Positions 1 to 48,105 of a DNA stretch of 48,105 nt are shown here, in pieces; positions within the stretch are counted from its first letter, which is position 1, and the number at the start of each line of letters is the position of its first letter. The DNA is taken from positions 1-48,105 of the forward strand of contig CADCTC010000163.1 in the NCBI GenBank assembly GCA_902805635.1. The letters run 5' to 3'. A program made the position numbers and the translations under genes. Source of the stretch: an uncultured Chloroflexota bacterium. GTDB taxonomy: Bacteria > Chloroflexota > UBA11872 > UBA12225. Below the pieces are notes generated by a model. It did not search any database, had not been told where the DNA came from, and was given only the letters and a program-made list of their open reading frames with translations.

Positions 1-10
1 GGATGTCCCA

Positions 11-40
11 GAGTGTGCGGTAGTGTGCGGTAGTGTGCGG
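11..40. repeat. Three tandem copies of a decamer
   Basis: Three consecutive 10-bp units of the form (g/t)agtgtgcgg, the first differing at one base. They lie about 150 bp before the first small gene. They may be binding sites for an element-encoded protein; no function can be assigned. Confidence 0.7.
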
Positions 41-189
41 TCGGAAGTAGGTCCCGGCCGGGTGGCCAGGCGCAAGTCCGGCCAGGTGCCCGACGCGCAG
101 CAACGGCGCCGAGCGCATGATGGTGTGGCACCGCGGACCGACACCGCCGGCACCGCGCCAGTACCCACCACACCGGAAAGGCCACTCAC

Positions 190-375
190 ATGACCAACCT
201 GATCGCCCCCCGCAACTTCGTGCGCGTCGCCCTGCTCGCCTTCAGCCTGATCACCTTGGGCGGCGCCTCCCTCGCCGCCGCCAACCCCGCCAGCGCCGCG
301 ATGCCGGAGTGCAGCACCTCGGGAGGCGTGACCGTGTGCCTGGGCGAGATCATCATCATCGAGCGCGTCCCCTAG
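190..375 (+). CDS. Small exported peptide of unknown function
   Basis: A 61-residue protein with a classical Sec signal: a short polar N-terminus with Arg, a hydrophobic core of about 16 residues, and an Ala-rich SPase I-like site after PASA near residue 36. The predicted mature peptide of about 25 residues contains two Cys nine residues apart (ECSTSGGVTVC), which could form a disulfide, and an Ile-rich tail. A purine-rich ribosome site (ccggaaagg) precedes the ATG. I do not recognise the family. The short length leaves some doubt that it is translated, but signal plus ribosome site are better than chance. Confidence 0.45.
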   Translation: MTNLIAPRNFVRVALLAFSLITLGGASLAAANPASAAMPECSTSGGVTVCLGEIIIIERVP

Positions 376-556
376 GCACCCGACGAAGTGGCCGGCTCTG
401 GCCACTCCTGGCGCACAGCACAGTGCCTCGCTTCCCACAAGCGGGGCGCTGCTGCATCTGAGGTCGGAGATAGGCGCTTCAAGGCCCTTGACGAACGGAT
501 GCACGCGGTGGTATAGTTTTATCCACGTTGAACACGCGCAAGCGTGCCAAACGTAC

Positions 557-604
557 AAAGAGCTTCGGACGGGTCGCAAGATTTGTTCGGGGCTCTTTTG
601 TTTT
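557..604 (+). terminator. Candidate intrinsic terminator
   Basis: AAAGAGC at 557-563 pairs with GCTCTTT at 592-598, followed by a T-rich tail (TTTTGTTTT at 596-604). The loop is long (28 nt) and may contain further pairing. It is about 180 bp downstream of the small exported peptide gene and could end its transcript. Confidence 0.4.
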
Positions 605-799
605 GCCTCCGTCGCGCACCGAGCGCCGGGTTTCCCCTCACCCTGTTTCGAAAAGAGGGTGGTGCTGCCCAACTCGACATCATGCTCAGGGGCGAGAGCA
701 CCCGCCGCACTCCGACTCAGCCACGGCCGCTGCCAACCAGTGGCGCCAACCGGCGTCCAGGGTAGCGTGCTGCGCCAGCTTGACAACCTACCCCAACAG

Positions 800-1130
800 G
801 AGTACCGTGCGTGGCAGGGACGCGAGGTCCCGAGTACCGGGCCGGCAGGCCGAGAGGAGGCACGAGCATCGCACGTACCACGCTGCTGATCCGTCGCTGG
901 CCCCGTCTGCACGACCTGTATGGGGTCCTGCAGTGTGATCGAAGCGCGCCCAGCGGGTTTCCCGACTGGGCGATGCTCGACCGCAGGCGAGCCCTTGCAT
1001 GAGCGAGGCCCACAAACGGCCGGGACGTGCTTCCCGGCGGCCTCGGGTGAACTAGCCAACCGCTAGAGGGCGGGAGTCCTGGACGCACAGCCCAACGCGA
1101 GCCCCAGTCAGGCGACTGGGGCTCGCGCCG
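800..1130 (+). ncRNA. Candidate structured RNA in a gene-free stretch
   Basis: Between 376 and 1246 I see no convincing gene, but strong nested hairpins. GGGA/TCCC pair around 817-831. At 947-972 an 11-bp stem has a 3-nt loop and one bulged A. CCGGGA pairs with TCCCGG around 1020-1037. A perfect 13-bp stem with a 6-nt loop lies at 1096-1108 and 1115-1127. This density exceeds what I would expect from GC content alone, but I recognise no known RNA family. Strand and ends are guesses. Confidence 0.25.
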
Positions 1131-1246
1131 TGTACCACCGGGAGCGAGCAGGCACCCGTGGCTGCTGCTCGGGCAGAGGCAGAGGCCGCCCGCAGGGAAC
1201 CAGGTAACGGAAGCCAGCACTCCCGCCGCGAATAGCGCCCGTCGGT

Positions 1247-1519
1247 TCAGGCCCCCGCTGCCGCCAGCCGGCGCAGCGCCACGGTGGCGGCGGGAGCGCC
1301 CCAGCGATCGCGCACCGTCCAGGTCGCCGCCAGCTCAGGCCCGGCCTGGAACGAGGTGCCGCCGCCGTGGGGCATCGCCTCATCGACCAGGCGCCGCGCC
1401 GTCGCCAGCGCCGGCAGGTAGACACGCTCCTCGAGCTCGACGGCCGCGCCGTCCGCAGTGGTCGCGGTGATGTGGAAGTGCTGCGGCGCAGTGGCCGCGG
1501 GCCTAAGATTGGGACGCAT
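1247..1519 (-). CDS. Small protein of unknown function
   Basis: A 90-residue soluble protein without signal or membrane segment. It begins with ATG after a strong ribosome site (cttgaggaggaac, spacing about 5 nt), which is the main reason to accept it. The sequence alternates short hydrophobic and acidic stretches and has a Gly-rich HGGGTSF segment near residue 50. I do not recognise the family. It is alone between two gene-free stretches, and its leader carries a strong hairpin (1548-1584). It is probably an accessory gene of the integrated element. Confidence 0.55.
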   Translation of the reverse strand: MRPNLRPAATAPQHFHITATTADGAAVELEERVYLPALATARRLVDEAMPHGGGTSFQAGPELAATWTVRDRWGAPAATVALRRLAAAGA

Positions 1520-1547
1520 CGGAGTTCCTCCTCAAGGGTTCTGGTGC

Positions 1548-1590
1548 GCGCGACCGGGGTGCTGGCAAGGTCTCCCGGTCGCGCTTTTTT
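1548..1590 (+). terminator. Strong hairpin with T6 tail
   Basis: GCGCGACCGGG at 1548-1558 pairs perfectly with CCCGGTCGCGC at 1574-1584 and is followed by TTTTTT at 1585-1590. On the + strand this is a textbook intrinsic terminator, yet no + strand gene lies just upstream. On the - strand the same hairpin sits in the leader of the 1247-1519 gene. It therefore implies an unrecognised + strand transcript, possibly the candidate RNA, or leader control of the reverse gene. Confidence 0.6.
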
Positions 1591-1604
1591 GTGGCTTCCG
1601 CCGA

Positions 1605-1622
1605 CGGGTACAGCTGTACCCG
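1605..1622. promoter_or_regulatory. Perfect 18-bp palindrome, operator-like
   Basis: CGGGTACAGCTGTACCCG is perfectly self-complementary with no loop, as expected of a dimeric repressor site rather than an RNA hairpin. It lies about 85 bp upstream of the reverse-strand 1247-1519 gene, where its promoter should be. Confidence 0.4.
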
Positions 1623-1829
1623 TTTCGCCCCAGTCGCCGGCGGGGGCATCATCAGGGCGGCTGATACGCTGAGCGTGGTGGCAGCGGCGCTGTACCCCGC
1701 CCTTGCTGCAAGCACGGCCCGCCGTGCCCCACGCCGGCGGGCCGTGCGCCGCCTGGGCATCGGGCCGGTATGGGCCATTGGTCCTGTCTGAGCGCGCCCT
1801 GACCAGGGACGCCCTATGGTTGGAACAGG

Positions 1830-1858
1830 TCGGCACCCCTGCCCCCCAGGGGTGCCGA
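1830..1858. other. Perfect 12-bp hairpin with C5 loop
   Basis: The arms at 1830-1841 and 1847-1858 are exact complements around a loop of five C. No T tract follows on either strand. It lies in the gene-free stretch 1520-1942, which contains three strong hairpins and one palindrome. Confidence 0.5.
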
Positions 1859-1886
1859 TCAAGACATCCTCTTTCCTTCCTCCTAG

Positions 1887-1930
1887 CAGCAGAGCGGACC
1901 GCGCCTCTCGGTCCGCTTTGCTGTTTCTCC
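1887..1930. terminator. 15-bp hairpin downstream of the SWIM-like gene
   Basis: The arms 1887-1901 and 1909-1923 pair over 15 bp (one G-T) with a 7-nt loop. The hairpin is just beyond the stop codon of the reverse gene at 1943, so it can end that operon. The short T-rich tail (tttctcc) lies on the + strand side, which also suits termination of a forward transcript. Confidence 0.5.
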
Positions 1931-1942
1931 CGCCAGTCCTCA

Positions 1943-2269
1943 TCACGCCCCCACCACGAACCGCTGCACCGCCGCCGGCGACTTGACCTGCGTCACCCGC
2001 ACGCCCGCCTGACGCGCAAAGGGGCGGATGGCCACCGCCGCCCGGTGCTTGCAGGGACGCCCGTGCAACCCGGCCTCGCAATCGCACCCGCCGACTTGGC
2101 CGGCCACCAGCTGCACCCGGTGGGCGGCGCCCTCGGTCGAGAGGCTCGGCACCAACACTGAGGCACCGCGCTGGCGGAGCTGGTGCGGGAGGTCCGCCGC
2201 CAGCGCCCGCTGCGCCGCCCGCTGCCATGCCTGGGCCACCGTGCTGCGAGTGGGCAGGGAGGCGGTCAC
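1943..2269 (-). CDS. Small SWIM-type zinc-finger-like protein
   Basis: A 108-residue protein with a CxCx8CxH arrangement around residues 64-78 (CDC...CKH), which matches the SWIM zinc-binding pattern. SWIM modules bind DNA or protein; the partner is unknown. It starts with GTG overlapping the stop of the preceding 44-codon gene (GTGA), indicating translational coupling. The N-terminal half is basic and Ala-rich. A second small CxCx8CxH protein with the same spacing is encoded in the right-hand element at 44544, suggesting related elements. The metal-binding call is good; the biological role is unknown. Confidence 0.6.
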   Translation of the reverse strand: MTASLPTRSTVAQAWQRAAQRALAADLPHQLRQRGASVLVPSLSTEGAAHRVQLVAGQVGGCDCEAGLHGRPCKHRAAVAIRPFARQAGVRVTQVKSPAAVQRFVVGA

Positions 2270-2400
2270 CGTCCCGCCCCCGCCGCTGCCTGGAGTTCCT
2301 GCGCCTTGCTAGCGGCCGTCTCGGCCACGATGGTCAGCCACATGGGGAGGCTGGCGGGCTCCTGGGTCTTCGCAGTCTTGGTGGTGCGCTTGGCGTTCAT
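2266..2400 (-). CDS. 44-residue protein, first gene of a two-gene reverse operon
   Basis: Reading from ATG at 2400 gives 44 codons ending in a TGA that overlaps the GTG of the SWIM-like gene. A good ribosome site (caggagagacgagag) precedes the ATG. The product has a basic Lys/Thr-rich N-terminus (MNAKRTTKTAKT) followed by an amphipathic, Ala-rich helix. No family is recognised. The coupling and ribosome site support it as a real small gene. It is divergently arranged with the XRE regulator at 2539, the usual layout of a phage early promoter region. Confidence 0.55.
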   Translation of the reverse strand: MNAKRTTKTAKTQEPASLPMWLTIVAETAASKAQELQAAAGAGR

Positions 2401-2538
2401 CTCTCGTCTCTCCTGTATCTGTCGCTTGTCTATCATCAATCATCCACCACTCTGACACCGTAGTCAAGCATCAATCTTCCATAAATCTGGCATTCGTGCT
2501 AAGATGGAGATGGCTTGGATCGGAGAGGAGATGCACCT
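2401..2538. promoter_or_regulatory. Divergent promoter region between the small reverse operon and the XRE gene
   Basis: A relatively AT-rich stretch separating divergent genes. Forward: TTCCAT (2477-2482), 17 nt, then TAAGAT (2500-2505) is a plausible promoter for the XRE-recombinase pair. The stretch contains repeated atcaatc motifs (around 2435-2443 and 2469-2476) that could be operator sites for the adjacent XRE protein. Specific sites are inferred. Confidence 0.4.
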
Positions 2539-2760
2539 ATGGCAAGGCCCTCGGGATCTGCGAGTGTCCCGCGCCTACGCGCTATGCGTGAGGCGCGATT
2601 GATGACACAGGAGGAGTTGGCAGAGAAGGCGGGGGTGTCGCGCTTTACCGTCGCCAGGACCGAAAGAGGCGAGCCGGCGCGCTATAGCACCGTCAGGCAG
2701 TTAGCCGAGGCGCTCGGCGTGGAGCCGGCAGTCCTTATGGCCGAACAGGAGGCGCCGTGA
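2539..2760 (+). CDS. XRE-family helix-turn-helix regulator
   Basis: 73 residues from the ATG at 2539, which follows a good ribosome site (cggagaggag). A Cro/CI-type HTH fills most of the protein, including TQEELAEKAGVSRFTVARTE and the ensuing helices ending LAEALGVEPAVLM. A further in-frame ATG 24 nt upstream lacks a ribosome site. The stop overlaps the recombinase start (TGATG), so the two are co-translated. By position it probably regulates the element's early promoters and/or integrase expression. It lacks a C-terminal oligomerisation or cleavage domain, so it is Cro-sized rather than a full CI repressor. Confidence 0.85.
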   Translation: MARPSGSASVPRLRAMREARLMTQEELAEKAGVSRFTVARTERGEPARYSTVRQLAEALGVEPAVLMAEQEAP

Positions 2761-4349
2761 TGGCTGCCCCAAAAGCGAAGCGCCGGGTGCACCGCCCGAG
2801 CCCCGGTCTGACAGAGGCGTTGCTGTACATCCGCGTCTCCGGCGATGACCAGGAACGCGAGGGGCTGAGCCTTCCTACCCAACTGGCCTCCTGCCGGCGC
2901 TACGCCGCTGAGAAGGGATGGGCCATAGGCGAGGAGTACCGCGATGTGCTGACCGGCACCCGCGATGACCGGCCCGACTACCAGAGGCTGCTCTCCGACA
3001 TTCGGCGGCAGACGACAGCGGGACAGTCCATCGTCGTGGTCGTGCCGCGCCTCGACCGCTTCGGGCGTAAGGTGCTGGAGCGGGTGCGCGCCAGAGAGGA
3101 ACTCAAAGCCCTAGGCGTCACCGTCCACACCGTGGCCGAGGGCGGCGAGGTGTCCGACCTGACGGCCAATATCCTGGCTAGCGTGGCAGAGGAAGAAGTG
3201 CGCCGCCTAGGTGAGCGCGTGTCCGAGGTGATCGCGCACACCGTCAGCAACGGCTGGCACCCGGTCGGCCGCGGCCCGTGGAGTTACCGCTGGCGCCCAG
3301 CGACCGAAGACGAGCGCCGGCAGGGGTCACCCCGCAGCGTGCTGGACGAGGCGGCCGACGAAGCACCGGCGGTGCGCGAGGCGTTCCGTCAAGCGGCGGC
3401 GGGCGAGTCAACCAGGGGCATCGCGCGCTGGGTTGCGGCGCTGCCCGAGCACGCACGCGGCGGGCGGGCACTCAGCAAGCGGCGCGTCCACGACGCACTG
3501 CGCAACCCGGTCTACGTCGGTCGCTTTCCCGCCGATAGCGACTCGCAGGGTGGAGAAATGGACGCTCGCGGCCGGTGGCCGGCGCTCGTTGACCAGGACG
3601 TGTGGCACCAAGTGCAGGGCCGCATCGACCAGCACCACCGGATGCCGCGGCAGGCCAGCAACCGCTACCTGCTGACCGGCCTGCTGCGCTGCCCGTCACC
3701 GTCGTGCGGCGCGCGGATGGCTGGCAGCGGTCAGGGTTCAACCAATCCCCGGTACGTCTGTAGCGCCCATGCGCTCGGCGCAACAGCACCAGAGGCACGG
3801 TGCACAACCTCCGTAACCATGCGCCTATTGGACGATCAGGTACTGGCCGATGTCGCCCGCATCGTCTCACTGACCATCGATCCGCGGCTACTGCCTGCAC
3901 TTCGTAAGGCGTGGCAGACACTCAGGGAGCCGAAGTACGCGGGCGATGCACTCCGCGAGCTGCGCCGCCACGAAGGCGAACGCGGGCGCGCCAAGAAGCG
4001 CCTAGCGGATGCTGCCATCAAGTTGGTGGACGGCGACATCGACAAGGACGGGTACGCTGCGCTGCGCCAGCGAGTAGAACGCGACCTCCAGGCGGCCGAG
4101 GCAGAGATAGCGCGCCTCCGCGACCAGGTGCGCAGCGTGGACGTGGATCTGCCTACCTTCGATGAGGTAATGGCAGAGCTGGGACTGGCGGCGGGTCTGC
4201 TGGAGTCGTCAGTCCCCCACCAGCGCGACGTACTGGCCCGCCTCATCAAGGAAATCAGGCCCATGAAATCAGGCCCATGCGTGTGGCGTATGGGAAGTAC
4301 ATCCCCAAGATCGACTGGACGCCGCTGGGCTTCGGCCTCCATACCGTGA
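2760..4349 (+). CDS. Large serine recombinase (integrase) with frameshifted C-terminus
   Basis: 529 residues from the ATG at 2760, which has AGGAGG 7 nt upstream (a GTG at 2757 is the alternative). The N-terminal resolvase domain spans about residues 19-155; the catalytic Ser is in YIRVSGDD (about residue 27), with the conserved RLDRFGR motif near residue 100. A recombinase domain follows (about 170-290). Next comes a zinc ribbon with Cys pairs (CPSPSCG ... YVCSAH ... ARC) around 305-345, then a charged coiled coil (about 385-450). It should catalyse site-specific integration or excision. The last about 28 residues (after EIRPM) are out of frame because a 14-bp unit is duplicated at 4251-4278. 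Removing one copy restores a frame that reads RPMRVAYGKYIPKIDWTPL and ends at TAG 4373-4375. Activity of the present form is uncertain. Confidence 0.92.
   Translation: MAAPKAKRRVHRPSPGLTEALLYIRVSGDDQEREGLSLPTQLASCRRYAAEKGWAIGEEYRDVLTGTRDDRPDYQRLLSDIRRQTTAGQSIVVVVPRLDRFGRKVLERVRAREELKALGVTVHTVAEGGEVSDLTANILASVAEEEVRRLGERVSEVIAHTVSNGWHPVGRGPWSYRWRPATEDERRQGSPRSVLDEAADEAPAVREAFRQAAAGESTRGIARWVAALPEHARGGRALSKRRVHDALRNPVYVGRFPADSDSQGGEMDARGRWPALVDQDVWHQVQGRIDQHHRMPRQASNRYLLTGLLRCPSPSCGARMAGSGQGSTNPRYVCSAHALGATAPEARCTTSVTMRLLDDQVLADVARIVSLTIDPRLLPALRKAWQTLREPKYAGDALRELRRHEGERGRAKKRLADAAIKLVDGDIDKDGYAALRQRVERDLQAAEAEIARLRDQVRSVDVDLPTFDEVMAELGLAAGLLESSVPHQRDVLARLIKEIRPMKSGPCVWRMGSTSPRSTGRRWASASIP
4251..4278 (+). 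repeat. 14-bp tandem duplication inside the recombinase gene
   Basis: The unit gaaatcaggcccat occurs twice without a gap (4251-4264, 4265-4278). Because 14 is not a multiple of 3, everything downstream is frameshifted. The frame restored by deleting one unit encodes a plausible recombinase C-terminus up to 4375. Confidence 0.9.
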
Positions 4350-4371
4350 TGGAGACGATGGAGAACGCTGC

Positions 4372-5376
4372 CTAGTTTGTGTTAGTTAGGCCGCTAGGCA
4401 GGCCAAACGCCTCGGCCATGCCGGCAATGGCCTTGCCTTCGGAGATGCCGCCGCACCAGCCTAGATCGAGCATCACGATCGACGCGGCGCGCGCCTCCAG
4501 CAGCTCGCGGAAGCCCTGCCGGCCGCCCAGCAGCTCGCTGGCGGTGGTCGGGATGGTGGTGCCCTGTGCGAAGCGCGCCAGGCTGGCGATGTCGTCGGGG
4601 CGCAGCGGGTCTTCGATCCAGTAGGGATTGATGCCCTCGCTCTCGAAGGCGCGCGCGATCTTGAGTGCGGTGGGCAGGTTCCACAGCCCGTGCAGCTCCA
4701 CCATGAGGTCCATGGCGTCGCCCACTGCGCGGCGCACGCGCCGGAACGGCTCCAGCCCTGCATTCAGCTGGGCAGCGGTGATATTGGTCCCGTTGGTGGC
4801 GTAGGCGTACTCGTCGACGGGCCACATCTTCATCCCGGTGATGCTCTGTGCCAGCAGACCGTGCGCCAGCTCACCCGCGTCGCCGTGCAGCCACGCCTCA
4901 AGGTCTTCGTAGGGGCCGCTGGCTGCCGTGTCGGCGCCGCCGGTCGCCGGATCGGCGACGCCCCAGTTCTCGCGCGACTGGCCGGTGGTGGAGCGCACGT
5001 AGCGATAGCCGGCGCAGGTGTTGTAGACGCGGACGGCGTCGCGCGAGGCGCCGCCAAGCAGCGCGTACACGGGCAGTCCGGTGGCTTGCCCCAGGAGGTC
5101 CCACAGCGCGATGTCTAGCGCCGAGTTGCCACGGCACTCGACTCCGGTGCCCTTGGTGCCGACGTAGCGCTTGAGCGCCAGGCGCAGCGCGTCGATCTGC
5201 CCCGCATCACGGCCCAGCAGCGTGGACGATGCGGTTTCGTGCAGGTAGGTGGCGACCTCAGGGGCGCCGAAGAACGTCTCGCCGAGCCCGATCAGGCCGC
5301 TGTCCGTGTACAGCTGCACGAACAGGATATTGGGGAACTCACCCAGCTGCAGCGTCTCGAGCGCCGTGATCTTCAT
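4372..5376 (-). CDS. Mandelate racemase / muconate lactonizing enzyme family protein, 3' end lost
   Basis: 334 residues of an enolase-superfamily enzyme that normally abstracts a proton alpha to a carboxylate in sugar acids. The N-terminal capping domain (MKITALETLQL..., about 1-125) and most of the barrel are present, with metal-ligand-like positions in LMVELHG (about 222), PYWIEDPL (about 250) and TASELLGG (about 276). The terminal barrel strand and C-terminal segment, usually another 50-80 residues, are missing: after GMAEAFGLP the frame enters element DNA. This is a gene disrupted by integration and probably inactive. It lies 9 nt downstream of the metallo-hydrolase and was probably cotranscribed with it. 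Confidence 0.85.
   Translation of the reverse strand: MKITALETLQLGEFPNILFVQLYTDSGLIGLGETFFGAPEVATYLHETASSTLLGRDAGQIDALRLALKRYVGTKGTGVECRGNSALDIALWDLLGQATGLPVYALLGGASRDAVRVYNTCAGYRYVRSTTGQSRENWGVADPATGGADTAASGPYEDLEAWLHGDAGELAHGLLAQSITGMKMWPVDEYAYATNGTNITAAQLNAGLEPFRRVRRAVGDAMDLMVELHGLWNLPTALKIARAFESEGINPYWIEDPLRPDDIASLARFAQGTTIPTTASELLGGRQGFRELLEARAASIVMLDLGWCGGISEGKAIAGMAEAFGLPSGLTNTN
4376..4400. other. Inferred attachment-site junction (element/chromosome)
   Basis: The truncated racemase-like protein keeps family-like sequence up to AEAFGLP and then reads seven unrelated residues (SGLTNTN) to a stop. The crossover therefore lies within about 4376-4400, immediately after the recombinase's restored stop. 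The core dinucleotide cannot be fixed without the unoccupied site. Confidence 0.55.
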
Positions 5377-5385
5377 CAGACCTGA

Positions 5386-6402
5386 CTACGCTGGCAGCGG
5401 GGCGCCGGTCAGCTCGCGGTAGTAGGCGTGGATGGTGGCCATGGAGCGGGGGTTCAGCCCGTTGCCGTCCACCTCCAGGCTGAGCGACTCGGCCAGGCGG
5501 GCGACAAGCTGGCGCGCGAACGTGTCGAAGTCCAGCCCCGGCGCGCCGGCCAGGATGCTGCGCGCGGCTTCCTCCACCGCCTTGGCCCCCTCGCCGCTGT
5601 CCTTCAGGAACGCCTGCGCCTCGTGGCCGCGGCGTACCGGGCCGCTGCCTGCCTCTGGGGAGAAGCTGGCCATGGCGTGGCCCATGCACAGCGCCTCGAT
5701 GCCCAGCTCGCTCACCTTGAGGATGGAGGCGCGGTAGGACTGCGAATCGTCGAATACCAGCGGCAGCTGGCGGGGACGAGAGCCCAGGCCCTGGATGGCG
5801 TCGCCGGTGAAGAGCGCGCCCTGGTCTTCGAGAAAGTAGCTGGTGGAGCCGCGCGAGTGGCCCGGCGTGCGCACCGCACGCACGCGCCGTCCTCCGCCGA
5901 GCGAGATGGTCTGCCCCTCGGCCACCCACTCGTCCACGGGGGTTGGCGCCTCGATCGAGGCGCGCTGCAGCTTATCCACCGCCTCCAGGCCGCCGGGCGT
6001 GCGCAGCAGGCGCGCCGCGTAAGACGAGTAACCCTTGACGTGCGCGTCGGCGCTCTCCATCAGGTGCTTGTCGTTCTCGTGCAGGTAGACGCGAGCCTGG
6101 GGCGCTAGCCTGCGGGTGGCCTCGTTGCCGCCCATGTGGTCCCAGTGGCCGTGCGTGTTCAGGATGTAGCGCACGTTCGCCAGCGGCTTGCCCGCGGCGC
6201 GCAAGGCAGGCTCGATCACCTCGGTGGGGGACGCCTTGACGCCGGTATCCACCAGCGCGGGCTGATCGCCGTCCAGGTAATAGACGTAGACGATGCTGCC
6301 TTCCCCGAATGGACAGGCGATCTGGAAGACGCCGGACAGGACTTCTTCGGCGCGCGGGGCAGAGCTGGCTGAGCCGGTCGGTTGGGTAGTGGAAGCGGTC
6401 AT
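5386..6402 (-). CDS. Metallo-beta-lactamase-fold hydrolase
   Basis: 338 residues. The signature THGHWDH near residue 87 gives the HxHxDH zinc site. Further metal ligands are expected at TPGHSRGST (about 182-190) and FTGDAIQG (about 200). The long C-terminal part (about 240-338) is mainly helical. No signal peptide, so cytoplasmic. The substrate is unknown; the family includes lactonases, glyoxalase II-like thioesterases and similar hydrolases. Its coupling to a sugar-acid-type racemase/dehydratase makes a lactone or ester in sugar-acid catabolism a reasonable guess, but only that. Start chosen at ATG 6402. Confidence 0.85.
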   Translation of the reverse strand: MTASTTQPTGSASSAPRAEEVLSGVFQIACPFGEGSIVYVYYLDGDQPALVDTGVKASPTEVIEPALRAAGKPLANVRYILNTHGHWDHMGGNEATRRLAPQARVYLHENDKHLMESADAHVKGYSSYAARLLRTPGGLEAVDKLQRASIEAPTPVDEWVAEGQTISLGGGRRVRAVRTPGHSRGSTSYFLEDQGALFTGDAIQGLGSRPRQLPLVFDDSQSYRASILKVSELGIEALCMGHAMASFSPEAGSGPVRRGHEAQAFLKDSGEGAKAVEEAARSILAGAPGLDFDTFARQLVARLAESLSLEVDGNGLNPRSMATIHAYYRELTGAPLPA

Positions 6403-6457
6403 GGCGCGGGCAGGATAGCAGCTACCTGCCCGCGACGATGCGTTGCTGCTGAATGGG

Positions 6458-7372
6458 TTACCCGCCCAAGCCGCCGTTCACGACGGACTCGTAGATGCGC
6501 CAGATGGCGGGGCCAAGCAGCACGGTCATCATGGCGGGGAAGATGAAGGCCACCAGCGGGAAGAGCATCTTCACGGGTGCCTTCATGGCGGTCTCTTCGG
6601 CGCGCTGGCGCCGGCGCAGGCGTACTTCGTCGGCCTGCGCGCGCAGCACCTCGGCCACGCCCAGGCCCATCTGATCGGCCTGCACGATGGCGTTGACGAA
6701 CGAGGAGAGGTCGGGCACGTCGCAGCGCACTGCCAGGTCCTTGAGCGCCACGCGGCGCACCTTGCCCAGGCTGATCTCCTGCAGCACACGTCCGAACTCG
6801 TCGCGCAGCGGACCGCGCGTCTTCTCCACCACCTTGGAGAGCGCCGCGTCCAGCCCCAGGCCGGCCTCAACGCTCACGGTGATGAGGTCCAGGGTGTCCG
6901 GCAGTGAGCGCTGGATCTTCTTCTGACGCGCGGCCGCCTTGCCGCGCAGCCAGTTGATGGGCAGCCGCCCGCCGAACCACCCCAGCAAGCCAACAAACCC
7001 CAGCGACAGCATGGACGTGGAGAAGCCCAGCACGGCCCAGACCAGCAGCGGCAGCACCACCAGCGCGGCGGCGCGCAGCCCCATGAACAGGTTCAGGTCC
7101 AGCGAGACGTCGGCCTTGATCATCAGCTGGCGCGCCTCCTCGTAGGCGCGCTTGGGCGCCAGGCGGGCGGGCCACTCGGAGAGCTTGTGCAGCAGGGGCA
7201 GCCCCAGGCGCGAGACCAGCGGCTGCTCCAGCGCGGCGTCGCGCTCGGTTAGCGGGCCGGAGTACTGGTACGGCCCCAGTCGCGCGTGCAGGTTGGTGGC
7301 CTTGGCGGGCATGAACGCCACCGCCACCATCGCCACGGCGGCGAACACCAGGAAGGGAATAAGGAGCTCCAT
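6458..7372 (-). CDS. tadC: Tad pilus inner-membrane platform protein TadC
   Basis: 304 residues with the type II/IV secretion F-domain (about 165-290, including DTLDLITVSVEAGLGLDAAL and LSSFVNAIVQADQMGLGVAEVL). Predicted membrane helices lie at the N-terminus, in the middle (about 100-130) and at the C-terminus (MLFPLVAFIFPAMMTVLLGPA). It pairs with TadB to form the platform driven by CpaF. It starts 2 nt after the TadB stop and is the last gene of the Tad operon. Confidence 0.9.
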   Translation of the reverse strand: MELLIPFLVFAAVAMVAVAFMPAKATNLHARLGPYQYSGPLTERDAALEQPLVSRLGLPLLHKLSEWPARLAPKRAYEEARQLMIKADVSLDLNLFMGLRAAALVVLPLLVWAVLGFSTSMLSLGFVGLLGWFGGRLPINWLRGKAAARQKKIQRSLPDTLDLITVSVEAGLGLDAALSKVVEKTRGPLRDEFGRVLQEISLGKVRRVALKDLAVRCDVPDLSSFVNAIVQADQMGLGVAEVLRAQADEVRLRRRQRAEETAMKAPVKMLFPLVAFIFPAMMTVLLGPAIWRIYESVVNGGLGG

Positions 7373-7374
7373 GG

Positions 7375-8370
7375 CTAGACCTCGATGGCGACGATGCGTT
7401 GGATCATGACGAAGCCGACGGCTTCCAGGACGATGGCGAAGCCGAGCATGACCTGGCCGTGCAGCGTGAAGAGCAGCTCGCCGACGTAGGGCGGGTTGAC
7501 GAAGCCGATGGCCCCCATGAGGAAGATCGGCAGCGCGCCGATGATGTAGCCCGACCAGCGCTGCTGCGCCGTCAGCGTGGACACGTCGCGCATGATCTTC
7601 TGGCGCTCGCGCACCGTGCGCACGATGTTTTCTAAGATGCCGGCCAGCTCACCACCCACGGTGCGCTGGATCATGATGGCGGTCACCACAAGCTCAAGGT
7701 CTGCCGAGCGCACGCGCTCGATCAACCGCAGCAGCGCCTCGTCGGCGCGCGCGCCGACGCCGATCTCCTTGACCAGCAGGTCGAACTCTTCCGAGATGGG
7801 CGCCGGCAGGTCGCGCGCGACCGCCTCCATGCCCTGCAGGAAGCTGTAGCCACTCTTGAGCGTGCTGGCCAAGAGCTGCAGCGCCTCCACCAGCTGCTCG
7901 TCGAACTTGCGCTGGCGCTTCTTCTGAACGTGCTTGAGCCACAGCCGGGGCAGGAAAAAGGCCGGCACCGCGATGAGGAAGCCCAGCGGACTGCCGCTCA
8001 GGGCAAAGCCTAGCGTGCCGAACAGCAGCGCGATCAGGCCGCGCACCATCATGAACTCGCCCACCCGCAGCGGCAGGTTGGCGCGCGTCAGCTCGGCTGC
8101 CTCGCGCTCGGCCCACGAGCGCGAAGCGATCATCTGGTCCAGCAGCGCCCAGTTGGAGTACTTGGTCTCGCGCAGCAGCTGGAACTCGGGCGCCTCGGCC
8201 TCGACCATCGGCCCCTGGTCGGGAGCAGCCGGTCCGCCGGGAGCGGTGAAGCGGTCCAGCCGCGCGGCCAGGCGGCGCGAGCGGTTGCCGAGCTGGAGCG
8301 TGGCGTAGGCTGCCGTGGCGACTGCGCCGAAGCTCAATGCCGGGACGGCCAGCGTGGCGACGTCGGTCAT
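7375..8370 (-). CDS. tadB: Tad pilus inner-membrane platform protein TadB
   Basis: 331 residues with an N-terminal membrane helix, a second hydrophobic pair (about 105-145), the F-domain (KFDEQLVEALQLLASTLKSGYSFLQGMEAVARD..., about 160-290) and C-terminal membrane helices. It is the partner of TadC in the Flp-pilus assembly platform. ATG start, 3 nt after the CpaF stop. Order cpaF-tadB-tadC is canonical. Confidence 0.9.
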   Translation of the reverse strand: MTDVATLAVPALSFGAVATAAYATLQLGNRSRRLAARLDRFTAPGGPAAPDQGPMVEAEAPEFQLLRETKYSNWALLDQMIASRSWAEREAAELTRANLPLRVGEFMMVRGLIALLFGTLGFALSGSPLGFLIAVPAFFLPRLWLKHVQKKRQRKFDEQLVEALQLLASTLKSGYSFLQGMEAVARDLPAPISEEFDLLVKEIGVGARADEALLRLIERVRSADLELVVTAIMIQRTVGGELAGILENIVRTVRERQKIMRDVSTLTAQQRWSGYIIGALPIFLMGAIGFVNPPYVGELLFTLHGQVMLGFAIVLEAVGFVMIQRIVAIEV

Positions 8371-8373
8371 GTC

Positions 8374-9804
8374 CTAGCCCCTCAGCCGCGCTGCCAGCGA
8401 CGGCGCCCAGTTGGAGTGGGTGTGCGGGGCGGCGAAAGCCGCCAGGCGGTCGCTCATGAACATGTCCGGCGGCAGCGGGATGCCCGCGGCCTCGATACGG
8501 TCGGCGAACTTCGGCCGCAGGCCGGTGGAGCGCAGCTGGCCGACCACTTTGCCGTTCTCGTCCAGGCCGTGCTGCTCGAACACGAAGATGTCTTGCATGG
8601 TGACCACCTGCCCCTCCATGCCGGTGATCTCCGAGCAGTGCGTCACGCGACGCGAGCCGTCGCGCAGGCGCGCCACCTGGACCACCAGCTGCACGGCGGA
8701 GGCGATCTGCTCGCGGATGGCGCGGATAGGCAGCTCGAAGCCGGCCATCAGCACCATGTTTTCCACGCGGGCGATAGCGTCGCGCGGGGTGTTGGCGTGA
8801 ACGGTGGTCAGCGAGCCGTCGTGACCGGTGTTCATCGCCTGCAGCATGTCGAAGGCTTCGCCGGAGCGGACCTCACCCACGATGATGCGGTCAGGGCGCA
8901 TGCGCAGCGAGTTCCGTACCAGCTCGCGCGTGCCGATGGCGCCGCGCCCCTCGATGTTGGGCGGACGCGTCTCCAGCCGTACCACGTGCGGCTGGCGCAG
9001 CTGGAGCTCCGTGGGGTCTTCAATGGAGACGATGCGCTCGTGCGAACCAATGAATGACGAGAGCACATTTAGCAGCGTGGTCTTGCCGGAGCCAGTACCG
9101 CCGGAGATGACCACGTTCAGCTTGGCCGCGACGCAGGCCTGGAGGAACTGCGCCATCTCGCGCGAGATCGAACCGTAGGCAATCAGGTCGTCCACCTGCA
9201 GCGGGTCGCGGGAGAACTTTCTGATGGTGATGGTGGGGCCGTCCACCGCCAGGGGCGGGATGATGCAGTTCACGCGGGAGCCATCAGCCAGGCGCGCGTC
9301 CACCATCGGCGAGCTCTCGTCGATGCGCCGGCCGATGGGCGAGACGATCTTCTCGATGATGCGCATGACGTGCTCGTTGTCGCGGAAGGTCCGGTCGGAC
9401 ACTTGCAGGACACCGCTGCGCTCGAAGTAGATCTGGTTGGGCCGGTTGACCATGATTTCACTCACGGTCGGGTCGGCCAGCAGCGGCTCCAGCGGGCCCA
9501 GGCCCAGCACCTCGTCCGCCACCTCTTCGATCAGGCGCATGCGGTCGTCGCGCGACAGGGCGATCTCTTCCGCCGCCAGCAGCGTGCGGGCCGCCTCCTC
9601 CACGTGCCGGCGCAGGTCGGCCTGCTCCTGGCCCGCCAGCTTGGAGACGTCCATCTGCTTGAGCAGCTTCTCGTGCAGGCGGAACTTTAGGTCGACGATC
9701 GGGTCGCCCGGCTGCGGCGCGCTGCCGCTGGCGGCGGTGCCTTCGGTGGCGCCGGAGCGCACGTCCTTGTGCGTTCCCTCGAGGCGCTGCATCAGAAGTG
9801 ACAT
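8374..9804 (-). CDS. cpaF: Tad pilus assembly ATPase CpaF/TadA
   Basis: 476 residues from the ATG at 9804, preceded by GGGGAG; a TTG 18 nt upstream is less likely. It contains the N-terminal domain of CpaF-type ATPases (EVADEVLGLGPLEPLLAD, about 115), Walker A ISGGTGSGKTT (about 235), the Asp/His-box region (IVSIEDPTELQL) and a Walker B-like IIVGEVRSGEA followed by MNTGHDGSLTTVHANTPRDA. It powers pilin polymerisation at the cytoplasmic face. It is the longest and clearest gene of the Tad operon. Confidence 0.95.
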   Translation of the reverse strand: MSLLMQRLEGTHKDVRSGATEGTAASGSAPQPGDPIVDLKFRLHEKLLKQMDVSKLAGQEQADLRRHVEEAARTLLAAEEIALSRDDRMRLIEEVADEVLGLGPLEPLLADPTVSEIMVNRPNQIYFERSGVLQVSDRTFRDNEHVMRIIEKIVSPIGRRIDESSPMVDARLADGSRVNCIIPPLAVDGPTITIRKFSRDPLQVDDLIAYGSISREMAQFLQACVAAKLNVVISGGTGSGKTTLLNVLSSFIGSHERIVSIEDPTELQLRQPHVVRLETRPPNIEGRGAIGTRELVRNSLRMRPDRIIVGEVRSGEAFDMLQAMNTGHDGSLTTVHANTPRDAIARVENMVLMAGFELPIRAIREQIASAVQLVVQVARLRDGSRRVTHCSEITGMEGQVVTMQDIFVFEQHGLDENGKVVGQLRSTGLRPKFADRIEAAGIPLPPDMFMSDRLAAFAAPHTHSNWAPSLAARLRG

Positions 9805-9889
9805 GGTTTCTCGGCTCCCCAATCAGGTGTGCGTGGCGCGTGTGTGATGATGGTCAGTGCGTGGTCGGTAAGGAGTGGGGTCTGCGCGG

Positions 9890-10747
9890 CTATCTGCCGC
9901 GCAGTTGGGTCAGGCTCGTGCTGGAGACCGCCGCGGTGTCCTTGTCGTCCACGCCACGCAGCGCCAGGCGGATCTTGCCCTTCTCCTCGGCCAGGATCAG
10001 GCGCTGCGCCTCGTCGGGGGTGACAGCAAGCGTGGTGGTGCGGGCGTTGGGGCGGGCCACCGCCTCCTGGCGCGGATCCACTGGTTTGTTACCGCCGGTC
10101 ACGCTGGCCAGGCCGTTGTTGGGCGTCTCGGCCTGCGGGCCCTGGATCGACTGCGCCACGGCGAGCACCTCGATGTTCTGGAGGATGACGCCGGCGCTGT
10201 CCGGGACCTGGCTAGCCTGCGTACCCTGTCCGCCCTGCTGCCCGTCCCCACCGGTGGCGGTGAAGACGGCGATCACGTCCACGAAGTCGCCTGGCACGAT
10301 CAGCCCGCCGGTGCTGATGACCTCGTTCACGTTGACCGAGACGGCGCGCCGTCCGGCCGGGACGCGGAAGGCGAGGCCGGAGTCTTCCTTGCGGGCGAAG
10401 AACTTGGTGGAGAGCACCTGCTCGCCGGCGGCGACCGGCAGGTTGGTCACCTTGCCGTTCAGCTGCTCCAGCGACGTCAGCGCCTTGGGATGGCGCGCGT
10501 CGGCGGGCACCTGCTTGAGCTCCAGCATCTGCGCCGTCACCTGGGTGCGCACGCCGATGTCTTGTGCAGCCACCACCACCGGCACCAGGCCGGCCTGGCG
10601 GGCGCCCTGGCCCGCCTGCTGGACGTAGCTCCAGGAGAGATAGGCCGCCAGCAGGCCCAGGATGCCCGCGATGAGCAGTGCCTTGCGCCCGCCGGCCAGC
10701 GACGAAACGGATGGGCCGGCAACTCTACGTCCAGCAGCGATTTGCAT
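9890..10747 (-). CDS. cpaB: Flp pilus assembly protein CpaB/RcpC
   Basis: 285 residues from ATG 10747 (ribosome site gggagac). An N-terminal transmembrane segment (LLIAGILGLLAAYLSWSYV, about 22-40) precedes a SAF-type domain (VVVAAQDIGVRTQVTAQMLELKQVP...) and an RcpC-like region with VSVNVNEVISTGGLIVPGDFVDVIAVF. CpaB homologues help assembly outside the membrane. In secretin-containing bacteria they contact CpaC, but no secretin is present here, consistent with a single-membrane envelope. Upstream in-frame codons (to 10903) overlap the tadV gene and look spurious. Confidence 0.88.
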   Translation of the reverse strand: MQIAAGRRVAGPSVSSLAGGRKALLIAGILGLLAAYLSWSYVQQAGQGARQAGLVPVVVAAQDIGVRTQVTAQMLELKQVPADARHPKALTSLEQLNGKVTNLPVAAGEQVLSTKFFARKEDSGLAFRVPAGRRAVSVNVNEVISTGGLIVPGDFVDVIAVFTATGGDGQQGGQGTQASQVPDSAGVILQNIEVLAVAQSIQGPQAETPNNGLASVTGGNKPVDPRQEAVARPNARTTTLAVTPDEAQRLILAEEKGKIRLALRGVDDKDTAAVSSTSLTQLRGR

Positions 10748-10784
10748 CAGATGTCTCCCTTGGCCCGTGGGACCAGTCAGTTGA

Positions 10785-11306
10785 TTAGAGCGAGATGAGC
10801 GTGTAGGGCAGCAGCGCGAGCACCACACCGGCGGCAATGGCCGGCGCGTACGGGATGGCCCCCGCCTTGGGACCGTTGCCCTTGAGCGCCCACAGCCAGC
10901 CACACGCCAGGTAGCGCACGGTGTTGGTGACGCGGCGCTCCTTGATCACGTAGTAGATGGCCAGCAGCCCGCCCGCGACGCAGGCATACAGTGCTGCCAC
11001 CAGGACGAACTCCGGTCCCTTGACCGCGCCGATGGCTGCCATCAGCTTCACGTCGCCGGCGCCCATGGCGCCGAGCACGAACGGGATGAGCATGATGCCC
11101 AGCCCCGCCGCCCAGCCGAGCGCGCTGTGCTGCAAGCCGCCCCAGCCGCCCAGGGCGGTGTTGGCCGCCAGCCCGATCAGCATGGCCGGGAAGGTCAGCT
11201 TGTTGGAGATGCGGCGCGACCGCAGGTCGGTCATCACCGCGAAGAGCAGCCCGGCGATCAGGGCGGTGTCGAGCACGAGCGGGCCCACGGTGCGGAGGTC
11301 AGGCAT
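10785..11306 (-). CDS. tadV: Tad prepilin peptidase (A24 aspartic protease, CpaA/TadV)
   Basis: 173 residues, nearly all membrane helix. Catalytic Asp pair: D in MTDLRSRRI (about residue 27) and the GxGD motif GAMGAGDVKLM (about residue 84). The small size, lacking the N-methylase zinc domain of PilD, is typical of Tad-type peptidases. It should cleave the Flp pilin after Gly. A ribosome site (agaggac) precedes ATG 11306. Confidence 0.9.
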   Translation of the reverse strand: MPDLRTVGPLVLDTALIAGLLFAVMTDLRSRRISNKLTFPAMLIGLAANTALGGWGGLQHSALGWAAGLGIMLIPFVLGAMGAGDVKLMAAIGAVKGPEFVLVAALYACVAGGLLAIYYVIKERRVTNTVRYLACGWLWALKGNGPKAGAIPYAPAIAAGVVLALLPYTLISL

Positions 11307-11426
11307 CGGGATTTAAGTCCTCTGTCGTCTTGGGCGCAGTGCACATCGCACGGCGTCTGTACACGACTACGACGCTGGACTGCCCGAAGTGACTCGGTAG
11401 CCCACAAGTCGCCCGGATCGTAAGGA

Positions 11427-11648
11427 TCAGAGCGGCAGGATGCGTGAGACCCGATCGAGCGCCTCGCCCAGCGCCAGGCCAAATGCGCCCGATAGGCCCA
11501 GGAAGGCCGCCACCGCCAGCGTCAGCACGAGTGCGTTGCGCGCCGTGCCGCGCTCGTCGCGCAGGCAGCTGCGCACGCGATCGGCAACGCTGTCGGTGAG
11601 GGAAAGGCCGCCTGGCTGCGTGTGGAGTGTGTGTCGAGGTGTCTGCAT
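11427..11648 (-). CDS. Flp-pilin-like small membrane protein lacking the Glu-Tyr motif
   Basis: 73 residues with an excellent ribosome site (ggagggagcag) before ATG 11648. After a polar N-terminus of about 35 residues it reads DERGTARNALVLTLAVAAF, a layout like Flp prepilin (charged residues, Gly, hydrophobic helix). The Glu-5/Tyr-6 pair expected after the Gly is replaced by Asn/Ala. It lies between flp and tadV in the operon. It is probably a divergent minor pilin or pseudopilin; whether TadV can process it is doubtful. Confidence 0.65.
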   Translation of the reverse strand: MQTPRHTLHTQPGGLSLTDSVADRVRSCLRDERGTARNALVLTLAVAAFLGLSGAFGLALGEALDRVSRILPL

Positions 11649-11689
11649 CTGCTCCCTCCGTGGCTGAAAGGCATTCCGCCAGAAAATGA

Positions 11690-11717
11690 CACGGCCGGCG
11701 CGAATGCGCCGGCCGTG
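11690..11717 (-). terminator. Hairpin after flp, probable attenuator/terminator
   Basis: A perfect 12-bp GC-rich stem (arms 11690-11701 and 11706-11717) with a GAAT loop lies about 65 nt after the flp stop and before the rest of the operon. On the reverse strand it is followed by TCATTTTC. It probably stops or stabilises most flp transcripts, giving excess major pilin over assembly proteins. Confidence 0.6.
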
Positions 11718-11780
11718 CAGAGGATGGGGAGTAAGGGTGTCTGGGTGTGCCGGTCAGCGCCGGGCTTGTCGCCCTGTCGC

Positions 11781-11954
11781 TTAGACGGCTTCCTTCATCT
11801 TACCCTGGACGGAGTTGAAGACGTCGTTGATCTTGCCGCCTAGGGCGGTGGCGCCTAGGATGAGGGCCACGGCCACCAGGGATGCCAGCAGCGCGTACTC
11901 GGTAGCGTCCGCGCCGTCTTCCTCAACCGCCAGCCGCTTGATCAGGTCCATCAT
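11781..11954 (-). CDS. flp: Flp/Fap-type major pilin subunit
   Basis: 57 residues. A short leader MMDLIKRLAVEEDG is followed by ADATEYALLASLVAVALILG, the canonical Gly-xxxx-Glu-Tyr Flp motif: cleavage after Gly14, Glu at +5, Tyr at +6. The hydrophobic helix and a short C-terminal tail complete a standard Flp prepilin. Ribosome site aaagga precedes the ATGATG start (11954 or 11951). First gene of the Tad operon; the upstream intergenic region should hold the promoter. Upstream in-frame codons to 12113 have no pilin character. Confidence 0.9.
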   Translation of the reverse strand: MMDLIKRLAVEEDGADATEYALLASLVAVALILGATALGGKINDVFNSVQGKMKEAV

Positions 11955-12181
11955 CTTCGTTTTCCTTTTGGTGTTGTTTGTGGTGCCGAGTGTGTCCGTG
12001 CCTCTTGGGCAGCGGGTCCGCTCTAGCGCGGTTATCTCCCCAAACGACACCTCCCGCGAGAAAGTGATGGGCGTGTCCGAACGGTTGATCGAATGGTCGT
12101 CAGTCGCTCCCACTGGACGCCCTGTTGGGCCCGTTGCGCTGTGCGCATCACGCGCGAGCGCGCGCCGTCGTTAGAAGGGCC

Positions 12182-13786
12182 GTGCTCACTCGCCTCGCGG
12201 GCCGGCTGGCCCCCTCGCTGGCCGATCTGGTGTTCTTGGGGTGCTTCTTCGTCGCGCTCGGCGCCGGCAGCACCATGATCAGCGCCGACGGCGATCCCGG
12301 CCGGCACCTGACGGTGGGGCGCGCCATCCTGGCCGCGGGTGCCATCCCGCGCGTGGACGTCTTCTCGCACACGCTGGCGGGCGAGCCTTTCGTGCCGTAC
12401 GAGTGGCTGGCTGAGGTGCTCATTGCGGCCAGCCATGCAGCCGCCGGACTGGCCGGTGCCGTTTTGCTTCACGCGGCGGTGATCGCCGTGTCGTTCGCGC
12501 TGCTGTACTGCCAGCTGCGCCGCCGCGGACACGGCGCCCTGCTGGCGCTGGCCGTGACGCTCCTGGCAGCCGCGGTTTCGGCGATCCACTGGCTCGCCCG
12601 GCCGCACGTGTTCACCTTTCTCGGTGTAGCGGTCTTCGCTGCCGTGCTGGATGGCTGGCAGCGCGGTCGCCTGTCGTCCCGCTGGCTCTGGCTGTTGCCG
12701 CCATCGATGCTGGTGTGGACCAACGTACACGGCGGGTTCCTCGTCGGCTTCGTCTTGCTCGGCGTCTACGCGATCGCCGATGGCATCCGCGCGGCGCTGG
12801 GAACGGACGAGATGGCCGAGCCTGCCCGCCGGCGGCTGCGGCAGCTGGCTGCGCCGGTGCTGGCCTCGTTCCTGGCAACGCTGCTCAACCCGGCCGGTCC
12901 CGCGCTCTGGCAGCACGTCACGGGGTACTTCGGCAAGTCACTGCTGGTGGACCTGACCGACGAGTACCGCTCGCCCAGCCTGCATGATCCTTCGGTGCGC
13001 GGCTTCTACGCCATGCTGGCGCTATCCGCCGTTGGCCTTGCCGTGAGCCGGCGCCGGCTGGCGCTGCAGGAGCTTGGCCTGTTCCTGGTATTCGGCGCAT
13101 TCGCGCTCTACGCCGCGCGCAACATCCCGCTGTATGCCATTGTGGTCGCTCCCTGCCTGGCCACGTCAGTGGAGGGCATTGACCTGCGCATGAACGCCGG
13201 CGCCCGCGCCCGGCACATGCTGGCGCGGCTGACGGGGTGGCTGGCGGCGCGCGACGCAGCGTACACCCGAATCGACGGCCGGGCCGCCGGGCACGCACTG
13301 CCGGCAATGGCGGTTGCGCTGACCCTTGCCGGCGCGGTGGCCACACGTAACGGGGCGTCGCTCGGCGTCGAGATCGACGCGAAGCGCCAGCCTGCCGGTG
13401 CGCTGGCGTACCTCAAGGCCCATCCGCCCCAGGGCAAGGTCTTCAACGAGCTGGTGTGGGGCGGCTACGTGCTGCACGAGCTGTGGCCGGCCCAGCGTGT
13501 CTTCATCGATGGACAGACCGACTTCTACGGCGAGGCGCTCACCGCCGAGTATCTGTCGGTCCGCGCCGCCGAGGTGGACTGGAGCACCACCCTCGATCGT
13601 CGTGGCATCGATTGGGTCCTGCTGCCGCCCGACGCGCCGCTGGCGCGCACGCTCCAGGGCACCGCCGGCTGGCGCACCGCCTACGCCGACCGCGTCGCCG
13701 TCGTGCTCACCCGCGATGCGCCCCGTGACGCGCCAATCACGCGCCCAGCCCCCGCGGCGTTAGACACGGCAGCCGCACCATACTGA
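12182..13786 (+). CDS. Polytopic membrane glycosyltransferase (GT-C type), first of a tandem pair
   Basis: 534 residues from GTG 12182, which has an AGAAGGG ribosome site; the in-frame TTG at 12125 has none. About ten membrane helices are followed by a soluble C-terminal region (about 400-534). The first outside loop carries ISADGDPGRHLTVGRAI and FVPYEWLAEV, acidic motifs in the place of GT-C catalytic Asp residues; WLARPHVF and VWTNVHGGF follow. GT-C enzymes transfer sugars from polyprenyl-phosphate donors on the outer membrane face. It is clearly paralogous to the next gene (shared motifs DGD.xRHL.VG, WLAEV, NPAGPAL, FIDG). Acceptor unknown. Confidence 0.7.
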   Translation: MLTRLAGRLAPSLADLVFLGCFFVALGAGSTMISADGDPGRHLTVGRAILAAGAIPRVDVFSHTLAGEPFVPYEWLAEVLIAASHAAAGLAGAVLLHAAVIAVSFALLYCQLRRRGHGALLALAVTLLAAAVSAIHWLARPHVFTFLGVAVFAAVLDGWQRGRLSSRWLWLLPPSMLVWTNVHGGFLVGFVLLGVYAIADGIRAALGTDEMAEPARRRLRQLAAPVLASFLATLLNPAGPALWQHVTGYFGKSLLVDLTDEYRSPSLHDPSVRGFYAMLALSAVGLAVSRRRLALQELGLFLVFGAFALYAARNIPLYAIVVAPCLATSVEGIDLRMNAGARARHMLARLTGWLAARDAAYTRIDGRAAGHALPAMAVALTLAGAVATRNGASLGVEIDAKRQPAGALAYLKAHPPQGKVFNELVWGGYVLHELWPAQRVFIDGQTDFYGEALTAEYLSVRAAEVDWSTTLDRRGIDWVLLPPDAPLARTLQGTAGWRTAYADRVAVVLTRDAPRDAPITRPAPAALDTAAAPY

Positions 13787-13797
13787 GTTCCATTAAG

Positions 13798-15411
13798 ATG
13801 CAAGCCGCATTGACGTTCCCCCCGGCGATCGCGCTCTCCCCGCGCGCGATCACCTCCGGCCGCGCCCTGCCGCGCGTCTTCATTCCTTCCATCTCGGCGG
13901 TCGTCTTTTTGGGGTGTCTTGCGCTGACTGTCGCGTTCGGGTCGCAGCTGGTCAGCGGCGACGGCGACGCCTCGCGGCACCTGGTGGTGGGCGAGCACAT
14001 CCTGCGCACCGGCAGTATCCCCACGACCAACCTGTTCCTCAGCACCACGCCCGACCAGCCGTTCCTGGCCCACGAGTGGCTGGCCGAGGTGGCCGGCGCG
14101 CTGCTGTACCGGGTAGTCGGGCTCGCCGCGCCGGTGCTGCTGCACGGAGCGACCATCGGCGCAGCGTTTGCCATTCTGTATCGCCACTTGCGCGCGCGCG
14201 GCGCGCCGCTGCTGCTCGCGCTGGCGGTGACGCAGTTCACCGCGTTCGCAGCGCAGATCCACTGGCACGTCCGCCCCCACGTCTTCACCTGGCTTGGCCT
14301 GGCCGTGTTCGCGTACGTGCTGGACGGCTGGCACGCCGGCCGGCTGCCGCGACGGGTGCTCTGGTGGCTGCCGCCGGTCATGACGGTGTGGGCCAACCTG
14401 CACGGCGGGTTCGCAATTGGGCTTGCCGTGCTTGGCGCCTACTGCGCAACAGACCTGCTGCGTGCAACGACGCTGGCGGGAGCGCAGCACGGCGAGGCGA
14501 CCAGACGTCTGCGCCGGCTGGTGCCGATCGCGGCGCTGTGCGTGCTCGCCACGCTTGTGAACCCGGCGGGACCGGCGCTGCTGCTGCACCTGCGGGAATA
14601 CCTGTCCAGCTCAGTCGTGCTCTCCTTGACTCAGGAGTTCCAGGCGCCAAACTTCTCCAATCCGGCGGCGCTTCTGTTCCTCGCGTTCATCTTAGGGCTG
14701 CTGGTCGCGCTGCCCTGGTCGCAGCGGCGGCCTGCGCTCCACGAGACGCTGATCCTGGCGGCGCTGGCGTACATGGCCTTCCGCTCCGCGCGCCACATCC
14801 CGCTGTTCGCCATCGCGGCGGCGCCGGTGTTGGCGAGCGCGCTGCGGTCGCTCGAGTGGCCCGCCCTGGCGCTGGGATTGCCGGCGCGCATCGCGCAGGG
14901 CATCTCCGGCTGGGTGTGCCGGCGCGACGCCGTCTACACCCGCATGGACGCGCGCGGCAGTGCGGCCGGGTGGCCGGCTGCCGCACTGGCAGCTCTCGCC
15001 CTGGTCGCTGCGCTCCAGTCGCGACAGGAGAACGCGCCGCTCGGCGTGCGCTACGAGCCCGACTTGCAGCCGGTCGGCGCCGCCGCCTACCTCTCCAGCC
15101 ACGAGCTGCCCGGCAATGGCTTCAACGTGCAGCGCTGGGGCGGCTATCTGCTGCACGCGCTGCGCCCCAGCGGGCGCGTCTTCATCGACGGCGAGCTCAA
15201 CGTGCACAGCGAAGCGCTGGTGGGCGACTACGTCACGGTGGCGAACGGAGATCCCGGCTGGGAGGCAGTCCTGGCGCGCTATGACGTGGGCTGGGTGCTC
15301 GTGCCCCCCGGTGCCCCGCTGGTCCGGCATCTCCAGGCTACCGGCGGCTGGCATCCGGTCTACGCCGATTCAGTCGCAGTCGTCCTGGTGCGCGAGGCGC
15401 CAGTCACGTAA
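13798..15411 (+). CDS. Polytopic membrane glycosyltransferase (GT-C type), second of the tandem pair
   Basis: 537 residues, ATG start 11 nt after the previous stop. Same architecture as its upstream paralogue: VSGDGDASRHLVVGEHIL and FLAHEWLAEVAG in the first external loop, WHVRPHVFTW and VWANLHGGF, multiple membrane helices, and a C-terminal soluble part with GFNVQRWGGYLLHAL and RVFIDGELNVHSEALVGDY. The pair probably arose by tandem duplication. Likely role: assembling a surface polysaccharide or glycosylating exported proteins, in line with the adjacent transferases. Confidence 0.7.
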   Translation: MQAALTFPPAIALSPRAITSGRALPRVFIPSISAVVFLGCLALTVAFGSQLVSGDGDASRHLVVGEHILRTGSIPTTNLFLSTTPDQPFLAHEWLAEVAGALLYRVVGLAAPVLLHGATIGAAFAILYRHLRARGAPLLLALAVTQFTAFAAQIHWHVRPHVFTWLGLAVFAYVLDGWHAGRLPRRVLWWLPPVMTVWANLHGGFAIGLAVLGAYCATDLLRATTLAGAQHGEATRRLRRLVPIAALCVLATLVNPAGPALLLHLREYLSSSVVLSLTQEFQAPNFSNPAALLFLAFILGLLVALPWSQRRPALHETLILAALAYMAFRSARHIPLFAIAAAPVLASALRSLEWPALALGLPARIAQGISGWVCRRDAVYTRMDARGSAAGWPAAALAALALVAALQSRQENAPLGVRYEPDLQPVGAAAYLSSHELPGNGFNVQRWGGYLLHALRPSGRVFIDGELNVHSEALVGDYVTVANGDPGWEAVLARYDVGWVLVPPGAPLVRHLQATGGWHPVYADSVAVVLVREAPVT

Positions 15412-15471
15412 GCGGTGCCGGCTGCGTTTCACACCGCAGCAGATCGACACCGAACCCTACGACGGCGCCGC

Positions 15472-18150
15472 ATGATCATCTCCCCAGCCCGCACCCCGCA
15501 CCGCACGTCGCTCGCCCCCCGCTCCATCCTGACGCTGCTCGTTGTCGCCCTGCTTCTGGCGTACTGCGCGACCGCGGTCCAGGTGCTCAACCGTCGCGTC
15601 GAGCGCCAGCGCGACGTGACGGGCCACGCCTTCGCCATCTCTGACCTGTTCCCGCGCTGGTATGGCGCACAGGCGATGCTGGCCGGCGTCAGTCCCTATT
15701 CCGAGACGTTTCGAGCAGACCTGCACCGGGAGTACTACGGCGAGCCGAAGACTCGTGAGTGGGAGCGCGACACGTTCCGCAACATCTGCGAGTTCTTCTA
15801 CCCCCCGTTTGTCCTGCTCCCGCTCGTGCCGCTGCTCTGGCTGCCGTTCGAGGTCGTCCGCTGGCTCGCCACGGCCGCCATCGCGGGCCCCATCGGGGCC
15901 GGCGTGCTGCTCTGGCTGCGCCACGCCGGCATCACGCTGAGCCGCCCTCGTGCGGCGGGCGTCGCTGCGCTGGCCGTCGTGTTCTACCCCTCACTCGACG
16001 CGATCCTGCTCCAGCAGCTGACCGGCCTGGTCTTCCTGTACGTCATCGCGGCGGTGTTCCTCGCCGGCCGAAACCGCCACGCTGCGGCGGGCGCGCTGCT
16101 CGCGCTGGCGATGATCAAGCCGCAGTCGGCCCTTATTCCGGCGGCCTGCCTCCTGTTCTGGGCGCTCTGGCAGCGCGATCGCCGGCCAATGCTGCTGTCC
16201 TTCGCCGCTGTGATGGCTGCACAGCTTGCGCTTGCCGAGTGGCTCGTGCCGGGCTGGATCTTCGAGTTCATTGCTGCCAACGCGCGCTACCGCGAGTACA
16301 ACACCATCGGCTTCTGGCTCCCCGGCCAGCTGCTCGGCAGCGACCCGCTCGGCGCCGTTCTCATTGCGGCTCCTCTGGTCGCCCTGCTCGCCTGGGGCTG
16401 GTGGCGCGTTCGCGCGCTGCCACTCAGCGCCGCGCCGGCCGTGCGGGTCGTGGCGCTCACCTTCGTGGCCGGCGTGATCCTGATGCCGGATATCAGCTAC
16501 TACAACAAGATCTTCCTGCTGCCAGCGGTTGCGTTTGTAGTGAGGCATGCCGAAGTCACCGGCGTCTCGGCTCGCCTCGGGAGGCGGCTGTTGCTGCTCG
16601 CACTTGGCGTGCCGGTTCTGTTGTTTCCCTTAGCTACCGCTGTGAGCCGGTTGGCCACTGAGCCGGCCAGCCCGGCCGCCGAAGCACTGGGAACCGCCGC
16701 GGAGGCATGGTTTCTCCTGTTGCCCATCATCGTGCTGCTGGTGTGGTGTGGAAGCGGCAGCCAGAACGTCCGATGGTTGCCGCGGGTTCGGAGGACCAAG
16801 TCGGGAGCCCAGCGTTCATCACTAGGCGATGCGGCCGGCGCTGGTCTGTTGTTCGCGCTGTGGGGAATGATCATCCTCCGGCTGAGCATGCAGTTCGGCC
16901 TCTTCCGGTGGATCGGGGTTGACTTCGGTCTCTTCTGGGCCGCTGCGCGACTGTTCTTCAGTGCAGGACCAGCCGCCGCATATGACCTGGTGGCGCTTGG
17001 CGAGACGCTCCAGTTCTTGCGGCACTTCTACGGCCCTCTGGGTGGCGACCTGATCGTCGGTCCAACGCCGTATCCGCCTCCATTTCTCGCATTGGTCTAC
17101 GTCTTTTCACTTGTTCCGCCGGCACTTGGGTTCGCGCTCTGGACGCTGATGAACGTCTTGTTGGCCGCGTCGGTCCTACGTGATCTCACAACTGAGCGTG
17201 TTTCCCGTCCCACTCTCGTGGCATGCGTCACGTTTACATTCTTCCCGCTGGGCTACGCCATTCTCGTAGGACAGCCGACGGTTATCCTGCTGTATGCCTT
17301 CCATCAATCCATCAAGGCTCTGCGCAGCGGTGCTGATCTGCGCGCTGGCCTCTGGGCGGGCATTCTCCTACTAAAGCCGCAATACGCATTGTTCTACATT
17401 GCGGTTCTTGCCTGGAAGCGCAGGTGGCGGACGCTGGCGGGCGTTGGCGGGACGGCTCTGGTAGTAGCGTCATCGTCGGTCGGCATGCTCGGGACGGAAG
17501 GCATTGCCGCCTTCATACGAATGGCGAGCTACGCTGCTGGGTTCCGCAGCGTCGACCCTATTGCCCTGCCGGACCAAATGATCAGCTGGCGGGGTCTGCT
17601 TGTGAACCTACTGCCCTCGACCGCCAGCGAGCCGTTCGGCCTGGCTGCCACAGCAGCCCTAACGGCACTTTCGACCATGTCGCTCATTGTGGTCTGGAGA
17701 GGTCCGTGGAACCCGCACAACGAACGGTTTCCCGCAAAGCTGTTGGCAATCGGCACCGCAACAATGTTGGGTGCATTCCACAACCATATCCACGGTGCAG
17801 CGCTACTCGCGGTGCCGGGTCTGCTGGCCTATGCAAGCCCAGCAGTAACGCCGTCCGAGCGCCGTGCGCTGCGTTTGAGCAGCGTCGTACCTCTTGCAGT
17901 GTTCTCAGTTTCGCAGTCTATGTCGGCCACAGCAATTGCCCTCAGCGTGGTGCTGGTCGCCTGGCATGGGTACCTCTTTTGGAGAGAAGGCGTGAGTACG
18001 GATTCGATTGCCATTGCCATTCCTCCAGCAACCCGCAAGCTGCTGTTAGGCGCAGCCGCCCTGCTCGGTTGCTGGATCGCGGTGTTCATCGGTGCGTGGC
18101 GGGAGACAGGACTGTTCAAATGGATCGGATATGACTACGCATCGCAGTAG
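15472..18150 (+). CDS. Multi-unit GT87 (DUF2029)-type mannosyltransferase-like protein, ended by an in-frame amber codon
   Basis: 892 residues from ATG 15472 (GTG 15415 is an alternative); GT87 proteins are usually about 400-450. Unit 1 (about 20-440) has SDLFPRW, YPPFVLLPL and IKPQSAL. Unit 2 (about 465-840) has GVDFGLFW, YPPPFLALVYVF, KPQYALFY and FHNHIHGAALL. A third unit begins near residue 841 and ends after GYDYASQ at TAG 18148-18150. Units 1 and 2 have Asp-x4-Trp (DLFPRW, DFGLFW); unit 3 reads DYASQ followed by TAG, one base from TGG. The same frame then continues as the rest of unit 3 to 19296. A ribosome site GGAGAGAAGG before GTG 17992 could start unit 3 separately. Composition appears less GC-rich from about 16.7 kb. 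GT87 enzymes use polyprenyl-phosphate mannose as donor. Confidence 0.72.
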   Translation: MIISPARTPHRTSLAPRSILTLLVVALLLAYCATAVQVLNRRVERQRDVTGHAFAISDLFPRWYGAQAMLAGVSPYSETFRADLHREYYGEPKTREWERDTFRNICEFFYPPFVLLPLVPLLWLPFEVVRWLATAAIAGPIGAGVLLWLRHAGITLSRPRAAGVAALAVVFYPSLDAILLQQLTGLVFLYVIAAVFLAGRNRHAAAGALLALAMIKPQSALIPAACLLFWALWQRDRRPMLLSFAAVMAAQLALAEWLVPGWIFEFIAANARYREYNTIGFWLPGQLLGSDPLGAVLIAAPLVALLAWGWWRVRALPLSAAPAVRVVALTFVAGVILMPDISYYNKIFLLPAVAFVVRHAEVTGVSARLGRRLLLLALGVPVLLFPLATAVSRLATEPASPAAEALGTAAEAWFLLLPIIVLLVWCGSGSQNVRWLPRVRRTKSGAQRSSLGDAAGAGLLFALWGMIILRLSMQFGLFRWIGVDFGLFWAAARLFFSAGPAAAYDLVALGETLQFLRHFYGPLGGDLIVGPTPYPPPFLALVYVFSLVPPALGFALWTLMNVLLAASVLRDLTTERVSRPTLVACVTFTFFPLGYAILVGQPTVILLYAFHQSIKALRSGADLRAGLWAGILLLKPQYALFYIAVLAWKRRWRTLAGVGGTALVVASSSVGMLGTEGIAAFIRMASYAAGFRSVDPIALPDQMISWRGLLVNLLPSTASEPFGLAATAALTALSTMSLIVVWRGPWNPHNERFPAKLLAIGTATMLGAFHNHIHGAALLAVPGLLAYASPAVTPSERRALRLSSVVPLAVFSVSQSMSATAIALSVVLVAWHGYLFWREGVSTDSIAIAIPPATRKLLLGAAALLGCWIAVFIGAWRETGLFKWIGYDYASQ

Positions 18151-18165
18151 GCAGTCGTCCAGGCT

Positions 18166-19296
18166 GTGCTCGCATACGGCCCGTCTGTCATGTTCGATCT
18201 TGAGGCCATCCGCTCCTTTATCGAGCCAGTGGGCATGTACTACGCAGCCGGACAGGGCCCTGCCCACGCGTCTCCGGCGCCGTATCCTCCACTTTTCTTC
18301 GCGGCGGTAATGCCGTTCGCTGTTCTACCACTTCCATTGGGTTTCGGGTTCTGGAGCCTTCTGAACGCAGCGTGCATGGTGTGGGTCATCTATGACCTCT
18401 GCGGCCGGTTTAGGGACGGCCTGAGCAACCGTATCGCCCGCACGTTGCTGGTTACCTCATTTTTCTCAGTACCGTTCACGCTCTTAGTTGGGCAGTCGAC
18501 TGGTCTCTGGCTCGTGGCACTATGCCGCGCCTACCTGGACCTGGAGCGCGGTCGCGATTTCAGGGCAGGACTCTGGCTCGGCGTACTGCTGGCAAAGCCG
18601 CAATATGCCGTTGGCATCTTGCTCGTGCTGCTGCTGAAGCGCCGCTGGCGTTCACTTGCCGGCGGATCATTAATAGGAGCCGTCCTTCTGCTTACCTCGC
18701 TCGCCGTAGTTGGCATTGACGGTGCCACCGCATACCTGCGCATGACGCGCGATATGTCCGGTTTCTGGGAGCGGGAAGTCTTCCCTGAGGCAATGATTGG
18801 GTGGAGGGGATTGCTGGCATTCGTGTTACCCCCTGCCACGCCGGCCAGCACTGGAACGGCGGTGACGTATGTCCTGTCTGGGCTCGCATTCGCATCCCTA
18901 GCGCTGATCTGGAGAGGTACCTGGCCGTCCAAGCCTGGAGAGCTCGCGCCGCGCATGCTTGCCACTTTGCTTGCCACTACGCTCGGTGCCTTCCACAATC
19001 ACGCTTATGGGGCTGCGCTGCTGGTTGTACCCGCCGTGTGTGTCCTGTCCGAGAGGCCGGATCTCACCTTCCTTCGGCAGCTATTTGTAGCGGCGCTCGC
19101 CATGCCCGTACTGCTGTTCGTCATCACGCTCGATACTCCGCTCTCATCGGCTGTGCTCTCAGTGCTGCTGGTAGTTGCATGGTCTTGGCTTACCGTTAGC
19201 AGCCTCGCTAAGGATTCTCTGCCCCAGGCAGCCATCGTTCGATCGGTGCTGACGGGTAATGTCGCCACTCGGCGTGGGGCTACGGCGGCTGCGTGA
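18166..19296 (+). CDS. Remainder of the third GT87 unit, in frame after the amber codon
   Basis: 376 residues if begun at GTG 18166; only five codons separate it from the TAG, in the same frame. It starts mid-domain (LAYGPSVMFDLEAI), aligning with SAGPAAAYDLVAL of unit 2. It contains YPPLFFAAVMPF, KPQYAVGILLVLLLKRRWRSLAGG, IGWRGLLAFVLPP and LGAFHNHAYGAALLVVP, so everything after the N-terminal Asp motif of a GT87 enzyme is present. No ribosome site precedes GTG 18166. It is best read as the distal part of one gene split by a point mutation; it is non-functional alone unless the TAG is read through or is a sequencing error. Its stop overlaps the next gene (GTGA). Confidence 0.7.
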   Translation: MLAYGPSVMFDLEAIRSFIEPVGMYYAAGQGPAHASPAPYPPLFFAAVMPFAVLPLPLGFGFWSLLNAACMVWVIYDLCGRFRDGLSNRIARTLLVTSFFSVPFTLLVGQSTGLWLVALCRAYLDLERGRDFRAGLWLGVLLAKPQYAVGILLVLLLKRRWRSLAGGSLIGAVLLLTSLAVVGIDGATAYLRMTRDMSGFWEREVFPEAMIGWRGLLAFVLPPATPASTGTAVTYVLSGLAFASLALIWRGTWPSKPGELAPRMLATLLATTLGAFHNHAYGAALLVVPAVCVLSERPDLTFLRQLFVAALAMPVLLFVITLDTPLSSAVLSVLLVVAWSWLTVSSLAKDSLPQAAIVRSVLTGNVATRRGATAAA

Positions 19297-20246
19297 GGAC
19301 CCAGTTCTTGGAGACGAACTTACCGAAGGGCGCCGTGCTCGCGGCTTGTGCCTTTCTTTTTTCTTTCCTGGTGCTGCTACCCGGCACCACGCAAGTCGCC
19401 CGCCATGGTGACGAGTCGCAATACGTCTGGAGCGCCGGGTACTTCACGGGCAAGCTGCTGAGTTGGGACTGGAGTCGCTCCGGGACCGATCCGGTGGGGG
19501 ATCCGGGCTGGGCGCCCCAGAGTTATTGGGCGCTCACGCAGCCGATGGGCACGCGGTTCGTGTACGGGCTGGCCATGGCCGTGACGGGGCAGGCGCCGCC
19601 GGCGCATCCCGTCACGACTGGCGGGAATGGCCAGACCCGAGAGGCCGACATTGCGCCGGGTGCCCTGGCAGCGACGCGCACCGCGGCCGTGCTGTGCGCG
19701 GCGCTCGCGTTTGCCGTGCTGGCCGGCAGGCTCGGCTGGAGCGGCTTCGCGGCGGTGGCCATCCTGCTGGTTCCAGACGCGCGCGAGGACCTGTCGCGGG
19801 CCTGGGCCGAGGGCCCGCTACTGCTCGGACTGGCGCTGGCGATCGCGGCGTGCGGCACGCGCTGGTTCGCGCCCGCCTGCGGCCTGGCCGCTACCTTCAA
19901 GCTGACCGCTCTGGGGCTGTGGCCGCTCGTGTTCCTGGCGCATCCACTGGGGCGCTCCCGCTTTGCCCGACTGCTCGGCCTCGCCCCAGCTGCGCTCACC
20001 TGGTCGCTGCTGACCCCACCCTCCTGGCACTTCGGTGGGCCGCTCTACCTCGGCGCCATGCTGGCGAACCGCGCCACTGAGCAGGCCTACCTCTCCGAGG
20101 TGTACGGCGGACCCCTTGGTGCCTTCTTCCCCAATCGCTATGCCCTGCCACTTGAGGTCTTCGGCATCATTGGACTGGCGTGGATGACCGGACGACTGGC
20201 TCTGGCGCTCCGGCACCGGCGCGTGCTCGTACTGGCGGCACCGTAA
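19293..20246 (+). CDS. Polytopic GT-C family glycosyltransferase-like protein
   Basis: 317 residues, GTG start overlapping the preceding stop by 4 nt, so translationally coupled to the GT87 frame. The first external loop has QVARHGDESQYVWSAGYF, a dolichyl-phosphate-mannose mannosyltransferase (GT39/PMT_2)-like acidic motif, followed by multiple membrane helices. It resembles the start of the reverse gene at 25890-27389 (EFHGDESHWTSSG). At 317 residues it is shorter than most GT39 proteins (450-600) and lacks the usual C-terminal part, so it may be shortened or a small subfamily. Confidence 0.65.
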   Translation: MRTQFLETNLPKGAVLAACAFLFSFLVLLPGTTQVARHGDESQYVWSAGYFTGKLLSWDWSRSGTDPVGDPGWAPQSYWALTQPMGTRFVYGLAMAVTGQAPPAHPVTTGGNGQTREADIAPGALAATRTAAVLCAALAFAVLAGRLGWSGFAAVAILLVPDAREDLSRAWAEGPLLLGLALAIAACGTRWFAPACGLAATFKLTALGLWPLVFLAHPLGRSRFARLLGLAPAALTWSLLTPPSWHFGGPLYLGAMLANRATEQAYLSEVYGGPLGAFFPNRYALPLEVFGIIGLAWMTGRLALALRHRRVLVLAAP

Positions 20247-20257
20247 CACGGCCGGCG

Positions 20258-21814
20258 ATGATCGCCACAGCTGTGAGAGCTCTGCCGGCGCAGCAGCGTG
20301 GGAACGCTCGAAGACGCTTCCGAGGCGTCGACGCTATGGGCCCAGCCAGTGCCCCGACTGTCCTGGCCGGGCTCCTGGCCATTCTGAGCGGGTTGTGGAC
20401 CATCAATGTAGTCGTGCAGCCGGGCGAGGTGTGGTACGGCGAAGCGGTTATCCATGACCAGGCGGGACGCCTTCTGCGCGGCGAGCCGCTCTACCAGCCG
20501 GTGGCCGGGCCGCCGTACACCGTCGCCGCATACACTCCGCTCTTCTATGCCGTCGCAGCGGCGCTCCAGCTTGCGTTTGGGCCGGGGTTCATGCCGGGTC
20601 GCATCCTCTCCGTGTCGGCTGGTCTGGCGTCGACTGCGCTCGTCGGGACTCTTGCGCGCCAGTACACCCGCGACCGGCGTCTCGCCATGCTGGCAGCGCT
20701 GCTCTTTCTGGGTCTGAACAGCCAGTGGGAGCGAGGCGCCGCTTGGTGGTCCTATTACAAGCAGGACTCGCTCGGCGTCGCATGTGCGCTCGCCGCGATC
20801 ACTCTGCTGGCCGGCGGCGCGACTCGGCGGCGCGTACTCATCGCCGGAGTCTTCGCCGGTCTGGCGATCCTCACCAAGCAGACACTGCTCGCCGCCAGCC
20901 TTGCGGGCACGCTGTGGCTCTGGCGACACGATCGGAAGTCGGCCCTTACGTTCGCTGCGGCCAGTCTCCTGGTCGCCCTTGTTCCGTGCCTTGGACTCGA
21001 GGTTGCCACGCGTGCGTTCTTCGCCAATACGGTGTGGTCGAACGCCAATCCTTCCTCACTGGAGGTGCTGCACACCAATCTCGGCTTTCTGCTGCTGACG
21101 CAGGTTGGCCCCATCGGCGTCTGTCTGTTGTATCTCCTCCGGCGCCGCCGGGACCCTCGACCGCACGCCGACGGCCTGCTCGTGACCTACTGGGCATGCA
21201 CCGCAATTCCGCTGCTTGGCCTCGTCAAGGTCGGCGCGACGTACAACTACTGGCTGGAGCTCGCCGCGGCGACAGCCGCTCTCGCGGCGGTGGGCATCAA
21301 GGCGTGCTTCACGGGTCGCCAGGACGACACTGACCGACGGCGGGCAGTGTTGCCCACCCTCTTGCTAGGCATCCACCTCGTCCTTGTGCTGGCATGGAGC
21401 GGCCGAGTCGTGGGCGAGCCCCTCGTCGCCGGCCACCTGTTGTTCGCGCCGGATCGCGCCTACGATGCGGAGTTCGGTGCGCTGGTAGAGCGCGTGCGCG
21501 CCGAGCCACGCGAGGTGCTCGGCCATTCATTTGACGTAGTGACCCTGGCAGGTCGCCCCAACCTGTTCGAGCCGGACATCTATAGCATCTTCTACGACCA
21601 GGGACGCTGGGACCCGGCGCCGCTGGTTGAGCGCATCCTCGCCGGAGACGTGGGCTTGCTCGTGCTCAGCCATTCGCTGGACGATGTGGAGTACTGGACG
21701 CGGCAGCCTATCGCCTGGTGGCCGGAGCCGGTGATTGCCGCCCTGCGCACGCAGATGGTCCTGGAGTCGCGACTTGCCGGGCGCTGGGTGTACGTCGCCA
21801 GGCCAGGCTCGTAG
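20258..21814 (+). CDS. Polytopic GT-C family glycosyltransferase-like protein
   Basis: About 518 residues from ATG 20258; an ATG at 20336 is also possible and neither has a clear ribosome site. N-terminal membrane helix, then an external loop with PGEVWYGEAVIHDQAGRLL and LYQPVAGPPYTVAAYTPLFY, typical of GT39-like proteins in which an acidic residue and a PYT.Y.P motif follow the first helix. Nine or so further helices include LTKQTLLAASLAG, then a soluble C-terminal part. Last of the forward glycosyltransferase run. Acceptor and donor unknown. Confidence 0.65.
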   Translation: MIATAVRALPAQQRGNARRRFRGVDAMGPASAPTVLAGLLAILSGLWTINVVVQPGEVWYGEAVIHDQAGRLLRGEPLYQPVAGPPYTVAAYTPLFYAVAAALQLAFGPGFMPGRILSVSAGLASTALVGTLARQYTRDRRLAMLAALLFLGLNSQWERGAAWWSYYKQDSLGVACALAAITLLAGGATRRRVLIAGVFAGLAILTKQTLLAASLAGTLWLWRHDRKSALTFAAASLLVALVPCLGLEVATRAFFANTVWSNANPSSLEVLHTNLGFLLLTQVGPIGVCLLYLLRRRRDPRPHADGLLVTYWACTAIPLLGLVKVGATYNYWLELAAATAALAAVGIKACFTGRQDDTDRRRAVLPTLLLGIHLVLVLAWSGRVVGEPLVAGHLLFAPDRAYDAEFGALVERVRAEPREVLGHSFDVVTLAGRPNLFEPDIYSIFYDQGRWDPAPLVERILAGDVGLLVLSHSLDDVEYWTRQPIAWWPEPVIAALRTQMVLESRLAGRWVYVARPGS

Positions 21815-21862
21815 GACGCATCGGCACCGTGCGCGGGCGAACGCGGGGCATGGGGTCGGCCG

Positions 21863-21868
21863 TATAAT
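21863..21868 (+). promoter_or_regulatory. Consensus -10 box close to a start codon
   Basis: TATAAT ends 11 nt before the ATG at 21880, implying a 5' leader of only a few bases and no Shine-Dalgarno site. No convincing -35 is visible. Confidence 0.6.
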
Positions 21869-21879
21869 CCGCTTCCTCT

Positions 21880-23169
21880 ATGTCGAGCATCCCGGCCTTG
21901 CCGTTCGTTCGGCGCGTGCTGCCGCGCGGGCTGCGGGTGCTCGTCGCCCCCATGCCACACACGCGCTCCGTTACCGTCGCGCTCTTCTTCGGCATGGGCT
22001 CCCGCTACGAGTCGCCCCAGGAGCAGGGCATCTCGCACCTGGTGGAGCACATGCTCTTCAAGGGCACCGAGCGTTATCCCACCGCGCAGCTCATCTCGGA
22101 AACGATCGAGGGTGTGGGCGGCATCCTCAACGCCGCCACCGACAAAGAGCTGACGGTCTACTACGCCAAGGTCGCCAGCCGCCACGCCGACCTCGCGTTC
22201 GACCTCCTGGCCGACATGGTCCGCCGGCCCCTGCTGGAGGCAGCTGAGCTCCAGAAAGAAAAGAAGGTAGTGCTGGAGGAGCTGGGCCTGGCGCAGGATG
22301 CCCCCGGCGAATGGGTGCACCAGCTGATGTCCGAGCTGCTCTGGCCGGACCAGCCGGTGGGCTGGGAGATTGCCGGCACGGCCGAGACGGTCAACGCGCA
22401 GACGACGGACACCATCCGCGACTACGTGCGTCGTGGCTACGGGGCGCAGAACTGTGTGCTGATGGTGGCCGGCGATGCATCGCCCGACCAGGTGTTCGCC
22501 CGCGCCACCGAGCGCCTCTCCGAAGCCGGCGCGCCGCCACCGTCTTTCGTCCCGGCGACCGATCCCGCAGGCGGGCGGCGCGTGCGCAGCCAGGCGAGAG
22601 AGACCGAGCAGGCCTACCTCTGTCTGGGTGGCAAGGGCCTCTCGCGTTCAGATCCGGACCGCTATGCGCTCCGCCTGGCCAACGCCATCCTGGGCGACGG
22701 CATGAGCTCGCGCCTCTTCCTGGAAGTGCGCGAGAAGCGCGGCCTGGCGTATGACGTGCACTCCTACGTCAACGCCTTGTATGACACCGGCGCCGTGGTC
22801 GTCTCGGCGGGAGTGGATCCGGAGCAGCTGGAGCCGGCGATGGGCGCCGTGCTAGCCGAGGTGGACAAGCTGCGCCAGGGGCCCGTCCCCGAAACCGAGC
22901 TGCGCAAGGTCAAGGAGTACCTCAAGGGCCGTACCGTGCTCAGCCTGGAGGACAGCGCCAGCGTCGCCCAGTGGTACGCGACTCAGGAGCTGCTCACCCA
23001 AGAGCTGCTCACGCCTGACGAAGTGCTCGACCGCATCGAGGCCGTGACCGTGGAAGACGTGCTGCGCGTCACGCGGCGCGTCTTTGATGACCAGTGGCTC
23101 AATGCCGCGGTCATCGCTCCCGAGCCAGACGACGACCGCCTGCGCGACCTGCTGCGCTTTCCAGGCTAG
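21880..23169 (+). CDS. M16 family zinc metallopeptidase (processing-peptidase-like)
   Basis: 429 residues. The inverted zinc motif HxxEH is HLVEH at residues 53-57 and the third ligand Glu is at 134, exactly the 76-residue spacing of the family. The second M16 half (about 185-360) carries the conserved FLEVREKRGLAYDVHSY segment. Length and single-HxxEH layout match the bacterial homologues of mitochondrial processing peptidase beta and B. subtilis MlpA/YmxG. No signal peptide, so cytoplasmic; it probably degrades or trims peptides. Transcription seems to start almost at the ATG. Confidence 0.93.
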   Translation: MSSIPALPFVRRVLPRGLRVLVAPMPHTRSVTVALFFGMGSRYESPQEQGISHLVEHMLFKGTERYPTAQLISETIEGVGGILNAATDKELTVYYAKVASRHADLAFDLLADMVRRPLLEAAELQKEKKVVLEELGLAQDAPGEWVHQLMSELLWPDQPVGWEIAGTAETVNAQTTDTIRDYVRRGYGAQNCVLMVAGDASPDQVFARATERLSEAGAPPPSFVPATDPAGGRRVRSQARETEQAYLCLGGKGLSRSDPDRYALRLANAILGDGMSSRLFLEVREKRGLAYDVHSYVNALYDTGAVVVSAGVDPEQLEPAMGAVLAEVDKLRQGPVPETELRKVKEYLKGRTVLSLEDSASVAQWYATQELLTQELLTPDEVLDRIEAVTVEDVLRVTRRVFDDQWLNAAVIAPEPDDDRLRDLLRFPG

Positions 23170-23213
23170 CCTTGTTCGGCGGCTCTCCGGCCCCGGCCTG
23201 GGCCATTATCTGC

Positions 23214-23242
23214 TTGACAGGCGGCGTGCTTCGCCCTACGCT
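23214..23242 (+). promoter_or_regulatory. Sigma-70-type promoter for the sugar-binding lipoprotein gene
   Basis: TTGACA (23214-23219), a 17-nt spacer, then TACGCT (23237-23242). About 60 nt of leader follow, containing a ribosome site before ATG 23309. Confidence 0.65.
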
Positions 23243-23257
23243 GGGGGCACGAGGGTA

Positions 23258-23276
23258 CCGCCCGGATTCCGGGCGG
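23258..23276 (+). promoter_or_regulatory. Inverted repeat in the leader, possible operator
   Basis: CCGCCCGG-ATT-CCGGGCGG lies about 15 bp downstream of the -10 box. The position suits a repressor operator or an mRNA hairpin controlling the binding-protein gene. Confidence 0.4.
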
Positions 23277-23308
23277 CGGACGTCCCGCGTGAAGGGAGCA
23301 CACCAGGG

Positions 23309-24751
23309 ATGAAACAGTCGCGTGTGAGAGTGCATCGCAGGGCGGTGGTCCTGTCGGCCGGTGTGGGTCTTGCCGGCTCAGTGGTCGCCGCGGCGTGCGG
23401 GCCGGCGGGTGGCGGCGCCGGCGGCCAGGCAAGCGCGGGCACGCCACTTGACAAGCAGCCGGCCACCAAGCTTGAGTTCTGGGGTGGGCCACCCGCCGCC
23501 GGGCAGCGCAACGACCGGGTTGACCAGATCGAGTTCTGGAACAAGAAGTACCCGAATATCCAGGTGGACTTCGCCATGGGGCAAAACTCCACCTCACAGG
23601 GCGTGCAGGCGGTCGCCGCCATCATCGCTTCCGTCGCCGCCGGTAATCCGCCGGACGTGATCGACTTCGACCGGTTCCAGACCGCCACCTTCGCCATCAA
23701 GGGCGTCTGGCAACCGCTAGATGACATGATGAAGCGCGACAAGTTCGACGGTTCTCGCTTCGCCCCACTGATCATCCCCGAAGCCAAGGGGCTCGACGGC
23801 AAGTGGTACGCGCTGATCCGCAGCACCGACGTGCGCATGATCTACTGGAACAAGGAAGCGTTCCAGGAGGCCGGCCTCAATCCCGATAAGCCGCCGGCCA
23901 CGTGGGACGAGCTGCGCCAGTTCGCCATCCGCCTCACCAAGAAGGGCGGGCCCAGCGGTTTCGAGCGCTTGGGCTTCACTACGCAGCACAGCCAGGCGCA
24001 CTACCACATGTTCGGCTGGCAGAACGGCGGGTCATTCCAGACCCAGGACGGCAAGAAGGCGACGCTGCCACTCGCCCCGAACCAGGAGGCACTGCAGTAC
24101 CTGGCGGACCTCATGAAGGACGTGGGTGGGTGGGATGCCACGGAGACCTACCGTAAGTCGTGGGGCACCAACGCACAGGACCCGTTCGTGCTGGGCCAGG
24201 TGGCGATGATGTACGGCACCAACGGGCAGGTAGGCACCATTGCCCAGTACCGTGCCGACATGAAGTTTGGCGCAGCGCCGCCGCCGGTCAAGAAGGCAGG
24301 CGACAAGCAGCTCACCTGGTCTGGCGGCCACGGGTACAACCTGACCGCCGGCTCCAAGAAGAGGGACGTTTCTTGGGAGTTCATGAAGTGGCTGATCAGC
24401 GAGGAGGGGGTGGTCACCGGCTATGACGGAAACCTTGCCCGCGCCAAGGCGCTTGGCAACACCTTCATCCCCAGCATGACCGCCCAGCCCGAGCTGGACA
24501 AGAAGATGTTTGCCAAGTACAAGACCGGCATGGCGTCGCTCGACACCGCCGTGATGGACGTGGCCGTGCCGCTGCTGCCCAGCTCACGCGTGCGCGAGCC
24601 CAGCATCGCAGCCCAGCACCTGTGGGACGGCATCAAGGCCGCGCAGACGGAAGCGATCTCGCAGGCCAAGAGTGCCAAGCAGGCGCTCGAGGACAACCAG
24701 GCCATGATCCAGAAAGAGTTGGACTCAGCCTGGAGCAGCGCTCCGAAGTAA
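23309..24751 (+). CDS. ABC-type sugar-binding lipoprotein (extracellular solute-binding family 1)
   Basis: 480 residues from ATG 23309 (ribosome site gaaggga, rather distant). The N-terminus has an Arg pair (HRRAVVLSAG) and a lipobox ending VVAAAC near residue 31, so it is likely a Tat- or Sec-exported lipoprotein. The mature part has family-1 binding-protein features: LEFWGG, YPNIQVDF, GNPPDVIDFDRF, VRMIYWNKEAFQEAGLNPDKPPATWDEL and SGGHGYNLTAGSKKRDVSWEFMKWL. It delivers a carbohydrate to an ABC permease, but no permease or ATPase gene is nearby. A bidirectional terminator follows. Substrate unknown. Confidence 0.9.
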   Translation: MKQSRVRVHRRAVVLSAGVGLAGSVVAAACGPAGGGAGGQASAGTPLDKQPATKLEFWGGPPAAGQRNDRVDQIEFWNKKYPNIQVDFAMGQNSTSQGVQAVAAIIASVAAGNPPDVIDFDRFQTATFAIKGVWQPLDDMMKRDKFDGSRFAPLIIPEAKGLDGKWYALIRSTDVRMIYWNKEAFQEAGLNPDKPPATWDELRQFAIRLTKKGGPSGFERLGFTTQHSQAHYHMFGWQNGGSFQTQDGKKATLPLAPNQEALQYLADLMKDVGGWDATETYRKSWGTNAQDPFVLGQVAMMYGTNGQVGTIAQYRADMKFGAAPPPVKKAGDKQLTWSGGHGYNLTAGSKKRDVSWEFMKWLISEEGVVTGYDGNLARAKALGNTFIPSMTAQPELDKKMFAKYKTGMASLDTAVMDVAVPLLPSSRVREPSIAAQHLWDGIKAAQTEAISQAKSAKQALEDNQAMIQKELDSAWSSAPK

Positions 24752-24756
24752 CACGG

Positions 24757-24791
24757 TGGGTGGGCCGCTCCGACGGGGAGCGGCCCACCCA
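24757..24791. terminator. Bidirectional terminator between convergent genes
   Basis: A perfect 15-bp stem (24757-24771 / 24777-24791) with a 5-nt loop lies between two convergent stop codons. An outer gtaacac/gtgttac pair (24748-24754 / 24798-24804) extends it across both stops. Confidence 0.8.
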
Positions 24792-24801
24792 CATCACGGT
24801 G

Positions 24802-25890
24802 TTACAGCTTCACCGCATCGCCGCTCTCGTCGGACGCGTAGACCGCGTCCACGATTCGGCTGACCATCAGCGCCTGCTCTGGCAGCACCAGCGGCGGCGT
24901 GCCCTCGCGCACGGCGCGCACGAAGCCCTGCACCTCCAGCGCGTGCGTGCTCACGGGTGCTCCACTCTGGCCTTCGGTGGCGCGCTCGGGTGGCACGATG
25001 TCCAGTAGCGCGCCGTGCTTCTCCTGGAACAGCATGAAGGGGTGCAGCTGCGCGCCGCCCTCGGTGCCCGCCAGCACCGTCTGGCTGTAGCTCTTCTCGA
25101 TGTTCAGCACCCAGCTGCACTCCAGCTGCAGCGACGCGCCGCCCGCAAAGCGGATCATCGCAAAGGCCGAGTCTTCCACGTCGTACGTCTTGGGGTCCCA
25201 CGTGCCCCACGGGTTGAAGACGTTGGGCCGGTTGCCGAACTTGCGGTACGTCACGCCGTACACCGAGACCGGCTGCGGGTGGCCCATCAGCCAGAGCGCC
25301 AGGTCCAGCGCGTGCACGCCGATGTCGATCATGGGCCCGCCGCCGTTTTTGGCCTTGTTGGTGAACACACCCCAGCCAGGCACACCGCGCCGGCGGTGCG
25401 AGACGGTGCGGCCGTAGTAGACCTCGCCGAGCTCCCCCGCGTCGATCATGCGCTTGAGCGTCTGCGCGTTCTGTCCCCAGCGCGCGTTGAAGCCGATGCT
25501 GAACAGGTTCTTCTTGCTGCCTCGCACCCGGTGCCAGGCGTCCACCATGGCCTGCGCCTCGGTCGCGTTCAGCGCCATCGGCTTCTCGCACAGCACGTGC
25601 TTGCCCGCCTCCAGCGCCGCGATTGTGGGGTCTTTGTGCGCAAACGGCGGTGTGCAGATGCTCACCACGTCGAGCTCGGGCAGCTTGAGCATCTGCTCGT
25701 AGTCGGTGAACGAGTGCGTAAAGCCGTACTTCTCCTGCACTGCTTCGGCGCGCTCCTTGATCACGTCGCACGCGGCAAAAAGCTCCACGCCTTCGGTCTT
25801 CTGGTAGCCGGCGATGTGCGCGTTGGCGATTCCGCCCGTGCCGATGATCCCCACGCGCAGGGGCCGGTCGTCTCTCTTATTTGCAGCCAC
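24802..25890 (-). CDS. Gfo/Idh/MocA family NAD(P)-dependent oxidoreductase
   Basis: 362 residues from GTG 25890 with a good ribosome site (gaggagacggaag). Rossmann motif GIIGTGGIANAH near residue 14; the catalytic-region CEKPMAL motif near 100; a GGGPMIDIGVHALDLALW segment near 190 holds the conserved Asp/His pair. The family oxidises sugars, inositols or their derivatives. The GTG overlaps the stop of the upstream GT39-like gene by one base (TAGTG), so the two are coupled. Near a sugar-binding protein and other sugar enzymes it probably acts on an imported sugar. In-frame codons upstream to 26184 overlap that gene and are spurious. Confidence 0.92.
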   Translation of the reverse strand: MAANKRDDRPLRVGIIGTGGIANAHIAGYQKTEGVELFAACDVIKERAEAVQEKYGFTHSFTDYEQMLKLPELDVVSICTPPFAHKDPTIAALEAGKHVLCEKPMALNATEAQAMVDAWHRVRGSKKNLFSIGFNARWGQNAQTLKRMIDAGELGEVYYGRTVSHRRRGVPGWGVFTNKAKNGGGPMIDIGVHALDLALWLMGHPQPVSVYGVTYRKFGNRPNVFNPWGTWDPKTYDVEDSAFAMIRFAGGASLQLECSWVLNIEKSYSQTVLAGTEGGAQLHPFMLFQEKHGALLDIVPPERATEGQSGAPVSTHALEVQGFVRAVREGTPPLVLPEQALMVSRIVDAVYASDESGDAVKL

Positions 25891-27389
25891 TAGCTTCCGT
25901 CTCCTCGTTCCTTGCCTCGCCGCTGCCGCAGCAGACGGACGCAGAGTGATACCAGCGCCAGCAGCGCCCATGCGAGGACAGCCATGTGTGCAATCGTGCC
26001 GACTGGCGTTGTCGCCATTTGCGTAAACCCACGGCCAAGGTACGACGGCAGCATCGCGAGCGCCGAAGCGTACTGCGCCGCTGCCAGGAGCCACGGCAGC
26101 GCCCGTGGCGCGGCCAGCACGCCTAACCCCATCCCTGCCAGGAGCACCAGCGGCGGCACGAGCGGCACGTGCCAGCGCTCCCACCAGGTGGGCACACTCA
26201 GCGCCAGCAGCACGAATACGAGCCCGGTCCAGCCGGTGGCGAGCGCCAGCGCGCCGGCAGGCAGCGCAGCGAATGCCCGCCGCCGGGCGAGCGCCAGCAG
26301 CGCGATAGCCGCTCCCAGCGCGACGATGGGCGTGCCATAGCTGCCAGGCGAGAGCGGCTCCGGCAGCGACCGGTCAACCACGTGCGGAAAACCAAGCGGC
26401 CAGATAGTGCGGTCCACGATCTCCACCGCCACCCACAGCGGCGACTGGAACGACGGCAAGGTCTGCCGCATGCTCTCCGCCTGGTCCGCCAGGAACCCCA
26501 CGCTTACACGCAGCTGCGTCAGCGGGTCGGAGTAGAGCGCGGGGTTCGTGACGTAGAACACGGCCCCTGCCGCCGGCGCCATCAGGCCTGCGCATAGCAT
26601 CAGGTGCAGCCAGCGGCGGCGCGTGGCGAGGTGGGCAAGGGCAGCGAGCGGTCCCAACAGCGCCGCCAGCAGCCCGACGTACTTGGTTCCAGCCGACAAG
26701 CCAACCAGCACGCCGGCCACCACCCACCACCCCGCGGCACGCCTCCGCCCGGTTGCCCTGCAGCCTTGATGCACGGCTAGGGCGCTCGCCAGCCCCAGGC
26801 TCAGCGCCATGGTGTCCAGACCCGCCCTGCGCGCATTCGCCAGCCACAGCGGGTGCGATGCCAGCAGCGCCGCCGCCAATGGGCCAGTTGCAGCAAGGAA
26901 GCTCTGCGCCGCCGAGTCGTGTTCCCCCTCTCCCCTTGTGGGAGAGGGCCGGGTGCCCACGCGGTGGGCGGCGGGGAAAGGGGTGAAAGCCGCCAGCGCC
27001 CACACCAGCAGGCATCCCAGCCAGCCAGCCAGTGCGCCAGGCACACGCGCCGCCTGCAGCGCCTCAGCCGAAGGGACTCGCCCGGCGGCACGGTTCTCGT
27101 GGAGCAGCCGCTGCCAGTCGTAGTCGTAGACAGCGGTTGGGCCAGAGATGCCCACCAGCGCCAGCGCGGCGCCGATGGTGAGCTTGCCTACCTGCGGCTG
27201 CGAGTAGAAATAAAACTCGTCGCGCCACTGCGGATCGTCCAGCCGCAGCGACGCGACGAGGTGGAATGCCTGCTGCCCGGAGCTGGTCCAGTGGGACTCG
27301 TCCCCGTGGAACTCCTCCCGGTCCAGCTGCCAGAAGAACGGGACCGCCAGCGCCAGCGCCAGCGCAGTGCGTCCAAGCCAGCGCTGCAC
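25890..27389 (-). CDS. GT39-type polytopic glycosyltransferase-like protein
   Basis: 499 residues from GTG 27389, inferred because codons further upstream are antisense to the PPOX gene and do not look coding. First helix ALALALAVPFFW, then the acidic external-loop motif EEFHGDESHWTSSG, as in dolichyl-phosphate-mannose/ArnT-like transferases, and about ten further helices. Inside it (about residues 136-156) is an in-frame palindromic insertion rich in Pro/Arg/Gly (positions 26921-26984), which would lie in a loop between helices. Coupled by one-base overlap to the Gfo/Idh gene. Confidence 0.75.
   Translation of the reverse strand: MQRWLGRTALALALAVPFFWQLDREEFHGDESHWTSSGQQAFHLVASLRLDDPQWRDEFYFYSQPQVGKLTIGAALALVGISGPTAVYDYDWQRLLHENRAAGRVPSAEALQAARVPGALAGWLGCLLVWALAAFTPFPAAHRVGTRPSPTRGEGEHDSAAQSFLAATGPLAAALLASHPLWLANARRAGLDTMALSLGLASALAVHQGCRATGRRRAAGWWVVAGVLVGLSAGTKYVGLLAALLGPLAALAHLATRRRWLHLMLCAGLMAPAAGAVFYVTNPALYSDPLTQLRVSVGFLADQAESMRQTLPSFQSPLWVAVEIVDRTIWPLGFPHVVDRSLPEPLSPGSYGTPIVALGAAIALLALARRRAFAALPAGALALATGWTGLVFVLLALSVPTWWERWHVPLVPPLVLLAGMGLGVLAAPRALPWLLAAAQYASALAMLPSYLGRGFTQMATTPVGTIAHMAVLAWALLALVSLCVRLLRQRRGKERGDGS
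26921..26984. repeat. Palindromic insertion inside a coding sequence, resembling interspersed repeats
   Basis: The + strand reads ccctctcccc-ttgt-gggagaggg followed by a second GC-rich half (gtgcccacgcggtgggc). On the coding strand it yields PAAHRVGTRPSPTRGEGEH. The same type of PSPTRGEGE-encoding palindrome is, from memory, common as an intergenic repeat in many GC-rich genomes. Being in frame it does not break the gene. Confidence 0.6.
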
Positions 27390-27444
27390 ACTCGCACTGT
27401 ACCCAAGGCAAGCAGGCAAGCACCGCCGGCAGCACGGCTTGGGG

Positions 27445-27858
27445 TTAGCCCATCGTGGTGTAGCGCTCAGGGGCGATGCGGTAGGTGACGCGCTGCTCGC
27501 CAGGGTTCTTGGGGTAGTCGCGCTGGCCCTGGTACTTCTGGGCCAGATCGCAGATCTGGTCGTAGGCGCCCTCTTCGGTCTCGTCCACGACACGGCCGCG
27601 GACCTGGATGTACCGGTAGGGGTTCTGCGGGTCCTGCACCGAGAACGCGACCACCGGACGGCGGCGCATGATGCGGTCCTTTACCCGGCCGCGTGCGGTG
27701 TTGAAGATGAAGTGCGTGCCGTCGAAGTCAAACCACATGGGCGTGACCTGGGGCTCGCCGCTCTTGAGCACGAGTCCCAGCGCGGCGAAGGCCCGCTTCT
27801 CCTGGCCAACGAGGTCTTTATGCGTCTCCGGGAGCTGGGGGGTAGGTTGGTCGGTCAC
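27445..27858 (-). CDS. PPOX-class flavin/F420-dependent oxidoreductase (pyridoxamine-oxidase-like)
   Basis: 137 residues from GTG 27858 with ribosome site caggaga. The split-barrel family pattern is visible: AFAALGLVLKSGEPQVTPMWFDFDGTHFIFNTARGRVKDR, then RRPVVAFSVQDPQNPYRYIQVRGRV and a C-terminal YRIAPERYTTMG. Members with the RGRxKxR segment typically bind F420 or FMN and reduce small molecules. Single-domain, cytoplasmic. Divergent from the MFS gene and upstream of the GT39-like gene, which may share its transcript. Whether this organism makes F420 cannot be seen here. Confidence 0.88.
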   Translation of the reverse strand: MTDQPTPQLPETHKDLVGQEKRAFAALGLVLKSGEPQVTPMWFDFDGTHFIFNTARGRVKDRIMRRRPVVAFSVQDPQNPYRYIQVRGRVVDETEEGAYDQICDLAQKYQGQRDYPKNPGEQRVTYRIAPERYTTMG

Positions 27859-27968
27859 CGAGGTGTCTCCTGCTGTTGTGGTTGGTAGGTCAGTAAGAGG
27901 GTAGCGCGCGCAAGGTGCGCTGCGAGGTGCGTGTGGGCTGCGTCGCCTGCACGGCGCGGTCGCGTTGG

Positions 27969-27974
27969 TACGCT
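27969..27974 (+). promoter_or_regulatory. -10 box just upstream of the MFS start
   Basis: TACGCT, the same hexamer as the -10 box at 23237, lies 6 nt before GTG 27981. This predicts a leaderless transcript. The -35 region (around 27946) is weak. Confidence 0.4.
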
Positions 27975-27980
27975 TGGTCG

Positions 27981-29162
27981 GTGCCAGGCGGTCGCGGCGG
28001 GCTGTGGCCGCTGTTGCTGGGGTTTGGGCTGGGGTCGTTCGCCTGGAACGTGTGCGCGCCGTTCCTGCCGCTGCGCATCCAGGAGCTGGGCGTGGCGGAC
28101 CTGGGGCAGGTGGCGCGGCAGGCGGGCTTCCTGGTTGGCGTGAGCGGCATGCTCAACGCCACATTGGCGCCGGCCTGGAGCTGGGTGGGCGGGCGCTACG
28201 GGTACCGGCAGCAGGTGCTGCGTGCGCACCTGGGGACAGCGCTAGGGTGGTCGCTGTACGGACTGGCGCGCACGCCCCTGCAGCTGGGAGGCGCGGCGGT
28301 GGCGCTAGGTGGGCTGAGCGGGAACTACCCGCACTACGTGGCACTGGTAGCGGCGCGCGCCGGCCCTGGCGCCATGGGGCGGGCAGTGGGGGACCTGCAG
28401 GCCGCGTCGCAGGTGGGCAACACGCTCGGACCGCTGGTGGGCGGGCTGATCGCCAGCCAGGCCGGCGTGCAGATGACGTTCTTCTTTACCGCGGGGATCT
28501 CGCTGGTGGCGGCGGCGCTGGCGGCGGCGCTGGTGCCGGCGGACACGGGCCGCGCCGGCCAGCGCAGCGAGGGCGAGAGCATGGGCGCCGCGTGGCGCCG
28601 GCCGGAGCAGCGCTGGCTCATGGCGCTGCTCATGCTGGGGGACACCGCGATTATCGGGCTGCGACCCCTGGTGCCGGTGGTGCTCAGCGCACGCATTCAG
28701 GACCCCTCTACGCTCGCGGCCGCGACGGGCGTCACCACCACGCTGGCGACGGCGGGGACGATCGTGGCGGCGGTCGTGGTGGGACGCATCAGCCGGGGGG
28801 TGGCGCCGGGGCGGGTGCTGGCGATGACGCTGGCGGTGGCGGCGGTCTGCGTCGCGCTGGTGCCGTTCGCGCCCAGCGTGCCGGTGCTGATCGCGCTGTG
28901 GGCGCTGGCCGGGCTGGCGGGCGGTGCAACGACACCGGCGGTGTTCGCCTGGCTCAGCCAGGTGGCGCCCCGTGGTGCGGGCGGCTATGCGCTGCTGGCC
29001 AGCACCAGCATGGCCACCTACGCGCTCGGCCCTATTGTGATGGGGCAGGCCAGCGCGACGAGCCTTGACCTGCCGTTCTACCTATCTGCCGGGGCCGCGC
29101 TGGCGGCGGCGGTACTGGCCCTAGGCATAAGGCTGCGCCCGCCGCGCCTGCCACAGCGGTGA
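27981..29162 (+). CDS. Major facilitator superfamily transporter
   Basis: About 393 residues from GTG 27981. In-frame codons before it (to 27915) are Arg/Cys-rich and unlikely. Twelve predicted membrane helices in two halves: LWPLLLGFGLGSFAWNVCAPFLPL at the N-terminus, an MFS motif-A-like loop VGGRYGYRQQVLRAHLG after helix 2, and a repeat at GRISRGVAPGRVLAMTLAV in the second half. Probably a drug or metabolite exporter; substrate unknown. The last 131 bp overlap the oppositely directed epimerase-like gene. The transporter's own C-terminus looks complete. Confidence 0.85.
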   Translation: MPGGRGGLWPLLLGFGLGSFAWNVCAPFLPLRIQELGVADLGQVARQAGFLVGVSGMLNATLAPAWSWVGGRYGYRQQVLRAHLGTALGWSLYGLARTPLQLGGAAVALGGLSGNYPHYVALVAARAGPGAMGRAVGDLQAASQVGNTLGPLVGGLIASQAGVQMTFFFTAGISLVAAALAAALVPADTGRAGQRSEGESMGAAWRRPEQRWLMALLMLGDTAIIGLRPLVPVVLSARIQDPSTLAAATGVTTTLATAGTIVAAVVVGRISRGVAPGRVLAMTLAVAAVCVALVPFAPSVPVLIALWALAGLAGGATTPAVFAWLSQVAPRGAGGYALLASTSMATYALGPIVMGQASATSLDLPFYLSAGAALAAAVLALGIRLRPPRLPQR

Positions 29163-30279
29163 TGCGGCACCAAGTGCGCCAGGTCTGGCCGGGCTCGAGA
29201 TCCACCATACCGGTGTCCTGGCCGGCGGCGGCGAGGTTGAACCCGTTGGGCACGATGGTGCAGATGACGGGTGAGACGCACACGGTGGGCTCGCGCGGCG
29301 CCCAGAGCACCACTGAGCGGAAGTCGCTGCTGGTCTCCACCTTTAGCGAGAGGTTGTGTCGCGTGTCGGTGATCGACCAGCGCACGCCGCGGTCGTCACC
29401 CGGCGGGTTGGCGTAGTTGTACATCATGCCGCCGTTAGGCAGGCGATGCGCCACGGCCGCCAGCAGGTCCACCACGCGCGGAGACTGACGCAGGTCGGCG
29501 ATGCCGGCCACGGGGGTAAGCTGGCCCTCGTTCTCGCCCGCGGTTTCCACCTGGTGCGTCACGTCCGACCACACCGCACAGTCCTCCCAGCTACCGCCGG
29601 CCACCATCGGGAACGGCACGTAGGGGTGGATTCCCATCGCCACCGGGATCGGCGCGTCGTGCAGGTTCTCGGCCTCCACTTCCATGGTCAGCGTTGCGCC
29701 GCGCAGCGTCTGAGTGGCGGTGAAGCGGAAGGGGAAGGGATATTGCCCCAACATTGTCTCGTTGCCGGCATTAGTGATAGAAGCGTGGAGGTGGTCACCA
29801 TCGCCGTCGGTCCAGGTGCGCTCCACCGTCCACGGATGGTCGCGCACCACGCCGTGCACCACGCGCCGCTCGCGCGTGGGCCGCAGCGGGTAGTCGCGTC
29901 CACGGTAGCGCAGCGTGCTGTCGCTGATTCCCATTGGAAAGGGGAAGAGCAGCGGGTTGCCACAGAACACCGGTCGGGCGTGCAGCCGTTCCATGGACGG
30001 CGGCTCTGCCAGTGACGGCCACCAGCCGCCGGTACCTTCCAGCCCCGGCACCCCCGGCGCCGGCACGCGCAGCGACGTGCAGTAGAAGCCTTCTGACGGC
30101 GCGAAGCCGGCGATGGCGCCGGGCTGGCGCAGCCAGTGCTCAGCGGGTACATCGGCGGGTGTTGGCATGGTCGACGGGCTCGTCGTGGAGCCAGTGAGTG
30201 GCGTCTGCGGTGTCTGTGGTGCGGTTGTCACAGGCGCATCATACGGAACGTCACGGCGATGCTTCACAACAGAGCCCAT
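29032..30279 (-). CDS. Aldose 1-epimerase-like protein (galactose mutarotase fold) with read-through C-terminus
   Basis: Up to 415 residues from ATG 30279, with no clear ribosome site; an internal start such as MPTPAD near residue 38 is possible. Mutarotase features: PLLFPFPMG, VHGVVRDHPW (substrate His region), a hydrophobic strand series, and MGIHPYVPFP with the second conserved His. The natural end should be near LEPGQTWRTWCRITAV. The frame instead continues 40-odd residues antisense into the MFS gene, rich in Pro/Arg and unlike the family, suggesting a lost stop codon. Likely interconverts sugar anomers or binds a hexose derivative. Confidence 0.8.
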   Translation of the reverse strand: MGSVVKHRRDVPYDAPVTTAPQTPQTPLTGSTTSPSTMPTPADVPAEHWLRQPGAIAGFAPSEGFYCTSLRVPAPGVPGLEGTGGWWPSLAEPPSMERLHARPVFCGNPLLFPFPMGISDSTLRYRGRDYPLRPTRERRVVHGVVRDHPWTVERTWTDGDGDHLHASITNAGNETMLGQYPFPFRFTATQTLRGATLTMEVEAENLHDAPIPVAMGIHPYVPFPMVAGGSWEDCAVWSDVTHQVETAGENEGQLTPVAGIADLRQSPRVVDLLAAVAHRLPNGGMMYNYANPPGDDRGVRWSITDTRHNLSLKVETSSDFRSVVLWAPREPTVCVSPVICTIVPNGFNLAAAGQDTGMVDLEPGQTWRTWCRITAVAGAAGAALCLGPVPPPPARPRQIGRTAGQGSSRWPAPSQ

Positions 30280-30465
30280 AGCGCGGCCTGTGGCGCTGGG
30301 GACGTGGTGTTCTTATCGCCGTTTTGACCCAGTTAACACCGTAACTTGACTTTAACCCCCCCAACAGGCTAACGGTGTCGGGGGCGCACGGGTACTTCGT
30401 AGTGTTGTGTTGTCAACAGATTGTCCGCTCACGAGGGCGGGCAACGGACAAGAGGACACCACAAG
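30280..30465. promoter_or_regulatory. Divergent promoter region before the TasA-like operon
   Basis: An AT-richer 186-bp gap between divergent genes. TTGACT (30346-30351) with TAACGG about 18 nt later is a possible forward promoter. Imperfect inverted repeats flank it: ACACCGT (30336-30342) and ACGGTGT (30372-30378). Further on, gtgttgtcaacag is a short near-palindrome. A repressor could bind here; no regulator gene is adjacent. Confidence 0.4.
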
Positions 30466-31002
30466 ATGAAGCTTCGGATCGCCGGCGTTGGGCTGATGCT
30501 GACCTCACTGGCCTACGCTGTCAACGTGTACGCGTTCACCACCGCAACTGTGAACTCGGCCGGGTCGCTGAACGTCACCACCACCGACCAGCTGCTCGCC
30601 ATCGAGCCGCACGGCGGCGCGGACAACCCGGCGGGCATGCTCTCGCGTGACGCGGTGGGCAAGGTAACCCTGAACTTGGGCAGCAATGGCACGGCGAGCA
30701 AGGGTGTGCAGGGGGACGCGACCTACACCTACGACAACGTGATCCGCGTGGTGAACAACAACGCCACGGCCAAGGACATCAGCCTGGCAGCCGCGAGTCT
30801 GCCGGCGGGCGTGACGCTGACCTACAGCGTGACCGCTTTCAACAGCACCAATAGCACGTGCGGTACGCCGAACTACGCCGCGCCGGTGACGACGCTGAAC
30901 GCGACGGCGGGTGGCAAGGTGTGCGTCAGCTTCAAGGCCGCCACCTCTACGTCGGTGAGCGCGGGCGCCAACACCTTCGCGCTGACGGTCTCGGCCGCAT
31001 AG
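30466..31002 (+). CDS. Exported TasA/DUF1102-like protein 1
   Basis: 178 residues from ATG 30466 (ribosome site aagagga). Signal peptide MKLRIAGVGLMLTSLAYAVNVYA, with cleavage expected before FTTATVNSAGSL. The mature N-terminus (A-F/Y-T-x-A-T-V-x-[ST]-x-G) recurs in the next two genes and resembles the A-[FY]-F-[ST]-D...G start of Bacillus TasA/camelysin and archaeal DUF1102 proteins. The rest is a Thr/Ser/Asn-rich beta-type domain with one Cys pair (STCGT ... GKVCVSF). Probably a secreted surface or fibre-forming subunit matured by the SipW-like peptidase encoded at 32099. First gene of a five-gene operon. Confidence 0.72.
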   Translation: MKLRIAGVGLMLTSLAYAVNVYAFTTATVNSAGSLNVTTTDQLLAIEPHGGADNPAGMLSRDAVGKVTLNLGSNGTASKGVQGDATYTYDNVIRVVNNNATAKDISLAAASLPAGVTLTYSVTAFNSTNSTCGTPNYAAPVTTLNATAGGKVCVSFKAATSTSVSAGANTFALTVSAA

Positions 31003-31016
31003 CGCAATACTTAGGT

Positions 31017-31499
31017 ATGCGCCGGCCAGTGCTCACGCTGCTCCTGCTGGCGCTGGCGCTGCCGGCGGTCTCGGCGGTGTGGGCGTACACCACCGCGACG
31101 GTGCGCACGAGCGGCAATGGCGCGTTCCGCGTTGTCGCCGCCCAACCGGCGGCGGGCGAGCGGCCCTACGTCTACTGCAGTGCGGCCGACGTGACGCTCA
31201 GCCAGCGCGACAGCGACACCATGCCGGTGACGTGCTACAACGGCCTGGCGCACGCTGTCACGCTGTCGATCTCGTACTCGTACAGCCCCAGCGCGCAGCG
31301 GCCTCCGTCTTTCAGTCCTGGTAGCCCGTTCAGCTTGACAGTGCCAGCCAACGGCCAGGCCACCGCTACGCTCGGCGTGACCACGCCGCCAAACCGGACG
31401 AGGAGCACGTACACCATCTCCTATACGGTGTCCACGTCCGGGACCCAGGGGGTGGAGGTCTCCGGAATCGGCTTCACCAGCATCCTGGACGTCACCTGA
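31017..31499 (+). CDS. Exported TasA/DUF1102-like protein 2
   Basis: 160 residues from ATG 31017, 14 nt after the previous stop. Signal peptide MRRPVLTLLLLALALPAVSAVWA, then YTTATVRTSGNGAFRVV, matching the mature start of protein 1. The C-terminal part (about 65-160) is beta-rich, with VPANGQATATLGVTTPPNRTRSTYTISYTVSTSG, an immunoglobulin-like pattern; Cys residues in VYCSAAD and MPVTCYN may pair. Secreted, function inferred from the operon. Confidence 0.68.
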   Translation: MRRPVLTLLLLALALPAVSAVWAYTTATVRTSGNGAFRVVAAQPAAGERPYVYCSAADVTLSQRDSDTMPVTCYNGLAHAVTLSISYSYSPSAQRPPSFSPGSPFSLTVPANGQATATLGVTTPPNRTRSTYTISYTVSTSGTQGVEVSGIGFTSILDVT

Positions 31500-31551
31500 T
31501 GCCTCGCGCGGTTACATCTACACGGATGCGGCGCCGAGAAGGGCTGGAGCG

Positions 31552-32076
31552 GTGAGACGGTTGGTGGCGCTGGTGGTGCTGGCGCTGCTGGTTGCTGGCA
31601 CGGTGACGTGGGTTGATGCGTTCTCGGGCGCGAGCGCGCGATCGACGGGCGCGCTGACGGTGGTGCGCAGCGACACTGCGCTGCTGGCGGTCGGGCCGTG
31701 CGAGGACAGCTGCGACGCAAACAAGACGGGGATCGCCTACTTTCAGTCGGGCGGCACGCAGCTGCTCCTGGACTTCCGCAAGGGCGCCACCGGCGGGACC
31801 ACCTTCGGCGTGCAGGCGGGAGCGACGTACACGTTTAAGCGACTGGTGTGGGTCACCAACAACGCCGGGCGCGCGGTGGACGTGACTACCAATGTGACGG
31901 GCGGCAGTCCGGACCTGGTGTGGGTGAGAGATCAGAATAGCCGTACGTTGGTTGGGTCCGGCGCGGGCGCCGTGACGGTGCCGGCAGGCGGGCGGCTGGA
32001 GCTGGACTTCCGCTGGCAGGGGAACAGCACGGCAGGGACACAGCGCGCGCTGCAGATGACGGTGTCTGCGCGCTAG
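31552..32076 (+). CDS. Exported TasA/DUF1102-like protein 3
   Basis: 174 residues from GTG 31552 with GGAG close upstream. Signal MRRLVALVVLALLVAGTVTWVDA, then FSGASARSTGALTVVRSDTALLAVGP. The segment [LV]-x-V-x-x-[ST]-D-x-x-L-A-[VI]-x-P is shared with protein 1 (LNVTTTDQLLAIEP) and recalls archaeal DUF1102 proteins. A Cys pair (PCEDSCD) and a C-terminal beta domain (VPAGGRLELDFRWQGNSTAGTQ) follow. Third putative substrate of the adjacent peptidase. Confidence 0.68.
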   Translation: MRRLVALVVLALLVAGTVTWVDAFSGASARSTGALTVVRSDTALLAVGPCEDSCDANKTGIAYFQSGGTQLLLDFRKGATGGTTFGVQAGATYTFKRLVWVTNNAGRAVDVTTNVTGGSPDLVWVRDQNSRTLVGSGAGAVTVPAGGRLELDFRWQGNSTAGTQRALQMTVSAR

Positions 32077-32098
32077 GGCCGCGGAGCCAGGCGCACGG

Positions 32099-33271
32099 AT
32101 GATGGACGCGATTGGCCTAGAGAGCGTCCGTCAGGCGCTGGGGGAGTGGAAGGACTGGTGGGCGGGCTGCGCGGCAGCGTGGGAGTGGTGGCTACGACCG
32201 GCACGCTGGGTGCTCAACACGCTGATGGCGCTCGGGGCGCTTGGCGCGCTGGCGATGATCGCGGGTGGGGTGCTGCAGCGCCCGGTGCTGCTGGGGGCGA
32301 TCCCGTCTGGCTCGATGGAGCCCGGCATGCGGGCGGGGGACCTAGCGCTGATCGTACCGGTAGAGGCCGCCCCGCTGCTTGCGCCGGTGGTGGGCGAGAT
32401 CGACGACGGCGCCGTGGTGGTGTTCCGCTCCGATGGCCGGCGTTGGATCGTGCACCGCATCGTGGGGGGAGACGCGGCGAGCGGGTACGTCACTAAAGGC
32501 GATGCGAACGAGGCGTCCGATAGTGCGCGCATCGCTCCAGAGGACATAGTAGGCGTGGTGCCTCAGTGGGGCGGGGGGCCGGTACGCCTGCCGGGGTTTG
32601 CCCGGCTGACCACCTCTCTGGCGTTCCTGCGCCATCCCGCAGTGGCGGCCATAGCCGGGCTCGGCTCGGTGGCCGCGCTGCTGTTTGGAGGGCGTTCCAC
32701 CCGCACGCTGCGGCGGAAGCGCCCTAAGGCAGCCGGCGGCGAGCACGCGCTGCTGTATGGCGGCCTGGCGCTCACGACCTGGACGGTGGTGACGCTGCAG
32801 AGCGTGGTCACCACCGTCCCGATTGACGGGCACTTCACCGTGGTGCAATCGAGCCGCAGCGCCCTGATCGAGGGCGAAGTACTGGCGGGAACGGTGCGCA
32901 GCGAGACGCTGCGGCTCGACAATCCTTTCCCCGTACCGGTGGCGGTGGTGGTGACCGTGGCGAGCGAGGGAGTGACGGCGGAGCCGGACAGGATGATCGT
33001 GGCGCCGCGGAGCGCTGCGGAGCACCGCCTGAGCATCTCCGGGCACTTGCCGCCGGGCCGCCACGCGCTGGCGGTGCGGCGCGCCTTCTATCTGCCGGTG
33101 CTGCCGCTTGACTTGCTTGTGTCGTTGGGACGGGTCAGTCCGCTGCTGGCTGCTGCCGCGGTGGGGCTGGTCCCGGGCACGGTGGTCCTGCTCGTGGCCG
33201 CCGTGGATCGAGACGTGCGACGTGCGGTACGTGTATGGCTCCTGCGCGCCTGGCTGCGCGTGTCCGCTTGA
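32099..33271 (+). CDS. SipW/ER-type signal peptidase I with a C-terminal extension
   Basis: 390 residues. A membrane helix (VLNTLMALGALGALAMIAGGVL, about 40-60) is followed by the peptidase domain: nucleophile Ser in IPSGSMEPGM (about 72), GDLALIVPV, and RWIVHRIVGG (about 118), where the His replaces the general-base Lys of bacterial enzymes, then YVTKGDAN. This Ser/His arrangement defines the SipW/archaeal/ER type. After about residue 160 come more hydrophobic segments and a beta-type domain (HFTVVQSSRSALIEGEVLAGTVRSETLRLDNPF..., about 240-325), ending in further membrane helices. That is about twice the length of SipW (190). It probably releases the three upstream exported proteins at the outer membrane face. 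Confidence 0.85.
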   Translation: MMDAIGLESVRQALGEWKDWWAGCAAAWEWWLRPARWVLNTLMALGALGALAMIAGGVLQRPVLLGAIPSGSMEPGMRAGDLALIVPVEAAPLLAPVVGEIDDGAVVVFRSDGRRWIVHRIVGGDAASGYVTKGDANEASDSARIAPEDIVGVVPQWGGGPVRLPGFARLTTSLAFLRHPAVAAIAGLGSVAALLFGGRSTRTLRRKRPKAAGGEHALLYGGLALTTWTVVTLQSVVTTVPIDGHFTVVQSSRSALIEGEVLAGTVRSETLRLDNPFPVPVAVVVTVASEGVTAEPDRMIVAPRSAAEHRLSISGHLPPGRHALAVRRAFYLPVLPLDLLVSLGRVSPLLAAAAVGLVPGTVVLLVAAVDRDVRRAVRVWLLRAWLRVSA

Positions 33272-33295
33272 CTGGAGCTATGCTAGAGCCATTCT

Positions 33296-34657
33296 ATGGA
33301 GGTGAGAGCGCGGCCGCCGCGACGTGCGCTGCGTGCGCTGGCCGCAGTCGCGGCGGTTGCTGCGCTGGTGCTTGCTGCCACCTGGGTGTGGCTGCGTCTA
33401 CAGCCAGAAGTCGTGGTGGCGCAGAGCACAACGCTGGCCTACCGGCAGCAAGTAGACATGGACTACAGGGCGGCCGTGACGCCAGGAGCGGTCTATCCGT
33501 CCCCGATGGTGCAGCCGAGCGACCTGCCACGCTGGCAGATGCAGGCGGAGCCGCCGGTGTACCGGCGGGCGCTGATCACCCGCCTGCTGGAGGGCCTGAC
33601 GCTGGAGTTCCCATACGCGATCGAGTTCGACCGGCCGGTGGCGGTGACGGGCACACTGAAGGTCCAGGCGCTCCTGGTGGGACAGCGCCTATGGCAGCGC
33701 CCGCTCTCGCTGGTAGCGCCGCACGTCATCCGCGCAGAGGGCCGGCAAGTGGCGGGAGCCGCACGTGTAGACGTGGACGTGCGGGCGCTGGCGATAGAGC
33801 TTGCCGCGGCGTTCGAGGAGGCGGGGCTGGTCCCCGGCGCGGGCGAGCTCTGGCTGGACGCTGCGATCGAATGGGAGGCGACTCCGCTCGATGGCGGGAG
33901 CGGCGCAACAGTGGGAGCGGCTCAGACGGCGCAGCAGGCGCCTGGAACAGGAGCAGCACAGGCAGGGCAGGCAGGGCAGGCAGGACAGGCAGGACAGGCA
34001 GGACAGGCAGCGCAGCCTGTCACGGCGCAGATGGTGAAGGGGACGCTGGCCGGCACGCGCCACGTGATCGGGTTTATGGCGGGGTATGTCGAGATCGAAG
34101 AGCATCCTCCGGCAACTCAGGACCAACGTGTCGCGGCCACGACGCGCTCGCCCGCGACGATTCAGGGGTGGCCCTTGGCGGATGTGCGGCGGGTGGCTGG
34201 CTGGGGCGCCCTGGCCGCTTTACTGGCGGCTGGGGGACTGTCGTCCTTGGCGCGTCGGGGGCGCTTGTCAGGCTCCGGGGACACAGCATCGCGACGGCGT
34301 GAGCCCACGCTGGAGCGGCTGGCGCTCTCGGCCACGTCCGTAGGGTTTCAGCCGGGCGCCGGGCTGACGCGTGTCGAGGTCACTTCGGCCCGCGAGCTGC
34401 TCAAGCTGCACGCGAGCACTGGCCGGGCGATCATCCGCACGGATGATGCCTATCACGTGTTGGACGATACGGTCTGGTTCATGTATTCGTTGGGGCAGCC
34501 GGCAGCCGTCGGGCCTGCCAGGGTGACTGAGCTCAGCCCGCGCGCGCAGCCGCCGGATGATGACCGCACCACCAGGGACAGGGCACACAGCGTGGCGGAT
34601 GGACGCTGGGCGCCTTCCCATTTGACGCCACTGCCGGAGCGCAAGGAACCGGCCTAA
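33296..34657 (+). CDS. DUF5305-like membrane protein with an Ala-Gly-Gln linker
   Basis: 453 residues. N-terminal membrane helix (AALVLAATWVWLRL, about 22-36), then an external beta-rich domain (about 45-200) with DYRAAVTPGAVYPSPMV and LEFPYAIEFDRPVAVTGTLKV. A Gln-Ala-Gly repeat linker follows (about 220-240), a segment with GFMAGYVEIEE, a second membrane helix (GWGALAALLAAGGLSSLA, about 302-320) and a cytoplasmic tail with VTSARELLKLHASTGRAIIRTDDAYHVLDDTVWFMY. This two-helix plan and tail resemble archaeal DUF5305 proteins, which I recall near signal peptidases. Possible role: anchoring or assembling the exported subunits. Function unproven. Confidence 0.7.
   Translation: MEVRARPPRRALRALAAVAAVAALVLAATWVWLRLQPEVVVAQSTTLAYRQQVDMDYRAAVTPGAVYPSPMVQPSDLPRWQMQAEPPVYRRALITRLLEGLTLEFPYAIEFDRPVAVTGTLKVQALLVGQRLWQRPLSLVAPHVIRAEGRQVAGAARVDVDVRALAIELAAAFEEAGLVPGAGELWLDAAIEWEATPLDGGSGATVGAAQTAQQAPGTGAAQAGQAGQAGQAGQAGQAAQPVTAQMVKGTLAGTRHVIGFMAGYVEIEEHPPATQDQRVAATTRSPATIQGWPLADVRRVAGWGALAALLAAGGLSSLARRGRLSGSGDTASRRREPTLERLALSATSVGFQPGAGLTRVEVTSARELLKLHASTGRAIIRTDDAYHVLDDTVWFMYSLGQPAAVGPARVTELSPRAQPPDDDRTTRDRAHSVADGRWAPSHLTPLPERKEPA
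33959..34012 (+). repeat. 9-bp coding minisatellite (Gln-Ala-Gly)
   Basis: Five tandem copies of CAGGCAGG(G/A) plus a sixth ending CG, encoding Gln-Ala-Gly repeats in a linker of the DUF5305-like protein. Units are multiples of three, so copy-number change would alter linker length without frameshift. Confidence 0.85.
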
Positions 34658-34684
34658 CCGGCCACTTGCCTGGCAGCCGCGCGG

Positions 34685-35704
34685 CTACGCCATGATGGCG
34701 AGCTGCTCTTTGGTGACCTGGTACTGGAGCGGCTCACCGCGCAGGAACCGCTCGATCTCTTCCACCATGGCACGACCCTGTGCCAGGTGGCTGTCCACCG
34801 AGTGGCCGGCTTCGTGGGGGGTGACCACCACGTTGGGCAGCGTGAGGAAGGGCGAGCCGGGATCTAGCGGCTCTTTCTCGAAGACGTCCAGGGCAGCGTA
34901 GAAGCGGCCGGTCTGCAGCTCGGGCAGCAGGGCAGTGTAGTCGACGGTGTACGCGCGGGCGGTGTTGACGAAGACAGCGCCGGGCTGGATCAGCTTGAGC
35001 TGCTGGGCGCCAATCAGGCCCTTGGTCTCCGGCGTGATGGGGGCGTGGTTGGAGATGACGCGGCTTTCGCGGAAGAGCGTTTCCAGGTCCACCTTGCGCA
35101 CGCCCTGCTCGCGGGCGACTGCGTCGTCCAGGTATGGGTCGAAGACCAGCACCTGCGGGTGGAACGGGCGCAGCAGGGCCAGGTGCTTGCGCGCGACGTA
35201 ACCCAGGCCCACCAGGCCGACCGTCTTGCCGGCCAGCAGTTCGCCCGGCCGCTCGCGCAGCTCAGACCAGGGCTTGCCCGCACGCATGCCACGGTCAAGC
35301 TCGTGCACGCGGCGCAGGCAGAGCAGCTCCAGGAGCAGAGTCATCTCGGCCACCGCGTCCGCGATCATGGCAGCCGCGTGCGTGACGGTAATGCCCCGCT
35401 CCCACGCAGAAGGGTCGATGGGGCCCTTGACGCTGCCGGCGGTGTGGGCGATGAGCTTGAGGTGGGGGGCGGCCTCCAGCAGGTCGGCGGTGACCTTGGC
35501 GCTCTTCCACCCGGTGAGCGCGACGTCGGCCTGCGAGAGCACGTCGCGCACTTGCTCCGGGCTGGCCGGGTCAGCGTGCGCCACGGCGCCGAGGCGCGAG
35601 AGGCGCTCGGCAGCGTCCGGCGGGATGACCTGCTCCCAGGTGCTCTTGGGGATCAGGACCGCGATCTGGGCTTCGGCGCCCGGTGCGTTACGGGAGGATG
35701 TCAC
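34685..35704 (-). CDS. D-isomer-specific 2-hydroxyacid dehydrogenase
   Basis: 339 residues from GTG 35704. NAD-binding motif VGLVGLGYVARKHLALL (about 160). Catalytic triad: Arg in NTARAYTVD (about 250), Glu in DVFEKEPLD (about 278) and His in TPHEAGHS (about 300), as in phosphoglycerate and glyoxylate/hydroxypyruvate dehydrogenases. It reduces a 2-keto acid or oxidises the D-2-hydroxyacid. It follows a sugar-binding gene, so the substrate may derive from a sugar acid. TACCAT lies 7 nt before the GTG with no ribosome site, suggesting a leaderless transcript; in-frame codons upstream run through a hairpin and look non-coding. Confidence 0.9.
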   Translation of the reverse strand: MTSSRNAPGAEAQIAVLIPKSTWEQVIPPDAAERLSRLGAVAHADPASPEQVRDVLSQADVALTGWKSAKVTADLLEAAPHLKLIAHTAGSVKGPIDPSAWERGITVTHAAAMIADAVAEMTLLLELLCLRRVHELDRGMRAGKPWSELRERPGELLAGKTVGLVGLGYVARKHLALLRPFHPQVLVFDPYLDDAVAREQGVRKVDLETLFRESRVISNHAPITPETKGLIGAQQLKLIQPGAVFVNTARAYTVDYTALLPELQTGRFYAALDVFEKEPLDPGSPFLTLPNVVVTPHEAGHSVDSHLAQGRAMVEEIERFLRGEPLQYQVTKEQLAIMA

Positions 35705-35720
35705 GAAGGGGATGGTACCG

Positions 35721-35770
35721 CGTGTGGCGCCGACCGCTTGCCCCTTGACGCAAGCGGTCGGCGCCACACG
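35721..35770. terminator. Perfect 20-bp inverted repeat between two reverse-strand genes
   Basis: The arms 35721-35740 and 35751-35770 are exact complements around the 10-nt loop ccccttgacg. On the reverse strand it begins 10 nt after the sugar-binding gene's stop and ends just before the putative -10 box of the dehydrogenase. It has no T tract, so it is a non-canonical terminator, a 3'-end stabiliser, or an operator. Confidence 0.7.
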
Positions 35771-35780
35771 CAGATGGAGC

Positions 35781-37142
35781 TCAGGAGAAGGTCGCGCCGC
35801 AGCTGGAAGCGGCGCGCTCTACTTGCTCGCGGTTCTCGCGCAGGAAGGGGGTCTTCTGGGTGCCCTCGCGGAAGACCTGATCCAGGATGGGCTGGAAGGC
35901 CGCGATCATCTCCTGGTAGCAGAGGAACTGCTGGTTCACGGTGACGTACGGCTGGGTGCTGGTCAGCGCCTCCTTCACCACGCCCAGGTTCACCTTCTCC
36001 AGCACTGGGTACCGCTGGCGCACCACCGTCATCCAGTCCTCCAGCAGCGATTGGCGTGGCGGGATCTGCAGCGTGACGCGGGAGTGCATCTTGAGGTAGT
36101 CCGGGCTGGTGAGGAACTTCACCAGCTCCCAGGAGGCATCCTTAGTCTTAGACCCCTTCCACATGCCCCAGCCGTCGGTGGTGCCCCAAGACGCACGGCG
36201 GGCGGGGCCACGCGGCATGGGCACGATGTCCCAGTCGGTCTGCACCCTCTGGGCAACGTCGAGCAGCACGCTCATGCCTTCTTCGATCATGCCGAGCTTG
36301 CCCTGGGCCAAGCCGTCGATCGCGCCCGAGAAGCCGCGCTCCTGCTCCTGCTTGCGCTGCACGAGAGTGTTGTCCTGGAACATGCGGTTCCAGATCCAGT
36401 CGAACGCCTGCATCGCCTGGGGCTGGTGGAAGGCGGCCTTGGTGTTGTCCTTGGTATCCACCATCGAGCCGCCGTAGGCGCGCAGATGCGGCTGGTAGCG
36501 CGTGAATGAGGCATACGGGATGAAGCCGCCCATCACGTTATCCGCGGGGCGAGTCAGCTTCTTGAGCACGTCGGCGTAGTCATCGTGGTTCCAGGTGGCG
36601 GCGGGGAGCTGCTGCCCGGCCTTCTGGAAAACGGTCTTATTGACGTAGACCACGCCCATATTGATGTACTTGGGCATTGCGTAGCGGAATTTGGTGTTAG
36701 GGATCTGGAAGCCGTCCCACTGCCAGGGGGCAAAGTCGTCCAAGTCCGCCTTCTTGATGTCCCGCAGCTGGTCGTTCATGTTGACCAGGATGCCCTTGGC
36801 GCCGAACTGCCAGAACCACTGGTCCCAACCCTCGAACACGTCTGGCCCGCTGTCCGCCGCCCAGGAGGCGGTGAACTTCTCGTTCCACGTGCCGGTGACG
36901 GGCTGGTATTCGACGTCGATCTTGGGGTTCTTCTGCTTGAAGAGCGGTAGGGCCTCCTGTGCCAGCTGGTCGTACGCCGGCTGGCTGCGGTGCCCCCAGA
37001 TGACCTTGCCCTGCGCCGCTCCGGCCTGGCCGCCGGCAGGAGCCGCGTCACGCGTACCGCCAACGCCGCACGCCGCCAGAAATGAAGCGGCGCTGCTGGC
37101 GGTGCCCGCGCCTATGACGCGGCGCCGAGTGTGTCTGAGCAT
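35781..37142 (-). CDS. ABC-type sugar-binding lipoprotein (family 1)
   Basis: 453 residues from ATG 37142 (ribosome site agaggga). Twin-Arg N-terminus MLRHTRRRVIGAG and a lipobox SFLAAC near residue 26. Mature motifs: VIWGHRSQPAYDQLAQEALPLFKQKNPKIDVEY, SGPDVFEGWDQWFW, YAMPKYINMGVVYVNKTVFQKAG, QGKLGMIEEGMSVLL and GWGMWKGSKTKDASWELVKFLTSPDY. It captures an unidentified carbohydrate outside the cell. It is 64 nt downstream of the RpiR regulator, which probably controls it. No permease genes adjoin it in the window. Confidence 0.9.
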   Translation of the reverse strand: MLRHTRRRVIGAGTASSAASFLAACGVGGTRDAAPAGGQAGAAQGKVIWGHRSQPAYDQLAQEALPLFKQKNPKIDVEYQPVTGTWNEKFTASWAADSGPDVFEGWDQWFWQFGAKGILVNMNDQLRDIKKADLDDFAPWQWDGFQIPNTKFRYAMPKYINMGVVYVNKTVFQKAGQQLPAATWNHDDYADVLKKLTRPADNVMGGFIPYASFTRYQPHLRAYGGSMVDTKDNTKAAFHQPQAMQAFDWIWNRMFQDNTLVQRKQEQERGFSGAIDGLAQGKLGMIEEGMSVLLDVAQRVQTDWDIVPMPRGPARRASWGTTDGWGMWKGSKTKDASWELVKFLTSPDYLKMHSRVTLQIPPRQSLLEDWMTVVRQRYPVLEKVNLGVVKEALTSTQPYVTVNQQFLCYQEMIAAFQPILDQVFREGTQKTPFLRENREQVERAASSCGATFS

Positions 37143-37206
37143 GGTGGTGTCCCTCTTTTCCGTGTGGTGCTGTGTGCGGAGTGGCTGCTGGTGGTGCTCT
37201 GTGTGG

Positions 37207-38124
37207 CTACTGAGTATGCGGAGTGGTGATACCAGGAGTCGCGTGCGCCTGTGCCAGCTCCGGCACTGACGCCGGAGCCTCACTGCGGAGCGCGGCGATG
37301 GCCTCCGCAAGGGCACGGACCATGGTGTGTTGGGCGCCCCTGGCGCCGGTCTGGTTGGGGTGCAACTCGTCGGGCAAGACCGGGCCGGCGGTGAGCAGCA
37401 CGACGTTCGCCGCGCGTGCGAGCCGGGCGGTGGGGCTGTTGGTGAGCGCGATCACGGGCATGCCGCGCTCGCGGGCGCGCTCGGCGACGGCGGTGAGCTG
37501 GCGGTTGATCCCGCGGTAGGAGATGGCCAGCAGCGCGGTGGCGGGATCGGCAACGTCCACCAGGGCAAGCTGCTCGGTGGTGTGGTCTTCCGCCGTGGCG
37601 CGGATGCCGTACTGCTTGAAGGTGCCGGCGGCGAGCCGGGCCATGACGCCGGAGAGCTCCGCACCAATGCAGACCACCTGGGGCGCGCCCTCCAGCAGCG
37701 TGACCGCGCTGCGGAACCCGTCGCCCAGCAGCGTCAGCGTGGCGGTCTCCTTCAGCAGCTCGATGTCTTCGTCGAACACGCGCCGGGCGAGCGCCAGCAG
37801 CGGGTCGCCCGATGGTCGCGGGGGCGGCAGACTGGCGGCGCCGCGCGCGTGCTCCAGGGCGCGCTCGGCGATGAGGGCGCGCCGGCAATCGGCGAAGCCG
37901 CGGTAGCCCAGGCGCTGCACGGCGTTGACCACGGTGGCCTGGCTGACGCCGAGCGCCTGCGCCACCGCGCTAGCGGTTGAATCAGGTGCGGACGGATCGA
38001 CCGCGCTGAGGTGTGCAACGACGCGACGCTCGGAGGGACGCAGCTCCGGCAGCAGGTCGCGCGCCAGCTGGACAAACGGCGTGCGCGGTGCACTCCCACC
38101 AGGGCGGGACTGATGTACTATCAC
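37207..38124 (-). CDS. MurR/RpiR-family transcriptional regulator
   Basis: 305 residues from GTG 38124. The N-terminal RpiR HTH (about 20-95) has LRPSERRVVAHL and STASAVAQALGVSQATVVNAVQRLGYRGFADCRRAL. The SIS sugar-phosphate-binding domain (about 130-270) has VVCIGAELSGVMARLAAGTFKQYG and LALLAISYRGINRQLTAVAERARERGMPVIALTN-type segments. Such proteins sense a sugar phosphate and regulate its catabolic genes. It is divergent from the 38204 binding-protein gene and upstream of the 35781 gene, so it is placed to control both. The shared intergenic region has an imperfect agctaatcaacgttcactgc element. Confidence 0.9.
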   Translation of the reverse strand: MIVHQSRPGGSAPRTPFVQLARDLLPELRPSERRVVAHLSAVDPSAPDSTASAVAQALGVSQATVVNAVQRLGYRGFADCRRALIAERALEHARGAASLPPPRPSGDPLLALARRVFDEDIELLKETATLTLLGDGFRSAVTLLEGAPQVVCIGAELSGVMARLAAGTFKQYGIRATAEDHTTEQLALVDVADPATALLAISYRGINRQLTAVAERARERGMPVIALTNSPTARLARAANVVLLTAGPVLPDELHPNQTGARGAQHTMVRALAEAIAALRSEAPASVPELAQAHATPGITTPHTQ

Positions 38125-38203
38125 TCGTAGCTAATCAACGTTCACTGCAGACTGGCGGAGGGCGCTTGTCAGTCCGATCCGCATACGATACCAGGAGAGA
38201 TAG

Positions 38204-39634
38204 ATGCGTGAAATGGCGGTGCAGCCAGGGTGGCTCGCGACGACGAAGCAGCGCGGCACCTCGCGCCGAAAGCTGGGCGCCGTCATGGCAGGCGCGAGCG
38301 GCGCAGTGGCGCTGGCAGCCTGTGGCGCCGGCGGCACGCCGAATGGCGGTGGCGCCGCCCCTGGACCGTCGAAGCTGGCAGGACGGGTGGTGCTGCTGGC
38401 GCGTGGCAACGAGGTGGAGCTGAGCGGCCAGCGCGACATTCTCATCCCCACCTTCAAGCAGGTGGCGCCTGAGGTGGAGATCGTCCACGAGGTGGTCACC
38501 GGTGGGACCGGCCCCTACAACGAGAAGCTGATCACGATGTGGACGGGCGGCAGTCCGCCCGATGTGTGGGGCTTTGGCATGAACTACATGGCCTACTGGG
38601 CGCGCAATATGGTGGCCGACCTCACGCCGCTCATCACGCGCGATAAGTTCGACATGGAGGCGTTCCTGCCGGGCCTGTCCGACAAGTTCAAGGTCAAAGG
38701 CAAGCAGTACGGCCTCCCGCAGGCGACCACGTTTGGCACGCTGCTCTTCTACAACAAGAACCTGTTCGACAACGCGGCCGTAAAGCTGCCGCCGGTGGAC
38801 TGGGAAGACAAGAGCTGGACCTACGACGCGCTGATGGACGCGGCGAAGCGACTGACGAAGAACGCCGGCACGTCGGAGGCGGTGTACGGCCTGACGTACG
38901 CGCCGCAGCTGCCGACACAGGTGGTGTGGAGCTTTGGGGGTGACGCGTTCCGGCCGGAGCACTACACCGACGGCATCGCGCAGTCGTCGCTGCTGGACAC
39001 CCCGGCCTCGGTGTCAGGGCACGAGTTCCTGCAGGACATCGCCTGGCGCGATCACGTGACCCCGCAGACGGGGAAGGACCCCAACGTGGGCGACTTCACC
39101 AAGGGGCGCATCGCCATGCTGGTGCAGGGCGGCTACAACCTGTGGGGCTTCTCCACTATCAAGGACTTCACCTGGGGCGCGGCGGCGCTGCCGGCCAAGG
39201 CGAGCAACAAGAACGTCAACTACAACGACTTCTGGGAACTGGCGCGCGAGTCCAAGAATCGCGACGCCGGTTGGGCGTTCCTCAAGCACGTGACGTCGCC
39301 CGACGTGCAGAAGCAGTACGTTCAGCTGACCGGCACGCCGCCCACCACCAAGGGCGCGGTGGACGCCTGGTACAAGCGCCACGAGACCCTGATGCCGCGC
39401 GCGCAGCTGGAGAAGCTGACGCAGGGGGCGATCGACCCTAAGCGCAGCCAGGAGAGCCCGGACCACCTGCTGATCGACTGGAGCCGCTTCGACGAGTACT
39501 ACAAGAAGGAAGTGCGTGACCCCATCAACCGCAACGAGGGCCGGCCGCGCGAGGTCATCACGCGCGCCAAGCCCGGCTACGACGCGCTGATGCTGGAGGT
39601 CTACAACACCTGGAAGGGCAAGACGCCCGGCTAG
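38204..39634 (+). CDS. ABC-type sugar-binding lipoprotein (family 1)
   Basis: 476 residues from ATG 38204 (ribosome site aggagag). Arg-pair signal (SRRKLGAVMAGASG) and lipobox VALAAC near residue 40. Mature motifs: VVLLARGNEVELSGQRDILIPTFKQ, NEKLITMWTGGSPPDVWGFGMNYM, GLPQATTFGTLLFYNKNLFDNA, FTKGRIAMLVQGGYNLWGF and NYNDFWELARESKNRDAGWAFLKHV. Upstream TTGTCA (38166) is a possible -35. It starts a forward operon with a second binding-protein gene; the ABC permeases expected next would lie beyond the prophage insertion. Confidence 0.9.
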   Translation: MREMAVQPGWLATTKQRGTSRRKLGAVMAGASGAVALAACGAGGTPNGGGAAPGPSKLAGRVVLLARGNEVELSGQRDILIPTFKQVAPEVEIVHEVVTGGTGPYNEKLITMWTGGSPPDVWGFGMNYMAYWARNMVADLTPLITRDKFDMEAFLPGLSDKFKVKGKQYGLPQATTFGTLLFYNKNLFDNAAVKLPPVDWEDKSWTYDALMDAAKRLTKNAGTSEAVYGLTYAPQLPTQVVWSFGGDAFRPEHYTDGIAQSSLLDTPASVSGHEFLQDIAWRDHVTPQTGKDPNVGDFTKGRIAMLVQGGYNLWGFSTIKDFTWGAAALPAKASNKNVNYNDFWELARESKNRDAGWAFLKHVTSPDVQKQYVQLTGTPPTTKGAVDAWYKRHETLMPRAQLEKLTQGAIDPKRSQESPDHLLIDWSRFDEYYKKEVRDPINRNEGRPREVITRAKPGYDALMLEVYNTWKGKTPG

Positions 39635-39678
39635 CAGCGTTGCTCAGGACGCCGAACAGCGAGAGGAGCTGGAACCGA

Positions 39679-40218
39679 ATGAACGACGTGCAGTGGACAA
39701 GGCGGCGGATCATGGGCGCCCTGGCGGTGGCCGGGACGGGCGGCGTACTAGCGGCGTGCAGCGGCAGCGGGGCATCGACGAGCGGCGCCAACCGGACAAC
39801 TGAGCCCGCCGGGGCGCGCAAGACGCTGCCGCCGGCTACGCTGGCGATGTTCAGCAACTGGGGCGGCCAGACGCAGCGCGCGGCGCAGGAGCAGGCGCTT
39901 GCTCTGTTCCAGCAGGAGAACCCCGGCGTTACCGTGGAGCTGACCACCGGCGCGGCCAATGCCGACAAGGTGCTCAGCGCGATCACGGCGGGCGTGCCGC
40001 CGCACCTGGTGACGCAGAACCCGCAGCGCCTGATCCCGCTGGCGGGCAAGGGCACCTGGCGCCCGCTGGAAGATTTCGTCAAGACCAGCAGCGTGGTGAA
40101 GAAAGAAAACTACGCCGACGCGCAGTTCAAGCTGTTCACCTGGAAGGGCAAGCTATACGGCGTCCCCGGCTTCGAGCACTTCGGCGGCTACGCGCTCTCC
40201 TACAACATGCACACGTAG
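39679..40218 (+). CDS. ABC-type sugar-binding lipoprotein, 3' end lost to an integrated element
   Basis: 179 residues from ATG 39679 (ribosome site gagagga); the family is usually 420-480. Twin-Arg signal TRRRIMGALAVAGTGG and lipobox VLAAC near residue 24. The first lobe is present (ATLAMFSNWGGQTQRAAQEQALALFQQENPGVTVEL, FTWKGKLYGVPGFEHFGGYALSYN), then the frame ends at MHT and stop. In relatives the strand SYN is followed by a long second lobe. The lost part begins exactly where element-type sequence starts, so this is an insertion-truncated gene and very probably inactive. Confidence 0.87.
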   Translation: MNDVQWTRRRIMGALAVAGTGGVLAACSGSGASTSGANRTTEPAGARKTLPPATLAMFSNWGGQTQRAAQEQALALFQQENPGVTVELTTGAANADKVLSAITAGVPPHLVTQNPQRLIPLAGKGTWRPLEDFVKTSSVVKKENYADAQFKLFTWKGKLYGVPGFEHFGGYALSYNMHT

Positions 40219-40235
40219 TACACACAATAGCGTCC
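40195..40235. other. Inferred attachment-site junction (chromosome/element)
   Basis: The binding-protein gene loses family similarity at about 40205-40212 (after the codons for SYN). The following tacgtag-tacacacaatag stretch is AT-richer than its surroundings. The crossover point cannot be placed exactly without the empty site. Confidence 0.5.
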
Positions 40236-40281
40236 TGTTCGTCTGGACGGAGCTCGACAGCTTGGTGCCGGTGTAGCGGCC

Positions 40282-41079
40282 CTAGGGGGTAGTGGTGTTC
40301 GGGCGCTTCGCCACCCATCTTTGGTGGCGAACGCGGTTGGCGCAGGTTGTGGAGCAGTACCGTTGCCGGGCGTCGGTGACCCCAAACGGGCGCCCGCAAT
40401 CGGCACAGTCGCGCAGTGTCTCGTGATGCGCGATCACATGGGACAAACGCCAATAGGCGTACTGCCTCGGCGTCCAGCACTCGCAAAGGAAGGCAAACGC
40501 ACCGGGAGCGTCCCGTAGGGCGCTGCCTTTCATATGGGGGTCGGCCCCACTCACAAGGCTTATCGGAGCGAGCTCAAGGCCCAAAGTGACCCGCTCGGCC
40601 AGGTCCTGCGAGGCGTAGCGGAGAAGCGTTGCGTCATCGAGATCATCCTCTTCGCCTGGGGTGTATCGCATCGCAAGGGAGGGCCGCTCCGCGCGGAGAT
40701 GCCCGAGCGCCTCGCTATCGCCCGTAACAGCCTGCCGCAGCAGGCGATAGGTGCGTAGCGCCAGCGTGAGCGCGTGTGCGGTGTCTAGCCAGTCGGAGAA
40801 CCGCTCGCGTACTTCGGAGTCCTTCCTGGCATTGAACCTGGCGGCGCTGTGGAGCAGCAGGCCGTAGCGACCTACGAATGCAGCGGCCTCCTTCGGTCTA
40901 CGCAAGTGCGCCAGGTCAAAGAGGAGGGTGTGTAGCGTGCCCTCGTTGGGCATGTACTCCTGGGCGTCGGTAACGGCCAAGGTCACCCACTCAGTATCCG
41001 CGCGAGCGGCGCCGCGCACCCACGCACGGCGGGCCGCCGCCCACTTCACGCTGCGCCGATCGGTCAGAGGCTCTGCCAT
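40282..41079 (-). CDS. CGNR-type zinc-finger protein, element-encoded
   Basis: 265 residues from ATG 41079. The C-terminal zinc motif DCADCGRPFGVTDARQRYCSTTCANRVRHQRW (in two parts: CxxC about residue 224 and YCSxxC about 242) matches the CGNR/FCS-like finger. The N-terminal 200 residues are mostly helical and might correspond to the ABATE domain found with CGNR fingers, but this is uncertain. Probably a DNA-binding regulator. It is the first gene inside the junction, reverse to the lytic-direction genes, which is a lysogeny-module position. It could be the prophage repressor. Confidence 0.65.
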   Translation of the reverse strand: MAEPLTDRRSVKWAAARRAWVRGAARADTEWVTLAVTDAQEYMPNEGTLHTLLFDLAHLRRPKEAAAFVGRYGLLLHSAARFNARKDSEVRERFSDWLDTAHALTLALRTYRLLRQAVTGDSEALGHLRAERPSLAMRYTPGEEDDLDDATLLRYASQDLAERVTLGLELAPISLVSGADPHMKGSALRDAPGAFAFLCECWTPRQYAYWRLSHVIAHHETLRDCADCGRPFGVTDARQRYCSTTCANRVRHQRWVAKRPNTTTP

Positions 41080-41177
41080 GTAGTTACCGTTACATGATAA
41101 CTAACCAGCGTAAGCGCCTGTATATGCACGCTAACTCGGCTATGATGACGTGTAGAAGGGAGCGGGTAAACGGCCAC
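41080..41177. promoter_or_regulatory. Divergent promoter region of the prophage
   Basis: A short AT-rich gap between reverse and forward genes. TATCAT on the reverse strand (41089-41094) can serve the zinc-finger gene; TATGAT on the forward strand (41141-41146) can serve the HTH gene. Repeats of gttac/gtaac around 41083-41094 may be operator half-sites. Confidence 0.45.
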
Positions 41178-41408
41178 ATGAAAGATAGCGGCCCACTGAT
41201 GACCGTGCCTGAGGTGGCGAGACATCTATCTGCCTCGGTGGTACGGACATATCAACTTTGCTCAGACGGCACGATCCCGGCGGTACGGATTGGTCGTCGT
41301 GTGCGCGTGCCTCGTGTCGCATTCGAACACTGGCTCGCGGACCTCAGCACTCGCGCGCTGGCGGGCGTCAACCGCCGGCCACTGGAGCCAAGTAGTGGCC
41401 GGCGTTAG
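41178..41408 (+). CDS. Excisionase/HTH_17-type DNA-binding protein
   Basis: 76 residues from ATG 41178; upstream ATGs at 41142 or 41145 are possible because the best ribosome site (agaaggga) lies before about 41165. The MerR/excisionase HTH reads LMTVPEVARHLSASVVRTYQLCSDGTIPAVRIGRRVRVPRVAFEHWL. Such proteins act as recombination directionality factors or small regulators. Its place beside the junction and divergent from the zinc-finger gene suits either role. Confidence 0.8.
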   Translation: MKDSGPLMTVPEVARHLSASVVRTYQLCSDGTIPAVRIGRRVRVPRVAFEHWLADLSTRALAGVNRRPLEPSSGRR

Positions 41409-41526
41409 GACGCTCCATCCCGCGGCGCGATTGGCCGCCTACCGGGCAATCATGCGCCGGCTTCTCCGCCCTCTCCCCGATACGACACCGGGCCGCGCGG
41501 CCCAAGAGAGCACGCAGTCGCAATAA
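41395..41526 (+). CDS. Possible 43-residue phage protein
   Basis: A GTG at 41395 overlaps the end of the HTH gene and has tggag about 8 nt upstream. The frame gives 43 residues, basic and Ala/Arg-rich (LAAYRAIMRRLLRPLPD), ending TAA. No family is recognised. Support rests on the ribosome site and tight packing only. Confidence 0.35.
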   Translation: MAGVRTLHPAARLAAYRAIMRRLLRPLPDTTPGRAAQESTQSQ

Positions 41527-41585
41527 CGCAAAAAGCGGGCACCGGCCAAGGCTACCCGCTCATGCGCCTATGAAAGGAAGAACAG

Positions 41586-41750
41586 ATGAAGTATGGCACG
41601 AACCGAGGCGGACACACCAGCGACCCATCGTTGCTGCACACCCCACCATTGCGCGGCGAGCGGTGGCTGGAGGATCGGGGGCAGAGGTGGGTACCCAGGA
41701 TCTGGGAGCGGGAGCTGGGCTTCAGGTTCAAAGAGCGGAGGTGGCGCTGA
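41586..41750 (+). CDS. 54-residue phage protein of unknown function
   Basis: ATG 41586 follows a strong ribosome site (gaaaggaagaacag). The product is basic and Trp-rich (GERWLEDRGQRWVPRIWERELGF), a pattern of small phage nucleic-acid-binding proteins. Its TGA overlaps the next ATG (TGATG). No family is recognised. Confidence 0.6.
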   Translation: MKYGTNRGGHTSDPSLLHTPPLRGERWLEDRGQRWVPRIWERELGFRFKERRWR

Positions 41751-41935
41751 TGGGCCGTAAGTCACGCCACATCGTGGCCCAGGCTCTCATTTACGGCAGC
41801 GGCCGGGTGCGGTGGGGCGTGGTGGTCGACACCGCAGAGGACGCCGCCAGCATGTATCCGACTGACGAAATCTGCCGCCGGCACTTTCGCGCGCTGGCGG
41901 CGGAGCTCAAGGCGTGGCGCAGGGTGTCAGCGTGA
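41750..41935 (+). CDS. 61-residue phage protein of unknown function
   Basis: ATG 41750 overlaps the previous stop and has GGAGG about 8 nt upstream. The product has a basic start (MGRKSRHIVAQAL), a beta-like middle (WGVVVDTAEDAASMY) and a helical end. Its TGA overlaps the start of the primase-helicase gene. No family is recognised; the double coupling makes it a credible gene. Confidence 0.6.
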   Translation: MGRKSRHIVAQALIYGSGRVRWGVVVDTAEDAASMYPTDEICRRHFRALAAELKAWRRVSA

Positions 41936-44079
41936 TGCAGACGTTGGCACCTACCTGGCCAGGGGCGGCTCTCCCGCCGCCCCCGCTGACGCTCGACGTG
42001 GTGACGTTCGAGAACGCACTCGACACGCTGCCCAAGCCCAAGCGCACGACGTGGGACGCGCTGGTGCGCTCGCTCTCCTCGCACCGGGAGCGCACCGAGA
42101 AAGATGGCAGCGCGTGGGCCCCCGCGGCGTACCGGGTCGGCACAACCCGCGGCAAGGAGAACGTCACCCACGTTGGTGCACTCGTCTTCGATGTTGACCA
42201 CGGGGAGCCCGCCTGGCAACTCCTGGAGGGCTATGAGCACATCGTCCACACGACGTTCAGTAATTCGGACGCCAATCCGTCGTACCGCGTCGTGATCCCG
42301 CTGGCCCGCCCGGTGGACGCTGCGGAATGGGAGTCATTCTGGCACCGGAGCCGGGCGGCGCTGTGCCCGACGGTAGACGACGCCTGTAAGGACGCCTCGC
42401 GCCTCTTCTACACGCCGTCGTGCCCGCCGGGCGCGCCGCGGCGCGTGGTACATGGTGCGGGCCGCTTCCTGGACCCGGACGAAGTACCACCACTGCCCGA
42501 GGTGGATGCCGCGGCCGAGCCCGCGCACATCATCCGGGGCGACGGCAGCCGACCGGGTGATGACTTCAACCGGCGCGGCGACGTTCGCGCCCTCATTGAG
42601 CGCCTCGGCTGGAAACTGCGCTACGCGCGCGGCGCGGAGTCGTACTGGCTGCGGCCGGGCAAGCGCGGCGGCACGCACTCGGCCACGCTGAACTACCAGG
42701 ATACCGGGCTGTTCTACTGCTTCACGTCCAGCGCCCCGCCGCTCGAGCCCGGCAAGGCATACACCCCGTTCGCATTGTTCGCGCTGCTGGACCACAACGG
42801 CGACTGGCGCGCGGCGACCAGGGCGCTGGCGGCGCAGGGCTACGGCGCTCCGCTGGCACCTAGCCCGACCATCTCTGCCAAGTCTGCCGCGAAGGCTGAC
42901 ACTCAAAACGTTGGCAGCCTTCGGCAAAGTTGGCAGCCTTCGGGGGTTTTGGTCTGCCTCTCGGACGTGGTGGCGGAGTCCGTGACGTGGGCGTGGGACA
43001 AGCGGTTCCCGTTCGGCAAGTTGTCCATCATCGACGGCGACCCAGGCAACGGCAAGTCGTCGCTGACCATGGACGTGGTGGCGCGGCTCAGCACCGGCAG
43101 CCCAATGCCGGACGGCAGCGCCAGCGACACTGATGGCCCGGTCACTTCCATCATCATGACCATGGAGGACGGCCTGGGGGATACCGTCCGCCCCAGGCTG
43201 GAGGCCGCCGGCGCGGACCTCAGCCGCGTCATCGCCCTCACCTACGTGCTGGAGGAACCCAAGGGAGACGCCGAGCAGCCCACGAAGAGGCTGCCGAGCA
43301 TCCCGCGCGACGTGGAGGTACTACGCGCGGCCATCAAGAAGCACGGCGCGCGGTTCGTGGTAATTGACCCGTTGATGGCGTACCTCACGTCCGACTCGCA
43401 CAAGGACCAGGAGGTGCGCCAGGGGCTCGCCCCCCTCGCAGACCTGGCAGAGGAGCTGGGGGTCGCCATCGTCATCGTGCGGCACTTCAACAAGGCTGCA
43501 GGTGGGAGTGCCATTTACCGAGGCGGTGGCTCCATCGGCATCATCGGCGCCGCGCGCTCCGCCATGCTAGTGGCGAAAGACCCGGACGACCCGGACGGCG
43601 CGCGGCGGGTGCTGGCGTCGGCAAAGTGCAACCTGTCGGAGCCGCCGCAGTCGCTGGCCTACCACCTGGAAGGAGCCGCCAATGGCGCCGTCCGCGTGGT
43701 GTGGGAGGGTGACAGCGCGCACACCGCGTCACAGCTCCTGGCTATCCCGCCCGACGAGGAGGAGCGGTCCGCCCTCAGTGAAGCGGAAGACGTGCTCCGC
43801 ACCATCCTGGTCAACGGCGCCATGCCCGCTAAGGAGGTGCAGTCGCAAGCGCGCAATGCCGGCATAGCGGAGCGCACGCTGTGGCGCGCCAAGCGCAGCC
43901 TGGGCGTAGTGGCCGCCAAAGTCGGTTTTTCGCAGGGCTGGTGCTGGTCCCTTCCAGCGGTCGACGATGGGCCGAAGGCTGCCAAAAAAGACGAAGGCTG
44001 CCAACGTTTTGAGTGTCAGCCTTCGCGGCAGACTTCGGGAACGGCGGCCGAAGAGGAGGTGGACGAGTGGACGGCGTGA
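41935..44079 (+). CDS. Phage primase-helicase: AEP-like primase domain plus RepA/RadA-type AAA ATPase
   Basis: 714 residues from ATG 41935 (TGATG overlap). N-terminal primase-polymerase-like domain: hydrophobic-Asp-x-Asp motif ALVFDVDHG (about 82-90), NPSYRVVIPLARPV (about 118), DDACKDASRLFYTPSCPPG (about 150). A linker (about 315-340) carries one arm of a 44-bp inverted repeat. The ATPase domain has Walker A GDPGNGKSS (about 368), a MEDG motif (about 410) and Walker B FVVIDPLMAY (about 473), then RHFNKAAGGSAIYRGGGSIGI, like plasmid RepA helicases. A winged-helix-like end (VLRTILVNGAMPAKEVQSQAR) precedes the second repeat arm in the C-terminal tail. Probable role: primer synthesis and unwinding at the phage origin. 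Confidence 0.82.
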   Translation: MQTLAPTWPGAALPPPPLTLDVVTFENALDTLPKPKRTTWDALVRSLSSHRERTEKDGSAWAPAAYRVGTTRGKENVTHVGALVFDVDHGEPAWQLLEGYEHIVHTTFSNSDANPSYRVVIPLARPVDAAEWESFWHRSRAALCPTVDDACKDASRLFYTPSCPPGAPRRVVHGAGRFLDPDEVPPLPEVDAAAEPAHIIRGDGSRPGDDFNRRGDVRALIERLGWKLRYARGAESYWLRPGKRGGTHSATLNYQDTGLFYCFTSSAPPLEPGKAYTPFALFALLDHNGDWRAATRALAAQGYGAPLAPSPTISAKSAAKADTQNVGSLRQSWQPSGVLVCLSDVVAESVTWAWDKRFPFGKLSIIDGDPGNGKSSLTMDVVARLSTGSPMPDGSASDTDGPVTSIIMTMEDGLGDTVRPRLEAAGADLSRVIALTYVLEEPKGDAEQPTKRLPSIPRDVEVLRAAIKKHGARFVVIDPLMAYLTSDSHKDQEVRQGLAPLADLAEELGVAIVIVRHFNKAAGGSAIYRGGGSIGIIGAARSAMLVAKDPDDPDGARRVLASAKCNLSEPPQSLAYHLEGAANGAVRVVWEGDSAHTASQLLAIPPDEEERSALSEAEDVLRTILVNGAMPAKEVQSQARNAGIAERTLWRAKRSLGVVAAKVGFSQGWCWSLPAVDDGPKAAKKDEGCQRFECQPSRQTSGTAAEEEVDEWTA
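42880..42923 (+). repeat. 44-bp inverted repeat, left arm
   Basis: Exact reverse complement of 43992-44035. The outer part carries TTGGCAGCCTTCG at 42911; a second copy starts at 42930, a 19-bp period. The arm lies between the primase and ATPase domains. Confidence 0.95.
43992..44035 (-). repeat. 44-bp inverted repeat, right arm
   Basis: Exact reverse complement of 42880-42923, in the 3' end of the same gene. A second copy of the core (CGAAGGCTGCCAA at about 43974) is again 19 bp away. A partial copy (CCGAAGGCTGCC) occurs at 44151 in the next gene. Confidence 0.95.
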
Positions 44080-44543
44080 CGCTGTTGGAGCGCGCCCGCG
44101 GCGCCGGCCTGACCGTGGCGGCAGACGGCGACAAACTGATCGTGAAGGGGCCGAAGGCTGCCGGACCCGTCGCGCGCGAGGTGCTCAGCCACAAAGCGGC
44201 GGTGCTGGCGGCCCTGACCCCTCCCCCAAATTCCCACTATCTCCAGAATGGGGAGTGCCCGACCGACCCGCGGCCCGATTTGGCTGACGACTCCCCGTAC
44301 TGGACGGTGCTGCTGCGCTGGGCGTGGATCGAGGACAACCAGTCTGCGCTGGGTGCGCTTCATGGTGTGCGGTGCTGCGGTGCCGTGCTGGAGCTCCAGG
44401 CAAGCGGCGCCCTGCGGATCGTGGCTGGCGCTGAGTACCTGGGGGTGTGGGAGGACGACAGGCAGAAATGGCTGGCGCCGCACCGGGAGGCTATCGGCCG
44501 CTGGCTCAAGGTGATGGCAGACGGCGAGAGGGAGGCCGCATAG
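44067..44543 (+). CDS. Phage protein with TubC-docking-like N-terminus
   Basis: 158 residues from GTG 44067 (ribosome site gaggaggtgg). The N-terminal about 45 residues (LLERARGAGLTVAADGDKLIVKGPKAAGPVAREVLSHKAAVLAAL in part) resemble the TubC_N docking fold that recurs in phage and plasmid proteins next to replication genes. The rest (about 60-158) has Trp-rich WTVLLRWAWIEDNQ and CCGAVLELQASGALRIV and no recognised family. Possibly a partner of the primase-helicase, which it overlaps by 13 nt. Confidence 0.6.
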   Translation: MDGVTLLERARGAGLTVAADGDKLIVKGPKAAGPVAREVLSHKAAVLAALTPPPNSHYLQNGECPTDPRPDLADDSPYWTVLLRWAWIEDNQSALGALHGVRCCGAVLELQASGALRIVAGAEYLGVWEDDRQKWLAPHREAIGRWLKVMADGEREAA

Positions 44544-44858
44544 ATGGACACACAGACACACGCTCAGGTCAAGCGGGAGATGCAGCAGCGGCGCTATGCC
44601 GCGGGCCGTGCCCGCCGTGCCGATGGCTGGGGCTACCGCAAGGTACCCATCAACGTCCAGCTGGTCGAGACGGTAGACGCCGCCGGCGCACCCCTGGTGC
44701 TGGCCACCTCAGACGTGCCGGCCGAGCAGGGCCGCTACTTCCGCGTCGTGGTTGAGGGAGGCAAGTGGCGGTGCAGCTGCGGTGCCTACAAGTCGCTGGG
44801 CGGCTGCCATCACGTCGGGCATCTGGCCGCGGCGCACCCGCAACAGGGAGCCGCCTGA
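44544..44858 (+). CDS. Small SWIM-type zinc-finger-like phage protein
   Basis: 104 residues, ATG directly after the previous stop, with gagaggga upstream. A basic N-terminus (KREMQQRRYAAGRARRAD) is followed by a beta region (PINVQLVETVDAAGAPLVLATS) and the zinc motif WRCSCGAYKSLGGCHHVGHL (about 77-96), i.e. CxCx8CxH. The spacing is identical to the protein at 1943-2269 in the left element. Probably binds DNA or a protein partner. Confidence 0.65.
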   Translation: MDTQTHAQVKREMQQRRYAAGRARRADGWGYRKVPINVQLVETVDAAGAPLVLATSDVPAEQGRYFRVVVEGGKWRCSCGAYKSLGGCHHVGHLAAAHPQQGAA

Positions 44859-44859
44859 G

Positions 44860-45366
44860 ATGCCACAAACCTGCGTTGTGTGCCGCCTGCCGGAGCGCGA
44901 GGCCATAGACCGGGCGCTGGTCGGTGGTGAGCCGGTGCGCGCCGTGGCGTCACGCTATGTAACGGAACGGGGCCGGCCAATCAGCCACATGGCCGTCTAC
45001 CGCCACAAGGACGAGTGTCTGCCCGCCACGCTGGTGAAAGCGCAGGAGGCAGCAGAGGTCGCCAACGCCGACACGCTGCTGGCCCAGGTGCGCACCCTCC
45101 AGGCGCGGGCGCTGGGCATCCTCGACACGGCCGAGGGAACGGGGCAGCTCATGGCCGCCCTGGGCGCCATCCGAGAGGCGCGCGGCTGCCTGGAACTGCT
45201 CGGGAAGCTGATGGGCGAGCTGGACGAGCGGCCCGTGGTCAACGTCACGCTCAGCGCCGAATGGCACCAGGTGCGCGGTGTGCTGCTGGCCACCTTGCAG
45301 CCGTACCCGGACGCCCGCGCGGCGGTGGCTGGCGCCCTAGTGACTCTGGAGTCCAGGAATGGCTAG
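44860..45366 (+). CDS. Phage zinc/HTH protein, possible terminase small subunit
   Basis: 168 residues from ATG 44860, 1 nt after the previous stop, ribosome site cagggag. The N-terminus CVVCRLPEREAIDRALVGGEPVRAVASRYV has a CxxC and a helix-turn-helix-like segment, then HMAVYRHKDECLP. This pattern recurs in phage proteins just before terminase genes. A helical middle (about 60-125) and a C-terminal tail follow. Position directly upstream of the terminase ATPase suggests a DNA-recognition small subunit; sequence evidence alone does not prove it. Confidence 0.5.
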   Translation: MPQTCVVCRLPEREAIDRALVGGEPVRAVASRYVTERGRPISHMAVYRHKDECLPATLVKAQEAAEVANADTLLAQVRTLQARALGILDTAEGTGQLMAALGAIREARGCLELLGKLMGELDERPVVNVTLSAEWHQVRGVLLATLQPYPDARAAVAGALVTLESRNG

Positions 45367-45405
45367 CCGGAAGTTCTCAGCGCCGCGGCCGCTGGGTCGG
45401 CGCGA

Positions 45406-45717
45406 TCAGGCTGCCCGGTCAGTTTGGGCGGGTGCGACCTCGGGTGCGAGCTCTGCCGGCCCGAGGTCGTGCACCCAGTCGGGGGCCAGGTGCGCGAGCC
45501 GTATGGCGGCGTGCACGGCGTCCACGTCGGGCGCCACGCACACGCAGCGCAGCACGTCCCTGGCATACACAGCCTCCAGCACGCGCACGCCATCCGCCTT
45601 TCCATCCAGCGAGCGGCGGAACGCCTCGGCTATGGAATGGGCTGTGGCGACGGGCAGGGTGTGGATCCCCGGCAGAGCAAACTCGACGGCGAACTCGTAC
45701 AGGGGCGGCGGCTTCAT
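45406..45717 (-). CDS. Reverse-strand moron-like gene, DUF4242-like protein
   Basis: 103 residues from ATG 45717, opposite in direction to all neighbouring phage genes and placed between the putative small and large terminase genes. The sequence LYEFAVEFALPGIHTL, then a helix (SIAEAFRRSLDGKADGV), VRVLEAVYARDVLRCVCVAP, and a helix (DVDAVHAAIRLAHLAPDWVHDL) follows the beta-alpha-beta-beta-alpha plan of DUF4242/SCO4226-type ferredoxin-fold proteins, some of which bind nickel. It has its own upstream gap (45718-45759) that could hold a promoter. It may be expressed from the lysogen; role unknown. Confidence 0.6.
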   Translation of the reverse strand: MKPPPLYEFAVEFALPGIHTLPVATAHSIAEAFRRSLDGKADGVRVLEAVYARDVLRCVCVAPDVDAVHAAIRLAHLAPDWVHDLGPAELAPEVAPAQTDRAA

Positions 45718-45759
45718 TACGCGCCAAACCTACTACACCAGTGTTGAGAAGACGTGGTG

Positions 45760-46566
45760 ATGCTCGCGACCGACCTCGCCGCCGCGCTCGATCCGGTGGT
45801 GTTCGCCCGCCGCGCTGGCCTCGAGCCCGATCCGTGGCAGGCAGACGTGCTGCGCTCCACCGCGCCGCGGCTCTTGTTGAACTGCTGCCGGCAGTCGGGA
45901 AAGTCCACCACAACGGCCACGCTGGCCATGCACACCGCCTTGTACCAGCCTGGCGCATTGGTGCTGCTGCTGAGTCCCTCGCAGCGCCAGAGTGGGGAGC
46001 TCTTCAAGAAGTGCCTGGACGTGTTCGGCGCCGCCGGCCGGCCCTCGCTGCCGGAGTCCGAGAGCGCGCTGCGCCTGGAGCTGGCGAACGGCAGCAGGGT
46101 CGTGGCGTTGCCGGGCAAAGAAGCCACCATCCGCGGCTTCAGGGGCGTGGACCTGCTCGTCATCGACGAGGCAAGCCGGGTGGATGATGGCTTGTACGGC
46201 AGCGTCAGGCCGATGCTCGCCGTCTCTGGTGGCCGGCTGGTGGCGCTGTCCACACCCTGGGGCAAGCGCGGCTGGTGGTACTCAGCGTGGGAGGACGGCG
46301 GCGCCGACTGGCAGCGGGTGCGGGTGGACGCCACCCAGTGTCCCAGGATCCCGGCGGCCTTCCTGGAGGAGGAGCGGCGCACCCTGCCGAATCTGCTTTA
46401 CCGCTCGGAGTACCTGTGCGAGTTCACCGACACGGTAGACCAGCTCTTCGCCACCGACGACCTGCGCGCCGCTCTCTCGGCGGACGTGGCGCCGCTGTTC
46501 CCCGCGTTCGCTGCCCTGGCAGCACTGCCGCCGCCAGTGCTAGCGGCGTCTCTGGAGGACCGCTGA
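45760..46566 (+). CDS. Terminase large subunit, ATPase part
   Basis: 268 residues from ATG 45760, which has GAGAAG about 9 nt upstream (GTG 45754 and 45757 are alternatives). Walker A-type CCRQSGKST (about 40-48), a hydrophobic strand (ALVLLLSPSQRQSGELF), Walker B LLVIDEAS (about 132-139) and a coupling motif LVALSTPWGKRGWW (about 160). The DNA-packaging motor ATPase ends near residue 240. The usual C-terminal nuclease is absent here and is encoded as a separate next gene, with a TGATG overlap. Confidence 0.88.
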   Translation: MLATDLAAALDPVVFARRAGLEPDPWQADVLRSTAPRLLLNCCRQSGKSTTTATLAMHTALYQPGALVLLLSPSQRQSGELFKKCLDVFGAAGRPSLPESESALRLELANGSRVVALPGKEATIRGFRGVDLLVIDEASRVDDGLYGSVRPMLAVSGGRLVALSTPWGKRGWWYSAWEDGGADWQRVRVDATQCPRIPAAFLEEERRTLPNLLYRSEYLCEFTDTVDQLFATDDLRAALSADVAPLFPAFAALAALPPPVLAASLEDR

Positions 46567-47390
46567 TGTACACGCACTACCTGGGGCTCGATTTGGGACA
46601 GGTGGCCGACTTCACGGCGCTGTGCCTGCTCGAGGAGTCGGTCTGGATCCGGGAGGAAGCCCTGCGGGTGCTGGCCCTCGACCGTGTGGGCTGGCACGCG
46701 CCTGGCGACCTGACGCCGTACCAGGTGGACCAGGCGCGTGCCTGGGCGGAGCACTACGGCCGCCCAGCGGACCCGCCGCTGGCCATCCGCCACCTGGCGC
46801 GGCCGCCGCTGGGCACCCCGTACCCGGCGGTGGTCGAGCACGTCGCCCAGCTGCGCGGCACGGCGCCGCTGCGGCCCGAGACGACGGCCATCGTGGTGGA
46901 CCAGACCGGCGTCGGCCGCGCCGTGTGCGACCAGTTCCGCCAGGCGGGCGTGCCCATCATCCCGGTGACGATCCACGCCGGCCATACCGTTAGCGGCGAC
47001 ACCCGCGAAGGGCTGCACGTGCCCAAGCGCGAGCTCGTGGGCGCGGCGCAGGTGCTCCTCCAGGGGCGGCGCCTGAAGATCGCGCAGGGCCTGCCCGAGG
47101 CGCCCACGCTGCTCGCCGAGATGCAGCACTTCAAGGTCAAGATCGACCCCCGCACGGCGCACGACAGCTACTCCGCTTGGAGAGAGGGCCAGCACGACGA
47201 CCTGGTGCTAGCCGCCTGTCTCGCGGTCTGGTTCCGCGGCTGGTACTGCGAGCACCTCGACCACGCCGCCCGCGACGCCGAGCGCCGCCACACCGATGCC
47301 TCTAACCCTCTCCCACGCGACGACGCCGCGATGCACCGCAGCGCCCTGATCCACGCAGCACGACAACGCACACAAGGAGTCCCAGCATGA
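46566..47390 (+). CDS. Terminase large subunit, RNase H-fold nuclease part
   Basis: 274 residues from ATG 46566, overlapping the ATPase stop (TGATG). Starts with YLGLDLGQVADFTAL, whose Asp is the first metal ligand of the RNase H-like nuclease; VVDQTGVG (about 117) supplies the second acidic strand; the C-terminal EGQHDDLVLAACLAVW (about 212) supplies the conserved Asp pair. It cuts phage DNA during packaging. A C-terminal His/Arg-rich tail is unassigned. Probably assembles with the ATPase protein to form a split TerL. Confidence 0.85.
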   Translation: MYTHYLGLDLGQVADFTALCLLEESVWIREEALRVLALDRVGWHAPGDLTPYQVDQARAWAEHYGRPADPPLAIRHLARPPLGTPYPAVVEHVAQLRGTAPLRPETTAIVVDQTGVGRAVCDQFRQAGVPIIPVTIHAGHTVSGDTREGLHVPKRELVGAAQVLLQGRRLKIAQGLPEAPTLLAEMQHFKVKIDPRTAHDSYSAWREGQHDDLVLAACLAVWFRGWYCEHLDHAARDAERRHTDASNPLPRDDAAMHRSALIHAARQRTQGVPA

Positions 47391-47848
47391 CCACAACGAC
47401 CGCACAGACCACACAACCGAGCATCGACCAGGAGGTGGCGAACTTCCGCCAGCAGTACTACGCGACCAATCCTGAGCACACCGCCGAGCAGGCCGCCACC
47501 GCAGCCCGTGCGTACCGCGACCAGGTGGTGCAGCGCCGGATTGAGAGTGACCCCGGCATCGCGGCCATGCAGCGTCGGCAGCGAGAGCGCGAGGATGCAC
47601 AGCGCGCGGCACAGCAGCAGGCGATTGAGGATTCGGAGCGCCGGGTACAGGAGGCGGGCGCCGCCGAACTGGAACGCGAGCGGCAGGGACGCCGCGCAGC
47701 ATTCATCGCCGCCGGCGGCACCGATACGGAGTTCGCGCAGCAGTGGCCCGAGATGCGGCGCCGGCTACTCGTGGAGCGCACCGAGGCGAACGCCCATCAG
47801 TCACAGCGGGCCACCGCCGAACGTGTGCGTGGCCTGTGGCAAGGCTAA
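47387..47848 (+). CDS. Coiled-coil phage protein of unknown function
   Basis: 153 residues; the ATG overlaps the nuclease stop (ATGA). Thr/Gln-rich N-terminus, then a long charged, Gln/Arg/Glu-rich helix (about 50-110: REREDAQRAAQQQAIEDSE and similar), likely a coiled coil, and a short C-terminal domain (TEFAQQWPEMRRRLL). No family is recognised. By position between terminase and head genes it could be a scaffold-like or portal-associated protein; this is inference from gene order only. Confidence 0.65.
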   Translation: MTTTTAQTTQPSIDQEVANFRQQYYATNPEHTAEQAATAARAYRDQVVQRRIESDPGIAAMQRRQREREDAQRAAQQQAIEDSERRVQEAGAAELERERQGRRAAFIAAGGTDTEFAQQWPEMRRRLLVERTEANAHQSQRATAERVRGLWQG

Positions 47849-47864
47849 GGAAAGGAAACCACCC

Positions 47865-48105
47865 ATGCACCCAGCAGCACTTGCAATCGAAACCCAGCGC
47901 GTCCAGGAGCGCACCGCCGCCGCCGCCGCCGCGCTGGCCGATCGCTTCGGCCTGGCCGACCAGTTGGCGGCGCTCGAAGGCGCCAGGTCCAAGGACGCCC
48001 AGGTAGCGCAGCTCTTCCAGCGGCGTGCCGTGGCCGACCTCCTGGAGGCCGTCGCCGCTGCCACCGCACCAGACGCAGACGAGAAAGCGCCGCACGCATC
48101 CCGCG
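47865..48105 (+). CDS. Phage protein, partial, runs off the window
   Basis: ATG 47865 after a strong ribosome site (aaggaaaggaaacc). The first 80 residues are Ala-rich and helical (ETQRVQERTAAAAAALADRF, LFQRRAVADLLEAVAAATA), with no stop before the window end. Co-directional with the preceding gene. Function unknown; the amphipathic helical start could suit a structural or scaffold protein. Confidence 0.6.
   Translation, partial: MHPAALAIETQRVQERTAAAAAALADRFGLADQLAALEGARSKDAQVAQLFQRRAVADLLEAVAAATAPDADEKAPHASR

Follow-up and report, generated by a model that had tools for sequence, protein, structure and literature searches.

In Bacillus, the tapA-sipW-tasA gene set encodes a dedicated SipW-type peptidase, and PMC9674648 describes TasA as carrying an N-terminal donor strand, which the N-terminus of the starter subunit, TapA, resembles. 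LepB is hindered by the Trp at P2 of TasA, according to PMC10269814, and TasA-like proteins have already been described as widespread in bacteria and archaea in PMC10903470 and PMC10151520. The haloarchaeal Tat-fimbriae (tafi; TafA/TafE) are cited in PMC12687288, and PDB entry 9p0a is titled as a Tafi pilus, from Natrinema sp. J7-2. The bundling pili of Pyrobaculum calidifontis (PDB 7ueg) are a further related system. Searches by name in a limited literature collection gave no paper on DUF5305, DUF1102 or PDB 9p0a. Here we analyse five genes, A to E, in a 48,105-nucleotide stretch (the window) from an uncultured Chloroflexota bacterium (Table 1). The cluster is probably a bacterial relative of the archaeal DUF1102/TafA pilus clusters, and its likely product is a thin pilus on the cell surface, with subunits that are predicted to be trimmed by D and then joined by donor strands.

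Table 1. Positions of the cluster, its parts and other genes of the window
Feature	Position	Strand	Length (aa)	Description and basis
Serine recombinase	2757-4349			Resolvase, Recombinase, zinc ribbon
GT87 glycosyltransferase genes	15415-19296			two side by side
Aldose epimerase gene	29032-30279	- (opposite to A-E)		upstream flank
Gene A	30466-31002	+	178	exported DUF1102/TafA-type subunit, likely pilin; proposed cleavage VYA↓FTT
Gene B	31017-31499	+	160	exported; proposed cleavage VWA↓YTTATVRTSG; proposed starter/adapter subunit
Gene C	31552-32076	+	174	exported DUF1102/TafA-type subunit, likely pilin; proposed cleavage VDA↓FSG; start codon GTG
Gene D	32099-33271	+	390	S26B (SipW/archaeal type) signal peptidase with C-terminal extension
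S26B core of D	32237-32563	+		Ser72 and His119; TIGR02228, alignment A1
Extension of D	32564-33268	+		common to archaeal and Bacillota relatives; profile segments
Gene E	33296-34657	+	453	diverged DUF5305 membrane protein; profile built with the window excluded
Predicted beta-rich outside domain of E	33410-34135	+		AlphaFold model
Gln-Ala-Gly units	33944-34015			9-nt tandem repeat within the outside domain
Conserved predicted inside domain of E	34298-34489	+		AlphaFold model, alignment A3
2-Hydroxyacid dehydrogenase gene	34685-35767	- (opposite to A-E)		downstream flank
AAA_25 protein	41914-44079		721	

As the preliminary description of this DNA had it, the five genes form a same-strand cluster, with successive gaps of 14, 52, 22 and 24 bp. 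A simple scan of positions 30250-34760 found no sigma-70-like promoter. Genes A and B share a DNA repeat of 38 nt, 74% identical, that spans the start of the mature protein.

Since D alone among the five proteins scores above the Pfam or NCBIfam cut-offs, profiles built from relatives were used. A subunit profile seeded with two Thermococci and two Bacillota proteins, the window being left out, matched C (2.9e-9) and A (2.4e-5) in its four-sequence round, and after one enlargement, again without the window, C at 2.1e-13 and A at 5.3e-13; B was unmatched in either round. By Pfam the Thermococci seeds are DUF1102 proteins (1.3e-52 and 1.1e-42), the Peptococcaceae seed lies above the DUF1102 cut-off (23.0 against 22.2) and the Bacillus seed under it (15.6 against 22.2). 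The Pfam DUF1102 model (PF06510) reports neither A nor C, which are too diverged for it, as E is for the DUF5305 model (PF17231). When the whole genome was searched with profile A2 at E<=0.01, A and C were the sole two matches. The 51-row A2 alignment matches PDB chain 9p0a_C, 'Pilin', at 3.6e-40, where the sequence of C alone gave no match, and in this alignment the Ala-Phe pair at the proposed cleavage point (A23, F24) is nearly invariant (at least 90%). The 9p0a chain has 215 residues, of which 188 are in the structure, which would fit a mature start at that Phe. A pilin fold is predicted for the A/C subunits: the structure model of C (pLDDT 74, pTM 0.65) found the 9p0a Tafi pilus as its best PDB match. 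The three TasA/DUF1102-like subunits first proposed are thus reduced to two, A and C, which the profile places in the DUF1102/TafA subunit family.

B was assigned by its motif. The common N-terminal pattern noticed earlier holds in its strict form, A[FY][TS]xAxxx[ST]xG, in exactly A, B and C among the window's 326 ORFs of at least 60 aa. The cleavage sites were placed by eye, and if cutting occurs after Ala the P2 residue is Trp in B, Tyr in A and Asp in C. A second motif reported for two of the subunits is exact in A (LNVTTTDQLLAIEP), but its counterpart in C (LTVVRSDTALLAVGP) is one residue longer and so merely resembles it. B has no Pfam match, and no profile links it to A and C or to the protein encoded upstream in the fused operons described below; it has three relatives at 48-54% (alignment A4). 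The B relative P0013 and the D relative P0002 come from contigs of 5977 bases each, probably one contig. B would thus combine an A-like mature N-terminus with a body of no detectable kinship, the same picture that TapA presents relative to TasA in PMC9674648.

Both halves of the active site read earlier in D, SGSMEP and VHRIVGG, are present. The protein scores 62.3 bits against TIGR02228, the archaeal-type signal peptidase model (cut-off 51.85), and with its Ser/His pair is of the archaeal (S26B) type; S72, H119, D135 and D141 are invariant in all eight rows of alignment A1, which holds D and seven relatives. Beyond the S26 core (residues 47-155) lie 235 residues, where about 200 had been estimated. 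The seven aligned relatives are without most of the first ~30 residues of D, and the true start may therefore lie downstream. A protein search with D (7999 candidates scored) returned 11 proteins including the window's own, the best other at 54%; in all 11, most of them rows of A1, the match to the A1 profile continues through the extension. In the same genome no second match to D was found, and one PF10502 signal peptidase is encoded elsewhere. Within the window's phylum, 80 of 400 genomes (the window's included) match D at 1e-8, and among the matches listed the extension is reached only in the window's genome and in genome G134; an apparent third case, L095, was a chance match (segment E 110). 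In the midpoint-rooted D tree, D clusters with the metagenomic proteins P0002-P0005 (99/99), this group adjoins the Bacillota pair and P0009, and the G134 copy lies on a long branch inside the archaeal part. Recent transfer of the window genes from haloarchaea is unsupported by this grouping. Among plasmids, D found two records; each is from Haloferax and aligns with the S26 part only.

E has the two hydrophobic helices and the Gln-Ala-Gly repeats ascribed to it earlier. It scores 13.0 bits against Pfam DUF5305, below the gathering cut-off of 29. A DUF5305 profile seeded with one Halostella and one Thermococci protein, the window excluded, missed E in its first, two-sequence round and matched it at 6.7e-10 with 56 rows and at 5.9e-21 with 84 rows, identifying E at the sequence level as a diverged DUF5305 homologue. 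The AlphaFold model (mean pLDDT 68.7) runs from a helix through a beta-rich outside part and a second helix to a small inside domain; over residues 341-400 the 10-residue mean pLDDT is 75-91. The Gln-Ala-Gly stretch, possibly a length-variable linker, is poorly modelled. A fold search with the model gave no clear relative, and among the 7997 candidates scored in a direct protein search E has one relative, at 40%.

The preliminary description had called for a survey of whether the gene set recurs. In species genomes a relative of D is encoded at 199 of 274 pattern matches, and the best 80 of these 199 formed the survey set: 76 are Halobacteria by their titles, and the remaining four are a Thermococci bin (L022), Bacillus sp. 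FJAT-29814 (L010), a Peptococcaceae bin (L003) and Virgisporangium (L065), the last matching D in the S26 part only. At 77 of the 80 loci the D profile matches in one significant segment running through the extension. Recurrence was counted over 68 loci, those where an extended peptidase is flanked by 2.5 kb on either side; of the other 12, ten have short flanks (eight of these show DUF5305) and two are without an extension match. On either strand, DUF5305 lies within 3 kb of the extended peptidase at 61 of the 68 loci, an ORF of 130-300 aa matching the subunit profile within 4 kb at 59, and both at 54. One locus, L058, has a weak extension segment, not significant alone, and without it the counts are 60/67, 58/67 and 53/67. 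The surveyed loci are mostly haloarchaeal and related, and so are not independent. The window likewise has an extended S26B peptidase and a DUF5305 gene beside subunits, as does Natrinema gari (L038), where the first subunit equals 9p0a_C across the 80 residues that could be compared; one archaeal cluster encodes a pilin like that solved in the Tafi pilus. Judged from sequence, A, C, E and D with its extension are homologous to parts of the archaeal clusters.

It could be argued that the window instead encodes a true TasA/camelysin-type matrix fibre system of the Bacillus kind. The peptidase is indeed of SipW type, TasA-like proteins have been called widespread, archaea included (PMC10903470 and PMC10151520), and a TasA-type pair of sequences compared with the subunit profile gave 94% probability and E 1.6e-7, a single comparison of two sequences only with the signal peptide included. 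The TasA, camelysin, SipW-cognate and Peptidase_M73 models, however, reported no match to A-C at an E limit of 1, and D scores 34.3 bits against the SipW equivalog NF046067, whose cut-off is 190. TasA was absent among the 50 matches listed in each of two fold searches with C, though it may rank lower in them, and the best PDB match there was the 9p0a pilin; the proposed profile searches gave no DUF1102 or Peptidase_M73 match to A-C and a sub-threshold DUF5305 score, although profiles from relatives reach A, C and E. In addition, one Bacillus genome carries both kinds adjacently, as distinct gene sets. In FJAT-29814 a DUF5305 gene (60.5 bits, cut-off 29) adjoins a gene with weak DUF1102 likeness, and a sipW-tasA-like set lies a few kb away; DUF5305, earlier described as a partner absent from the Bacillus system, is thus not foreign to Bacillus; the sipW-tasA-like and the DUF1102-like/DUF5305/extended-peptidase sets together occupy about 7 kb (L010:3364-10634). 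The SipW of this locus has 193 aa and no extension, in contrast with D. We thus consider a true TasA-type system very improbable. The term 'amyloid-like' applied earlier is also unsupported, the solved relatives being pili.

Within the window's own phylum DUF5305 is present in 28 of 400 genomes, with none at 1e-5 in eight other sampled genomes of the window's family. One region was surveyed from each of the 27 DUF5305 genomes other than the window's. A local profile found a DUF5305 frame in 26 of the 27 regions. Of these 26 frames, 20 also encode the peptidase, as a single fused frame, and 18 of the 20 retain the SMxP and HR motifs. A small protein with a hydrophobic N-terminus is encoded directly upstream at 18 of the 20 fused loci, directly downstream at 18 and on both sides at 16. 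The downstream protein carries an RTX-like motif at 17 of the 20 loci, and Pfam HemolysinCabind was found in both of the two tested; the upstream protein has no detectable relation to A and C or to B. Among these regions (L143-L168), L159:6902-9631 is an example of a compact three-gene operon of a small exported protein, the fusion of SipW-type peptidase and DUF5305 and a small exported RTX-like protein that overlaps by a few bases.

Irrespective of the subunits handled, the fusion links DUF5305 with the peptidase, and DUF5305 is likely a partner of the trimming enzyme. Tentatively, and at somewhat less than even chance, it may be the assembly platform of a pilus pathway common to both domains, one that works with the SipW-type peptidase, as one polypeptide in many bacteria of this phylum, and passes each cleaved subunit directly into a donor-strand fibre, the phylum having a five-gene form that resembles the archaeal one and a compact three-gene form in which the second exported protein is a calcium-binding RTX-like cap. 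For E alone, a sensor role, reporting export or fibre load inward in place of a role in assembly or anchoring, is a different reading that we think less likely than not. The conserved predicted cytosolic domain beyond the second helix would suit a sensor, whereas the fusion of 20 of 26 DUF5305 frames to the peptidase points to work on the products of that enzyme.

For the pilus that we favour, the precursors would be exported by the Sec route and D would cleave ahead of an aromatic residue (VYA↓F, VWA↓Y, VDA↓F), at sites that are perhaps poorly cut by ordinary signal peptidase. The freed N-terminus of each subunit would then serve as donor strand for the next, B might cap or start the fibre in a role like that of TapA towards TasA, and E, which adjoins D here and is fused to the peptidase in relatives, may keep the base of the fibre, or subunits just released by D, at the membrane. 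Alternatively, the genes could form an export-and-processing module for surface proteins that do not polymerise, in which A-C, once cut by D, would remain beta-sandwich proteins that are monomeric or bound to the envelope, with E as their anchor or chaperone. Surface proteins often have beta-sandwich folds, the pilus is so far a prediction from genes, the body of B differs from those of A and C, and compact operons of the same phylum encode exported RTX-like proteins. We nevertheless regard this module as improbable, as the sequence family of A and C and the best fold matches are those of polymerising pilins.

The small-subunit rRNA of the bin scores 629 bits with the bacterial model against 437 bits with the archaeal model over the same stretch. 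Two matches to PF00562 (RNA polymerase beta-type; G000:C323 and G000:C99) are a sign of contamination, so that assigning the contig to this genome is provisional.

Subunits of tafi in the strict sense carry a twin-arginine export signal. Judged by eye, the signal of A is without an Arg pair; B and C each have RR at residues 2-3, but the helix of their signals is strongly hydrophobic (19-residue means 2.33 and 2.28), and in these two a twin-arginine signal is at most possible. The NCBIfam TafA, TafC and TafE models reported no match to A-C at an E limit of 1, and the haloarchaeal relatives match the Taf models under cut-off. For the Pyrobaculum bundling pili (7ueg), identity is 9% over the aligned part. 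Similar to the window, the Thermococci locus L022 has two strong DUF1102 genes, an extended peptidase, an extra exported protein and a DUF5305-like gene. In genome G134 the order is subunit, peptidase, second exported protein and DUF5305, and a Halobacteriales locus (L026:5413-11309) shows the same order as G134 and L022; in all three an exported protein separates peptidase and DUF5305, whereas none does so in the window.

The dedicated export module proposed earlier therefore stands in its SipW/S26B peptidase, DUF1102-like subunits and DUF5305-like membrane protein, but the archaeal DUF1102/TafA (tafi) pilus cluster, and not Bacillus TasA, is its nearest relative; with the Bacillus system it shares a dedicated SipW-type peptidase and a distant kinship of subunits. 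If this reading is true, DUF5305, on which, as on DUF1102, the literature searched gave no paper, would gain a functional frame from its link to the peptidase of a pilin, a link that the natural fusions strengthen. The pathway of the archaeal tafi and bundling pili would then extend to a bacterial phylum; pilin, extended peptidase and DUF5305 would be its constant parts, and Tat or Sec export and B-type partners its variable ones. With haloarchaeal tafi, whose hosts are archaea where that of the window is a bacterium, the cluster has in common the subunit family of A and C, alike by profile and fold, and an extended S26B peptidase and DUF5305 that adjoin the pilin gene.
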